Source of the DNA: Deltaproteobacteria bacterium
Lineage (GTDB): Bacteria > Desulfobacterota > DSM-4660 > Desulfatiglandales > HGW-15
DNA length: 41,039 nt
Assembly: GCA_016930835.1 (NCBI GenBank)
Contig: JAFGGA010000010.1
Location: 1-41,039 of the forward strand
Direction of reading: 5' to 3'
The position numbers were made by a program, and so were the translations under genes. This document shows, in pieces, positions 1 to 41,039 of the stretch. Each line of letters starts with the position of its first letter. Within the stretch, counting starts at the first letter, position 1. The notes under the pieces were generated by a model. The model was not told the origin of the DNA and ran no database searches. It saw only the letters and a program-made list of their open reading frames with translations.

Positions 1-192
1 ATTTGGTTTGTGCAAATCCTTTAATAACAGGAAACCCAGGTGGTTTTTCAAGTATTTTTTATTCACTCATGCAAGATTGAGGTAATAATCCAAAAACCCG
101 AATATGAATATCGCTTGACTAATATCAATTTTATTGCATAATCATGAATGAACAATATCATTTTTATCAAATGTATTTCAATAAACTGAAAT

Positions 193-369
193 AATTCAGG
201 TTTTTCTAAATCTAAACGATTGGATTCCGCGATCAAGTCGCGGAATGACCGTGCAAAAACCAGAGGTAATCATTTGCAGTCGCGTAACCAAAACTGGGCT
301 GGTCATTCCGCGACTTGATCGCGGAATCCATAGGTACGCGCCAAGTCCTTCAAAAATCTAAAATGATAC
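193..369. repeat. 177-bp palindromic repeat element, copy 1
   Basis: The element contains two inverted arms, GATTCCGCGATCAAGTCGCG at 222-241 and its complement at about 309-328, around a short spacer. The whole 177 bp is present again in reverse orientation at 26396-26572 with roughly 13 differences by eye. The homology extends past the palindrome arms on both sides, so this is a defined element rather than a chance hairpin. It ends about 20 bases before the next gene. The rest of 1-390 is AT-rich and shows no coding signal. Confidence 0.85.
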
Positions 370-390
370 AATAAACCTAATTTTTCAATC

Positions 391-1023
391 ATGAAATATC
401 TTAACACAACCATTATCATATCGCTCGCATTCTTGATCTCCTATTGTGGCGTTCATCGTGTGGATTACGATATCGGCCTTTATGAGGTAAATAAATCTTT
501 TATCAAAAATGGAAATCAGGCTGAACACAAAACAATAGCATTCCAGGAGCATGCAAAAATCGAATACAACTTTAAAGATGAAACCATTCAAATGATATGG
601 AGACCGACATCTTCTCGTTTTTTTTTCACCCTTACGAACAAAACCGATCAACCCATTATGCTTATCTGGGATAAGGTACGATACATTGATGAAAGCGATA
701 CGCGTATACCCGTTATTCATTCTGGAATACCATATCATGATCGATACAACCCGCAACGATCCATGAAGATTGCCGGAGGTTCATCGATTTCCGACTTCAT
801 CTTACCCGCGGACCATGTTTACTATGTGAGTCAAAAATTCGGTGGCGACTGGCGTGAAATGCCGCTTTTTGCCGACTTAAGCGTCATTTCCGCGCAAGAA
901 TTATCCGATAAGGCCGAAAAAAATATCGGCCGAACCATTCAAGTCTTTATGCCTATTGAAATAGAAGATATTCACATTGAATATATTTTTCTATTTAAGA
1001 TTCACGATTTTTGGATTAAGTAG
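391..1023 (+). CDS. hypothetical protein, possible lipoprotein
   Basis: This 210-residue protein is not recognised. The N-terminus (residues 1-20) is a short hydrophobic segment ending in LISYC, which resembles a lipoprotein signal peptide, although Tyr before the Cys is atypical of the lipobox. The remainder is polar and mixed, with no catalytic motif I can name; the middle section (about 70-150) has the look of a beta-rich envelope domain. The ATG at 391 lacks a clear Shine-Dalgarno sequence. A palindromic repeat ends just upstream, so the gene probably has its own weak promoter in the AT-rich spacer. Its strand differs from the large catabolic region and no operon partner is evident. It is probably a real gene of unknown function in the cell envelope. 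Confidence 0.6.
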   Translation: MKYLNTTIIISLAFLISYCGVHRVDYDIGLYEVNKSFIKNGNQAEHKTIAFQEHAKIEYNFKDETIQMIWRPTSSRFFFTLTNKTDQPIMLIWDKVRYIDESDTRIPVIHSGIPYHDRYNPQRSMKIAGGSSISDFILPADHVYYVSQKFGGDWREMPLFADLSVISAQELSDKAEKNIGRTIQVFMPIEIEDIHIEYIFLFKIHDFWIK

Positions 1024-1355
1024 TGGTCATAAAGAAATACCCCAAAATTCTTCCCCCTTGAAGGGGGTAGGTTGGGGCCAATATTGTTGACTTAAACCCC
1101 TAACCAAGACCCGGAAGCATCTGATGTCATTCCGACGGAGGCCGGAATCCAGGTCTTTCAAAGCCTTCCGGACCACGACCTCAGTTTATCCCGTCCTCGA
1201 TACGGGTCCGGCGTGACGGATTGGCCGACAAGATTTCTCTTATGCCGATATCATTGTCCTCTAATCCCCTTCAGCCTAAGGAGGAGGATGAATGGATAAA
1301 CAATAAGCAAATGGATTTGCGTTTGTTGAGGGCCGATGAAACCTTTGGAACCTGC
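1024..1355. repeat. intergenic palindromic repeats
   Basis: The spacer holds two repeat types. At about 1044-1078 there is a CCCC/GGGG hairpin centred on CCCCCTTGAAGGGGG, a type that recurs near 26052, 36604, 39211 and 40818. At 1121-1147 there is a CATTCCGACGGAGGCCGGAATCC-like palindrome, followed to about 1218 by a further GTCCTCGATACGGGTCCGGC section. The open frame running through this spacer into the next gene from 1221 is mostly repeat sequence and is not credited as coding. Confidence 0.6.
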
Positions 1356-1985
1356 ATGGTCAATCAAATCAAAACATTAATCATTATTTTCTTCTTCCTC
1401 GCCTCCCCTGTGACTTTATACGGCCAAAAAAAATATAATGATTGTGACGATTCCATTGTCAAAGAGATCTCCATTGATAAAGATCTTTATTCTGAATTCT
1501 TTGATACCTCTGAAGCATCCTATCCCTGGTATATCATTCGCAATGATGACGGGACATTTGAATCCATTCTAGATAAAGAAATAACCCAAGAAGACATCAC
1601 CCCCATAGAGCACACCTCCAATTGTGTTTCAACGCATCAGGGGGAGCACATCATGCATTTTTGCGATGCTGTCCTAAAAGAATCAGACCATCTAGAGCTC
1701 ATCATTCACGGGGGTCTGCCTGCTTACGCAAGTTCATTGATGATTCAGATAGATCAATTGGAATTTAAGTGTTTTTTCATGGCGGTTTATCCAAGCCCAG
1801 TTTTCAATCTAAAATGGAAGATCCTATCCAAAGAACTTAAAATAAAAACCAAGGACTTTAAAAAGGGTGACAAATTATACGGCTGGCTATCCGTTGAATT
1901 TGATGAAACCGGAACTTATCAAGGAAAATCAACCAAAGAAAAATACAAGATTGAGGGGTATTTGAAACCCACCATAAAAAATTAG
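1356..1985 (+). CDS. hypothetical secreted protein
   Basis: No family is recognised. The open frame extends upstream to 1221, but that part lies in repeat-derived sequence. The ATG at 1356 starts a typical Sec signal peptide: charged MVNQIK, a hydrophobic core (residues 7-19), then a polar segment ending near YGQ. The mature protein is about 185 residues, polar and acidic, with several Cys (including CDD early in the mature part and CVSTH and HFCD further on) that could form disulfides in the periplasm. Residues 170-205 look beta-rich. The Shine-Dalgarno is weak (GGAA upstream). It is flanked by palindromic repeats on both sides and has no operon partner. An exported protein is the most that can be inferred. 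Confidence 0.55.
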   Translation: MVNQIKTLIIIFFFLASPVTLYGQKKYNDCDDSIVKEISIDKDLYSEFFDTSEASYPWYIIRNDDGTFESILDKEITQEDITPIEHTSNCVSTHQGEHIMHFCDAVLKESDHLELIIHGGLPAYASSLMIQIDQLEFKCFFMAVYPSPVFNLKWKILSKELKIKTKDFKKGDKLYGWLSVEFDETGTYQGKSTKEKYKIEGYLKPTIKN

Positions 1986-2020
1986 TAACATTTTAGCTAT
2001 TTTCAAAACATCTAAACAAC

Positions 2021-2203
2021 TGGATTCCGCGATCAAGTCGCGGAATGACCTCTCTACCGCGTCGGGCGTGGTGCAGGCAGGCAGAAAAGGGGAAATCATA
2101 AAGAAAAATAAAATACGTGCTTCATAAAGATATAGCGATAGTCAGGTCAAACGTCATTCCGCAGCCCCTCATCAAGTGCGGGGCAGGCTTGATCGCGGAA
2201 TCC
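2021..2203. repeat. diverged palindromic repeat of the same family
   Basis: The left arm GGATTCCGCGATCAAGTCGC and the following GGAATGACC match the 193-369 element. The right arm near 2188-2203 (CTTGATCGCGGAATCC) is interrupted by an inserted GC-rich palindrome (CCCCTCATCAAGTGCGGGG). The approximately 100-bp centre is unrelated to that of the 193-369 copy, so this copy shares only the ends. Confidence 0.7.
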
Positions 2204-2281
2204 AAGCCTTGCATCTCATCATTTTCAAAAAGCTAAACTGTTACAAAAATGAATATTTCATGATCAGGAGGGCTATAGGCT

Positions 2282-2641
2282 ATGAGAAATCCCATAGGGT
2301 ATGTTCTAATGGTTATCGGATTATTTGGCATCATTTATTCTATTAGTGAGTTTTGGCAATTTATTCAAGATCCCATGAGTTTCGAGATGTATGTGAATCT
2401 CTCATCATTTACTGAAGAGGCCCGAACAATAAAGAGCCATGCCGGCGATTTCATCATCCCCGTATCGGTGTTTCAAACATTCGTTTATTTCATGGCATTC
2501 TTGATCTTGATGGTATTGCTGAGTCTTTCAAAGCTTTTTCTAAAGCTTGGCGTTCAATTTTTAGCGCCCAAAATAGATGACATCGTGGAAAAATTGGGCC
2601 GCAATATCAGGGATCGACTACCCACCATACCACCTAAATAA
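2282..2641 (+). CDS. small two-helix inner-membrane protein
   Basis: This 119-residue protein is not assignable to a named family. It has two membrane segments, residues about 6-26 (GYVLMVIGLFGIIYSISEFW) and about 64-90, joined by a 35-residue polar loop, followed by a charged amphipathic tail with the repeated pattern of Lys, Asp and Glu (KIDDIVEKLGRN). The start is well supported: AGGAGG lies about 11 bases before the ATG. It converges on the CoA-transferase gene across a palindromic repeat. Nothing in the sequence suggests a catalytic role; a membrane anchor or accessory subunit is possible, but this is inference only. Confidence 0.65.
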   Translation: MRNPIGYVLMVIGLFGIIYSISEFWQFIQDPMSFEMYVNLSSFTEEARTIKSHAGDFIIPVSVFQTFVYFMAFLILMVLLSLSKLFLKLGVQFLAPKIDDIVEKLGRNIRDRLPTIPPK

Positions 2642-2759
2642 TGTATTATGAATAAAATGGAAAATGCGGAATGCATTCTTCACGGATCTCGCGTGGATAG
2701 ATGTAGGCAAGGAGTGATCAGATTTTCATTTCAAACGCTGGAGACCAGAAGAACTCTGG

Positions 2760-2780
2760 ATGCCGGATCAAGTCCGGCAT
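2760..2780. repeat. palindrome between convergent genes, possible terminator
   Basis: Perfect 8-bp arms ATGCCGGA and TCCGGCAT flank a TCAAG loop. It lies between the convergent membrane-protein and CoA-transferase genes, and the last codons and stop of the minus-strand gene fall inside it. It could act as a bidirectional stop even without a long T run. It belongs to the TCCGGATCAAGTCCGGA class that recurs in the window. Confidence 0.6.
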
Positions 2781-4090
2781 GATAAATTGGGATTTTTTGG
2801 AGGCAAAATCTTTGGAATCCGTTTTAATACATCCGGTGTGGGGATGGTTCCAATGATACCGTCTTTTTCCAGCCCAGTAATCTCATCCTTTGTCATGCCC
2901 AATAATTCGCCGTAAACATAGGTATTATGTTCCCCGAGATCCGGGGCCCTCAGGCGAGTCTTAAGGGGTGTCTTGGATAAATTGATGCCGCGCCCTTTAC
3001 AGATATATTCCCCAAACCCTGGTCGAGGATCATTGATCTTGTCCCAAAATCCTCGTGCTTCCAGATGCGGATCATCAAGCAGATCGATAGCGGTCAAAGC
3101 CGCCCCGGCCGCGATATCCTTTTTTTGCAACAGGGCCATCAATTCTTTACGATCGTGTTGTCTTGTCCAGTCCGCAATGATCTCATCGATTTCCTTGCTG
3201 TGTTTCAGGCGACCGGCGCCATCCAAATATTTCGGTTCAGCTGCCAGATCGAGCCGGTCCATGACCTGACAAAAGATCTCCCATTCCGTATCGCTCCTGA
3301 TTGCGATAGTGATCCAGGAATCCCGGCCTTTACAAGGATAACAATTGTGAGGGGCGTAAACCGGGTGGTTATTGGCCTTTGGACCTGGAACCCGTTTGTT
3401 CATGCTGTAGTCCATAACCAGATCACCGATACAACCGGTCAGTAGCTCCCGCTGGGAGATCACCACATGCGATCCCTCTCCTGTTTTTCGACGATGACGA
3501 AGGGCCGCCAGCGCAAATCCGGCGGCTACGGTACCGGATAGTGGATCCGGGATATTGGTAGCCGTAAACATCCCGATTTCATCCTCATAATCCGAAACGG
3601 AACGAAGACCACTGGTAAAGGCCAATATCTCCGCGTTAGAACCATATGTACGTTCAGGACCGGTATCACCCTGACTGGAGACGGATAAAAGAATAATTTT
3701 TGGATTGGCCTCTTGAAGCACGTTATATGGTATTCCCAATTTTTCCAAGACCCCTATCCTGAAATTTTCAACAACGATATCGCTTTTTTTTACTAACTTA
3801 AGAAAAACATCACGCCCTTTGGTTTGGGAGAGATCCAGGGTGATGCAAAGCTTATTTCGATGCCGTCTTAAATGAAGCATGCCTCGATTCCAAGGTTCCT
3901 CACCCAATTCATTATGCAAATACAATTGGCCCTGGGTAACAATCCTATCCGGGTCCGGGTGTTGGCATGACTCGATTTTAATCACCTCCGCGCCCATATC
4001 CCCCAGGAGTTGTGCACACATGGCGCCGGCCCAAAACATGGAAAGGTCCAAGACCCTTAGTTTTAATGTCTGTTCTTCGTTTTTTGTCAT
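2768..4090 (-). CDS. family III CoA-transferase (CaiB/BaiF), catalytic partner
   Basis: Family III CoA-transferases move CoA between carboxylic acids through an aspartyl-CoA mixed anhydride. The protein shows the family start (LRVLDLSMFWAGAMCAQLLGDMGAEVIKIE, quoted here as a motif region at about residues 10-40), a KGRDVFLKLVKKSDIVVENFR block, and the catalytic region ending in TGEGSHVVISQ. The likely catalytic Asp is D182 in IPDPLSG. I choose the ATG at 4090, one base after the stop of the upstream paralogue and with AAGGGA nine bases before it; a TTG nine bases upstream is the alternative. At 440 residues it is slightly longer than typical for the family. Its partner immediately upstream lacks the Asp, suggesting a heteromeric enzyme of the BbsEF type. 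The last gene of the unit; its stop codon sits in a palindrome. Confidence 0.9.
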   Translation of the reverse strand: MTKNEEQTLKLRVLDLSMFWAGAMCAQLLGDMGAEVIKIESCQHPDPDRIVTQGQLYLHNELGEEPWNRGMLHLRRHRNKLCITLDLSQTKGRDVFLKLVKKSDIVVENFRIGVLEKLGIPYNVLQEANPKIILLSVSSQGDTGPERTYGSNAEILAFTSGLRSVSDYEDEIGMFTATNIPDPLSGTVAAGFALAALRHRRKTGEGSHVVISQRELLTGCIGDLVMDYSMNKRVPGPKANNHPVYAPHNCYPCKGRDSWITIAIRSDTEWEIFCQVMDRLDLAAEPKYLDGAGRLKHSKEIDEIIADWTRQHDRKELMALLQKKDIAAGAALTAIDLLDDPHLEARGFWDKINDPRPGFGEYICKGRGINLSKTPLKTRLRAPDLGEHNTYVYGELLGMTKDEITGLEKDGIIGTIPTPDVLKRIPKILPPKNPNLSCRT

Positions 4091-4091
4091 A

Positions 4092-5264
4092 TCAGACAAT
4101 CCCTTTTTGTTTTAGTTGCATCATATCTTCCTGACCATATCCCAACCACCCGCAAATAATTTCATCATTATGCTCGCCTAGAAGAGGGGCCCGCCCATGG
4201 ACCCATTTTATGTCACCCATCGTGGCAAAGGCACCCGGGTAGGCTAATTTACCGGCGACAGGATGTTCAATTTCCAGAAAATAATGATGGGCCTTATATT
4301 GTTCGGAAAGGAAAAGGTCTTCGACGTCGGCAAGAAAGCCGGTTGTCACACGGTTTTTTTGCATAAGATCATAGATCTCCGATTTTTTCATGTCACATAA
4401 TTTGGACATAATAATGGCGTTTAATTCTTCCGCATTTTCACTGCGTTTTTTCATATCAATAAAACGCTCATCATTTTCCAGTTCAGGCATGCCCAATGCC
4501 TTTGTAAGGCGCGGCCATTCATGGGGAAACGCGCGTATATAAAACCAGCCGTCACTGCATGGCAGCAACATAGGCGCCAGTCTTCGACGAATATCCTCAC
4601 CTCTTGCGAGAGCAGCTTCGATTGTAATAAAATCATCATGCAATAAAGTCTCCTGAATGGACACCTCAACCTTCTGGCCCTCACCCATATTTTCAGCGTG
4701 ATAAAGGGCGGCCAGACTTCCGAAAAAGGCCGATGCGCCCGCCCTATAATAAATAATGTGCCCGCCCATTTTAATGGGTTCCCGATCCGGGCTGCCCTGT
4801 TGAAGCATCATGCCGCTGACCGCTTCCACGACGATATCTTCCGCTTGATAATGGGCGTAGGGACCGTTTTCACCAAAGGGTGTAATCATGGTAAAAACCA
4901 ATGAAGGATGAACCCGGGACAAAGCACCATAACCCAAATCCAGCTGATCCAAAACTCCATGGCCAAGATCTTCTACGATGATATCCGCCTGTTTTACGAG
5001 CTTAAGAAATATGTCCCGGCCCTCTTTTTGGGTAATGTCCAGGGTGATTCCCTTTTTACCCATGTTTAGATATAAAAATAGACCGCTCTTTTCCGGGTGT
5101 GGTTCATCATTGGGAAAAGGCCCCATGTACCTGGATCGTTCCCCTTTGTTCGGCGGTTCGATCTTGATGACGTCGGCGCCAAGCGCGACCATCATCTTAG
5201 TACAGGCGGAAGCGCTGATATGCTCGCTTAATTCCAGGACGGTGATGTCATTTAAAAATGTCAT
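4092..5264 (-). CDS. family III CoA-transferase (CaiB/BaiF) homologue lacking the catalytic Asp
   Basis: This is a full-length (390 residues) CaiB/BaiF-family protein with the usual N-terminal block (VLELSEHISASACTKMMVAL), the GRDIFLKLVKQADIIVEDL block and a GEGQKVEVSIQE segment. Counting back from GEG without gaps, the position of the catalytic Asp (D182 in the downstream paralogue) is Y172. The protein is therefore probably not active alone; known heteromeric enzymes of this family pair one active and one inactive subunit, and translational coupling to the next gene (TGA, one base, ATG) supports a shared complex. AGGA lies close before the ATG. An independent role, such as a divergent transferase using another nucleophile, cannot be excluded. 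Confidence 0.88.
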   Translation of the reverse strand: MTFLNDITVLELSEHISASACTKMMVALGADVIKIEPPNKGERSRYMGPFPNDEPHPEKSGLFLYLNMGKKGITLDITQKEGRDIFLKLVKQADIIVEDLGHGVLDQLDLGYGALSRVHPSLVFTMITPFGENGPYAHYQAEDIVVEAVSGMMLQQGSPDREPIKMGGHIIYYRAGASAFFGSLAALYHAENMGEGQKVEVSIQETLLHDDFITIEAALARGEDIRRRLAPMLLPCSDGWFYIRAFPHEWPRLTKALGMPELENDERFIDMKKRSENAEELNAIIMSKLCDMKKSEIYDLMQKNRVTTGFLADVEDLFLSEQYKAHHYFLEIEHPVAGKLAYPGAFATMGDIKWVHGRAPLLGEHNDEIICGWLGYGQEDMMQLKQKGIV

Positions 5265-5340
5265 GGTTTCCTCAAAATCGATGTACGCTGGTATTATCCA
5301 GGATGATTCAAAATGATACAGGCAAAATCCGTAACCAGCA

Positions 5341-6624
5341 TCAACCCTTTCGTTCTTTTATGATCTCGATAAGCGCCTGCAGTTTTAAATCAACCGAGGC
5401 CTCGTTGTAATACCTTGGATCCGTATGGTCCGCTTCAATAACCGCCACCGGTATGCCGTATCTTTTCTCAATCAGCTTGGCCATATCATATTCCTGCATT
5501 GACCATGGACGGCAACTCCTGGGTGAATGGAGGATCGCCCCATCTATTTCATAACCGTCAACATATTCATGGACCTCTTCTCTCATCTTGAAATCAAGCG
5601 TCCTCGTGTAACCCCGGGTGGTCACATTCCAGGCTATAAAGGTTAAAGGATCATCATCGGTCCCGAATCCGTCAGGAGGAAAAAGCCCTCTTGCATGGGG
5701 ACCCACTCCGCCAAAGCCGTAACCTGATGTGGCCAGGCAGATATCCTGGGGCGCCATCCACCTGCTCATCTTACCTACTGCGTACCAGGGAAAATTTCCA
5801 CGCCACATCAATCTGTATTTTTCATCAGGAAGAGCCACAATCCCGTTCTTTACCCTATCCTTTATTTCCAGGAGCATCTCCTCATAAAACTCCACGAGTT
5901 CCTGATTTCTAAGCTGGTTGTAAGGACCCATGGCTATCATCTGGTCGAATGCGCTCATAATAGCCGGTTTTCTTTTACAAAGCTCATCAATCTCAGCACG
6001 GATCTCGGCGATCCTTCTCATTCTTCCGAAAACGATATTATTCAGGGCATCCCAGTTATAAGGCCTGCCCGTGTTCTCTTCGATAAAAGTGATAAAATCT
6101 TGAAGCTGCGACCTGGTGTATTCAACGGTCTTCATGTAGGTCTCATCATCGTCGTCATATATAAAGGGACAGTCAACGCCAAACATGGGGACGTCGAAAA
6201 TGCGTCTCAGACTATCCGCCCATTGGACCATCGCGGGACAGGTGTTTCCGGCCCATATAAAATCCGGCTTGGGCACTCGGTATCTTTCATGATCCTCCCG
6301 CCACTGGCCTTCCACAATATAAAGAGCGGATCCTACGTTAATCCTTGTATAGGAGCAGGTATCCGTCGGCCAGCCCTCTTTTTCCGCCTTATCAATATAA
6401 TACATGTGCTCCTGTCCGGCAGAAATCCTCGCGGCCTGATTTTCGGTATGAAAACTCGCGACATCCTGCGCGGCCAATATCTCAAAAGGACTCGCCCCCA
6501 CACACCAGCAAACCTTTCTGCCTTCAGAGGGGGCCCGCCGAATGTCTTCGTAAAATTTGTCCATCATGCCTGATATTTGTGCCGTGCATTTTAAACGATT
6601 ATATCTTTTGCGCTGTTCTTCCAT
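5341..6624 (-). CDS. 2-hydroxyacyl-CoA dehydratase subunit (HgdB/BcrB-like)
   Basis: The protein belongs to the 2-hydroxyglutaryl-CoA dehydratase/benzoyl-CoA reductase subunit family. These subunits each hold a [4Fe-4S] cluster and, after injection of one high-potential electron by an ATPase activator, dehydrate 2-hydroxyacyl-CoA through ketyl radicals. Family features include CWCVGASPFEIL near residue 39, and likely cluster ligands C90 (TDTCSYTR), C129 (GNTCP) and C371 (PRSCRPW). The C-terminus has VIEADHTDPR, the usual substrate and fold segment. At 427 residues the length is normal. AGGAG precedes the ATG, and two bases separate it from the partner subunit upstream. The substrate cannot be read from sequence. 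Confidence 0.9.
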   Translation of the reverse strand: MEEQRKRYNRLKCTAQISGMMDKFYEDIRRAPSEGRKVCWCVGASPFEILAAQDVASFHTENQAARISAGQEHMYYIDKAEKEGWPTDTCSYTRINVGSALYIVEGQWREDHERYRVPKPDFIWAGNTCPAMVQWADSLRRIFDVPMFGVDCPFIYDDDDETYMKTVEYTRSQLQDFITFIEENTGRPYNWDALNNIVFGRMRRIAEIRAEIDELCKRKPAIMSAFDQMIAMGPYNQLRNQELVEFYEEMLLEIKDRVKNGIVALPDEKYRLMWRGNFPWYAVGKMSRWMAPQDICLATSGYGFGGVGPHARGLFPPDGFGTDDDPLTFIAWNVTTRGYTRTLDFKMREEVHEYVDGYEIDGAILHSPRSCRPWSMQEYDMAKLIEKRYGIPVAVIEADHTDPRYYNEASVDLKLQALIEIIKERKG

Positions 6625-6626
6625 TC

Positions 6627-7766
6627 TTATTCTCCTTTTATCAACTCCACAAATGCCTGGATCCGGGTCTTAATCGGATCAAAGGAAGTCACCTCATGCT
6701 CCGTTTCAATGAGTAATTCGGGGATTCCGGCGTCACGGCATGCATAACGGACCCATGGATAGATATGACAATGGGCCTCGCAAAATTTCGTGATGATATT
6801 GATGATGCCGCCGGCCCGGCTTTTTTCGACCATGTTCACCAGGTATTGCCCCAGATCATTGGACGGGTCCTGGGTCGTAGGGCATGGAGGGACCATGTCG
6901 ATATACCGATCCGCAAGGGCCTCCAACGGATCGTTTCCATCTGAAACCCTGGTCAGAAAATATCTCGATCCCACATACAGGTCATCATCGACAACACAAC
7001 CACCGACATCCTCAATGATATCCAGTATCTCCTCGGGCATCTCGCCGCAGAGACTCCCGGAGAGGATTATTTTTACCCTTTCATCCTCGGAAAATGAATC
7101 AGTCCGAATTTCGGAGAGGAGATCTTTCAGCAGTTGGTTGTGCTCTTCCTTGGGCATCTGCATTCCGGCCAGGATAATGTGCTGCATCTGGCCTGCCTTC
7201 ATAATGCCGGGATGTCTTCTTCTCATTTCATACAATTCCGCCATCAGGTCACTATTTTCATTGTATATCTCGATACTCCGGTGTAAGGCATCCACCGTGA
7301 TCTCCTTACCCCAAAAATCTTCCAGGCTGCCCTTGAGCTTCTTTAATTCCTCCAGAAGCCTTTGTTTTGTCTGTTTTTGTTTAAGGATCTTGGGGAACCA
7401 TATAGGCTTGATATATTTTATATTGTGGGCATTTAGCTTAATGATATCGACCGAACCCCTGATTTCATGACAGCAGTCATGTATCACCATACCATCCAGA
7501 AAATCCAGCTTCCCCTTGCATGCAAGATCCGTGACCCCACGAACCGGACCGCACATGTATGACTGCCAATGTTGCGCACCCAGCGTTATAGGCTCTCTTC
7601 CGTTAAAAAGGATGACAGGCAATATATCCAGGGCATGAATCATCTCTTCGGGCACATAAAGCCCCCAGCATCCGATGATCTTTTTCCCGGTCTCTTTCTT
7701 CCATTCCTCCAGTCTCTCGTAATACGGCTGTGAGTTCATTTTATCAAACAGACTAAGTGTTTTCAT
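6627..7766 (-). CDS. 2-hydroxyacyl-CoA dehydratase subunit (HgdA/BcrC-like)
   Basis: This second subunit of the dehydratase (379 residues) has the family signature GCWGLYVPEEMIHALDILPV at about 32-51, then likely cluster ligands C72 (YMCGPVRG), C98 or C99 (HDCCHEIRG) and C329 (KFCEAHCHIYP), and the closing motif ETEHE...R..AFVELI. It is co-transcribed with the following subunit (2-base gap), as expected for a heterodimer. GGAG lies nine bases before the ATG. The gene follows the ABC importer genes in the same unit, which suggests that the imported compound or a product of it is the dehydratase substrate. Benzoyl-CoA reductase is less likely because only one ASKHA activator gene is present. 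Confidence 0.9.
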   Translation of the reverse strand: MKTLSLFDKMNSQPYYERLEEWKKETGKKIIGCWGLYVPEEMIHALDILPVILFNGREPITLGAQHWQSYMCGPVRGVTDLACKGKLDFLDGMVIHDCCHEIRGSVDIIKLNAHNIKYIKPIWFPKILKQKQTKQRLLEELKKLKGSLEDFWGKEITVDALHRSIEIYNENSDLMAELYEMRRRHPGIMKAGQMQHIILAGMQMPKEEHNQLLKDLLSEIRTDSFSEDERVKIILSGSLCGEMPEEILDIIEDVGGCVVDDDLYVGSRYFLTRVSDGNDPLEALADRYIDMVPPCPTTQDPSNDLGQYLVNMVEKSRAGGIINIITKFCEAHCHIYPWVRYACRDAGIPELLIETEHEVTSFDPIKTRIQAFVELIKGE

Positions 7767-7849
7767 TATACGATCTCCATTTTACTAACTCTATATTGAC
7801 ATGATCATGAATCTACTCATAAAAAATTTGACATCCCTGTCGTTAACAT

Positions 7850-8884
7850 CTATCTCTCCAGCTTCAGGATTGTTTCCTGTCTTACGACATCAATCCGTGA
7901 TGCATCCTGGCCTGTGTATAAATGACACGCGACATAATGACCCGGCCGGACTTCCTTAAAATGCGGAGCAATTTCCCTGCAATCGCTGAAAACAGCCGGA
8001 CAACGGGGATGAAAAGGACATCCCGGCGGCGGATTGAGAGGGGACCCCACCTCACCGCGCAGGACAATCTTAAACCCCGCTCCGGGTTTTGTCATGATAC
8101 TTGAAGCGATAAGTCCCTGGGTATAGGGATGCAGTGGTTCGGTGCACAGGATTCCTGATGGGGCCTGCTCAACGATATGACCCAGGTACATGATTGCAAT
8201 CTCGTGACTCATGAAGCGGATGGTACTGAAATCATGGGCTATGACCAGGAAGCTTATGCCGAATTCCTCGGAAAGGTCCTTCAATAAATTCATGATGCCC
8301 GATCGCATGGAAACATCAATGGAGGAGACCGGTTCATCCAGCACGATCATCTTTGGATTGGCGCTCAAAGCGCGGGCAATGGCTATGCGCTGACGTTGCC
8401 CGCCGCTGAACTCATGAGGAAAGAGGTTCGCATCCTCGGGTCGTAGCCCGACATTCTGGAGAAGCTCGGAAACCCTGTTCTCGGCATCTTTCTTTGAAAT
8501 CCTCATGTTAATAATAAGTGGTTCGGATACGATATCCTTAACCCTCATACGCGGGTTTAAAGAGCTCGACGGATCCTGGAACACCGCCTGGGTCCTCTGC
8601 TTGTATCTTCTTCGGTGCCAGGCGCTTAATTGCGTGATGTCACGGCCTTCCCAGGTTATTTTTCCATCGGTCGGATTTTCAAGGAGCAAGAGCATCCTGG
8701 CTGTAGTCGTTTTTCCGCATCCGGATTCACCCGCCAGGGCAAGGCTACGCCCCTGGAATATCTGAAACGAGATATCGTCAACGGCCTTCACATAGGCGAC
8801 AGGTCGTCTGAAAATCCCCTTTGTAATCGGAAAATATTTTTTTAGATGGCTAACCTTTATTATCGGTGCTTCATTGTCCATCAT
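7850..8884 (-). CDS. ABC importer ATPase, DppF/OppF type (system A)
   Basis: This is the second nucleotide-binding subunit of a peptide/nickel-type ABC importer, powering uptake at the inner face of the cytoplasmic membrane. Motifs: Walker A GESGCGKTTTARMLL near residue 54, a Q-loop in AVFQDPSSSLNPRMRV, signature SGGQRQRIAIARAL, Walker B MIVLDEPVSSIDV, and H-loop LVIAHD. The C-terminal oligopeptide extension (about 270-344) has the CPFHPRCP motif and further Cys that may hold a cluster or disulfide in this family. The start overlaps the stop of the upstream ATPase gene (ATGA). It is the last transporter gene before the dehydratase genes. Confidence 0.93.
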   Translation of the reverse strand: MMDNEAPIIKVSHLKKYFPITKGIFRRPVAYVKAVDDISFQIFQGRSLALAGESGCGKTTTARMLLLLENPTDGKITWEGRDITQLSAWHRRRYKQRTQAVFQDPSSSLNPRMRVKDIVSEPLIINMRISKKDAENRVSELLQNVGLRPEDANLFPHEFSGGQRQRIAIARALSANPKMIVLDEPVSSIDVSMRSGIMNLLKDLSEEFGISFLVIAHDFSTIRFMSHEIAIMYLGHIVEQAPSGILCTEPLHPYTQGLIASSIMTKPGAGFKIVLRGEVGSPLNPPPGCPFHPRCPAVFSDCREIAPHFKEVRPGHYVACHLYTGQDASRIDVVRQETILKLER

Positions 8885-9849
8885 CAGGCATACCTCCAGC
8901 AGGACACTGAATGTCCTTCACTCACAAAAAATTCTTCCGGGTAAGCCTGTCGGCATTTATCCATCGCATGGGGACAGCGCGGCGCAAAGTAGCAACCTTG
9001 GGGTAAAGCAAAAAGCTTGGGTGGCTGACCCGGAATGGATGGGAGTCGTTCGATATCACAATCAACCGGAGGAATGCTGGTGACCAAGGCCCTGCTGTAT
9101 GGGTGCAATGTCTCTTTGAAGATCTCGTGAACCGACCCCTTCTCAACGATCTTACCTGCGTACATCACCGCAACCTGGTCACATATTCTAAAAATAAGGG
9201 AGAGATCGTGACTGACATAAAGGAGGGCGACATTATAGGTACTTTGGATATCTCTGATCAGATTAATGTATTGGGCTTGAACACTCACATCCAGGGCCGT
9301 TGTCGGCTCATCGGCAATAATTAAATCAGGATTACATGATATCGAGATTCCACCTACGACCCTCTGGCGCATCCCTCCGCTCAACTGGTGAGGATAACAT
9401 TCCAGTCGTTTCTCTGGATCACCGATACGGACCTTCCTTAGAATCTCTGTTACCCGTTCTTTCAATACCTGTCTTTTCTTTAATCCCAGATGGATCTGAA
9501 TAGGCTCCGTCATCTGTTTTTCAATATTAAATACAGGGTTCAGCGACGTATAAGGGTCTTGGGGTATCATACCGATTCTCTTGCCGCGAATCTTCTCCAG
9601 TTCCCCCTCGCTTTTTTGAACCAGGTCTTCACCATCAAAAAGGATTCGTCCACTGACGATCCTCCCGGCGGGCCAGGGCAGTAATCTCAGGATGGAAAGC
9701 AATGTCATACTTTTTCCACACCCGGATTCCCCCACAAGGCCGAGGGTTTTACCCCTTTCCAGTGAAAAGCTGGTCCCATCCACTGCTTTTACGGTTCCCC
9801 AACGGGTGTAAAGATAGGTATGCAAATCCTCTATTTCAAGAAGCGCCAT
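8884..9849 (-). CDS. ABC importer ATPase, DppD/OppD type (system A)
   Basis: This is the first ATPase of system A. Motifs: Walker A GESGCGKSMTLLSIL, Q-loop MIPQDPYTSLNPVF, signature LSGGMRQRVVGG, Walker B LIIADEPTTALDV and H-loop LLYVSHD. The C-terminal oligopeptide/dipeptide extension with GCYFAPRCPHAMDKC is present. The signature is followed by GGISISCNP where most relatives have AMALxxxP, a small deviation outside the catalytic core. The coding end overlaps the next ATPase by one base and the start lies two bases after the permease stop, so the genes are translationally coupled. The specificity of the system is set by the binding protein, not by this subunit. Confidence 0.93.
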   Translation of the reverse strand: MALLEIEDLHTYLYTRWGTVKAVDGTSFSLERGKTLGLVGESGCGKSMTLLSILRLLPWPAGRIVSGRILFDGEDLVQKSEGELEKIRGKRIGMIPQDPYTSLNPVFNIEKQMTEPIQIHLGLKKRQVLKERVTEILRKVRIGDPEKRLECYPHQLSGGMRQRVVGGISISCNPDLIIADEPTTALDVSVQAQYINLIRDIQSTYNVALLYVSHDLSLIFRICDQVAVMYAGKIVEKGSVHEIFKETLHPYSRALVTSIPPVDCDIERLPSIPGQPPKLFALPQGCYFAPRCPHAMDKCRQAYPEEFFVSEGHSVSCWRYA

Positions 9850-9851
9850 AT

Positions 9852-10739
9852 TTACATCTGCCTTAATTTCGGATCCAACCGGTCCCTTAACCAGTCTCCA
9901 AACATATTAAACGCCAGCACGACCAGGACCACGGCCGTTCCCGGAACTGTGGATAGCCATAATCTGGTTGCAACATAGTCTCTGCCTTCCGAAACCATTC
10001 GGCCCCAGGAAGGAGTGGGGGGCGGAATACCCGCTCCCAAAAAACTGAGCACAGCTTCGGAAAGAATGGCCCAACCGACCATAAGGGTGATAAGCACCAT
10101 AATGGTATTCGCTATGTTGGGTAGGAGGTGCCTGAACATGATACGAAAAGACGAGGCCCCGGCAACCTTTGCCAGCAAAACAAAATCACGTTCCATAATG
10201 CTGACTGCTTCTCCCCTGAGGCTCCTGCAGTAACGCGCCCAGACGATAAAGGCCATGGCGATGATGACATTCCAGAAGGATGGCCCGAAAACAATGGCCA
10301 GGATCATACCTATGAATATAATGGGCAAGGGTTGAAGAGATTCAACCACGCGCATGATCACATTTTCCACCCAACCCCTGAAGTAGGCCGCCATCAGGGC
10401 CGCGGAAACACCGATAAAGGCTCCCAGGGCCAACGCCAGCACGGCGACGGAAAGAGATACCCTGCTCCCGATAATAATTCGGCTCAACATATCACGTCCA
10501 AGCTTGTCCGTCCCCAGGGGATGACTCCAGTCACCTTCTTCATGCCATACCGGCGGTTGCAGCCGATTAATGAGATCACTTTCCTCAGGGTCGTAGGGTG
10601 CGATATACTTGCCGAATAGCGCACATATGATGGTAATGGATATGATTACAGCGGGAATAATTGGCGGGAACCTGGGCACACTCCGGCCCCTGCCGCCTCG
10701 AATGAGATAAGAAAAAATCGCTGTAATAGAACGTATCAA
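9852..10739 (-). CDS. ABC importer permease, DppC type (system A)
   Basis: This inner-membrane permease has the DppC/OppC layout: an N-terminal helix (about 28-49), a conserved periplasmic segment with HPLGTDKLGRDMLSR, and five further helices. The cytoplasmic coupling (EAA) loop is visible as REAVSIMERDFVLLAKVAGAS-like sequence around residues 180-200 and ends in LPNIANT. The start is a TTG at 10739, which has GGAGG eight bases upstream; no ATG in a suitable position has a comparable ribosome site. It follows the DppB-like permease by about 30 bases. It forms the transmembrane heterodimer with that protein. Confidence 0.92.
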   Translation of the reverse strand: MIRSITAIFSYLIRGGRGRSVPRFPPIIPAVIISITIICALFGKYIAPYDPEESDLINRLQPPVWHEEGDWSHPLGTDKLGRDMLSRIIIGSRVSLSVAVLALALGAFIGVSAALMAAYFRGWVENVIMRVVESLQPLPIIFIGMILAIVFGPSFWNVIIAMAFIVWARYCRSLRGEAVSIMERDFVLLAKVAGASSFRIMFRHLLPNIANTIMVLITLMVGWAILSEAVLSFLGAGIPPPTPSWGRMVSEGRDYVATRLWLSTVPGTAVVLVVLAFNMFGDWLRDRLDPKLRQM

Positions 10740-10770
10740 AAATCAATCCTCCAAAATTCTCAGGATTCCA

Positions 10771-11688
10771 TTATCCGAGCCGAATCCTTGGGTCAAGATA
10801 CGAACTCAGGATATCAACCAAGAGATTAATAAAAATGGCGAAAAATACAAAAAGTGTCACACAACCCTGAACAACCGGCAGATCCCGTTCAATGAGCGCC
10901 GAGTACATCAGCCGTCCCAGACCCGGCCATGCAAAAACGGTTTCTACAACAACCGAACCTGTAAGGAACATGGCGATCTGAACACCCGCAAAACCCAGTA
11001 CGGGAAGCAACGCGTTACGAAGGGTGTGTTTCCAGATAAGAGGACGTTTTCGAACCCCTTTCATCCGGGCAAACCGAACAAAATCGCTGTCCAGGGTATC
11101 AATCATGCTTGATCGTAAAAGCCTCACCAGGCCAGCAATCAGCAGTGTCGACATGGTGATGGCTGGAAGGATATAGCTGCTAGGGCCGCTCATGCCACCG
11201 GCGGGAACAAGCCCCAATCTGACCGCGATTAATTCTATAAGTATAATCCCCATCCAGAATCCGGGGACTGACATTCCAAAGACGGCGAATACACCTATGG
11301 ATGATTCGATAAGCGTAAACCTTTTTACGGCCGCAACAACCCCCAGAGGAATAGCGATGATAATACTTAGAACGACCGTAACTGCGGCCAGTTTTATGGT
11401 GTTTATGGAGTGTGTCAGCAGAAGATCACTTACAGGTCGAAGGGATTTGTGCGATTGTCCGAAGCTTCCGGTCGCTATATCTTTAAGATAGAGGAAATAT
11501 TGAATGTATAGAGGTTTATCGAGACCCATGCCCGCGGCGATACGTTTGATGTCTTCAGGTGTGGCGTCGGTTGGAGCAAAGGCCTCCGCTGGATTACCGG
11601 TCATCCTGACCAGGAAAAACATGATGGTTAAAAACACAAACAGTGTAACAAATAACTGCAACAATCTTCGTAAAATAAAAGATCTCAA
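10771..11688 (-). CDS. ABC importer permease, DppB type (system A)
   Basis: This permease begins with the DppB/OppB hallmark (RRLLQLFVTLFVFLTIMFFL, first helix), followed by a periplasmic segment with GLDKPLYIQYFLYLKD and GSFGQS, then five helices. The coupling loop around 205-230 reads DFVRFARMKGVRKRPL-like and is followed by HTLRNALLPV. The C-terminus DPRIRLG is family-typical. The start is a TTG at 11688 with AGGTGAG just upstream. It is separated from the upstream binding-protein gene by 135 bases containing a strong hairpin (11769-11791), which may reduce expression of the membrane subunits relative to the binding protein. Confidence 0.92.
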   Translation of the reverse strand: MRSFILRRLLQLFVTLFVFLTIMFFLVRMTGNPAEAFAPTDATPEDIKRIAAGMGLDKPLYIQYFLYLKDIATGSFGQSHKSLRPVSDLLLTHSINTIKLAAVTVVLSIIIAIPLGVVAAVKRFTLIESSIGVFAVFGMSVPGFWMGIILIELIAVRLGLVPAGGMSGPSSYILPAITMSTLLIAGLVRLLRSSMIDTLDSDFVRFARMKGVRKRPLIWKHTLRNALLPVLGFAGVQIAMFLTGSVVVETVFAWPGLGRLMYSALIERDLPVVQGCVTLFVFFAIFINLLVDILSSYLDPRIRLG

Positions 11689-11768
11689 ATCTCACCTGAC
11701 CCAACAAGTTGATATTTTGTCTTCTGAAATGATGATCTTGCTGATATATAAGCCTGGAGCACACTATT

Positions 11769-11791
11769 GAGGGCCCTGTAACAGGACCCTC
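11769..11791 (-). promoter_or_regulatory. intercistronic hairpin after the binding-protein gene (system A)
   Basis: Arms GAGGGCCCTG and CAGGACCCTC (plus-strand reading) form a 10-bp stem with one wobble or mismatch and a 3-base loop. There is no T run on the minus strand. It lies in the gap between the binding-protein gene and the permease gene. Such hairpins in importer operons commonly stabilise the upstream message or lower read-through. System B has a hairpin in the same relative place. Confidence 0.6.
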
Positions 11792-11823
11792 ATTGACGAT
11801 ATTTACCGCCCTAAACCGATAGA

Positions 11824-13524
11824 CTACTTCTTCCCTTCCCACTCTACGGGATGATATTGATCATCTTCATACTCCGGCGGATAGATGGCCATATCGGCTA
11901 CTCCCACAGCATCAATAAAACCCATATTGATATTCCATTTCGGCAGGACACCCGGACGGGCGGCGAAAATCCTCGGGGTGAAGAGGAAGCCTGAACCCGG
12001 AGCAATCTGGTCGATGGCCCGGTCCATGATTTCAGAATACGTGTTCCAGTATTCATCCCAATTTTTGGCAGCGATCAACTTATCGGTCAGATCATCCATG
12101 CAACGAAGGCTTTCCAGGTCTTTTTGAGGAATGTTCGGATTCACCTGCACCTTGGGCGGGATCTGTATAAGGTGATGCCTGCCACCTTTTTCCGGTGAAG
12201 TGGCATATAGGGTCGGGTAGTAAACCAGGTACTTTCTACCATTCTTGAGATAGATGCCGGAACCGAGTTTTGCATCCTGCCATTTTGGACGGATCGTCTT
12301 ATAGTCCTCTAATTGGATATCCACATTTAACCCGGCTTTTCTGAGCATGGCGGCGAGGGCCTCCACATGTTGTGACTTTATCTCCCCCCTGATCACGGCA
12401 AAGAACTTTAATCGGTAATCCTTGGGAACTTCCCTGGCGATGATTTTTTTGGCGGCCTCCAGATCATACGGAATGGGCTTCCGGGTCACCATGTCTCTGG
12501 GATCAACAACCTGTGCGAGATTGCCACCGTCATTGATATAATCTCCTGCACCGTAAAAAAATGCCTTGTTAAATGCCTCCTTGTCAATGGCCATCATAAT
12601 GGCCCTGCGGACCTCTTTATTGGCCAGAACAGGATCCTTGTAAGGCTCGGTAAAAAAGATGGTCAATAAGGTGCCGGTGGGTTTTTTGATTATCTGAAGT
12701 TTGGCCTTTTCCAGTTCCGGAAGTCTCTCAAAGCTGAATTCCGCGACATCAAGTTCGCCCGTTTTGAGCATGGCCAGTCGGGTGGACTCTTCAGGTATAG
12801 CCATGTACTGCACCTCTTGATATACCGGTTGACGAAAGGGGTGTTGGGGCCAGGCCTCAAACCTGATTAATGAGCCTTCAACATGTTCGACTATCTTATA
12901 GGGACCTGATCCCATAGATCCGTCCACCAAGGCCTTTGGGCCGTTTTTTTCGATATAGTGTTTGGGGACCATCCGCCCAAATTCACCAAGGCCACTCAGA
13001 ATGTCGGCAAAGCGGAAATTAGGAGTGGCAAGATGAAAGCGGACCGTGTAGTCATCGATAACCTCGATCCTTTTGTCCACTTCCTTATCAGCATTTTTGC
13101 CCCCCATCAATTCCGTAATCAACTCGACCCGGCCTGCCCGGGCGCCAGGCTGCCAATTTCTGGGTATGGAGAACTTAACATCATGAGCGGTTATGGGTGT
13201 CCCATCCCACCATTTTGCATCTTTCCGCAGATGGAAGGTCCAGACCGTATTATCATCGCTTGCCTCCCATTTGTAGGCTATACCCGTCCTCGGGTCTATT
13301 TCGGAGCGGTTCGTATTTACCCCTACTAGATCCATATAGACCATGTACTGGTAGGAAGCTACCCCTGAATGGTATATAGGGTCAAATACTTCTGCGTCAA
13401 AACTGGGTACAGCGAATTTCAAGATCCCTTTTGGCTCTGCAGCTCCAACTATCCCACCTGATGTTGCAAGAACAAAAAAACTCGTCAAAACCAGAACCAG
13501 ATTTTTAATGAATGATACTTTCAT
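11824..13524 (-). CDS. periplasmic solute-binding protein, SBP_bac_5 family (system A)
   Basis: This is the extracytoplasmic receptor of importer A (566 residues). It has a cleavable signal peptide (residues 1-29, ending GGIVGAA before EPKG) without a lipobox, so it is soluble in the periplasm of a Gram-negative cell. Family features: a WTFHLRKDAKWWDGTPITAHDVKFS block near 90-115, a GSGPYKIVE block near 205, and LANKEVRRAIMMAIDKEAF near 300. SBP_bac_5 proteins bind peptides, nickel complexes, opines or other small organics; the ligand cannot be read from this sequence. GGAGG sits close before the ATG. It is the first importer A gene and follows the amidohydrolase gene. Confidence 0.92.
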   Translation of the reverse strand: MKVSFIKNLVLVLTSFFVLATSGGIVGAAEPKGILKFAVPSFDAEVFDPIYHSGVASYQYMVYMDLVGVNTNRSEIDPRTGIAYKWEASDDNTVWTFHLRKDAKWWDGTPITAHDVKFSIPRNWQPGARAGRVELITELMGGKNADKEVDKRIEVIDDYTVRFHLATPNFRFADILSGLGEFGRMVPKHYIEKNGPKALVDGSMGSGPYKIVEHVEGSLIRFEAWPQHPFRQPVYQEVQYMAIPEESTRLAMLKTGELDVAEFSFERLPELEKAKLQIIKKPTGTLLTIFFTEPYKDPVLANKEVRRAIMMAIDKEAFNKAFFYGAGDYINDGGNLAQVVDPRDMVTRKPIPYDLEAAKKIIAREVPKDYRLKFFAVIRGEIKSQHVEALAAMLRKAGLNVDIQLEDYKTIRPKWQDAKLGSGIYLKNGRKYLVYYPTLYATSPEKGGRHHLIQIPPKVQVNPNIPQKDLESLRCMDDLTDKLIAAKNWDEYWNTYSEIMDRAIDQIAPGSGFLFTPRIFAARPGVLPKWNINMGFIDAVGVADMAIYPPEYEDDQYHPVEWEGKK

Positions 13525-13608
13525 GTCCTCCTCCTTCCTAATGGTTAATGTTACCGGTCTTTGCCATCACTTTTTGGTTTATGGTTGATGTTTAAGAAGG
13601 TATCTTAT

Positions 13609-14625
13609 TTAAATAGGTAAATGCATAAGACGCTTAGCATTGTTCCTAAATATATTCTCCTTTTCCATTTCGCTGATATCCATATTATCTATAGCTCTGA
13701 TGGTTTTTTTATAACTTCCATAGCCGAGCTGACGGTCACCAAGAGGCATATCCGCTCCAAAGAGCAGGTGCTCGGATCCCCAAAAAGCATAAGCGCACAT
13801 CAGCGCCGGTGTATTACCATGGATAGCCGTATCAGCATAAAACATCTTATAATAATCAATGGGCGCCTTTGTTAATCCTTTTTTATAAGGATACCTCCTA
13901 TTCCCCATTTCATATTTATCATGATGCTGGATGATCCTTTGCTCATAGTAAGGAATCATGCCACCACAATGATGTGTAATGATTTTCAGTTTTGGGTATT
14001 TTTCAAGCACCCCGCCAAACACCAACCGGGTCATAGCCACGGTCGTTTCATAGGGCCATCCGAATACACTGTAAATGTTGTACTTTGAGTCCTTTTCCGT
14101 GAAATAGTCCGAAAAACCAGATGAACGTTGGGGGTGAATATAAACAGGAAGGTCAAATGCCGACATCTTTTCAAAAAGCGGCAGAAATTCCGGAGAATCA
14201 AGAGCTTTTCCGTTTATATTACTGTACACCAGCACCCCCCTGCATCTCAATTCATTGACGGCCCTGTCCGCTTCGTTCAGAGCGGCATCCATATTATTCA
14301 TAGGGAGGCAAGCAACGAAGGCAACAAATTTTTCAGGATATTTAAAAACTATTTCCGCCATCTCGTCATTTGCCAGTTTAGCTAGCTCAGCCGCCTTTCC
14401 CGGGTCTGTTACCTCTTCGATAGCTGGCTCCGCCAGTGTAAGCACCTGTACTAAACCCTCAAACTTGTCCATGATCCGGAACCTATGTTCGAGATCATAT
14501 AAAGGAAGGCTAGGAGGGATTTTCTTGGCGCACTTTTCCGTTGCTGTTTTATTAAAGGCCTCCATATATTTCAAAGGAATAATATGGGCATAGGCATCTA
14601 TTTTTGTATCATCGCGATCATTCAT
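13609..14625 (-). CDS. amidohydrolase-2 family protein (ACMSD-like TIM barrel), first metal His replaced
   Basis: This 338-residue protein belongs to the amidohydrolase-2 group (ACMSD, gamma-resorcylate decarboxylase, 4-oxalomesaconate-type hydrolases). Recognisable points are the start strand IDAYAHIIP, YIHPQRSSGF near 175, LKIITHHCGGMIPYYEQRI near 220-240, and FGADMPLGD near 295, which carries the usual catalytic Asp. In relatives the first motif is H-x-H; here it is Y12-A-H14, so one metal ligand is missing. The protein may bind metal weakly, use a different ligand set, or work without metal. An AGGGAAA ribosome site precedes the ATG. It stands between the activator gene and importer A and is probably co-transcribed with both. 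Confidence 0.85.
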   Translation of the reverse strand: MNDRDDTKIDAYAHIIPLKYMEAFNKTATEKCAKKIPPSLPLYDLEHRFRIMDKFEGLVQVLTLAEPAIEEVTDPGKAAELAKLANDEMAEIVFKYPEKFVAFVACLPMNNMDAALNEADRAVNELRCRGVLVYSNINGKALDSPEFLPLFEKMSAFDLPVYIHPQRSSGFSDYFTEKDSKYNIYSVFGWPYETTVAMTRLVFGGVLEKYPKLKIITHHCGGMIPYYEQRIIQHHDKYEMGNRRYPYKKGLTKAPIDYYKMFYADTAIHGNTPALMCAYAFWGSEHLLFGADMPLGDRQLGYGSYKKTIRAIDNMDISEMEKENIFRNNAKRLMHLPI

Positions 14626-14793
14626 CGTTATTTCCCTTTCCTAAAGTATTGGGTTGATAATGACGATATTTTATCTGTTTGCAGGACCGTTCCATGCTCT
14701 CGCCATGAGATCAGTCCGCTTTTTATGAGTGATACGTTTCTAAAAGTTGTAATGCTTTTTGATATCAATTATTAAAGAGCGAGGAGTCAATGA

Positions 14794-15630
14794 TTAGTTC
14801 GCTTCATAAACCTTTGAACTTGTATAATGGACGCTTTGATCGTTCCCTTTCGATGCAAGGTAACGTTCCATCGCAATGATAGCCGCTCCCAGTGCCCCAA
14901 TGATTTGAGGGTCTGCCGGAATAAATATCTTTGTAGATAACTCTTTTTCGAGTGCTTTTACCACACCGATATTTTTTGCGACACCGCCGGTCATGGTTAC
15001 TTTCTCTTTTATCCCCACGTGTTGAACCATCACGCTCACCCTCCTGGCGATGGCCTGATGAATCCCATTTAAGATATCGCGGCTGTCGTGACCGGATGCA
15101 ACCGCGGAGACCACCTCTGATTCCGCGAATACCGTGCACATGCTACTGATCTCAACCTTTTTTTGGGATTGCAGGGATAATTCCCCCATTTTGTCCAGAT
15201 CGGTTTCAAGCGCCTTTGCCATAACCTCAAGAAACCGGCCGCTGCCGGCGGCGCATTTATCATTCATGGTGAAATTGACGGGTCTGCCCATATCGTTAAC
15301 GGAAATGACCTTGCTGTCCTGCCCCCCGATATCGATGATCGTCCTTGTTTCGGGAAATAGGTGATGGGCGCCCCTCGCATGACAGGTTATCTCCGTCACT
15401 TCTCCATCTGCGAATGGAATATTTTTTCTCCCATAACCGGTCCCGATGATGGATGCGATATCATCGCGATTCAAGGATGCCTTTTCCAATGCGTTTTGAA
15501 ATGATTCTTTCCCGGCCCTTTCACTTACCGCCCCCGTGGGAAAAATACTGCGGCCGATAATCCTAAACTCATCGTCAATGATTACTGTCTTTGCGGTCAA
15601 GGACCCGATATCAATACCTGCGAAGAACAT
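14794..15630 (-). CDS. hgdC: 2-hydroxyacyl-CoA dehydratase activator (HgdC-like ASKHA ATPase)
   Basis: This 278-residue protein is the ATP-driven electron donor (archerase) of the dehydratase. It shows the ASKHA phosphate-binding strands (FAGIDIGSLTAKTVIID and DIGGQDSKVI), GTGYGR, the helix after NDKCAAGSGRFLE, SSMCTVFAESEVV and TGGVAKN. Two cysteines, C126 and C165, match the pair (one per subunit pair) that hold a single [4Fe-4S] cluster between the two halves of the homodimer. It is the first gene of its transcription unit, 453 bp downstream of an operator-like palindrome, and about 8 kb upstream of the dehydratase subunits on the same strand. A BcrD-type reductase subunit is the alternative, but its BcrA partner is absent. 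Confidence 0.92.
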   Translation of the reverse strand: MFFAGIDIGSLTAKTVIIDDEFRIIGRSIFPTGAVSERAGKESFQNALEKASLNRDDIASIIGTGYGRKNIPFADGEVTEITCHARGAHHLFPETRTIIDIGGQDSKVISVNDMGRPVNFTMNDKCAAGSGRFLEVMAKALETDLDKMGELSLQSQKKVEISSMCTVFAESEVVSAVASGHDSRDILNGIHQAIARRVSVMVQHVGIKEKVTMTGGVAKNIGVVKALEKELSTKIFIPADPQIIGALGAAIIAMERYLASKGNDQSVHYTSSKVYEAN

Positions 15631-15784
15631 TTCTCAGAAAGGACCTCCTTAATAGTCTATTCGGTTGACCAAAAACAAAAATCTCTATCTGTGTGAGAGA
15701 TGTTGCCCGAAGTCAACTTAATGAATTGCACCAAATAATTAACGGTCTCAAAATAGTATTCACGGTTCGTCGTGCTGAAAAGCC

Positions 15785-16005
15785 ATTGGATTCCGGCCTC
15801 CGCCTGTCTGCGTGCGGACACGCACAGGCAGGCCGGAATGACGAAGGTGTGGACAATGATGAGACAGTTAATATAATAGTCTTATCATGGAATAAACATC
15901 ATGTTTGCCTGAAAGCTTCTATTTTCTGGACCCCGGCCTTCGCCGGGAGACAGGTAATAAATATAGTGCTTTGTCATTCCGGACTTGATCCGGAATCCAG
16001 GGATT
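15785..16005. repeat. cluster of palindromic repeats in a long leader
   Basis: Three units of the CCGGAATCC/GGATTCCGG family lie here: TGGATTCCGGCCTCCGCCTG to GGCCGGAATGACG (about 15787-15842), ACCCCGGCCTTCGCCGG (about 15931-15947), and TCATTCCGGACTTGATCCGG (about 15975-15994). They lie between the regulatory palindrome at 16083 and the activator gene, so they would be transcribed into the 5' leader of that unit. The spacer 15631-16082 has no credible gene. Confidence 0.75.
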
Positions 16006-16082
16006 TTATGTTTATTCTATTTTGAAACCCTTCATATCTATTTTAGACACCACTGATAAATGATGTTTTTGTGAAGAATTTC

Positions 16083-16141
16083 ATGATATGCAACTAAGTT
16101 GCATATCATAACAACTAACATCGGAACCTTTATTGTGTCAA
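16083..16141 (-). promoter_or_regulatory. operator-like palindrome with upstream CTTGACAC box (second catabolic unit)
   Basis: A perfect palindrome has 12-bp arms ATGATATGCAAC (16083-16094) and GTTGCATATCAT (16098-16109) around TAA. On the minus strand a CTTGACAC box (TTGACA at 16141-16136) lies exactly 33 bp upstream of the palindrome core. The same core (GCAAC-N3-GTTGCATA) and the same 33-bp distance to CTTGACAC occur at 26328-26379, before the first catabolic unit. TTGACA could be a -35 box with a weak -10 about 17 bp on, which would put the palindrome over the start point. The conserved pair points to a shared regulator, plausibly the IclR-family protein encoded at 26.9 kb. Confidence 0.75.
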
Positions 16142-16185
16142 GTGAAATCATCATCCATTTTGATGAACTCAACCTGCCGTTTTCC

Positions 16186-17316
16186 TCACTCAAGTGGAAT
16201 GATGACTTCATCATCATTCCAAACAAACTGAGCGTCCAGTTCAGCTTCCCGGGTGATCTTCTTCACGTAGTCGAAGACCTGATGACCTTTCTCATCATTT
16301 TTAAGGATCTCCGGTTGGGCTTTGGTGTTCACGAGGCAAGGCAGGTAACCGACCTTCATAATTTTTCCGGATTCAATTCTACATTTGGCGATAATGGTCC
16401 ATTTCGCTTCAGGATGAAATGGATAGCACGCGGGATATTCAGGATCGGGTTCAAAGCCAAAAACCTCTTTTCTCCTTTTGGCCCATTGTTTGGAATCCTT
16501 AGTGGAATCAGCTGTAAGGTGCCTTACGACCGTCACAAAATTACCCAAACCATGGAAAATAACCTTTCCATGATAAACTTCAATGCCTTTTAAGATATGT
16601 GCATGGTGCCCCAGAATCAAATCCGCCCCTGCGTCGATTGCAGCATGAGAAATATCTTTTTCATATTTCGCCAGCTTGACAGGGGTGTGGCCGATCCCTT
16701 TATGCAATGAGACGATCAAAACATCACAATCAACCCTGAGGTCTCGGATATCTCGCAGCATGGCTTCGAGACTGCTTGGTTCCGGGAAAGTATAAATACT
16801 CGGTATACCGCCCGGCGTAGGGTGATCCAACCTGTAATGGGTGATAATGTCCACATAAGCGCATCCGGCTTTGTCCTTTGTGGCCCATGTTCTTTCCGGC
16901 CCAACGCAATTATAATCCAAAAACCCTATTCGGGTTCCATTCCTCTCAATAAGAGCTGGCTTTCTGGCCTCATCGATATTCATCCCGGCTCCCACCGTGG
17001 CAATGCCCTGGTGTCTGAGGCCATGAATCGTATCTTCAATGCCCGGTGGGCCCGAATCCCAAATGTGGTTGCCGGCAAGGGTCGCGACGGTCAAGCCCGC
17101 GAAACCGAATGAGGAGATATTTTCAGGATCACACGGTGGTGATGAGACACCTGTTGATGTGACAAATCCCCTTGACGTAAAAACATGTTCCACTTGCCCC
17201 ACGAAAATATCAGCATCTCGAAGTGTTGGGGCGGTCAATTCAAAAAAGGTTTGAGCATCGGGCAGGCCAAGGGACATGTCCCCAACACCCAAAAGCGTGA
17301 GTGTCTTATCCATCAT
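16186..17316 (-). CDS. CapA-like (PGA_cap) metallophosphatase-fold protein 1
   Basis: This 376-residue protein belongs to the CapA/poly-gamma-glutamate synthesis family, which has a calcineurin-like metallophosphatase fold. Visible motifs: GVGDMSLG near residue 10 (metal-binding Asp), AGNHIWDSG with the family NH pair near 80, FLDYN near 127, VSLHKG near 200, and GADLILGHHAHILKGIEVYHGKVIFHGLGNF near 230-262, quoted here in part. There is no signal peptide or anchor, so unlike capsule CapA it should be cytoplasmic. It is the second of two tandem paralogues (35-bp gap) at the end of the first catabolic unit. Function in the pathway is unknown; a hydrolase for a gamma-linked amide or phosphoester is possible but not shown. 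Confidence 0.85.
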   Translation of the reverse strand: MMDKTLTLLGVGDMSLGLPDAQTFFELTAPTLRDADIFVGQVEHVFTSRGFVTSTGVSSPPCDPENISSFGFAGLTVATLAGNHIWDSGPPGIEDTIHGLRHQGIATVGAGMNIDEARKPALIERNGTRIGFLDYNCVGPERTWATKDKAGCAYVDIITHYRLDHPTPGGIPSIYTFPEPSSLEAMLRDIRDLRVDCDVLIVSLHKGIGHTPVKLAKYEKDISHAAIDAGADLILGHHAHILKGIEVYHGKVIFHGLGNFVTVVRHLTADSTKDSKQWAKRRKEVFGFEPDPEYPACYPFHPEAKWTIIAKCRIESGKIMKVGYLPCLVNTKAQPEILKNDEKGHQVFDYVKKITREAELDAQFVWNDDEVIIPLE

Positions 17317-17351
17317 CGTTTCATCCCCATATTTTTATCCATATCAAATGT

Positions 17352-18473
17352 TTAGGATCGAACCGAGACCTCGTTATCTTCTACGACGAACTTGACATCG
17401 AGTTTCTGCTCCTTCGAGATCCTTTCCATGTAAGTAACAACATCGTTGAAACGAGTATCCGAAGGCATCAATATCTCAGGTTGCGCGTATTTATTGATAT
17501 AGGCGGGAATGAAAGAAACTCTCTGTATTCGCTTTTCGGAGATGATGCATTTGACGAGCATGGTTTTTCTTGAATCAGGTGGATACCCGTAGCCGATATA
17601 TTCCGGATCCACATCCCATGGGTAACGCTCCCTCATGTTTTGATACCCCTTATCTTTCAACACAAATTCCGCGGAGACATCAAAGGCAAAATTGCCCAGG
17701 CTATAGAAAATGACCTTGCCCTTATAGACCTCCACCCCTTTCAGGATATGCGCATGGTGACCGATAATGATATCGGCACCCGCGTCAATAGCGGCATGAC
17801 CCGCCTCTTTCTGATACATGGCAATGATCGAAGGCGCGAAATGAACACCCCAGTGTATTGACACGACAAGGATATCCACCAGAGGCCTGACCTTCTTGAT
17901 ATCTTCAACCAGTGCATCCAGGTCTTTTTTTTCCGCAAAGGAGACTATTTTAGGGGGTGTTCCAGCCTGCCAGTCAACCTGTTCATAGAACGTTTTGGCC
18001 CGTAGAGGAGCACATCCGGGTGTGCCGGCTTCCGCCTGATAACCACGCGGTACCACCGAATTATAGGCAAGAAAAGCGACACGTGTCCCTTTTCGCTCAA
18101 TAACCACGGGACTCCTGGCCTCATTGATATTCTTTCCCACACCTATGACATCAATGCCCTTTCCCCTCAATAAATCAATGGTGTCAAGGAAGGCATCTTC
18201 TCCCCAATCCATGCAGTGATTGCTGGCAAATGACAGGATATCGAATCCTGCAAATGTCAGAGCGGAGACATTGGCCGGATCAACCCTTGAATGATGTGAC
18301 TTGATCTGAACCTGAAGATTGCCTTTATTGGATAAAATCCGCTCGAGCTGGCAAAACGAAATATCTGCTTCCCGAATATATGGGGCGGCATGCTCAAATA
18401 TGGACTCGGGTTCTTTGCGGTCCGGTCCCACATCCCCCACTGCCAAAAAAGATATCGTTCCACTATTCACCAT
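17352..18473 (-). CDS. CapA-like (PGA_cap) metallophosphatase-fold protein 2
   Basis: This is a paralogue of the neighbouring CapA-like gene, 373 residues and collinear throughout. Motifs: LAVGDVGPDR near residue 10, ASNHCMDWGEDAFLDTIDLL near 83, FLAYNSV near 130, VSIHWGVHF near 205 and IIGHHAHILKGVEVYKGK near 240, followed by the family LGNF. It also lacks a signal peptide. Where the sister has GDMSLG, this copy has GDVGPD, so the first metal-binding loop differs. The pair probably arose by duplication and may form a heteromer or act on two related substrates. It follows the MmgE/PrpD gene by about 50 bases on the same strand. Confidence 0.85.
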   Translation of the reverse strand: MVNSGTISFLAVGDVGPDRKEPESIFEHAAPYIREADISFCQLERILSNKGNLQVQIKSHHSRVDPANVSALTFAGFDILSFASNHCMDWGEDAFLDTIDLLRGKGIDVIGVGKNINEARSPVVIERKGTRVAFLAYNSVVPRGYQAEAGTPGCAPLRAKTFYEQVDWQAGTPPKIVSFAEKKDLDALVEDIKKVRPLVDILVVSIHWGVHFAPSIIAMYQKEAGHAAIDAGADIIIGHHAHILKGVEVYKGKVIFYSLGNFAFDVSAEFVLKDKGYQNMRERYPWDVDPEYIGYGYPPDSRKTMLVKCIISEKRIQRVSFIPAYINKYAQPEILMPSDTRFNDVVTYMERISKEQKLDVKFVVEDNEVSVRS

Positions 18474-18522
18474 GTTTACTTTACTCCTTGAATCAGTCCT
18501 TAAATGAATTTTTAAATCGTTT

Positions 18523-19932
18523 TTACATGAGTAATCGGATGATATTACTCATATCTTTTACTTCTTCCAAGACCTCGACTTGATCGATAAATTTTTCAAT
18601 ATTTTTTTCAGGTATTGATTTTACGGAAAAGGAGATACAATCCTTAAATTTTTTTAGGAGGCTTTCCTTGCTGACCGGTTTCTCAGGTGATCCATACACC
18701 ACATCGTCCTGTCTTGAAAAAATCTTTCCATTCTTTGTCGTTATCTCTATGACCGGTTGCACTTCTTTACGCTTTTCGGCAATATCCGGAAGATACTCAT
18801 AGGAAATCTTATCAGCCATTTCAAGTACGGATGCATCTTTTAATCCATCCGGGGTATAATCCTTCAGGGTGACATTTCCTTTAACGGCCGCTATGGCCAC
18901 GGTAAACGGGACGCTATATTTGGCATCAATGGCCTCCTTGGGTCTGCGTTTCGACTCAATGGGCTCTGACAATAATTGAACATGAGGAGACCCCCCGATA
19001 ATCTTAATACCTGATATTTCATCCTGCTTGATATTATTTTCCCGCATAAGCTCGATCGTAGAATAGATAGACGAATGCGTTCCCCCGCAGGCAGGCCATG
19101 GTTTAAATTGGGTATTGATGCCGTCAAATCGACTACCCAATTCGCCCACAAGCGAATCCCGATCAGGCTCGGCCTGAAGATACACTTTAAAAAGCCCATA
19201 CTTTCCCTCAAAGCTGTCCCTGGAACCTGTTACACCACGCTGGGCTAAAAGCGCGGACAGGACGCCGCCCTTACCGGTCCAGGCAGCCTGTATCGCTCGG
19301 GTCTCAGTGGCGAGGCCCGTTCCCATCTGCCTGTTCCCGCTTAATTGGGCATAAGCGATCCCGATTGCATTCACCATCTGGTCTGCTGTCAGACCCAAAA
19401 GCTTTCCAGCGGTTACCGTTGCACTGATGAAACCGAAAAGTTGAGTAGCAAACCAACCCTTGTCCATGGTCCATTCATCACGCCCTTGAGGGCTCAGTGT
19501 GATAGCTCGCCCCAGCCTTATAATAATATCATTGCCAAGAGCGACCGCGGAAATAAAATCTTTTCCACTGACATTTCCGAGCCTTTCGGCCACCGCAAGG
19601 CCCGGCAGCACGGTTGTAATACTCGGATGGGTTTTTCCGAGCATGTGCATATCATCATAATCAACCATATGTCCCATGGCCCCATTGGCAAAGGCCGCCA
19701 TCCAGCAAGGGACCTTACCCCCGAACGACAAAATGGAGCTTTCTTCCGTTCCACCTCCCTCCTTTACAAGGTTGATTATTTCTTTGGCTACTGGATCAAG
19801 GGTGGATGCCGCCATGGTCACACCAACGGTATCAAGGATTCCTCTTCTGGTCATTTCAATGATTTCCGAAGAAAGATTCGGATAGTTGGTGTTTACGATA
19901 TATTCAGCGAGATCAAAACTTGCGTCCCTCAT
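18523..19932 (-). CDS. MmgE/PrpD family protein
   Basis: The protein (469 residues, a normal length) belongs to the MmgE/PrpD superfamily, which includes 2-methylcitrate dehydratase, cis-aconitate decarboxylase and iminodisuccinate epimerase. Visible family features: LDTVGVTMAAS near 30, AFANGAMGHMVDYDDMHMLG near 85-104 with the conserved His-x3-Asp-x-Asp-Asp-x-His arrangement, THPSITTVLPGLAVAE, AYAQLSGNRQMGTG near 195-205 and FKPWPACGGTHSSI near 275. These enzymes act on di- or tricarboxylates without metals or cofactors. Context (CoA-transferases, dehydratase, amidohydrolase) is consistent with catabolism of a dicarboxylate-like compound. AACGGAG precedes the ATG. The exact reaction cannot be assigned. 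Confidence 0.88.
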   Translation of the reverse strand: MRDASFDLAEYIVNTNYPNLSSEIIEMTRRGILDTVGVTMAASTLDPVAKEIINLVKEGGGTEESSILSFGGKVPCWMAAFANGAMGHMVDYDDMHMLGKTHPSITTVLPGLAVAERLGNVSGKDFISAVALGNDIIIRLGRAITLSPQGRDEWTMDKGWFATQLFGFISATVTAGKLLGLTADQMVNAIGIAYAQLSGNRQMGTGLATETRAIQAAWTGKGGVLSALLAQRGVTGSRDSFEGKYGLFKVYLQAEPDRDSLVGELGSRFDGINTQFKPWPACGGTHSSIYSTIELMRENNIKQDEISGIKIIGGSPHVQLLSEPIESKRRPKEAIDAKYSVPFTVAIAAVKGNVTLKDYTPDGLKDASVLEMADKISYEYLPDIAEKRKEVQPVIEITTKNGKIFSRQDDVVYGSPEKPVSKESLLKKFKDCISFSVKSIPEKNIEKFIDQVEVLEEVKDMSNIIRLLM

Positions 19933-20182
19933 TTTCTTTTCTCCGTTTAAGGTTCTTCTTTTTTATCCTTTAAGATCAGGGATACAGGATCCCTTTTCAG
20001 GATCTCCACCATTTATCAGGAGGTCGTTGGACGTCCTTTCGACAGGCCATTCGTCGCAGCGATGGGGGAGGCTTGGCCGCCGGAGATATGGCGGGGAAAA
20101 AGCCTTGTCGTCTTTCGGGTGGTGTACTTAAAAAAAATCCTCGAACCCCAAAACCGTTTTCAAATAAGCAAGATGCTATATA
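19933..20182. other. 250-bp spacer, GC-rich, no gene seen
   Basis: Between the PrpD-like gene and the ATPase gene there is a GC-rich stretch (about 20030-20125) with short inverted segments such as GGCTTGGCCGCC. No open frame with a ribosome site is evident on either strand. It may hold an internal processing site or a second promoter for the PrpD-CapA segment, but I see no convincing element. Confidence 0.4.
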
Positions 20183-21154
20183 TCAATTCAACAAATGACA
20201 CTGTGCCCAATGTCCGGGAGTCACCTCTCTGAATACCGGCTCTTCCCTGCTGCACTTCTTCATGGCTTCGGGACAACGGGGATGGAAACGGCACCCGCTT
20301 GGTATGGAGACCGCACTGGGCACCTCCCCTTTGGCCATGACGTTTACCCTCTTCTTTTCTAGGATCGGGTCCGGTATAGGAATAGCTGAAAGCAAAACCC
20401 GGGTGTATGGATGCATGGGTTTCTCATACAGATCCGTTTTTGGTGAAATCTCCACAATCTTCCCCAGATACATTACAGCGATAATATCGCTGATATGATG
20501 AACAACCGAAAGGTCATGGGATATGAAAAGATAAGAAACCTCTGTTCTCTTTTGAAGCGAAATCAGCAAATTGATGATCTGCGCCCTGATGGAGACATCC
20601 AGGGCAGAGACCGGTTCATCGCAAACAATAAAATCCGGTTGCACGACCATGGCGCGAGCGATGCACACTCGCTGCTGCTGACCGCCGCTGAGCATGTGGG
20701 GGTATCTTTCACCGATATCTTCCGGCAATCCGACCATGCCATAAAGCATGAGCAACCGATCATTTATTTCATGCCTATTGAAATGGCCTTGTATAACGAG
20801 CGGCTCGGCAATAATGCGCCTTACTCTATGTCTCGGATTCAGAGAGTTGTATGGGTCCTGAAACACCGCCTGCATTTTGGCGATCAGGATCTTCTGCCGT
20901 GTCATGCTGTCATAGAATATTTCCTCACCATCAAATATGATCTTTCCCCCGGTGGGCGGTATGGTCTGTAAAATACATCGTCCCAATGTCGTTTTTCCAC
21001 ATCCGCTTTCACCGACAAGCCCGAAAGTTTTCCCCTTCTCTACCGTAAAGCTGACGCCATCAACGGCTTTTACATTGCCTATTTGGTGTTTGAAAAAGCC
21101 CTTGGTAACCGGGAAATATTTTTTCAGTTGATCAATCTTCAGGATTGTATCCAC
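20183..21154 (-). CDS. ABC importer ATPase, DppF/OppF type (system B)
   Basis: This is the second ATPase of importer B (323 residues). Motifs: Walker A GESGCGKTTLGRCIL, Q-loop AVFQDPYNSLNPRHRV, signature LSGGQQQRVCIARAM, Walker B FIVCDEPVSALDV and H-loop FISHD. The C-terminal oligopeptide extension with SGCRFHPRCPEAMKKC is present. The start is a GTG at 21154 with GAGAG upstream, 23 bases after the preceding ATPase gene. It is closely similar to the system A counterpart (LKKYFPVTKGFF at the N-terminus in both), so the two importers derive from a common type but have a different gene order. Confidence 0.93.
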   Translation of the reverse strand: MDTILKIDQLKKYFPVTKGFFKHQIGNVKAVDGVSFTVEKGKTFGLVGESGCGKTTLGRCILQTIPPTGGKIIFDGEEIFYDSMTRQKILIAKMQAVFQDPYNSLNPRHRVRRIIAEPLVIQGHFNRHEINDRLLMLYGMVGLPEDIGERYPHMLSGGQQQRVCIARAMVVQPDFIVCDEPVSALDVSIRAQIINLLISLQKRTEVSYLFISHDLSVVHHISDIIAVMYLGKIVEISPKTDLYEKPMHPYTRVLLSAIPIPDPILEKKRVNVMAKGEVPSAVSIPSGCRFHPRCPEAMKKCSREEPVFREVTPGHWAQCHLLN

Positions 21155-21177
21155 AATATTCTCTCTTCAGAAGATGC

Positions 21178-22143
21178 CTAAATATGCCAGCAAGCAGCAT
21201 AATGATTCTCTGAAACCTCCTCAATAGGCGGCATCTCTTTAAGGCATTTGGTCGTACGTCGGGTACATCGCGCCTCAAACGGACATCCCGGCCCTAATCG
21301 ATCGAGCAAGGGAGGATACCCCGGAATGGGTATCAGTTCATTGCCTCCGATTTTGTCGATACGAGGGACTGATTTCAGAAGCGCCTCCGTATATGGATGA
21401 AGAGGTGTATGATAAATATCCATGCAACCGGCGCTCTCCACAATATGTCCGGCATACATGATATTCACAGTATCGGCGTAACGGGCGACGATCCCCAAAT
21501 CATGGGTGACCAGTATGGTTGCCCTGCCTGCTTCCCGATTCGCCGTGCAGATAAGCGACAATATCTGGGCCTGCGTGGTGACGTCCAAAGCGGTTGTCGG
21601 CTCATCGGCAATCATCAGCTTGGGGTCACAACTTAATGCCATGGCGACCATGACTCTCTGTCTCATGCCGCCGCTCAGTTGAAAGGGATAGGCCGTCATT
21701 TTGCTCTCAACATCAGGGACCGCAACCAGATTTAACATCCGTTTCGCTTCATTCCAGCTATCCTTACCGCAGAGGCAATGATGGGTTTGAAAAGTCTCGC
21801 TTATCTGGCGGCCGATAGTCATTAAAGGATTCAGGGAACTCAATGGGTTCTGGAATATCATCGCTATATCTTTACCCCTGATCCGACAGATCTCCTCATC
21901 CGGCACCTTCAGGATATCGTGCCCGAGCCACTTGACCTGCCCTTCCACAATGGTACTCGTAGGCGGGTTGAGACGGAGAATGGACAGCGCGCTTATCGTC
22001 TTTCCGCATCCGGACTCTCCCACCAGCGCGATCGTTTCTCCCTTTTTGACTTTGTAAGACACGCCGTCAACGGCCTTAATAGTCGGTTTAAAACGCCTGA
22101 AAAAATAAGTCCTTAAATTTGCAATCTGGAGTATTTCTTCCAT
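21178..22143 (-). CDS. ABC importer ATPase, DppD/OppD type (system B)
   Basis: This is the first ATPase of importer B (321 residues). Motifs: Walker A GESGCGKTISALSIL, Q-loop MIFQNPLSSLNPLM, signature LSGGMRQRVMVAMAL, Walker B LMIADEPTTALDV and H-loop LVTHD. The C-terminal extension has GCPFEARCTRRTTKC. The ATG at 22143 has only a weak ribosome site, and a strong hairpin (22201-22236) lies in the gap after the binding-protein gene, which could set a lower expression level for the ATPases. It pairs with the downstream ATPase. Confidence 0.93.
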   Translation of the reverse strand: MEEILQIANLRTYFFRRFKPTIKAVDGVSYKVKKGETIALVGESGCGKTISALSILRLNPPTSTIVEGQVKWLGHDILKVPDEEICRIRGKDIAMIFQNPLSSLNPLMTIGRQISETFQTHHCLCGKDSWNEAKRMLNLVAVPDVESKMTAYPFQLSGGMRQRVMVAMALSCDPKLMIADEPTTALDVTTQAQILSLICTANREAGRATILVTHDLGIVARYADTVNIMYAGHIVESAGCMDIYHTPLHPYTEALLKSVPRIDKIGGNELIPIPGYPPLLDRLGPGCPFEARCTRRTTKCLKEMPPIEEVSENHYAACWHI

Positions 22144-22200
22144 GTACCCGAATATCCTAAACCCTTCGTTCCAGCATGGGGGTGTATTCCTTATAATATC

Positions 22201-22236
22201 GGGGCCCCGGACTGGCCATCAATTCCCGGGGACCCC
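22201..22236 (-). promoter_or_regulatory. intercistronic hairpin after the binding-protein gene (system B)
   Basis: Arms GGGGCCCCGG (22201-22210) and CCGGGG-A-CCCC (22226-22236) form a 10-bp GC-only stem with one bulged base and a 15-base loop. No T run follows on the minus strand, so it is more likely an mRNA stabiliser or partial block than a full terminator. Its position directly after a binding-protein gene matches the hairpin in system A. Confidence 0.65.
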
Positions 22237-22247
22237 CACAACAAGCT

Positions 22248-23912
22248 CTACTTGGTTTTTGTCCATCTTTCAGCGGTTCCCTTGAACCATATCCTGTCAA
22301 CACTTACGTAATTCGTAAAAACCGGCTGCATGACCAGGTCCTTCACCGGCCCGGTCATCAAGTCCGGCCGCCAGGCGGTACCGTAAACAGCACCTTCAAA
22401 AACAATGTAAGGAATCTCCTTATAAAATATGGCCTGGGCCTGTCTGGATAATTCCGCCCGTTTTTGAGGATCCTGTTCTCTTGCCACTTTTTCGAAAAGA
22501 TCATCGTATTCCTTGTTCGACCATTTGCCGTAGTTTCTGGTCTCCCCCGAAACAAATGTACCCAAAAATTCAATCGCAGAACTTCCTGTCATCGTGTTGG
22601 CCACATCGTTCACAACATCAAACTCTCCGGTATCTCTCCGTGGGAAGAAGATGCTCCGTTCCAATGGTGTGACACTCAAATCGATGTTCAGGGATTTTTT
22701 CCATACATCGGCACAATACAACATAACGTTTTTCCTAAAGGCTTCATCAGATCTGACAATGGCTTCCAGTGCAAAGCCGTTGGCATAACCTGCCTGCGAC
22801 ATTAAATCCTTTGCGACGGCTATTCGTTCCGACATTGATTGATCTCTGCCGTAGGCCTTGTCAACCTCTTCTTTGGTCCAGGCCCCTTTCTGATAGAAAG
22901 GGAATAATCCGGCTCCAACAACGGGGTTGACTTCAAGGCCGCCATATGAGGCGATCGCAAGATCTCGATAATCAATAACCATGGCCATGGCCTTTCGAAC
23001 CCTGACATCATTCCATGGGCCTTTATGGACAAAACTGAAGAAGGCGCCCCGGCTCGCTCCGGAGGGCTCCAGTCCAATAACGGCTTCCGGCGCGTGTTTT
23101 TGGACCTTCAGTACAAGGGCCCTGTCGGAGTCCAGGTACGCCCTCATTGACGGACCACAATCCAACCTTCCGCCTATAAATGCATCCACGGCCGCCGGAA
23201 ATTTCAGGCTGTAAACCTCGTATCTATCCAGATAGGGTAACCCCTTGATAAAATAATCCGGATTTCTTTCATAAATAGAAACCTTCCCCGGCACTTTTGA
23301 TTTGAACTTGAATGGACCGGTACCGACCAGAATATCCGTGGATTTGAAAGAGACGTCCTTCAGATGCTCCGGATAGATTGAGGCGTAAGGGGGGCACAGA
23401 AAGATAAGAAGGTCAGGATAGGCGTATTCCAGTTGAATCTTCAGTGTATAATCATCAATAATCCCAATATTGGTAATGGGTGCAACATTGGCCGCGAATG
23501 CGCTCCGCTTCGGATCACGGAATTTATCCAGGCTGTATTTCACATCTTTTGCCGTGAATGGATGACCATCATGGAATTTCACATTTTTCCGAAGATAAAA
23601 GGTATAGGTTTTTCCATCAGAACTGATCTCCCATCTCTCCGCAAGATCCGGGACAATATTCTCTGCCGACACTTCCTTCTTTAAGGGGTCTGTCCTGACC
23701 AATCCATTGAAGACCGCACACGTGTGGGAATGGGTTCTCCCGCTGGTTGTCATGTGTGAATCATAGTTTGCCGCATCCGATGCGGATGCCAACCTAAGAA
23801 CACCGCCGCGGACCAGCCCCTGTGGATCGGCGGCCAAAACAGGAGATACCGCCGTCATGCAAGCTATCACTCCCAAGACCATGATAATCTTTAACATCGA
23901 TTTTTTTTCCAT
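22248..23912 (-). CDS. periplasmic solute-binding protein, SBP_bac_5 family (system B)
   Basis: This is the receptor of importer B (554 residues from the ATG at 23912). That ATG has GGAGGG nine bases upstream; a TTG six bases earlier is less likely. It has a signal peptide (core MLKIIMVLGVIACMTAVS, cleaved near VLA before ADPQG) and no lipobox. Family blocks: YTFYLRKNVKFHDGHPFTAK near 98-117, GTGPFKFKSK near 205, and NDVRVRKAMAMVIDYRDLA near 303. Similarity with the system A receptor is only at the family level, so the ligands may differ. The gene lies after the two permease genes, an order unlike system A. Confidence 0.92.
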   Translation of the reverse strand: MEKKSMLKIIMVLGVIACMTAVSPVLAADPQGLVRGGVLRLASASDAANYDSHMTTSGRTHSHTCAVFNGLVRTDPLKKEVSAENIVPDLAERWEISSDGKTYTFYLRKNVKFHDGHPFTAKDVKYSLDKFRDPKRSAFAANVAPITNIGIIDDYTLKIQLEYAYPDLLIFLCPPYASIYPEHLKDVSFKSTDILVGTGPFKFKSKVPGKVSIYERNPDYFIKGLPYLDRYEVYSLKFPAAVDAFIGGRLDCGPSMRAYLDSDRALVLKVQKHAPEAVIGLEPSGASRGAFFSFVHKGPWNDVRVRKAMAMVIDYRDLAIASYGGLEVNPVVGAGLFPFYQKGAWTKEEVDKAYGRDQSMSERIAVAKDLMSQAGYANGFALEAIVRSDEAFRKNVMLYCADVWKKSLNIDLSVTPLERSIFFPRRDTGEFDVVNDVANTMTGSSAIEFLGTFVSGETRNYGKWSNKEYDDLFEKVAREQDPQKRAELSRQAQAIFYKEIPYIVFEGAVYGTAWRPDLMTGPVKDLVMQPVFTNYVSVDRIWFKGTAERWTKTK

Positions 23913-24059
23913 AATCAATTCCCTCCTTTTTTATTCTAATAATGGTTAAAACGGACTGTTAAGTGCCCACCTTACTGTAATGCCCTTGAAGTTACATTGA
24001 ATATATTTTTCCATGATCTTTGACTCAATCACTTACGAACAGAACTCGAATGCCACTGA

Positions 24060-24944
24060 TCAGGCCTTTTTCAATCTTGGATCAAAGATGTTCCGCATGG
24101 AGTCACCTAGAAAGTTCGCCGCAAAAACCGCCATGGTAATCCCTAGACCCGGAAAGATACAAAGCCATGGCGCGAATTCGAAATTGGTCAGGTTCTCCGA
24201 TAAATCTCTGCCCCACGAGGGTATCGGAGGGGGCACGCCGAGCCCGAGAAAACTCAAAGTTGCCTCGGCGAGAAAGGCCGTGCCCAGTAAGGCGGTCGCG
24301 TAAACCAGCCAGGGTGCGATACAATTGGGGGCGACATGCATGATGCTGATTCGAATCTTTGAGGCCCCTGCAACGATCGCTGATTCCACGAATAGGCTTT
24401 CCCTTAAAGAAATCGCGGTTGATCGCGTCAGCCGGTTTATCCTAGGGAAGTAGGCCACAGCTATCGCCAGGATGGTATTCAGAACAGATGTCCCAAGCAC
24501 CGCCATGATCAGAATGGCCAGTACGATGGCAGGCATACTGAGCAATGCATCCATGATCCGTTGAATAATGAGATCCGTTTTTCCGCCGATGAGTCCGCTG
24601 AAGATCCCTAATATACCCCCTGCAACCGAGGCCAGTAAGATTGAACTGAGTCCCACGAGAAGAGACGTTCTCGAACCATAGACAAACCGACTCCACACAT
24701 CACGCCCCAGATTGTCTGAACCGAACCAGAATTCACTCGAGGGAGGCTTAAAGACATTTGGAATAGAAACATCCGTTGGACTTTTCTCTGTCCATAGAGG
24801 AGAAGCGATGGCCATGGAAAGAACAATCAAAAAAAGAACCGCCCCGAAAGTTCCAAGAGGCTCATCACGAAAAAAAAAGCCGAGCCTTTGGATGTGTTTT
24901 TTCATTCTTGCTTCTTTTTTCTGAAGGCTTTTATTCATTTTCAT
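24060..24944 (-). CDS. ABC importer permease, DppC type (system B)
   Basis: This permease has a charged N-terminus, a first helix near residues 34-52, the conserved periplasmic FGSDNLGRDVWSRFVYGSRTS segment (quoted in part), and five more helices. The coupling loop at about 190-215 includes LRESLFVESAIVAGAS and MHVAPNCIAPWL. The C-terminus NIFDPRLKKA is family-typical. The first codons overlap the end of the DppB-like gene by 14 bases; ATGs at 24944 and 24938 are both possible, with AAGG just upstream. About 150 bases with no clear feature separate it from the binding-protein gene downstream. Confidence 0.92.
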   Translation of the reverse strand: MKMNKSLQKKEARMKKHIQRLGFFFRDEPLGTFGAVLFLIVLSMAIASPLWTEKSPTDVSIPNVFKPPSSEFWFGSDNLGRDVWSRFVYGSRTSLLVGLSSILLASVAGGILGIFSGLIGGKTDLIIQRIMDALLSMPAIVLAILIMAVLGTSVLNTILAIAVAYFPRINRLTRSTAISLRESLFVESAIVAGASKIRISIMHVAPNCIAPWLVYATALLGTAFLAEATLSFLGLGVPPPIPSWGRDLSENLTNFEFAPWLCIFPGLGITMAVFAANFLGDSMRNIFDPRLKKA

Positions 24945-25887
24945 ACCTTATTCGAGGATCCAGTTTCGCGCATAACAGATCAATGATCAGGTTCAAAAAC
25001 AGGGCGAACAAAAGCAATATCAAAATGCTTCCCTGTAATACATAAAGATCTCGACTTCTAGCCGCATCAACCACCAGACTGCCGATTCCGGGAATGCCGA
25101 AGATCCCTTCCATAACGACGGCGGCTCCGATGGCGATAATGGTCTCCAGTCCGTAAAAAGTCACCACGGGAACCAAGGCATTGGGAAGGGCATGCCGTCT
25201 GGTCACTATTTTCTCAACCAGACCCTTTGACCTGGCCGTACGGATAAAATCTTCTTCCATGATCTCGAGGATTGCTGAACGCACCATTCTGGTTCCGACA
25301 CCAAAAGGACGCAATGCCATGATAAAAGCGGGAAGAAATAATTGTTTTATCGCATCGATGGGATTCAGGAAGATATTAATATATTCGATGGATATGGAAT
25401 AACCCCTCACAGTAAGCATCACGATGATAGCCAAAACAGCAATCCAGAAATGCGGAAGGGAGATCAGCAAGATCGAAATAAAACGCAAAACCCAGTCTGG
25501 CCATTTATCGTGATAGTATCCTGAAACCACACCGCAAGGCACGGATAAAATAAGCATCGTAAAAACGGAAAGAGTCACAAGTCCCACTGTAACAGGTGTT
25601 CTGGCGAGAATCTGCTCTTTTACAGTCGAGCCCGTGTAAAAAGAGATGCCCAGTTCCAGATGCATGACATCCCATAACCAATCAAAATACCGTGCCATGA
25701 TGCTTTTATCGAGCCCAAGTTCAACCCGCAGTGCGGCAATCTGTTCTTCCGATAAGGGACTTTCATCCCCAAAAGCGGCGCGAATCGGGTCACCCGGAAT
25801 AACTTGGATAAGAAAGAATAGCAAGGTCACGGTGACTAATAGGACGGGGAAAAACCATAATAATCTTTTTATGATATAATGATGCAT
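24931..25887 (-). CDS. ABC importer permease, DppB type (system B)
   Basis: This 318-residue permease starts with the family helix (IIKRLLWFFPVLLVTVTLLFFL region), followed by GDPIRAAFGDESPLS and a periplasmic GLDKSIMARYFDWLWD segment. The coupling loop has EDFIRTARSKGLVEK and ALPNALVPVVTFYGL; the C-terminus is DPRIRYENE. It is the first gene of the first catabolic unit, 430 bp downstream of the operator-like palindrome at 26317-26347. No strong ribosome site is visible before the ATG (upstream bases are AT-rich), which is unusual for a lead gene here. Confidence 0.92.
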   Translation of the reverse strand: MHHYIIKRLLWFFPVLLVTVTLLFFLIQVIPGDPIRAAFGDESPLSEEQIAALRVELGLDKSIMARYFDWLWDVMHLELGISFYTGSTVKEQILARTPVTVGLVTLSVFTMLILSVPCGVVSGYYHDKWPDWVLRFISILLISLPHFWIAVLAIIVMLTVRGYSISIEYINIFLNPIDAIKQLFLPAFIMALRPFGVGTRMVRSAILEIMEEDFIRTARSKGLVEKIVTRRHALPNALVPVVTFYGLETIIAIGAAVVMEGIFGIPGIGSLVVDAARSRDLYVLQGSILILLLFALFLNLIIDLLCAKLDPRIRYENE

Positions 25888-26051
25888 ATTGAAACAAATG
25901 GTTAGGATAGCTTCATGAAATAAAAACGTTTATTATTGTAATCGGATAATTTCTCCAGGTTATTGGGAACAGCAATAAACAGGGCTCCAAAAAAAATGGA
26001 TCAATTCATTAGCAATTTGCCTCTACGGCAACCAATGACCGGCTTTCTAGT

Positions 26052-26123
26052 TAGTGCTCACCCAGGGATGCCCCAAATTACTTCCCCCTTGACAGGGGAG
26101 GGGATACTAATGGGTGGACACTA
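26052..26123. repeat. 72-bp nested inverted repeat
   Basis: Outer arms TAGTGCTCACCCA (26052-26064) and TGGGTGGACACTA (26111-26123) match at 11 of 13 positions. Inside is a second hairpin, CTTCCCCCTTGACAGGGGAG. The same two-level plan is seen at 36604-36688, and the inner CCCC/GGGG hairpin recurs at 1044, 39211 and 40818. It probably represents a non-autonomous repeat family. Confidence 0.65.
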
Positions 26124-26239
26124 GTGAATCCCTTCAACAGGCGGATACGATGCTGTGAGTTTGTATGAATGTGTATGGCGAGATGGACTTCAAGAACTAC
26201 GGCTTTCAAGACTTGTACAGTGGCACCATTGTCTGACAT
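26078..26239 (-). CDS. possible small ORF in the leader of importer B
   Basis: A 53-codon frame starts at the ATG at 26239 with AAGGA seven bases upstream, about 80 bases downstream of the operator-like palindrome and 190 bases before the first importer gene. The first 40 residues look like ordinary protein (NGATVQVLKAVVLEVHLAI), but the end (VHPLVSPPLSRGK) is encoded by the 72-bp repeat, so the frame may be a gene truncated by repeat insertion or simply chance. No family is recognised. No run of a single amino acid suggests attenuation. Confidence 0.25.
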   Translation of the reverse strand: MSDNGATVQVLKAVVLEVHLAIHIHTNSQHRIRLLKGFTSVHPLVSPPLSRGK

Positions 26240-26316
26240 AAATTTTCCTTTATTTACATGGTACGAACGGGACTGCCTGCTGGCAATGAAAAAGAGAGAT
26301 CTACAGAAAAAATTTA

Positions 26317-26379
26317 TTGCATTATCCGCAACTGCGTTGCATAATATACCCATTACCATTTCCCCAATTCTCGTGTCAA
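26317..26379 (-). promoter_or_regulatory. operator-like palindrome with upstream CTTGACAC box (first catabolic unit)
   Basis: The core GCAAC-TGC-GTTGC (26328-26340) is palindromic and runs on as ATAATAT; the outer arms are imperfect. On the minus strand TTGACA (26379-26374) lies exactly 33 bp upstream of the core, the same spacing as at 16098-16141. Between them is TATATT, which could be a -10 element but is 25 bp from TTGACA, so the sigma factor assignment is unsure. The site is 430 bp before the first permease gene and about 540 bp from the divergent IclR gene. A role as operator for that regulator is inferred. Confidence 0.7.
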
Positions 26380-26395
26380 GGGGAAATTCAAAAAA

Positions 26396-26572
26396 GTATC
26401 ATTTTCGATTTTTGAAAGACTGGGCGCGAACCTATGGATTCCGCGATCAAGTCGCAGGACGACCAACCTAGTTTTTGGTTACGCGACTGCAAATGATCAC
26501 CTCTGGTTTTTGCACGGTCATTCCGCGACTTGATCGCGGAATCCAATCGTTTGGATTTAGAAAAACCTAATT
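26396..26572. repeat. 177-bp palindromic repeat element, copy 2 (inverted)
   Basis: This is the reverse complement of the 193-369 element, including the spacer and the outer segments beginning GTATCATTTT and ending GAAAAACCT. One inner arm has lost some symmetry (GTCGCAGGACGACC in place of GTCGCGGAATGACC), so this copy cannot fold as perfectly as the other. It abuts the CTTGACAC box region by 17 bases. Confidence 0.85.
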
Positions 26573-26688
26573 GTTACAAAAAAATAATGACAATCAATAT
26601 CAAACGCGATAAAGGATTTATATATGTTGCTTTTTGTTAGTCATTCGTTACACCTACTGTCTCGTAACAATGGTCATCTTTGACATAT

Positions 26689-26830
26689 TCGTAAAAAGTC
26701 GCCACCCCGGTCCCATGTCAAGTGCGGGATAGACTGCGGCCGGGGTCCAGAATCCATGTAACTATCTGAAAAGACTGGATTCCGGCCTTCGCTGGAATGA
26801 CAAAAATGCGTATTTTCCGACTTTTTACGA
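26689..26830. repeat. 142-bp element with 13-bp terminal inverted repeats (MITE-like)
   Basis: Perfect 13-bp ends TCGTAAAAAGTCG (26689-26701) and CGACTTTTTACGA (26818-26830) enclose a CACCCCGG...CGGCCGGGGTC hairpin (about 26702-26749) and a GGATTCCGGCCTTCGCTGGAATGAC palindrome (26778-26801). Nine-base direct copies of GTCATCTTT lie just outside both ends, at 26673-26681 and 26835-26843, but with 7 and 4 extra bases between, so they are not a clean target duplication. The left half recurs at 27868-27929. Confidence 0.7.
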
Positions 26831-26886
26831 GATCGTCATCTTTTTCGTCTTTCTATTTCTTTTTTAAAAGGTTACCAAAAACCTTC

Positions 26887-27678
26887 ATGAATCAAAATAA
26901 AAAAATTGAGCCCGTCTACAGGGTTCAGGCGGTAGAGCGGACCCTGGATATCCTGGATTGCTTCAGCTTTGAAAAAAGGGAAATGAGCCTTGCCCAAATC
27001 GCGCGGAATACCGGTTTGCACAAGACGACCGCAAAACGGCTGATCGCCAACCTCATGGCCAGAGATTACCTGCATCAAGATCTCGCCACCAAAAATTACA
27101 CGCTTGGTTTACGTCTATTCGAGTTGGGCGGGATCGTCTTTACATCCTTTTCATTGCGTAAAGCAGCCGCTCCACACATGACCCATCTCAGAAATGAAAC
27201 AGGAGCAACCGTTATCTTGGGTATCAATATGGATAATCAACTCGTCTATATAGACCGGCGTGGTGGTACTGGAATGATCTATGTGACTTCTGAAATCGGC
27301 TGGATCAGGCCCCTCCATTTTGGAATGCTGGGAAGGGTCTTAATGGCCTACCTTGATGAAGAGGTCGTTGACAAGATATTGATCGATTATCCTTTGGAGA
27401 AAAACACGCCTTTTTCCATTACAGACAATCAAACCCTTAAACGTCATTTACAGACAATCCGCAAACAAGGCTATGCGATTGAAAAGGAACAAGCGGTTGA
27501 AGGCACCACGGGTATAGCCGCACCCATAAGAGATTATTCCCGCAAGGTCATCGCAGCCTTGGGCGTGGCCTTAACGCCCGGAAGACGGGCTCCCATCAAA
27601 GATCTCAATACGATTGTCGATATGGTGAAAAAGGCATGCGATGATATCTCAACGGATCTGGGGTACTTGAAAATATAG
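26887..27678 (+). CDS. IclR-family transcriptional regulator
   Basis: This 263-residue protein has an N-terminal winged-helix domain (about 10-75): AVERTLDILDCFSFEKREMS, then SLAQIARNTGLHKTTAKRLI, the recognition region, and a C-terminal effector domain (about 85-260) with LRNETGATVILG, YIDRRGG, LGRVLMAYL, RKQGYAIEKEQ and the typical GIAAPIRDYS. IclR proteins sense small aromatic or organic acids. The frame is open upstream to 26797, but that part lies in a terminal repeat, so I start at the ATG at 26887. It is divergent from the catabolic region and is the only DNA-binding regulator here, making it the likely controller of the paired palindromes at 16083 and 26317. Confidence 0.92.
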   Translation: MNQNKKIEPVYRVQAVERTLDILDCFSFEKREMSLAQIARNTGLHKTTAKRLIANLMARDYLHQDLATKNYTLGLRLFELGGIVFTSFSLRKAAAPHMTHLRNETGATVILGINMDNQLVYIDRRGGTGMIYVTSEIGWIRPLHFGMLGRVLMAYLDEEVVDKILIDYPLEKNTPFSITDNQTLKRHLQTIRKQGYAIEKEQAVEGTTGIAAPIRDYSRKVIAALGVALTPGRRAPIKDLNTIVDMVKKACDDISTDLGYLKI

Positions 27679-27867
27679 GATACTGAATTTTCAAGGGTCA
27701 TCTAAGACATTCTTATTCGATTCCAAATAGAAGGCCTACCTGAAAATACCATAATAAACGCATATTTATCCAGTCCTTTCACAATTATTTTGTTGCATTT
27801 TACAATGTTTTTCTATAATATACCTAATTTCAAGTCATTTTTCCCATAAGATCATTTTTTGCTAGTC

Positions 27868-27929
27868 TCGTAAAAAGTCGTCACCCCGGTCCCGTATCAG
27901 GTACGGGATAGACTACGGCCGGGGTCTGA
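27868..27929. repeat. partial copy of the TCGTAAAAAGTCG element
   Basis: It begins with TCGTAAAAAGTCG and continues with the CACCCCGG to CGGCCGGGGTC hairpin, matching 26689-26749 with about eight differences by eye and the same orientation. The second palindrome and right terminal repeat are absent. The two direct copies flank the IclR gene. The remainder of 27679-27986 is AT-rich with no gene seen. Confidence 0.7.
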
Positions 27930-27986
27930 GATCTGCCATTATAGATTTAGTATCGGATTTTGCTTGCGACAATGACGGAGGAAGCC

Positions 27987-28736
27987 ATGATGAACTGGTA
28001 TTACGCGGAAAAAGGTAGTCAAGTCGGCCCGATCAGTGATGACGAATTTCAGTCCTTGGTTAAAAAAAGAACCATTACGCCAAATACGCTGGTATGGAAT
28101 TCAACCATGAAAGATTGGCAAAAATATGGTGACGTCGTCAAAGGCGGAACTTCGGATGCCGCGAGGTTGAGCAGTGAGGCGACTGAATCATCCAAAAACA
28201 TGACCTGTGTGGAATGCGGCAATACCTTTCCCAAAGATGACATGATTCAATATGGGGACTCATGGGTTTGCGCAAGATGTAAACCCGTATTCGTCCAAAA
28301 GTTAAAAGAAGGTGTGAATCTTCCCGTCGCCATGGAATATGCGGGATTTTGGATTCGATTCGGTGCCAAGATAATTGACGGGATCATTATTAGTGTGATC
28401 AACGAAATGATCGAATTCGCAGCGGGTTTTGTATGGATATCAGCCTCCAATCCATCCCGAACCGGTATCTCCTTTCTACTCCAAGTAGCGGTCACTGCTG
28501 CCTATACAACCTTCTTATTGGGAAGATATGGCGCGACCATCGGAAAAATGGCCTGCAAGCTTAAGGTCGTCACACCTGAGGGTGAACCTATCAGTTATCT
28601 CAGGGCCTTTGCAAGGCATTTTGCCGAGTGGTTAAGCGCGCTTATCCTGTTCATTGGCTACATCATGGCCGCATTTGACGAGCAAAAACGTTCCCTCCAT
28701 GATCGGATTTGCGATACACGCGTGGTTCGGAAATAA
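27987..28736 (+). CDS. GYF_2 - zinc ribbon - RDD membrane protein
   Basis: The protein combines three parts. Residues 2-55 form a GYF_2-type domain (NWYYAEKGSQVGPISDDEFQ, then TITPNTLVWNSTMKDWQKYG). Residues about 70-105 hold two Cys pairs, CVECG and CARCK, a likely small zinc ribbon. The rest is an RDD domain with membrane helices, beginning YAGFWIRFGAKIIDGIIIS and ending DRICDTRVVRK, with the usual GATIGKMACKLKVV segment. RDD proteins are inner-membrane proteins of poorly defined role, possibly transport. I start at the ATG at 27987 because GGAGG lies five bases before it; the frame extends to 27960. Monocistronic by context. Confidence 0.85.
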   Translation: MMNWYYAEKGSQVGPISDDEFQSLVKKRTITPNTLVWNSTMKDWQKYGDVVKGGTSDAARLSSEATESSKNMTCVECGNTFPKDDMIQYGDSWVCARCKPVFVQKLKEGVNLPVAMEYAGFWIRFGAKIIDGIIISVINEMIEFAAGFVWISASNPSRTGISFLLQVAVTAAYTTFLLGRYGATIGKMACKLKVVTPEGEPISYLRAFARHFAEWLSALILFIGYIMAAFDEQKRSLHDRICDTRVVRK

Positions 28737-28960
28737 TAGGAAAAGGACATTCTTTTGATCCCATGCACCAAATGCACGGCGCCATAGAGATCTTTTCCAT
28801 ATCCACTGGCCTGGCAAGCAGGTCTTGCCTTAGCTAGCGCCGTCATTGACAGGGGCTCACCCGTCTCGTTTGGAAACCGGCTCGGAGCGATCTCTAAGCT
28901 GGAAGGATCATTCTTCCATCTCTCCTCCTCGGGAAGAAGCAAAAAGAAAGGACGATGGTA

Positions 28961-30010
28961 TTATCGCCTATCGGGCCTTAATTGCCGGACCGCTGCTCCA
29001 GCACGCCACATCTCGGAATTCTTGATCTCGTCAAGTTCCGCGCGAAGTCGCTTTTTGTAATCAGGCGCGCTATTGACCCTCATGACAATCTCTGTTTCCT
29101 TGCCCGTGACAACGCTTTTGTAAAGATCATCAAAAACAGGTGCCACGGCTTCTCTAAATCGATGTCGCCAATCCAGGGCGCCCCTCTGGGCGGTGGCACT
29201 GCAATTGGCATACATCCAATCCATTCCGTTTTCATCCACCAAACGGATAAGACTTTGGGTCAATTCTTCAACGGTTTCATTAAATGCCTCGCTGGGGCTG
29301 TGTCCATTTTTTCGGAGCACATTATACTGGGCCTCCATCACACCGGCCAGGCATCCCATGAGCACGCCGCGCTCCCCAACGAGATCACTATGAACCTCAT
29401 TCTCAAAGGTTGTGGGGAATAAGTACCCGGACCCAATAGCAATCCCAACGGCAATCGTTCGTTCTTCAGCCCTGCCGGTGTAGTCCTGAAACACGGCAAA
29501 ACTGGAATTAATGCCGGCCCCGGATAAAAAGTTCCTGCGCACCGATGTCCCCGACCCTTTGGGGGCCACCATGATCACATCCACGTTTTCAGGAGGAATC
29601 ACGCCCGTCTGGTCTTTAAAGACAATGGAAAATCCATGTGAAAAATAAAGGGCATCTCCTGGATTCATACATTTTTTAATGGTAGGCCATATGGCTTTTT
29701 GAGCCGCATCCGAGACTAACATCTGGATGATTGTCCCTCGCTTTGCCGCCTCTTCAATATCGAAAAGCGTCTCTCCAGGCACCCAACCATCTTTTACCGC
29801 ACGGTCCCAGTCATCTTGAAATTCCTTGGCCTGGCCGACGATCACATGAATGCCGTTATCCTTCATGTTTAATGATTGGCCCGGACCCTGAACGCCGTAA
29901 CCGATGACGGCGACGATTTCGTCTTTAAGAACGTCCCTTGCCTTATCCAATGAAAATTCCTCAACCGTGATCACATCTTCAACCACACCACCAAAATCGA
30001 TCTTTGCCAT
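28961..30010 (-). CDS. ilvC: ketol-acid reductoisomerase, yeast Ilv5-like
   Basis: IlvC performs the Mg-dependent alkyl migration and reduction in isoleucine, valine and leucine synthesis. The ATG at 30010 has GGAGG nine bases upstream; a frame extension of 13 residues is rejected. The Rossmann motif is GYGVQG (37-42), catalytic His H125 lies in YFSHGFS, and metal ligands D209 and E213 lie in HSDLVGERG. The domain reading SPSEAFNETVEELTQSL and ATAQRGALDW resembles the yeast and Bacteroidetes form. The loop after the second strand reads VGQAKEFQDDW, where yeast has the basic and serine-rich GVRKDGASW; the missing Arg and Ser and the added Asp suggest NADH preference. Last gene of the operon. 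Confidence 0.95.
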   Translation of the reverse strand: MAKIDFGGVVEDVITVEEFSLDKARDVLKDEIVAVIGYGVQGPGQSLNMKDNGIHVIVGQAKEFQDDWDRAVKDGWVPGETLFDIEEAAKRGTIIQMLVSDAAQKAIWPTIKKCMNPGDALYFSHGFSIVFKDQTGVIPPENVDVIMVAPKGSGTSVRRNFLSGAGINSSFAVFQDYTGRAEERTIAVGIAIGSGYLFPTTFENEVHSDLVGERGVLMGCLAGVMEAQYNVLRKNGHSPSEAFNETVEELTQSLIRLVDENGMDWMYANCSATAQRGALDWRHRFREAVAPVFDDLYKSVVTGKETEIVMRVNSAPDYKKRLRAELDEIKNSEMWRAGAAVRQLRPDRR

Positions 30011-30080
30011 CTTATTTTGTCCTCCGTGTTTTATATATTGATAAGTCAATCTTTAATATCGAGGTTCTGAAATATAAGAC

Positions 30081-30166
30081 CAGGTATACGGTGTAAGGTA
30101 TAAGGTACACGGGATGAAAACCATTTTCCGTAAACCTTGAACCGTATACCTTATACCATAAACCTG
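30081..30166. repeat. imperfect inverted repeat of GTATAAGGT type
   Basis: Arms at 30081-30112 (CAGGTATACGGTGTAAGG start) and 30135-30166 match inversely at about 26 of 32 positions. It lies in the gap between the ilvN and ilvC genes, so the transcript would fold into a long hairpin there. There is no T run, so it may tune ilvC expression or act as a processing site. Confidence 0.6.
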
Positions 30167-30247
30167 ATACCCCTTATTACGTCTGAAGCCTTATAAAGAT
30201 GACTGATACCCCGTAACACCAATACAATACGTCTGTGACATCCCCGA

Positions 30248-30751
30248 TCACTTCTTCTCCCGCGCAAGGGCGATAGCCCCGGTACGTGTGACTTCTTTAA
30301 TTCCCATGGGTCTGAGCAACTCTAGAAACGCTGCGATTTTATCTTCATCACCCGTAAGCTCCACGGTATAATACTCCGCCCCCACATCAACGACCCTGGA
30401 GCGAAAAATATCCACCATTCGTAAAATCTCCGCGCGATTCTCAGGTTTGGCATGGACCTTAATCATCGCAAGCTCGCGTTGCACAAAAGGAATGCCGCTG
30501 AAATCCAATACCTTAATCACATTGATGACCTTGTTCAACTGTTTTTTGATCTGCTCCAGGATATGCATATCTCCCTTTGTCACAAGGGTGATACGGGAGA
30601 CATTCGGCTCCATGGTTTCCGCGACACAAAGGCTTTCAATATTAAACCCCCGCCCGCTGAAAAGCCCGGAAATACGAGCAAGCACTCCAGGCTCATTATC
30701 AACCAATAATGAAAGCGTATGCTTTGTTGCATTTGTTATATTATTCACCAT
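30248..30751 (-). CDS. ilvN: acetolactate synthase small (regulatory) subunit
   Basis: The small subunit of acetohydroxyacid synthase activates the large subunit and gives valine feedback inhibition. Its 167 residues contain an N-terminal ACT domain (about 8-80: TLSLLVDNEPGVLARISGLF, GFNIESLCV, ISRITLVTKGD-like) and the C-terminal ALS_ss domain (about 85-160: RELAMIKVHAKPENRAEIL, VVDVGAEYYTVELTG, LRPMGIKEVTRTGAIALAR). The length is normal for the IlvH/IlvN group. GGAG lies about 11 bases before the ATG. It follows ilvB by about 120 bases. Confidence 0.95.
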   Translation of the reverse strand: MVNNITNATKHTLSLLVDNEPGVLARISGLFSGRGFNIESLCVAETMEPNVSRITLVTKGDMHILEQIKKQLNKVINVIKVLDFSGIPFVQRELAMIKVHAKPENRAEILRMVDIFRSRVVDVGAEYYTVELTGDEDKIAAFLELLRPMGIKEVTRTGAIALAREKK

Positions 30752-30869
30752 GATGATCTTGCATCTCCTTTTTACCTCAATAACATCTCAACCGGATCGC
30801 TTTTTAGCTTATGTGATCTCTAATATTTTAAAATATACTATCCAGAGATAATCTATTTCTGGATGGCCC

Positions 30870-32564
30870 TTATACCAACAACATCTCAGTGATAGGCGCC
30901 CCTGCCGGGACCATGGGGTAAACACCCTCCTCTCTTTCTACATGAAAATCCATGATCACCGGCTTGTTCACGGACAATGCCTTTTTTATCACCCTGGCCA
31001 CCTCATCAGGTCTCGTCGCCCTCAAGCCGACAGCCCCGAAAGCCTCGGCCAATTTCACAAAATCAGGTGCGTCAGCCATGTCCGTACAGGCATAGCAACG
31101 TTGATAAAATAATTCCTGCCACTGACGTACCATACCCAAATAACGATTATTCAATATGGCGATTTTTACGGGAAGGCCGAATTGAACAGCCGTGGCCATC
31201 TCTTGAATATTCATCTGGATACTGCCGTCACCCGCTATATCGACAACAGTTCGATCCGGGCAGGCCACTTGTGCGCCGATGGCGGCGGGTAAACCGAATC
31301 CCATGCACCCCAATCCGCCTGACGTGATAAAGGAATTGGGACGATCAAAATGATAGTATTGCGCGGCCCACATCTGGTTCTGTCCCACCTCGGTGGTGAT
31401 GATGGCCTCACCCTTGGTGATTTCAAAGATTTTCTCCACCACAAATTGAGGCTTGATGATGTCCTTTTGCTCATAGGCCAAAGGCCTCGTGGATTTCCAT
31501 TCAACGATTTGATCCAGCCAGGGCTTGCGGATCTTCTTAAGGTCTTTCCAATCCTCGGCCGCGAGGAGTTCAATAAGTTTTTTCAGGGTTATTTTACAGT
31601 CCCCCACGATGGGTGTATCAACCGGAACATTTTTGCTTATGGAGGTCGGATCAATATCAATATGTACGATTTTTGCGTTCGGGGCAAAGGTGTCGATCTT
31701 CCCCGTCACACGATCATCGAATCGTACGCCAATGGCTATCATCAAATCACATTCAGCGGACGACATGTTGGCCCGGTATGTCCCGTGCATCCCGATCATG
31801 CCGAGCCATAACGGATCGGATGCGGGAAAGCATCCCAACCCCATAAGCGATGCCGTTACGGGCGTTTGAATCTTATTGGCGAATTGTTTGAGCTCCCTGG
31901 AGGCACCTGATAAAATCACACCGCCCCCGGCAAATATCAGGGGTTTCCGGGCTTTCTTAATCAAAGAGACAACTCTGGGTAACTGCTTCATGCTGGGCTG
32001 GTAAGTTGGGTTATAGGAGCGAAGGTGCACATCCTTAATGCTTTTATATTCCGTTGTCGTTTGAATAAGATCCTTGGGCAGGTCCACAAGGACCGGCCCG
32101 GGTCTCCCTGAACGCGCGATAAAAAAGGCCTCCTTAATGATCCTTGCCAGGTCCTCGACTCTTTTGACCAAATAATTGTGTTTGGTACATGGACGGGTAA
32201 TCCCGACAATATCCACTTCTTGGAAGGCGTCATTACCGATCAGACTGGTGTTGACCTGCCCGGTCAAAACCACGATGGGAATGGAATCCATATAGGCCGA
32301 CGCGAGACCGGTAACCGTGTTGGTTGCACCTGGACCGGATGTCACAATGCAGACGCCCACTTTGGCCGATGCGCGGGCATAGCCGTCAGCGGCATGAACC
32401 GCTCCTTGTTCGTGGCGAACCAAGATATGCTTGATATCCGTTTTCACCAACGCGTCATATATGTCAAGGACGGCACCACCCGGAAAGCCGAAGATCGTAT
32501 CCACGCCTTCTTCCTGTAACACCTTCATTAAAATTTCATTTCCCTTCAGTTTAATGATAAACAC
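30870..32564 (-). CDS. ilvB: acetolactate synthase large (catalytic) subunit
   Basis: The ThDP- and FAD-dependent enzyme condenses two pyruvates, or pyruvate and 2-oxobutyrate, in the first common step of branched-chain synthesis. It has 564 residues: GFPGGAVLDIYDAL, catalytic Glu in RHEQGAVHAADGYARAS, TSGPGATNTVTGLASAYMDS, a central FAD domain, and the ThDP motif GDGSIQMNIQEM...NN near 440-470. The start is a GTG at 32564; the family segment KGNEILMKVLQEEG begins too close to any later ATG for another choice. Forty-four bases follow leuD. The preceding G-rich run overlaps the start codon, so initiation may be inefficient or coupled to leuD. Confidence 0.95.
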   Translation of the reverse strand: MFIIKLKGNEILMKVLQEEGVDTIFGFPGGAVLDIYDALVKTDIKHILVRHEQGAVHAADGYARASAKVGVCIVTSGPGATNTVTGLASAYMDSIPIVVLTGQVNTSLIGNDAFQEVDIVGITRPCTKHNYLVKRVEDLARIIKEAFFIARSGRPGPVLVDLPKDLIQTTTEYKSIKDVHLRSYNPTYQPSMKQLPRVVSLIKKARKPLIFAGGGVILSGASRELKQFANKIQTPVTASLMGLGCFPASDPLWLGMIGMHGTYRANMSSAECDLMIAIGVRFDDRVTGKIDTFAPNAKIVHIDIDPTSISKNVPVDTPIVGDCKITLKKLIELLAAEDWKDLKKIRKPWLDQIVEWKSTRPLAYEQKDIIKPQFVVEKIFEITKGEAIITTEVGQNQMWAAQYYHFDRPNSFITSGGLGCMGFGLPAAIGAQVACPDRTVVDIAGDGSIQMNIQEMATAVQFGLPVKIAILNNRYLGMVRQWQELFYQRCYACTDMADAPDFVKLAEAFGAVGLRATRPDEVARVIKKALSVNKPVIMDFHVEREEGVYPMVPAGAPITEMLLV

Positions 32565-32608
32565 CCCCTTTTTTCAATGATCAATAATCATTGTTCATTG
32601 ATTACGAT

Positions 32609-33094
32609 TCATTGATTCTTAATGTATTCCACCAATCCCCCTGCCTGGATAATCTGACGCATAAAATCAGGGATCGGCTTGGCTGAAAATTTCTTACCCG
32701 TTGTTTTGTTGACGATCTCACCGGTGGCAAGATCAACGGATACTTTGTCGTGTTCAGTTATGGAATCCACCGCCTCTTGACATTCCAGGATCGGAAGGCC
32801 GATATTAAAGGCATTGCGATAAAATATCCTGGCATAGCTCTTTGCGATAATAGCACCGATACCTGATTCCTTAATGGCCAAAGGCGCATGTTCCCTTGAT
32901 GAACCGCATCCGAAATTATTTCCTCCGACGATGATGTCCCCTTCCTGAACCTCTTTGACGAAATCGGGGCGCAGATCCGCAAAACAGTGTTTGGCGAGTT
33001 CCGATTTATCCGATAGATTCAGAAACCGCGCCGGGATGATGACATCCGTATCAATATTGTCTCCGAATTTCCACGTCTTACCCTTGATATTCAT
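32609..33094 (-). CDS. leuD: 3-isopropylmalate dehydratase small subunit
   Basis: LeuD supplies the swivel domain of isopropylmalate isomerase. This short form (161 residues) is of the archaeal/homoaconitase-related type. Motifs: WKFGDNIDTDVIIPARFL near the start and GGNNFGCGSSREHAPLAIK near 57-75, the substrate-recognition loop. AGGAG lies immediately before the ATG. It is 15 bases downstream of leuC and forms the heterodimer with it. The C-terminal region DFMRQIIQAGGLVEYIK is family-typical. Confidence 0.94.
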   Translation of the reverse strand: MNIKGKTWKFGDNIDTDVIIPARFLNLSDKSELAKHCFADLRPDFVKEVQEGDIIVGGNNFGCGSSREHAPLAIKESGIGAIIAKSYARIFYRNAFNIGLPILECQEAVDSITEHDKVSVDLATGEIVNKTTGKKFSAKPIPDFMRQIIQAGGLVEYIKNQ

Positions 33095-33109
33095 CTCTCC
33101 TATCCTTTC

Positions 33110-34369
33110 TTAGATCTCATCCGGGGTCCCGATTCTGCCAAGCACCGCCGTTGCGGCCGCAATGGCCGGATTCACAAGATATACTTCACTTTGGGGATGT
33201 CCCATCCTGCCGATAAAATTCCGATTGCTGGTGGACACGCATTTTTCGCCTTCCGCCAAAACACCCATATGCCCCCCCAAACAAGGCCCGCACGTCGGCG
33301 GACCGATGGTCGCTCCTGAATCCAAAAACGCCTCGATAATCCCTTCTTGAATGGATTGTTTATAAATATATTGCGATCCCGGGATGACAATCATTCGCAA
33401 CCCCTTGGCCACCCGTTTCCCCTTCAAGACCGAAGCCGCCAGACGCAGGTCCTCCATTCTTCCATTGGTGCATGAGCCGATAAAAACCTGGTCGGGGACG
33501 ATATGGGTTGCCTCCGACACCGGTCGCACATTGTCGGGTGAATGAGGAAATGCCACCTGCGGCATGATTTGCTCCGCATCCAGGATAAGCTCCTTCTCAT
33601 AAACCGCATCCCCATCGCTCTGATAATAAACCGGCGTCCTGGCCGATCGTCCCTCCATGTAACTCGCGGTGATATCATCGGGTTCGAATACCCCGTTTTT
33701 TGCACCCCCTTCGACCGCCATGTTGGCCATGGTCAGCCGGTTATCCATGGAAAGGGTTTCGATCACCGGCCCGGTAAACTCAAGGGCGCGGTAATTGGCG
33801 CCTTCCACGCCGATCCGGCCCAGGAGATAAAGAATCAGGTCTTTCCCCCCGACCCACGGTTGCAGCCCGCCTTCATATCGAACCATGATGGAGGGGGGAA
33901 CCTTCAACCAAATCTCACCCGTCGCCATGGTCACACCCAGGTCCGTGCTTCCCACACCCGTCGAAAAGGCACCCAATGCCCCATAGGTACATGTATGGCT
34001 GTCGGCCCCGATCACCAGATCGCCGGGGATTACAATGCCTTTTTCAGGCAGGATAACATGCTCAATCCCCATTTCCCCCACTTCAAAAAAATATTTTATG
34101 CCGTATTCTCTTGAAAAGTCCCTTATGATCTTGGCCTGTTGAGCGGACAGGATATCCTTGTTCGGTACAAAGTGATCGGGAACAAGGGCAACCCTGTCGC
34201 GATCAAACACATGGTCTCTCCCGATTTCATGAAAGACCTTGATGGCCAAGGGAGCGGTGATATCATTGGCCAGTGCCATATCCACCCGGGCCTGGATAAG
34301 ATCACCCGGGCCGACTGTGTCCAAACCCGCGTGCGCGGCAAGTATCTTTTCCGTAATTGTCATCCCCAT
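33110..34369 (-). CDS. leuC: 3-isopropylmalate dehydratase large subunit
   Basis: LeuC carries the [4Fe-4S] cluster of isopropylmalate isomerase. This 419-residue version is of the shorter LeuC2/HacA-like type. Cluster cysteines are in IGSCTNGRMEDL (near 300) and PTCGPCLGGHMG (near 358-368); other motifs are GADSHTCTYGALGAFSTGVG near 122-141 and the aconitase start. GAGAGG lies nine bases before the ATG. It lies 20 bases after leuA and is coupled to leuD. No leuB lies in this operon, so the dehydrogenase must be elsewhere. Confidence 0.95.
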   Translation of the reverse strand: MGMTITEKILAAHAGLDTVGPGDLIQARVDMALANDITAPLAIKVFHEIGRDHVFDRDRVALVPDHFVPNKDILSAQQAKIIRDFSREYGIKYFFEVGEMGIEHVILPEKGIVIPGDLVIGADSHTCTYGALGAFSTGVGSTDLGVTMATGEIWLKVPPSIMVRYEGGLQPWVGGKDLILYLLGRIGVEGANYRALEFTGPVIETLSMDNRLTMANMAVEGGAKNGVFEPDDITASYMEGRSARTPVYYQSDGDAVYEKELILDAEQIMPQVAFPHSPDNVRPVSEATHIVPDQVFIGSCTNGRMEDLRLAASVLKGKRVAKGLRMIVIPGSQYIYKQSIQEGIIEAFLDSGATIGPPTCGPCLGGHMGVLAEGEKCVSTSNRNFIGRMGHPQSEVYLVNPAIAAATAVLGRIGTPDEI

Positions 34370-34389
34370 TTACTGTAACCTCTCATTCA

Positions 34390-35931
34390 TTATAGATTTC
34401 TTTCATCCGCCTTGAGTGATGGATTTCGTTTGAGATAGGCCAGTCTATTCAGGCCATTGATATATGCCTTTGCGCTGGCGGTTATGATATCCGGATCAGT
34501 CCCTTTCCCCAACGCCATCAAACCGTTCTCCTGTAAACGCACGGTCACTTCACCTTGAGCATCCATGCCTCCGCTGATGGATGTTACGGAAAAACGCATT
34601 AACTTGGACTCTGTGCCGGTCATCTTGGCAATAGTGTTATACGTCGCATCTATGGGGCCGACACCGAAACCGGCGTTCTGCATATCCGTTCCCTCGCTCA
34701 ACAACCTGACCGTGGCCGTAGGAACCGTCGCGGTGCCGCTGACGACGTTAAGGTATAGGAGCTGATAGGTATCCGGGATGCGGAGTATCTCTTCGGCGAT
34801 CAGGGCCTCGATATCCTCGTCCAAAAGCTCCTTACGTTTATCCGCCAGTTCTTTAAATTTTAGAAACGCCCGATCCAGTTCATCCGACGTCAGGTCATAT
34901 CCTAATTCATTGAGTCGACTCCTGAATGCGTGCCGGCCGGAGTGTTTCCCAAGGACAATGCGATTCGATGCCAGGCCGATGGTTTCAGGTTCCATAATCT
35001 CATAAGTCATTCTATTCTTCAAGACCCCGTCTTGATGAATACCGGCCTCATGGGCGAACGCGTTGGCCCCAACAACGGCCTTATTGGGCTGAACGACGAT
35101 TCCGGTGATCATGGATACCAACCGGCTGGTTGGATAGATCTCGGTCGTAACAATACCGGTATTGAGGTTAAGGATCCCGCGGCGTGTGTGAAGACTCATG
35201 ACGACTTCTTCCAACGAAGTGTTTCCCGCCCTTTCACCGATACCGTTCAGGGTCACTTCGGCCTGCCGGGCTCCGGCTTTGATCCCGGCCAGGGTATTGG
35301 CCGTGGCCAGACCCAGATCATTATGGCAGTGAACACTAATAACGGCCTTGTTGATATTGGGTGTGTGGGCCCGGACATAGGTCACCAGCTCACCGAATTC
35401 ATCCGGTATGGCATATCCCACCGTATCCGGGATATTCACCGTGATGGCGCCCGCATCAATGACCGCCTCAAAAATTTTACATAGGAAATCCCTATCGCTA
35501 CGTGAGGCGTCTTCCGCTGAGAATTCCACATTATCCGTGAAACCTTTGGCATATCGAACCGATTCAACGGCTGTTTGGATCACTTGTTCACGATCCTTCT
35601 GCAGTTTATGTTTCATATGGATGTCAGAGGTGGCGATAAAGGTGTGAATTCTCGGGTTGGAAGCATCTTTAACCGCGCCCCATGCCTTGTCGATATCCTC
35701 TTTGGATGTCCTGGCCAGACCCGCTACCTGAACATATTTTATCTTTTGACTAATGGCCTGAACCGCCTCAAAATCACCAGGTGATGCGGCCGGGAAGCCT
35801 GCCTCAATCACATCAACTCCCAGTTTCTCGAGCTGAGTGGCGAGACGAATCTTTTCAGCCGTATTCATGCTGGCACCGGGTGATTGCTCCCCATCCCTTA
35901 AAGTTGTATCAAATATGGTTACATGTTCCAT
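34390..35931 (-). CDS. leuA: 2-isopropylmalate synthase
   Basis: LeuA condenses acetyl-CoA with 2-oxoisovalerate, the committed step to leucine. The 513-residue protein has the catalytic TIM barrel (FDTTLRDGEQSPGASM at 7-22, HCHNDLGLATANTLAG near 200, NGIGERAGNTSLEEV near 228) and a C-terminal LeuA dimerisation domain with leucine feedback site (about 375-500). AAGGAGG lies eight bases before the ATG. It is the first gene of the leu-ilv operon and lies 374 bp downstream of an attenuator terminator and leucine leader peptide, which makes transcription attenuation by leucine supply likely. Confidence 0.96.
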   Translation of the reverse strand: MEHVTIFDTTLRDGEQSPGASMNTAEKIRLATQLEKLGVDVIEAGFPAASPGDFEAVQAISQKIKYVQVAGLARTSKEDIDKAWGAVKDASNPRIHTFIATSDIHMKHKLQKDREQVIQTAVESVRYAKGFTDNVEFSAEDASRSDRDFLCKIFEAVIDAGAITVNIPDTVGYAIPDEFGELVTYVRAHTPNINKAVISVHCHNDLGLATANTLAGIKAGARQAEVTLNGIGERAGNTSLEEVVMSLHTRRGILNLNTGIVTTEIYPTSRLVSMITGIVVQPNKAVVGANAFAHEAGIHQDGVLKNRMTYEIMEPETIGLASNRIVLGKHSGRHAFRSRLNELGYDLTSDELDRAFLKFKELADKRKELLDEDIEALIAEEILRIPDTYQLLYLNVVSGTATVPTATVRLLSEGTDMQNAGFGVGPIDATYNTIAKMTGTESKLMRFSVTSISGGMDAQGEVTVRLQENGLMALGKGTDPDIITASAKAYINGLNRLAYLKRNPSLKADERNL

Positions 35932-36304
35932 GAGAAAAACCTCCTTATATAGTGAAAATGGAATTGGATAAGAATCTTTACTTAGAACGAATCCATACGC
36001 AAATGTCTTTCATCTGCGCAACGACCGCGATATTCCGCCACCAGCGGAAGATTGAAGACGAAAAATTGGCTGACAGCTCTTTGCGGATCGCTGGTCGCTC
36101 CACTATATAAGGACCCTCCACGGATCCCTCATCCGGGGATCAGTGGTGTATTTCTCCTCTTGAAAAAAAATGTTGATCATGACTATTACCTGACTTTGAA
36201 ATCGGATATATAAGATATGTTTCTTATATTCCCTACTCAAGATGACTACTTGGTTTGATGTCTTTGATACGATAATATAGGCGGATTTTCCACACCCGCA
36301 AACA
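35932..36304 (-). other. 373-base segment between attenuator and leuA, no gene seen
   Basis: On the minus strand this untranslated stretch contains short hairpins (GATCCC...GGGATC near 36124-36142; CCGC-TGGT-GCGG near 36034-36045) and only one short frame (start at 36180, MINIFFQEEKY...) without a good ribosome site. I tested it for a T-box core and found no convincing match. It may hold a second regulatory layer or a secondary promoter. Confidence 0.4.
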
Positions 36305-36342
36305 AAAAATCCGTTATCAGATTGACCTGATAACGGATTTTT
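36305..36342 (-). terminator. intrinsic terminator of the leu attenuator
   Basis: Perfect 16-base arms (36305-36320 and 36327-36342) around a 6-base loop form an AAAAATCCGTTATCAG/CTGATAACGGATTTTT hairpin with a T run on both strands. On the minus strand the 5' arm contains TTATCAGG (36333-36326), which can pair instead with CCTGATAA at 36377-36370 at the leader-peptide stop codon. That mutually exclusive pairing identifies it as an attenuator rather than a plain terminator. Confidence 0.88.
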
Positions 36343-36372
36343 ATGATTTATTTTAGGTGTACTATCGCATTA

Positions 36373-36483
36373 TCAGGGCCTTTGGCTGCCTTCTACGACC
36401 AAAAGATCGAGCAAGAGGAGCAAATCTACGCCGCTTACTCTGATTTCCCTGATAATACCATCTATGTCATTTTTCCGTATCAT
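36373..36483 (-). CDS. leuL: leu operon leader peptide (36 aa)
   Basis: A 36-codon frame starts at the ATG at 36483 and stops at TGA (36375-36373). Its second half reads DLLLLLDLLVVEG: seven Leu and two Val codons within eleven, plus Ile codons earlier (GII, EI). Such codon runs sense charged leucine (and possibly valine and isoleucine) tRNA. The stop codon lies inside the antiterminator segment CCCTGATAA, so a ribosome reaching the stop would cover it and allow the downstream terminator to form. The ribosome site is weak (AGAAG about 9 bases upstream). The mechanism is inferred from the layout, which matches the enterobacterial leu and ilv leaders; the peptide sequence itself is not one I recognise. 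Confidence 0.85.
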   Translation of the reverse strand: MIRKNDIDGIIREIRVSGVDLLLLLDLLVVEGSQRP

Positions 36484-36502
36484 TGTGATTTTTCTTCTAT
36501 TA

Positions 36503-36549
36503 CTCCCGAATTCGGGAGGTATATTTTCAAAAAAAAATTTAAATGTCAA
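36503..36549 (-). promoter_or_regulatory. predicted leu operon promoter with overlapping palindrome
   Basis: On the minus strand TTGACA (36549-36544) is followed after 18 bp by AATATA (36525-36520), a plausible sigma-70 promoter with a T-rich spacer. A perfect 16-bp palindrome CTCCCGAATTCGGGAG (36503-36518) directly follows, overlapping the expected start point; it may be an operator or a 5' stabilising stem. The leader peptide begins about 30 bases downstream, a normal distance. Confidence 0.7.
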
Positions 36550-36603
36550 ATGTTTTTTTCGCTAAAGTTTTTATTCACTTGGGCCGATGATATAAATGGT
36601 TAG

Positions 36604-36688
36604 ACCGTATCCATCCGGAAGTGCCCGCAAACACCTACCCCGAAACCTCCTCCCTTTGAGGGAGGGGGCATTCCCGGGTGGATACGGT
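36604..36688. repeat. 85-bp nested inverted repeat
   Basis: Outer arms ACCGTATCCATCCGG (36604-36618) and CCGGGTGGATACGGT (36674-36688) differ at one position. The inner hairpin is CCTCCCTTTGAGGGAGG. The same plan is seen at 26052-26123, and the CATCCGGAA...GGATACGGT words recur at 39375-39415. The rest of 36550-36891 contains no gene that I can support. Confidence 0.7.
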
Positions 36689-36891
36689 TCAAGGGCAAAC
36701 CATTCGAAAGCATGGGACGCAAAACTACTGGCCTAACGCCTTGGTTTGAAAAGGATACGGTAGCAGGGTTACCTAACCGGTCATGTTCGAGCCGCAGATA
36801 GATAAACGCATCCCGCCTCAAAACCGTTTTCCCGCATGCCCATGAAGATTGCCCTATATCGGATAACCCCTAAGAATGAAAGGAAAACACC

Positions 36892-37248
36892 ATGATCTCT
36901 TCAATCAGTAGCAGCCTGTCCTCCCTGGATGCCTTTGGCGCCAAGATGGATGTGACCGCAAACAATGTCGCCAATGTGGAATCAGAAGGATTCAAAAAGA
37001 GCCGGGCCGACCTTGCGGAAGGCCCTAACGGCGCTGTTGAGGTGGAGATAAGCCGGGTTGATTCCCCGGGGAGCTTGGTCTATGAGGAAGATAGCGATGG
37101 TCAGATGGTTGAAAAGGAGCTTTCCAATGTAGATCTGACTGAAGAGATTCCCCAGACCATTATAGCTCAGAGGGGATACGAAGCGAATCTCAAACTGATA
37201 GCCACCCGGGACGACATGTTAGGGTCGGTCTTGGATATCTTAGGGTAA
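36892..37248 (+). CDS. flagellar basal-body rod protein, FlgC-like (short)
   Basis: The 118-residue protein has the rod/hook N-terminal motif (SSLSSLDAFGAKMDVTANNVANVESEGFKKSR region, with the ANNVANV hallmark at residues 24-30) and the C-terminal rod helix (QTIIAQRGYEANLKLIATRDDMLGSVLDILG region). It has the FlgC-type plan without the large middle domain of FlgE or FlgG, and is somewhat shorter than usual FlgC (about 130-140). AAGGA lies nine bases before the ATG. It stands alone rather than within a flagellar rod operon, upstream of two MotB-like genes, so it may be a stand-alone paralogue. Confidence 0.8.
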   Translation: MISSISSSLSSLDAFGAKMDVTANNVANVESEGFKKSRADLAEGPNGAVEVEISRVDSPGSLVYEEDSDGQMVEKELSNVDLTEEIPQTIIAQRGYEANLKLIATRDDMLGSVLDILG

Positions 37249-37262
37249 TACCCCGTTGCCTG

Positions 37263-37296
37263 TCCGGAAAAATCCTTTCCGGATAGGTGCTCTTTT
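37263..37296 (+). terminator. probable terminator after the rod-like gene
   Basis: Arms TCCGGAAA (37263-37270) and TTTCCGGA (37276-37283) with a 5-base loop form a perfect 8-bp stem, followed by a T-containing run (CTCTTTT). It lies 15 bases after the stop codon of the rod-like gene. Confidence 0.6.
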
Positions 37297-37478
37297 CCCC
37301 GCCTGAAGTCATCAACAACATAACGGACATGAGTACTCTTGGACACGCTTTCCTATCTATGAACATTCCCCGGTAGCATATTTTTTGCATATCATTGAAC
37401 GGGACGCCTACATTTTGAATCTTTGTGACCAGGCTTTCCATAACTGATTGAATTTAATCATATTTATATAATTTCACG

Positions 37479-38270
37479 ATGAAAAAGCGCAAAAAAAAAG
37501 AAGCACCTTCGGATGCCAACACCTGGATCACCACCTTCACCAATCTCATGATCCTTCTCCTCGCGTTTTTTATCGTCCTCGTAAACCTCGCCGTAGTGGA
37601 TAACCAAAAAAAACAACTCGCCCTCAACTCGCTGTTCGGATCATTTGGATTCCATATGGGCGGCCAATCCGCCATCGGGAAGGATATGGGTTCGGATATC
37701 ACCATGCCGGATGCACCCCTGGTCAAAGGGGAGATCAACGTAGAACAACTTCATGACATTGCCATGGCAAATGGTCTAGGATCCGACGTCTCGGTACGCA
37801 AAGAACCTGAAAAGACAGTGATCATACTCAGCAATAAGGTGCTGTTTGACGACGGCTCTCATGAAATTCCTCCTGGTGGAACCCGTTTCCTGGCGGACCT
37901 GTCAAAATATCTCAAAGACGGCACGGGTCTCATTGAATTAAGGGGGTATGTAGAACAAAAGGAGGTATTCGATGACCCAGATCCGGCAAGATCGTCTATC
38001 TATTTATCCGCGAAGCGAGCGCTGGCTGTCCTCCATTTTTTTACAGATAATGGTGACATCCCGATCACCAGGATCATCGCCCATGGTTTCGGAATTTCAC
38101 CTGTAAAAGATCAAGCATCAACCGGCCAAAAAGACTGGCAACGACAGGTTGAAATCATAGTCAATGATCAAGAAAAGATACCCTATCGATTGAGGGTCAA
38201 CAAAGAGGAGGATCACACCTTTGATTTCAAAGGGTTTATCTTTACGCCATCCAGGTCTCACAAGGAGTAA
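37479..38270 (+). CDS. MotB-like protein with Asn in place of the ion-binding Asp
   Basis: This 263-residue protein has the MotB plan: a basic N-terminus (KKRKKK), one membrane helix (about 16-40, TWITTFTNLMILLLAFFIVL), then a periplasmic OmpA-like domain (about 105-230). In functional MotB the helix carries an Asp in the F-x-D motif that binds H+ or Na+; here the motif is FTN (N22), one base change from Asp. The OmpA domain is also unusual: the expected G-H-T-D motif reads GYVEQKEVFDD, although LSAKRALAVLHFF survives. It may be a structural partner of the next MotB-like protein. There is no MotA gene in the window. A ribosome site is not obvious before the ATG. Confidence 0.85.
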   Translation: MKKRKKKEAPSDANTWITTFTNLMILLLAFFIVLVNLAVVDNQKKQLALNSLFGSFGFHMGGQSAIGKDMGSDITMPDAPLVKGEINVEQLHDIAMANGLGSDVSVRKEPEKTVIILSNKVLFDDGSHEIPPGGTRFLADLSKYLKDGTGLIELRGYVEQKEVFDDPDPARSSIYLSAKRALAVLHFFTDNGDIPITRIIAHGFGISPVKDQASTGQKDWQRQVEIIVNDQEKIPYRLRVNKEEDHTFDFKGFIFTPSRSHKE

Positions 38271-38281
38271 GATAAGGGTTG

Positions 38282-39007
38282 ATGAGAAAAGGCAAAGATA
38301 AAGGGAACAATGATATGTCGACAAATGGTTGGATGACGACATTTTCTGATCTTTGCACCCTGTTACTCACATTTTTTGTCCTCCTGTTCTCCATGTCTTC
38401 CATGGATGATCAGAGATTGAAAATCGCTTTCCAGAACTTCGGCGGCAGTTCCGGTATTCTCTCTTTTCGGGAGTACCGGGAGATCTCCAGACCCATGGAA
38501 ATACTCATCGACGGCATTCATCAATCTCTGGGAGAAAAGGTCGTATCCCATGATGATGAAGGTCTTCAAAGAGCCGACATGGATACGAGAGATCTGGAAA
38601 CGCTCGGGAAGCATCTAATCATTCAACCATTAAGTGATGGGCTGAACCTGGTATTTGGAAACAACCTTCTCTTTTTGCCTGGAAGCACGGAGATCAAAGA
38701 AGACATTAGGCCTGTTTTAAAAAAGATCGCCAGGTTCATATTGATTTCAGGCTATCAAGTTTATATTGACGGGCATACGGATGACGTACCCGTCAATAAG
38801 GAGGCGTATCCATCCAACGAAGAGCTCTCCCTTGCAAGATCACTCAGTGTGAGGGACTATTTACTCCAATTGGAGGATCTAGCCCATGAATCCATTGCCC
38901 TGACCGGGTATGGGGATCTGAAACCGGCAGCCTCAAATGACCTGCTGGAAGGGAAGGCGAGGAACCGCAGGGTTGAAATCATTTTAAAAAACCAACGATA
39001 TTTTTAG
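38282..39007 (+). CDS. motB: MotB-like flagellar stator protein (canonical)
   Basis: This is a full MotB-like protein: basic, polar N-terminus, helix with the ion-binding D23 in WMTTFSDLCTLLLTFFVLL, and an OmpA/MotB peptidoglycan-binding domain with the intact IDGHTDDVPVN motif, SNEELSLARSLSVRDYLL and LTGYGDLKPAASN...GKARNRRVEIIL. MotB anchors the MotA ion channel to the cell wall. I start at the ATG at 38282; a TTG one codon upstream is equally possible, with AAGGAG further upstream, inside the end of the preceding gene. Ten bases separate it from the first MotB-like gene, so the two are translated together. Confidence 0.9.
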   Translation: MRKGKDKGNNDMSTNGWMTTFSDLCTLLLTFFVLLFSMSSMDDQRLKIAFQNFGGSSGILSFREYREISRPMEILIDGIHQSLGEKVVSHDDEGLQRADMDTRDLETLGKHLIIQPLSDGLNLVFGNNLLFLPGSTEIKEDIRPVLKKIARFILISGYQVYIDGHTDDVPVNKEAYPSNEELSLARSLSVRDYLLQLEDLAHESIALTGYGDLKPAASNDLLEGKARNRRVEIILKNQRYF

Positions 39008-39210
39008 ATCGTTTTCCTTTACACATTAACGTTTATGGGTTTCCATCCTCCGTTCGTCACACCAAAACGAGGCGGGGGACATACAAGCCATCTGTAATGA
39101 ACTGGCAGCCAAAGCCATTGGTGTCCAAAATAGATTCAATTTGAGCTTTTTGCTTATTTCACTGATTGTTTTTCAGGAATGTCCATCACAGGTTTCATTT
39201 CATAATAATA

Positions 39211-39366
39211 CTTCCTCCCCTTGCGGGAGGGGTTAGGAGGTCCTAAACAGACAGACGTATATATGAAATTTCCCCTCCCCTCGCGGGAGGGGTTAGGGGG
39301 TCCTAAACAGACAGACGTATATATGAAATTTCCCCTCCCCTCGCGGGAGGGGTTAGGGGAGGGGGT
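39211..39366. repeat. 60-bp tandem repeat with CCCC/GGGG hairpins
   Basis: Two exact-looking 60-bp units (39241-39300 and 39301-39360), each TCCTAAACAGACAGACGTAT followed by ATATGAAATTTCCC and a CTCCCCTCGCGGGAGGGG hairpin, are preceded by a further half unit at 39211-39240 that carries only the hairpin. The near-identity of the units indicates recent duplication. The array lies between a plus-strand MotB gene and a minus-strand gene (39008-39421), a spacer with no other supported gene. Confidence 0.85.
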
Positions 39367-39421
39367 GAATACCTCCATCCGGAAATGCGTCCTTACCTCC
39401 GAATGGATACGGTATCGTATT

Positions 39422-40456
39422 TTAGATCCTTCCACCCCCCCTGCTAAAACTGCTTCCGGCCCAAGCAGGCCGTCCGGCCTCATCTCTCAAAACGACCGAT
39501 TTCCCACCCGTTTCGATAGTTGTTACCGATAAATCCGTACCGTATAAATAGCCGCTCACAATGGCCTGAGCACCATCAACCAACACCAGACCCCGAGTAT
39601 TTCGATAACCACTCGGCCCCATGTGGATCTCATAAAGTGTTTCGCCGACCTTCAGTTCCCATTCATCTCCTTTTTGCACCAATTCACCCGTCAAGGTTTC
39701 CGGCTTTCCCATGCCGACAAAATCCCTGCCCTTCAATGTTTCAGAGGATTGAGGCCTGACATCGGCCCTTGCTTCAGGACGAATGGGATCATATGGGTTC
39801 AACATCTGTCCCCTGCCTTGACCGCGTCCCGCGGCCTGTTCATTATTATTGTGTTGCTCATTATAAAATTGACTGCTCCTTCCGCGACCACCCCTGTTTT
39901 CGGATTGCATGATGTCGTTTCCCGCGGGGTAAGCCTGGGGGGTTGTCCAACGGCCTCCTCCTCGCCGCGATGTGAGTAATTCACTTTCACCATGAGTCGA
40001 TTGAGCCCAATAACCTCCTGGATTTGCAGCCAAATCACTATTTTTTTCCCAACTGAGTTTGGCATCTCTGCCCAGATCCATCACCGAGCTGAAAGGTGGA
40101 ATATTCCAGATTGTCCCGGCGAACACCAGCACGACAATGGCAGAAGCTACGATGAATTCGCGTTTAAGATTGAACGAACTATGGAGCTTATTCCAGAAAA
40201 AGTGCACCACAACCCGCCAGTTAAAGTAGAGGTGCAGGCCGATGACGATCAGCAGCAAATAGCCGAACACCGTGTGAATGGCTGCCCATTCATGCTTATC
40301 CAGACCCCACAGGGTCCAATTATTCCAATTGGCAAACCTTCCCATTGGTGTGATGTAAAGGATCACCCCGGATACGATCTCCACCAGGATCCCCAGAACC
40401 AGCATAAAAGTCGCCAACCCTCTCCATTTGAAACCTTTTTTATGATCATTTGCCAT
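39422..40456 (-). CDS. DUF4405-type membrane protein with RG-rich linker and C-terminal beta domain
   Basis: Residues 1-120 have three membrane helices (about 12-36, 58-79, 100-117) with His at 55, 61, 75 and 85, the layout of DUF4405/cytochrome b-like proteins that may bind heme. Residues about 120-160 are periplasmic; 160-235 are low-complexity, rich in Arg, Gly, Gln and Asn (NRGGRGRSS, RGQGRGQ). Residues about 240-335 are beta-rich (GELVQKGDEWELKVGETLYEIHMG, quoted in part), similar to small nucleotide-free beta domains found fused to such membrane parts. AAGGAGG lies nine bases before the ATG. No redox partner lies next to it. A role in membrane electron transfer is inferred. Confidence 0.75.
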   Translation of the reverse strand: MANDHKKGFKWRGLATFMLVLGILVEIVSGVILYITPMGRFANWNNWTLWGLDKHEWAAIHTVFGYLLLIVIGLHLYFNWRVVVHFFWNKLHSSFNLKREFIVASAIVVLVFAGTIWNIPPFSSVMDLGRDAKLSWEKNSDLAANPGGYWAQSTHGESELLTSRRGGGRWTTPQAYPAGNDIMQSENRGGRGRSSQFYNEQHNNNEQAAGRGQGRGQMLNPYDPIRPEARADVRPQSSETLKGRDFVGMGKPETLTGELVQKGDEWELKVGETLYEIHMGPSGYRNTRGLVLVDGAQAIVSGYLYGTDLSVTTIETGGKSVVLRDEAGRPAWAGSSFSRGGGRI

Positions 40457-40514
40457 GATATGGTCCTCCTTGTCTTATTGTTTGAAGGTCAATAGAGCAA
40501 GGCGTATGCCACTC

Positions 40515-40526
40515 GTGGTATACCAC
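40515..40526. promoter_or_regulatory. perfect 12-bp palindrome upstream of the DUF4405-type gene
   Basis: GTGGTATACCAC is a perfect palindrome 59 bp before the start of the minus-strand gene, and overlaps an imperfect one (TATGCCAC-TC-GTGGTATA, 40505-40522). The position fits an operator or promoter-overlapping site. No consensus promoter elements are clear enough to call. Confidence 0.4.
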
Positions 40527-40817
40527 AAGGCAACCATTTGATATTACTAATTTTATCAATTAGACGATCGACCGGGATCGACCCATGATGAGATCGGGCC
40601 GGGGAAAAGTGAATAAATAATATCCATCTATTTTGGTCTTTATATATTGAATAGGATAAAAAATATCCAGGGAAAAAAATCATCACCCATCTCTCTCCAT
40701 CCAGCCCGATTTACAGACGGATAAGACATGATATAATGATGTACCTGTGAATAATGAACTCGATAATCAATAATCTTGGTGTACTTTGTGCTTCTATTAA
40801 TGCCTATCTGGAAAAAC

Positions 40818-40868
40818 CCCCTCCCCCTCACCCCCTCTCCTCGCGGGAGGGGGTCAGGGGGAGGGGGA
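40818..40868. repeat. CCCCCTC/GAGGGGG hairpin repeat
   Basis: A long hairpin is formed by CCCCCTCCCCCTCACC and the following CCTCTCCTCGCGGGAGGGGG to GGGGGAGGGGG. It belongs to the same family as the repeats at 39211-39366 and 26052-26123. The spacer 40457-40963 holds this repeat and the palindrome at 40515 and no supported gene. Confidence 0.7.
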
Positions 40869-40963
40869 AAAACATCGGCATAAAAAGATCGACACCAATC
40901 CATTTAGAATTCATCTATCATCTTAAATTTTTAAAAAAATTTGGCGAGAAATTATGGATTCCG

Positions 40964-41039
<76 letters not shown>

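Follow-up and report, generated by a model that had tools for sequence, protein, structure and literature searches.

We propose, with a probability that we put at roughly 0.85 on the evidence of comparative sequence analysis, that two adjacent genes of a Deltaproteobacteria bacterium together encode a single family III CoA-transferase, an interlocked BbsEF-type heteromer in which one pocket would be live and the other dead. The downstream protein possesses the catalytic Asp of the family (D182), whereas the upstream protein has Tyr (Y172) in its place. Both genes lie in the window, by which we mean the whole stretch of 41,039 nucleotides that was analyzed (contig JAFGGA010000010.1 of the assembly GCA_016930835.1). 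The positions of these genes and of their relevant neighbors are listed in Table 1. The absence of Asp from the upstream protein looks like the usual state of an old, BbsEF-like branch of E subunits rather than a local oddity, as judged from the relatives compared below.

Table 1. Positions of the CoA-transferase genes, their catalytic-column codons and neighboring genes in the window.
Feature	Position	Strand	Basis and remarks
Upstream (E-type) family III CoA-transferase subunit	4092..5264	-	390 aa; PF02515, E 2.3e-83; E branch
Downstream (F-type) family III CoA-transferase subunit	2768..4090	-	440 aa; PF02515, E 3.2e-94; F branch
Y172 codon TAT, at the catalytic Asp column of the upstream protein	4749..4751	-	alignment
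D182 codon GAT, predicted nucleophile of the downstream protein	3545..3547	-	alignment
HGD-D protein, HadB-like dehydratase subunit	5341..6624	-	PF06050, 1e-51; closest solved protein 3o3m chain A, 1.7e-38
HGD-D protein, HadC-like dehydratase subunit	6627..7766	-	PF06050, 1.2e-72; closest solved protein 3o3m chain B, 2.3e-59
Acyl-CoA dehydratase activase (would donate electrons to the HGD-D pair)	14794..15630	-	TIGR00241, 294 bits (cut-off 125)
Five-gene peptide-type ABC importer, perhaps for uptake of the substrate	7850..13524	-	four genes by translations read; binding protein PF00496
Second peptide-type ABC importer set	20183-25887		binding protein PF00496

The gene pair and its catalytic column

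Both reading frames are open on the minus strand, the upstream one from the ATG at 5264 to the TGA at 4094-4092 and the downstream one from the ATG at 4090 to 2768, with the length of 440 aa counted from this ATG (the list of open reading frames places the start three codons earlier, at the TTG at 4099). The TGA of the first gene and the ATG of the second are separated by base 4091 alone, as the original prediction had it. PF02515 matches both proteins over its full length, with 316.5 and 280.8 bits against the curated cut-off of 23.3.

The original prediction also held that Y172 of the upstream protein stands opposite D182 of the downstream protein, and it proposed a multiple alignment as a check. 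In a MAFFT alignment with four solved proteins these two residues share one column with the catalytic Asp of formyl-CoA transferase (10uh in the PDB) and of 4ed9, so that the residue numbers given earlier prove exact, and the pairwise HMMER alignment to 10uh places Y172 in the same way. A chance slip of the alignment was considered and rejected, as the two methods agree. According to a scan of the sequence, residues 163-190 of the upstream protein include neither Asp nor Glu, which excludes a near-neighbor residue standing in for the missing Asp; another Asp at the catalytic position, which would have spoken against the original claim, is likewise absent, the position being occupied by Y172. 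On these alignments the upstream protein is a member of PF02515 by fold and by sequence, but is predicted not to be an independent enzyme of the Asp mechanism. AlphaFold2 single-chain models calculated from three-row alignments, one per subunit, had mean pLDDT of 39.0 and 46.1, i.e. low confidence.

The nearest solved relatives of the two proteins are two different chains of one crystallized heteromer (9fn0/9fol/9fun). The best match of the upstream protein in the PDB is chain A of 9fn0, a benzylsuccinate CoA-transferase subunit (3.3e-47), and that of the downstream protein is chain B of the same entry (2.8e-55); that chain A is BbsE and chain B is BbsF is our reading of the two subunit labels. 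In the catalytic column chain A has Tyr and chain B has Asp, and thus the change from Asp to Tyr is also a property of BbsE. The genes bbsE and bbsF are adjacent to each other. The likeness to the window pair comprises two paralogous subunits that differ at the same column, one having Tyr and the other Asp, the window proteins matching chains A and B, respectively. For the BbsEF type an alpha2beta2 complex is described (PMC5592240).

The E and F branches across genomes

The genome from which the window derives (hereafter the source genome) contains 29 matches to PF02515, which form 14 adjacent pairs, including the window pair, and one single protein that has Asp. Thirteen pairs are readable, the E partner of the 14th being truncated at the end of a contig; in each of them Asp in one partner is combined with Tyr (12 pairs) or Phe (one pair) in the other. 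The split into one partner with and one without Asp in 13/13 pairs has P = 0.0008 when the labels are shuffled among the 26 genes, a value that shows only that the split is non-random, because the labels are strongly tied to phylogeny.

In a careful tree of 53 proteins, calculated after two fragments were dropped, all 24 upstream-type proteins fall on one branch and all 24 downstream-type proteins on another (supports 100/99 and 100/98 for E and F, respectively), where types were assigned from the column residue in pairs of the source genome and, elsewhere, from similarity to the window pair in tblastn. BbsE lies inside the E branch and BbsF inside the F branch; formyl-CoA transferase, 4ed9 and the single protein of the source genome lie outside both. 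The window genes are adjacent and sit on the E and F branches, respectively, and the window pair and BbsE/BbsF are alike in having a residue other than Asp in E and Asp in F. In both branches the sisters of the window pair are the same two loci, L030 and L031, which come from Dehalococcoidia UBA1123 and a SAR202 bacterium, and both have Leu in the E subunit. Since the nearest E relatives have Leu, the Tyr of the window protein and that of BbsE may be of separate origin.

A quick tree was also calculated from 114 rows (118 minus four fragments), which were gathered by similarity to the upstream protein of the window and hence are not a census. It contains 50 E rows, of which 43 lack Asp, as well as 46 F rows and 18 others, all of which have Asp. 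These provide 46 E-F units, in which E comes first in 42, F comes first in one and the two are fused in three. The F partner has Asp in 46/46 units and the E partner has a different residue in 38 of the 45 readable ones, with the residues of E distributed as Y 19, G 7, D 7, E 3, Q 2, L 2, F 2, S 1, A 1 and H 1, and one unreadable. As seven of the 45 readable E subunits keep Asp, loss of this residue is not a defining trait of E. An E subunit with Asp may be active. On the tree, Asp was lost eight times within E if no regain is assumed, while one early loss would instead need four regains. Among the individual loci, L033, L034, L035, L036 and L085 are E-F pairs with Asp kept in E, in which both pockets could be live. 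Four further E rows lack an F within the stretch that was fetched: L046 extends beyond the end of its locus, L069_5636 is near a contig end, L086 is at a contig end that holds the start of an F gene, and L091 has no F partner within about 5 kb on either side. Scans of contigs with the upstream protein found two relatives in genome contigs and none in viral contigs.

A second genome, that of L030, was analyzed with all its 88 PF02515 matches, fetched as 46 stretches that yielded 86 domains after merging; the FastTree tree was built without the catalytic column, and six fragments were excluded. All 25 domains of the F branch have Asp, and 22 of the 25 domains of the E branch lack it (Q, E, Y, H, L, W, M, A, S and F are found instead), with weak support for the E branch (0.555) and full support for the F branch. 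The 30 remaining domains comprise 25 with Asp, four with Ser and one with Ile. Exactly one Asp is present in 24 of 27 paired or fused units, two in three units, and none in no unit; only 3 of 200,000 label shuffles gave no unit without Asp. In this unit count the L106 trio is mis-paired (its E with Asp belongs to an F 0.56 kb away), and E and F of L130, 1.1 kb apart, are counted as singles, which leaves the branch counts unaffected. The pair of L030 is present in both this data set and that of the 46 units. Judging from these sequences, Asp is lost elsewhere in the family too, separately from the E branch; Ser occupies the column in the first domain of three fused proteins and in one single protein (L139, L143, L144 and L146), all of which are outside it. 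In addition, a family III CoA-transferase gene at L147 (G439:C150) is split over frames, being either broken or the product of an assembly fault.

The distances among E subunits mirror those among F subunits. For the 13 pairs of the source genome the Mantel correlation is r = 0.949 (0 of 10,000 permutations were as high, the best being 0.574), and it is 0.924 without one near-duplicate; over 45 units r = 0.921. Because the first of these sets consists of pairs from one genome, species history is no simple explanation of the mirroring. This bears on the alternative that the operon encodes two separate homodimers, of which the Asp protein is the CoA-transferase and the Tyr protein is another enzyme or a CoA-binding protein. 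Such an arrangement would agree with E residues that are invariant on their own terms (e.g. K34, G41, T74 and G82, which are specific to E), with the E of L091 that has no F nearby, and with the variation of the column residue among E subunits, as is possible for new functions. However, the mirrored distances within one genome, the existence of fused E-F proteins, and the placement inside both branches of BbsE and BbsF, which were crystallized together, argue against it, and we regard two homodimers as unlikely. The BbsEF-like reading with one partner lacking the nucleophile, which was the substance of the original prediction, is thus supported at the level of sequence by the grouping of the upstream protein with BbsE and of the downstream protein with BbsF, by the Tyr of BbsE and by the mirrored distances.

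Proposed subunit roles and domain asymmetry

Family III CoA-transferases consist of two interlocked subunits, and each pocket is bounded by the Rossmann domain of one subunit and by the small domain of its partner (PMC9196870). The catalytic Asp is found at the final helix of this Rossmann fold and is converted to acyl-anhydride and aspartyl-CoA states (PMC9813914). Since the pocket is built from both subunits and only F has the Asp, an E-F dimer should hold one live and one dead pocket. In the proposed mechanism, D182 would attack the donor acyl-CoA, the reaction would pass via the anhydride and then aspartyl-CoA, and the CoA would be handed to the acceptor acid. The E subunit would be retained as an indispensable scaffold and, in the live pocket, would provide a variable lid that fits the substrate. 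The acid would probably be activated for the neighboring enzyme, which resembles 2-hydroxyacyl-CoA dehydratases.

The two halves of the subunits differ in conservation. Over 39 pairs the mean pairwise identity is 0.434 in the Rossmann domain and 0.266 in the small domain of E, and 0.417 and 0.420, respectively, in F, with domain borders that are approximate, having been transferred from mesaconyl-CoA transferase with the Asp as the reference point, and with the small domain of E being the harder part to align. In 13 single or solved reference proteins the identities are 0.470 (Rossmann) and 0.330 (small domain). When the E and F labels were swapped within pairs, 0/400 swaps reached the observed contrast of 0.172 (the best gave 0.092). 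As the small domain of E is variable and that of F is conserved, the live pocket would have a variable lid and the dead pocket two conserved walls. We infer that E may supply the substrate fit and that the dead pocket may be retained for structure or for CoA.

It is very unlikely that Tyr172 is itself catalytic, or that a neighboring residue takes over, with both pockets working. This possibility is favored by the retention of Y, F or H throughout the subgroup on the BbsE side of the E branch (24/24 members), but E subunits also show G, L, A, S, Q, E, M and W in the column, the segment 163-190 of the upstream protein is devoid of acidic residues, and the known mechanism requires an aspartyl anhydride (PMC9813914). 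Least credible of all is a decaying duplicate or a sequencing error behind the Tyr, for although GAT to TAT needs a single base change, E evolves only slightly faster than F (mean identity of 0.379 for E-E vs 0.405 for F-F), the reading frame and the E-specific residues are kept, and most rows of the E branch share the absence of Asp; the E branch is, by these signs, apparently not decaying.

Operon surroundings and related systems

Directly upstream of the CoA-transferase genes in the operon are the two HGD-D genes, whose products among solved proteins match the two subunits of 2-hydroxyisocaproyl-CoA dehydratase best and benzoyl-CoA reductases less well. Their scores are below the NCBIfam equivalog cut-offs, and therefore they are not HadBC itself. 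In the source genome 10 of 20 HGD-D matches are located in the regions up to 5 kb from a CoA-transferase pair, which make up 2.3% of the genome (binomial p 5e-12, to be read with the fact that genes of one cluster are not independent). HGD-D-like genes adjoin six of the 14 pairs, while five pairs sit on contigs under 10 kb, where the neighbors cannot be judged. The six pairs beside dehydratase-like genes suggest activation of an acid before its dehydration. An obligatory association of E-F with HGD-D was also considered and dropped: in 20 stretches from 15 other genomes that contain the closest relatives of the second HGD-D protein, tblastn at E 1e-8 found no match to the CoA-transferases of the window. 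Coupling to dehydration may thus be particular to the source genome.

The neighborhoods of the pairs in the source genome are further enriched in genes for MmgE/PrpD, PGA_cap and peptide-type binding proteins. The catabolic cluster of the window includes two adjacent PGA_cap (CapA-like) proteins (16186-17316 and 17352-18473), for which a weak NCBIfam match is a peptide epimerase; five of eight PGA_cap genes in the genome are within 15 kb of a CoA-transferase pair. An MmgE/PrpD protein is encoded at 18523-19932, and its relatives adjoin pairs on four contigs of the source genome (C204, C224, C28 and C132). The cluster contains two full sets of peptide-type ABC importers, and seven of 17 such binding proteins in the genome are within 15 kb of a pair. 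Two adjacent OmpA/MotB-like proteins, recognized from the translations read, are encoded at 37479-38270 and 38279-39007.

These surroundings distinguish the window from the BbsEF system. Its neighbors are HGD-D proteins, an activase and ABC importers, and no genes of the bbs beta-oxidation pathway were found among the 10 window proteins scanned with profiles or recognized in the other translations read. Moreover, BbsE and BbsF are on long branches, distant from the window pair. FldA-FldBC and HadA-HadBC resemble the window in having family III CoA-transferase genes beside an HGD-D pair, with an activase in the same cluster. However, FldA and HadA are single-gene transferases, whereas the transferase of the window is a two-gene E-F pair. 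The DddD type (fused double CaiB) is similar in having two family III domains per chain, and in the fused proteins of the present data set it is the second domain that has Asp; the window genes, on the other hand, are separate. SmtAB and SptAB, the latter named as a family III enzyme in PMC11659651, are by description further two-gene family III CoA-transferases and in this respect like the window pair.

The window pair is a further member of a well-populated E-F group. What is added here is that the small domain of F is conserved and that of E is variable, which suggests, at the level of alignments, the pattern expected if E supplies the substrate-fitting lid. It is tempting to extend this tentatively, in a picture that we consider rather less probable than the reading of the window pair itself and would not wager on, to the whole branch, which may consist of half-site heteromers with catalysis confined to F. 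The dead pocket, made up of the Rossmann domain of E and the small domain of F, would remain conserved, perhaps as a permanent site for holding CoA or for coupling, with the small domain of E as an exchangeable lid setting the acid specificity, and the 14 pairs of the source genome as paralogous, exchangeable acid activators, six of which would feed radical dehydratases.

The residue in the catalytic column, together with the placement on the E or the F branch, provides a simple annotation rule for "CaiB/BaiF" genes of anaerobes and of SAR202-like Chloroflexota: the pair should be found, and the nucleophile is certain only in F. We recognized no statement of this rule in the literature searched, which had few subscription journals, and we do not call it unpublished. 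The expression of E alone is expected to fail. Finally, the asymmetry between the domains leads to a testable claim on where in these enzymes the choice of the substrate is written.

What the first reader, a model, noticed from the sequence alone, without database searches (positions are those of the whole stretch)
36305..36549. Unannotated leucine leader peptide and four-segment attenuator before leuACD-ilvBNC
Seen: a 36-codon frame with DLLLLLDLLVV, a promoter about 30 bases upstream, and a perfect terminator hairpin 30 bases after the stop. Four copies of complementary words line up as in classical attenuators: TTATCAGG (segment 1, 36455-36448, inside the coding part), CCTGATAA (segment 2, 36377-36370, over the stop codon), TTATCAGG (segment 3, 36333-36326) and CTGATAAC (segment 4, 36320-36313). 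Segments 1-2, 2-3 and 3-4 can all pair. Known: leu, ilv and trp leaders work this way in enterobacteria. Inference: ribosome stalling at the Leu codons leaves segment 2 free to pair with 3 (read-through); arrival at the stop covers segment 2 and allows 3-4 (termination). The operon includes the ilv genes too, so leucine would control the shared pathway.
Basis: partly seen in the sequence, partly recalled or inferred. Interest (0 to 1): 0.85.

Follow-up and report, generated by a model that had tools for sequence, protein, structure and literature searches.

The report
Leucine attenuator plus RBS-sequestering second leader
A bacterium related to sulfate reducers appears to read its own leucine supply with a tiny translated leader whose terminator can stop the leucine/valine operon; the same switch recurs in its phylum with the sensing codons changed to match the gene it controls, and a second RNA element before leuA seems to hide that gene's ribosome-binding site.

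Summary
On the - strand lie a 36-codon leader, four mutually complementary words and a 16-17 bp terminator before leuACD-ilvBNC (fold z -6.6). It is best explained as a ribosome-mediated transcription attenuator. A covariance model built from 60 relatives finds it in 70 of 85 genomes of the same class and in 30 sampled genomes elsewhere in the phylum, mostly before branched-chain amino acid genes. Exact TTGACA precedes 63 of 66 leaders (control stretch 2 of 66). The 1:2, inner and 3:4 helices covary; the 2:3 antiterminator coevolves (0 of 20,000 partner shuffles). Regulatory codons track the first gene: Ile before cimA, Ile+Leu before cimA-leuA, Leu (+Val) before leuA, Val/Ile before ilvB or ilvD. 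The window's genome has two copies: Leu-rich here, Ile-rich before cimA. Corrections: Val and Ile codons are present too, and a ribosome stalled at the Leu run does not cover segment 1. Missed: between attenuator and leuA lies a second conserved element (36180-36100; 35 of 85 genomes, just 5' of leuA) with a covarying hairpin, an always-open short frame and a word pairing with leuA's ribosome-binding site (0 of 20,000 shuffles). No Rfam family matches either. No expression data exist.

The parts
36521..36549 (-). Promoter: -35 TTGACA 36549-36544, weak -10-like AAATAT 36526-36521 (17 nt spacing)
   Evidence: Sequence; exact TTGACA upstream of 63/66 homologous leaders, 2/66 in control stretch; not called by the consensus scan
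36373..36483 (-). Leader ORF, 36 codons + TGA, with Leu run codons 21-25 (36423-36409), Leu-Leu 27-28, Val-Val 29-30, Ile codons 10, 11, 14
   Evidence: orthologue MIRIHQNIYSITSNSRVELLLLLSLLVVKGKPPGLMME in G009
36448..36455 (-). Segment 1 (TTATCAGG, Ile-Ile-Arg codons); pairs with segment 2
   Evidence: MFE fold; helix P1 of A1 88.5% paired across 60 leaders
36370..36377 (-). Segment 2 (CCTGATAA), contains the stop codon; extends to CCTGATAATG
   Evidence: Pairs with 1 and 3; 2:3 helix 97.8% of cells paired; coevolves with segment 3
36326..36333 (-). Segment 3 (TTATCAGG), shared by antiterminator and terminator
36313..36320 (-). Segment 4 (CTGATAAC)
36305..36342 (-). Intrinsic terminator AAAAATCCGTTATCAG-GTCAAT-CTGATAACGGATTTTT followed by T-rich tail
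36103..36180 (-). Second short reading frame (uORF2) MINIFFQEEKYTTDPRMRDPWRVLI, TAG 36105-36103
   Evidence: Homologous frame open in 27/27 loci against 16 and 14 for the other frames
36118..36146 (-). Conserved hairpin of the second element, CCACTGATCCC / GGGATCCGTGG
   Evidence: 7 of 12 pairs with changes on both sides; covariation above all 500 shuffles
36100..36113 (-). Anti-SD word (TCCTTATATAGTGG), overlaps the end of uORF2 (Val-Leu-Ile-stop)
   Evidence: Pairs with 35955-35942 in the unforced MFE; own vs swapped partners 0/20,000
35942..35955 (-). leuA Shine-Dalgarno region (TCACTATATAAGGA), partner of the anti-SD word
34390..35931 (-). leuA, 2-isopropylmalate synthase
   Evidence: TIGR00973 735 bits
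33110..34369 (-). leuC
   Evidence: TIGR02083
32609..33094 (-). leuD
   Evidence: TIGR02084
30870..32564 (-). ilvB
   Evidence: TIGR00118
30248..30751 (-). ilvN
   Evidence: TIGR00119
28961..30049 (-). ilvC
   Evidence: TIGR00465

Best explanation
The region is a ribosome-mediated transcription attenuator of the leuACD-ilvBNC operon. Transcription starts near 36514 and a ribosome translates the 36-codon leader behind RNA polymerase. If charged Leu-tRNA (also Val-tRNA, and Ile-tRNA for the codons in segment 1) is scarce, the ribosome stalls before the stop codon. That prevents the 1:2 domain, segment 2 pairs with segment 3, and polymerase reads into leuA. If the tRNAs are charged, the ribosome reaches the stop codon inside segment 2, covers it, and segments 3 and 4 form the terminator. 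With no ribosome, 1:2 also favours termination. Shown: the anatomy, its conservation, covariation and codon tracking. Inferred: the transcription start, stalling, and the size of the effect. Downstream, a second element probably hides the leuA ribosome-binding site until uORF2 is translated or a ribosome stalls on it (pairing shown by coevolution; signal and effect inferred).
For: Strong fold, z -6.6. R1 finds the element in 70/85 genomes of the class and in 30 sampled genomes outside it, while among 80 leuA loci from many lineages only class members score below E 0.01. Covariation of 1:2, inner hairpin and terminator: 75 cells with changes on both sides vs 21 expected, 0/500. Antiterminator 97.8% paired, changes mostly wobble-tolerated; it coevolves with the terminator word outside the class, own -12.2 vs swapped -10.5 kcal/mol, 0/20,000. 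Codon content follows the first gene: leuA-first 6.8 Leu/3.8 Ile; cimA-first without leuA 8.3 Ile/2.5 Leu/0.7 Val; ilvB-first 4.8 Val; permutation p 0.00005-0.0013. The own genome has two copies, Leu-rich (leuA) and Ile-rich (cimA). Stall calculation: 2:3 forms with probability near 1 for stalls at any Leu/Val codon and 0.16-0.25 at Gln34 to the stop if the ribosome is a barrier. Conserved TTGACA.
Against: No transcript or expression data. If pairs spanning the stalled ribosome are allowed, the computed antiterminator probability for the window is 0.72 for stalls at Leu and 0.72 with no ribosome, so the equilibrium model alone does not discriminate. The -10 is weak. In several leuA and ilvB leaders the inner hairpin is not conserved. 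Most genomes are assemblies from metagenomes.
Confidence: 0.93

Rival explanations
1. The repeated TTATCAGG/CCTGATAA words are DNA operator sites of a transcription factor, and the leader peptide is incidental.
For: The word is exactly kept in 61 of 85 class genomes, and palindromic.
Against: The T tail and the position after a BCAA-rich frame are kept; in other genomes the words change while pairing is kept (CCGCTGCCAG/CTGGCAGCGG, CCGTTTTCAGG/CCTGAAAACGG); leader codons change with the regulated gene. A protein site would not require this.
Confidence: 0.03
2. Simple constitutive terminator with a non-regulatory short ORF; leuA has its own promoter downstream of the hairpin.
For: leuA starts 373 nt downstream of the hairpin; no transcript mapping exists.
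Against: No sigma-70-like site was found between hairpin and leuA; alternative 1:2 and 2:3 helices coevolve; in G016 the distance to leuA is only 53 nt.
Confidence: 0.04
3. For the second element (36180-36100): a purely structural RNA or processing site unrelated to leucine; the open frame is a by-product of the conserved hairpin.
For: Variability is equal at all three codon positions, so the peptide itself is not selected; only Val-Leu is fixed at its end.
Against: The homologous frame is open in 27/27 against 16 and 14 in the other frames, nearly always with an upstream ATG; the word pairs with the leuA SD region and coevolves with it; hits lie 5' of leuA.
Confidence: 0.35

Closest known systems
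Enterobacterial leu/ilv/thr leader attenuators (Rfam Leu_leader RF00512 and kin; Vitreschak et al. 2004, cited in PMC1262725)
   Same: Leader peptide with runs of the end-product codons, four alternating segments, stop codon in segment 2, intrinsic terminator before the first gene (own knowledge of these leaders).
   Different: No match to the Rfam models; one shared 8-10 nt word used four times; one scaffold carries Ile, Leu or Val codons according to the gene; a further covarying hairpin lies inside the leader frame of most class copies.
Actinobacterial LEU element before leuA (PMC1262725)
   Same: Like the second element here: an upstream ORF whose Leu codon region pairs with the leuA Shine-Dalgarno sequence.
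   Different: No Leu run (fixed Val-Leu only); a 12-bp hairpin and AGRGUCCUU; pseudoknot not tested; different phylum; sequence similarity not tested.
Actinobacterial/Corynebacterium ilvB leaders (PMC1262725, PMC11857589)
   Same: Mixed Ile/Val/Leu leader peptide with terminator.
   Different: Different taxa; in Streptomyces codon substitutions reportedly had no effect (PMC1262725).

Membership tests
Ribosome-mediated (classical) transcription attenuator | Short leader frame with regulatory codons for the operon's product | tested here: met
   (translation itself not measured)
Ribosome-mediated (classical) transcription attenuator | Intrinsic terminator between leader and first gene | tested here: met
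Ribosome-mediated (classical) transcription attenuator | Mutually exclusive antiterminator sharing a terminator arm | tested here: met
Ribosome-mediated (classical) transcription attenuator | 1:2 pause/protector helix, with stop codon placed to mask segment 2 | tested here: met
   stop TGA 36375-36373 lies in segment 2; but a Leu-stalled ribosome does not cover segment 1
Ribosome-mediated (classical) transcription attenuator | Expression changes with amino acid supply through termination | not testable with these tools
   No expression data
Rfam Leu_leader RF00512 | Match to the covariance model | tested here: not met
   No match at gathering score or up to E 5
Actinobacterial LEU element (for the second element) | Upstream ORF with a run of Leu codons | tested here: not met
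   Fixed codons are Val-Leu; no run
Actinobacterial LEU element (for the second element) | uORF codon region pairs with the leuA SD | tested here: met
Actinobacterial LEU element (for the second element) | Conserved pseudoknot | not tested

The most novel reading that the evidence does not exclude
leuA in this lineage is under two stacked ribosome-based leucine sensors: a transcription attenuator whose codon specificity has been retuned more than once (Ile, Leu, Val) after operon splits, and a translational attenuator in which the Val-Leu codons of a second leader are themselves part of the anti-Shine-Dalgarno word, so that a ribosome stalled there exposes the leuA ribosome-binding site.
Probability: 0.35. 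Interest if true: 0.72.

Novelty: new variant of a known kind. Interest (0 to 1): 0.6.

Why it matters
It extends four-segment attenuation to a lineage where I found no report of it in the papers held. It offers a natural series in which one RNA scaffold carries different sensing codons to fit the gene, so the codon-to-gene logic can be tested by comparison. It also adds a candidate leuA translational control element that a covariance model can now find. If confirmed, leader codon content would predict pathway roles (for example acyl-CoA dehydrogenase/ETF and VorB operons under Ile/Leu leaders) in uncultivated relatives of sulfate reducers.

Tried and rejected
Literature searches for this attenuator in delta-proteobacteria/Desulfo found nothing specific; the key comparative papers (Vitreschak 2004, Lopatovskaya 2010) were not read here, so prior prediction cannot be excluded. 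Covariation of the 2:3 helix on A1 was uninformative because genomes had been picked by a fixed seg3/4 pattern; a partner-swap test on the wider set was used instead. A DNA-operator reading of the repeated word was rejected on compensatory changes. A peptide-selection reading of uORF2 (AADS...LRRVL) was rejected: no third-position excess of variation, and R-to-W changes that keep the hairpin. Pairing of the purine-rich 5' flank of the second element with the stretch between SD and ATG was not supported across relatives (own -6.18 vs -5.71, 1,900/20,000), although the window folds that way.

Full report
Observation. The leader RNA folds far better than shuffles (-66.1 against -41.7, sd 3.7; z -6.6). 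The MFE already contains the 1:2 helix and the terminator. NCBIfam confirms leuA, leuC, leuD, ilvB, ilvN and ilvC downstream. The promoter has a perfect -35 but a weak -10.

Who has it. The window is contig C199 of an assembly of 4.7 Mb in 224 contigs. Its class, as held here, is a single order of 85 genomes. Contig lengths suggest Desulfatiglandales (G012's contig has the length of L008's, titled 'Desulfatiglandales bacterium'); that name is an inference. The closest relative, G009, has the orthologous leader MIRIHQNIYSITSNSRVELLLLLSLLVVKGKPPGLMME and the same terminator word before the same operon. G016 has MNINTINIISGNAVEVLPVVVNLLVLGVYRRA and G008 differs by one residue. A fixed hairpin pattern is present in 61/85 class genomes with no match to the reversed control pattern. 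The model R1, built from 60 leaders, finds 70/85 in the class and 46/395 in a phylum sample, 30 of them outside the class. Among 80 named leuA loci from many phyla only class members score below E 0.01; the flanks held there do not always reach an upstream operon start.

What it controls. Genes directly downstream were identified with the window's proteins and with Pfam/NCBIfam. They are cimA followed by leuA (most class members), cimA alone, leuA alone, ilvB, and in other classes ilvD-ilvB, ilvB or cimA. In some class members they are an acyl-CoA dehydrogenase with ETF, or a VorB-type 2-oxoacid:ferredoxin oxidoreductase cluster. Leader codons follow the gene: cimA without leuA, Ile 8.3, Leu 2.5, Val 0.7; cimA-leuA, Ile 5.7, Leu 8.0; leuA first, Leu 6.8, Ile 3.8, Val 3.5; ilvB first, Val 4.8. 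Permutation p values run from 0.00005 to 0.0013; they treat related leaders as independent and the groups were assigned by hand. The window's genome carries both a Leu-rich copy (leuA, here) and an Ile-rich copy (cimA, G000:C187, MLINLTTINIIIIITAAGIIGSSLLLGYIMERRRLPGLIRA). The same split occurs in G079 of another family, which suggests it happened more than once; no tree was built.

Structure. On A1 the three nested helices together show 75 cells with changes on both sides against 21 expected (0/500 shuffles), most clearly in a hairpin inside the leader frame. The antiterminator is paired in 97.8% of cells. To test it beyond the selection pattern, the terminator arm of each leader was paired with its own or other leaders' upstream region. 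Own is better for all 111 leaders (-12.65 vs -11.66, sd 0.13), for 23 outside the class (-12.23 vs -10.45, sd 0.47; both 0/20,000), and for 18 with changed words (20/20,000).

Mechanism. A footprint model gives a near-certain 2:3 helix while a ribosome acting as barrier sits on any Leu or Val codon of the window leader, and 16-25% when it is at Gln34 to the stop. Two cautions: pairs spanning a stalled ribosome, if allowed, bring this to 72%, the same as with no ribosome; and a Leu-stalled ribosome does not cover segment 1. The Ile codons, by contrast, lie in segment 1 itself. Kinetics were not modelled.

A second element. Between terminator and leuA, a covarying hairpin followed by GGAGRGTCCTT occurs in 35/85 class genomes (R2). 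Where the leuA position is known the hits lie just 5' of leuA, whether leuA opens the operon or follows cimA. Two genomes outside the class gave weak hits (E 0.0005-0.008) that were not followed. In the window TCCTTATATAGTGG (36113-36100) pairs with the leuA SD region (35955-35942) in the unforced MFE. Across 30 loci own pairing averages -14.06 against -10.73 (sd 0.54) for swapped partners, 0/20,000 (three of the 30 are doubtful motif matches). 22 of 26 MFEs contain the pairing. A short frame through the hairpin and anti-SD word is open in 27/27 against 16 and 14 for the other frames. In the window it ends Val-Leu-Ile-stop inside the anti-SD helix. I infer that translation of uORF2, or stalling on it, exposes the SD. 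This resembles in principle the actinobacterial LEU element (PMC1262725), without the Leu run. Rfam has no match.

Verdict. The attenuator is very probably real and classical in mechanism, a new family within a known kind, with unusually clear codon retuning. The second element is the less expected find and deserves an experiment. No function has been measured.

Noticed in passing
window 36180-36100 (-), with 35955-35942: Second conserved leuA 5' element: short frame, covarying hairpin and anti-Shine-Dalgarno word; in 35/85 class genomes by model R2, before leuA.
   Followed up: yes
G000:C187:67727-67905 (L203, L131): The window's genome has a second copy of the attenuator, Ile-rich, about 29 nt before cimA on another contig.
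   Followed up: yes
L226 (G052), L227 (G028), L228 (G043), L289 (G034), L290 (G024): The same Ile/Leu attenuator precedes acyl-CoA dehydrogenase genes (with ETF genes next in G052 and G043), suggesting a role of these in branched-chain amino acid supply.
   Followed up: partly
L225 (G044:C13:5268-5445 and 6038-6215, -): Two attenuator copies in tandem, about 770 nt apart, before a P-loop protein and a VorB-type 2-oxoacid:ferredoxin oxidoreductase cluster; the outer one has lost its Leu run (TRPFYPWLVPM).
   Followed up: partly
window 36684-36776 (+): c-di-GMP-I riboswitch (69.5 bits) divergent from the leu operon, upstream of a 118-aa flagellar rod/hook-like protein (36892-37248) with Flg_bbr_C.
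   Followed up: no
window 40964-41032 (-): Group II intron match at the contig end (56.7 bits).
   Followed up: no
window 39154-39532: Tandem repeat between genes, seen as repeated SREGRGNFIYTSVCLGPPNP in a probably spurious frame.
   Followed up: no
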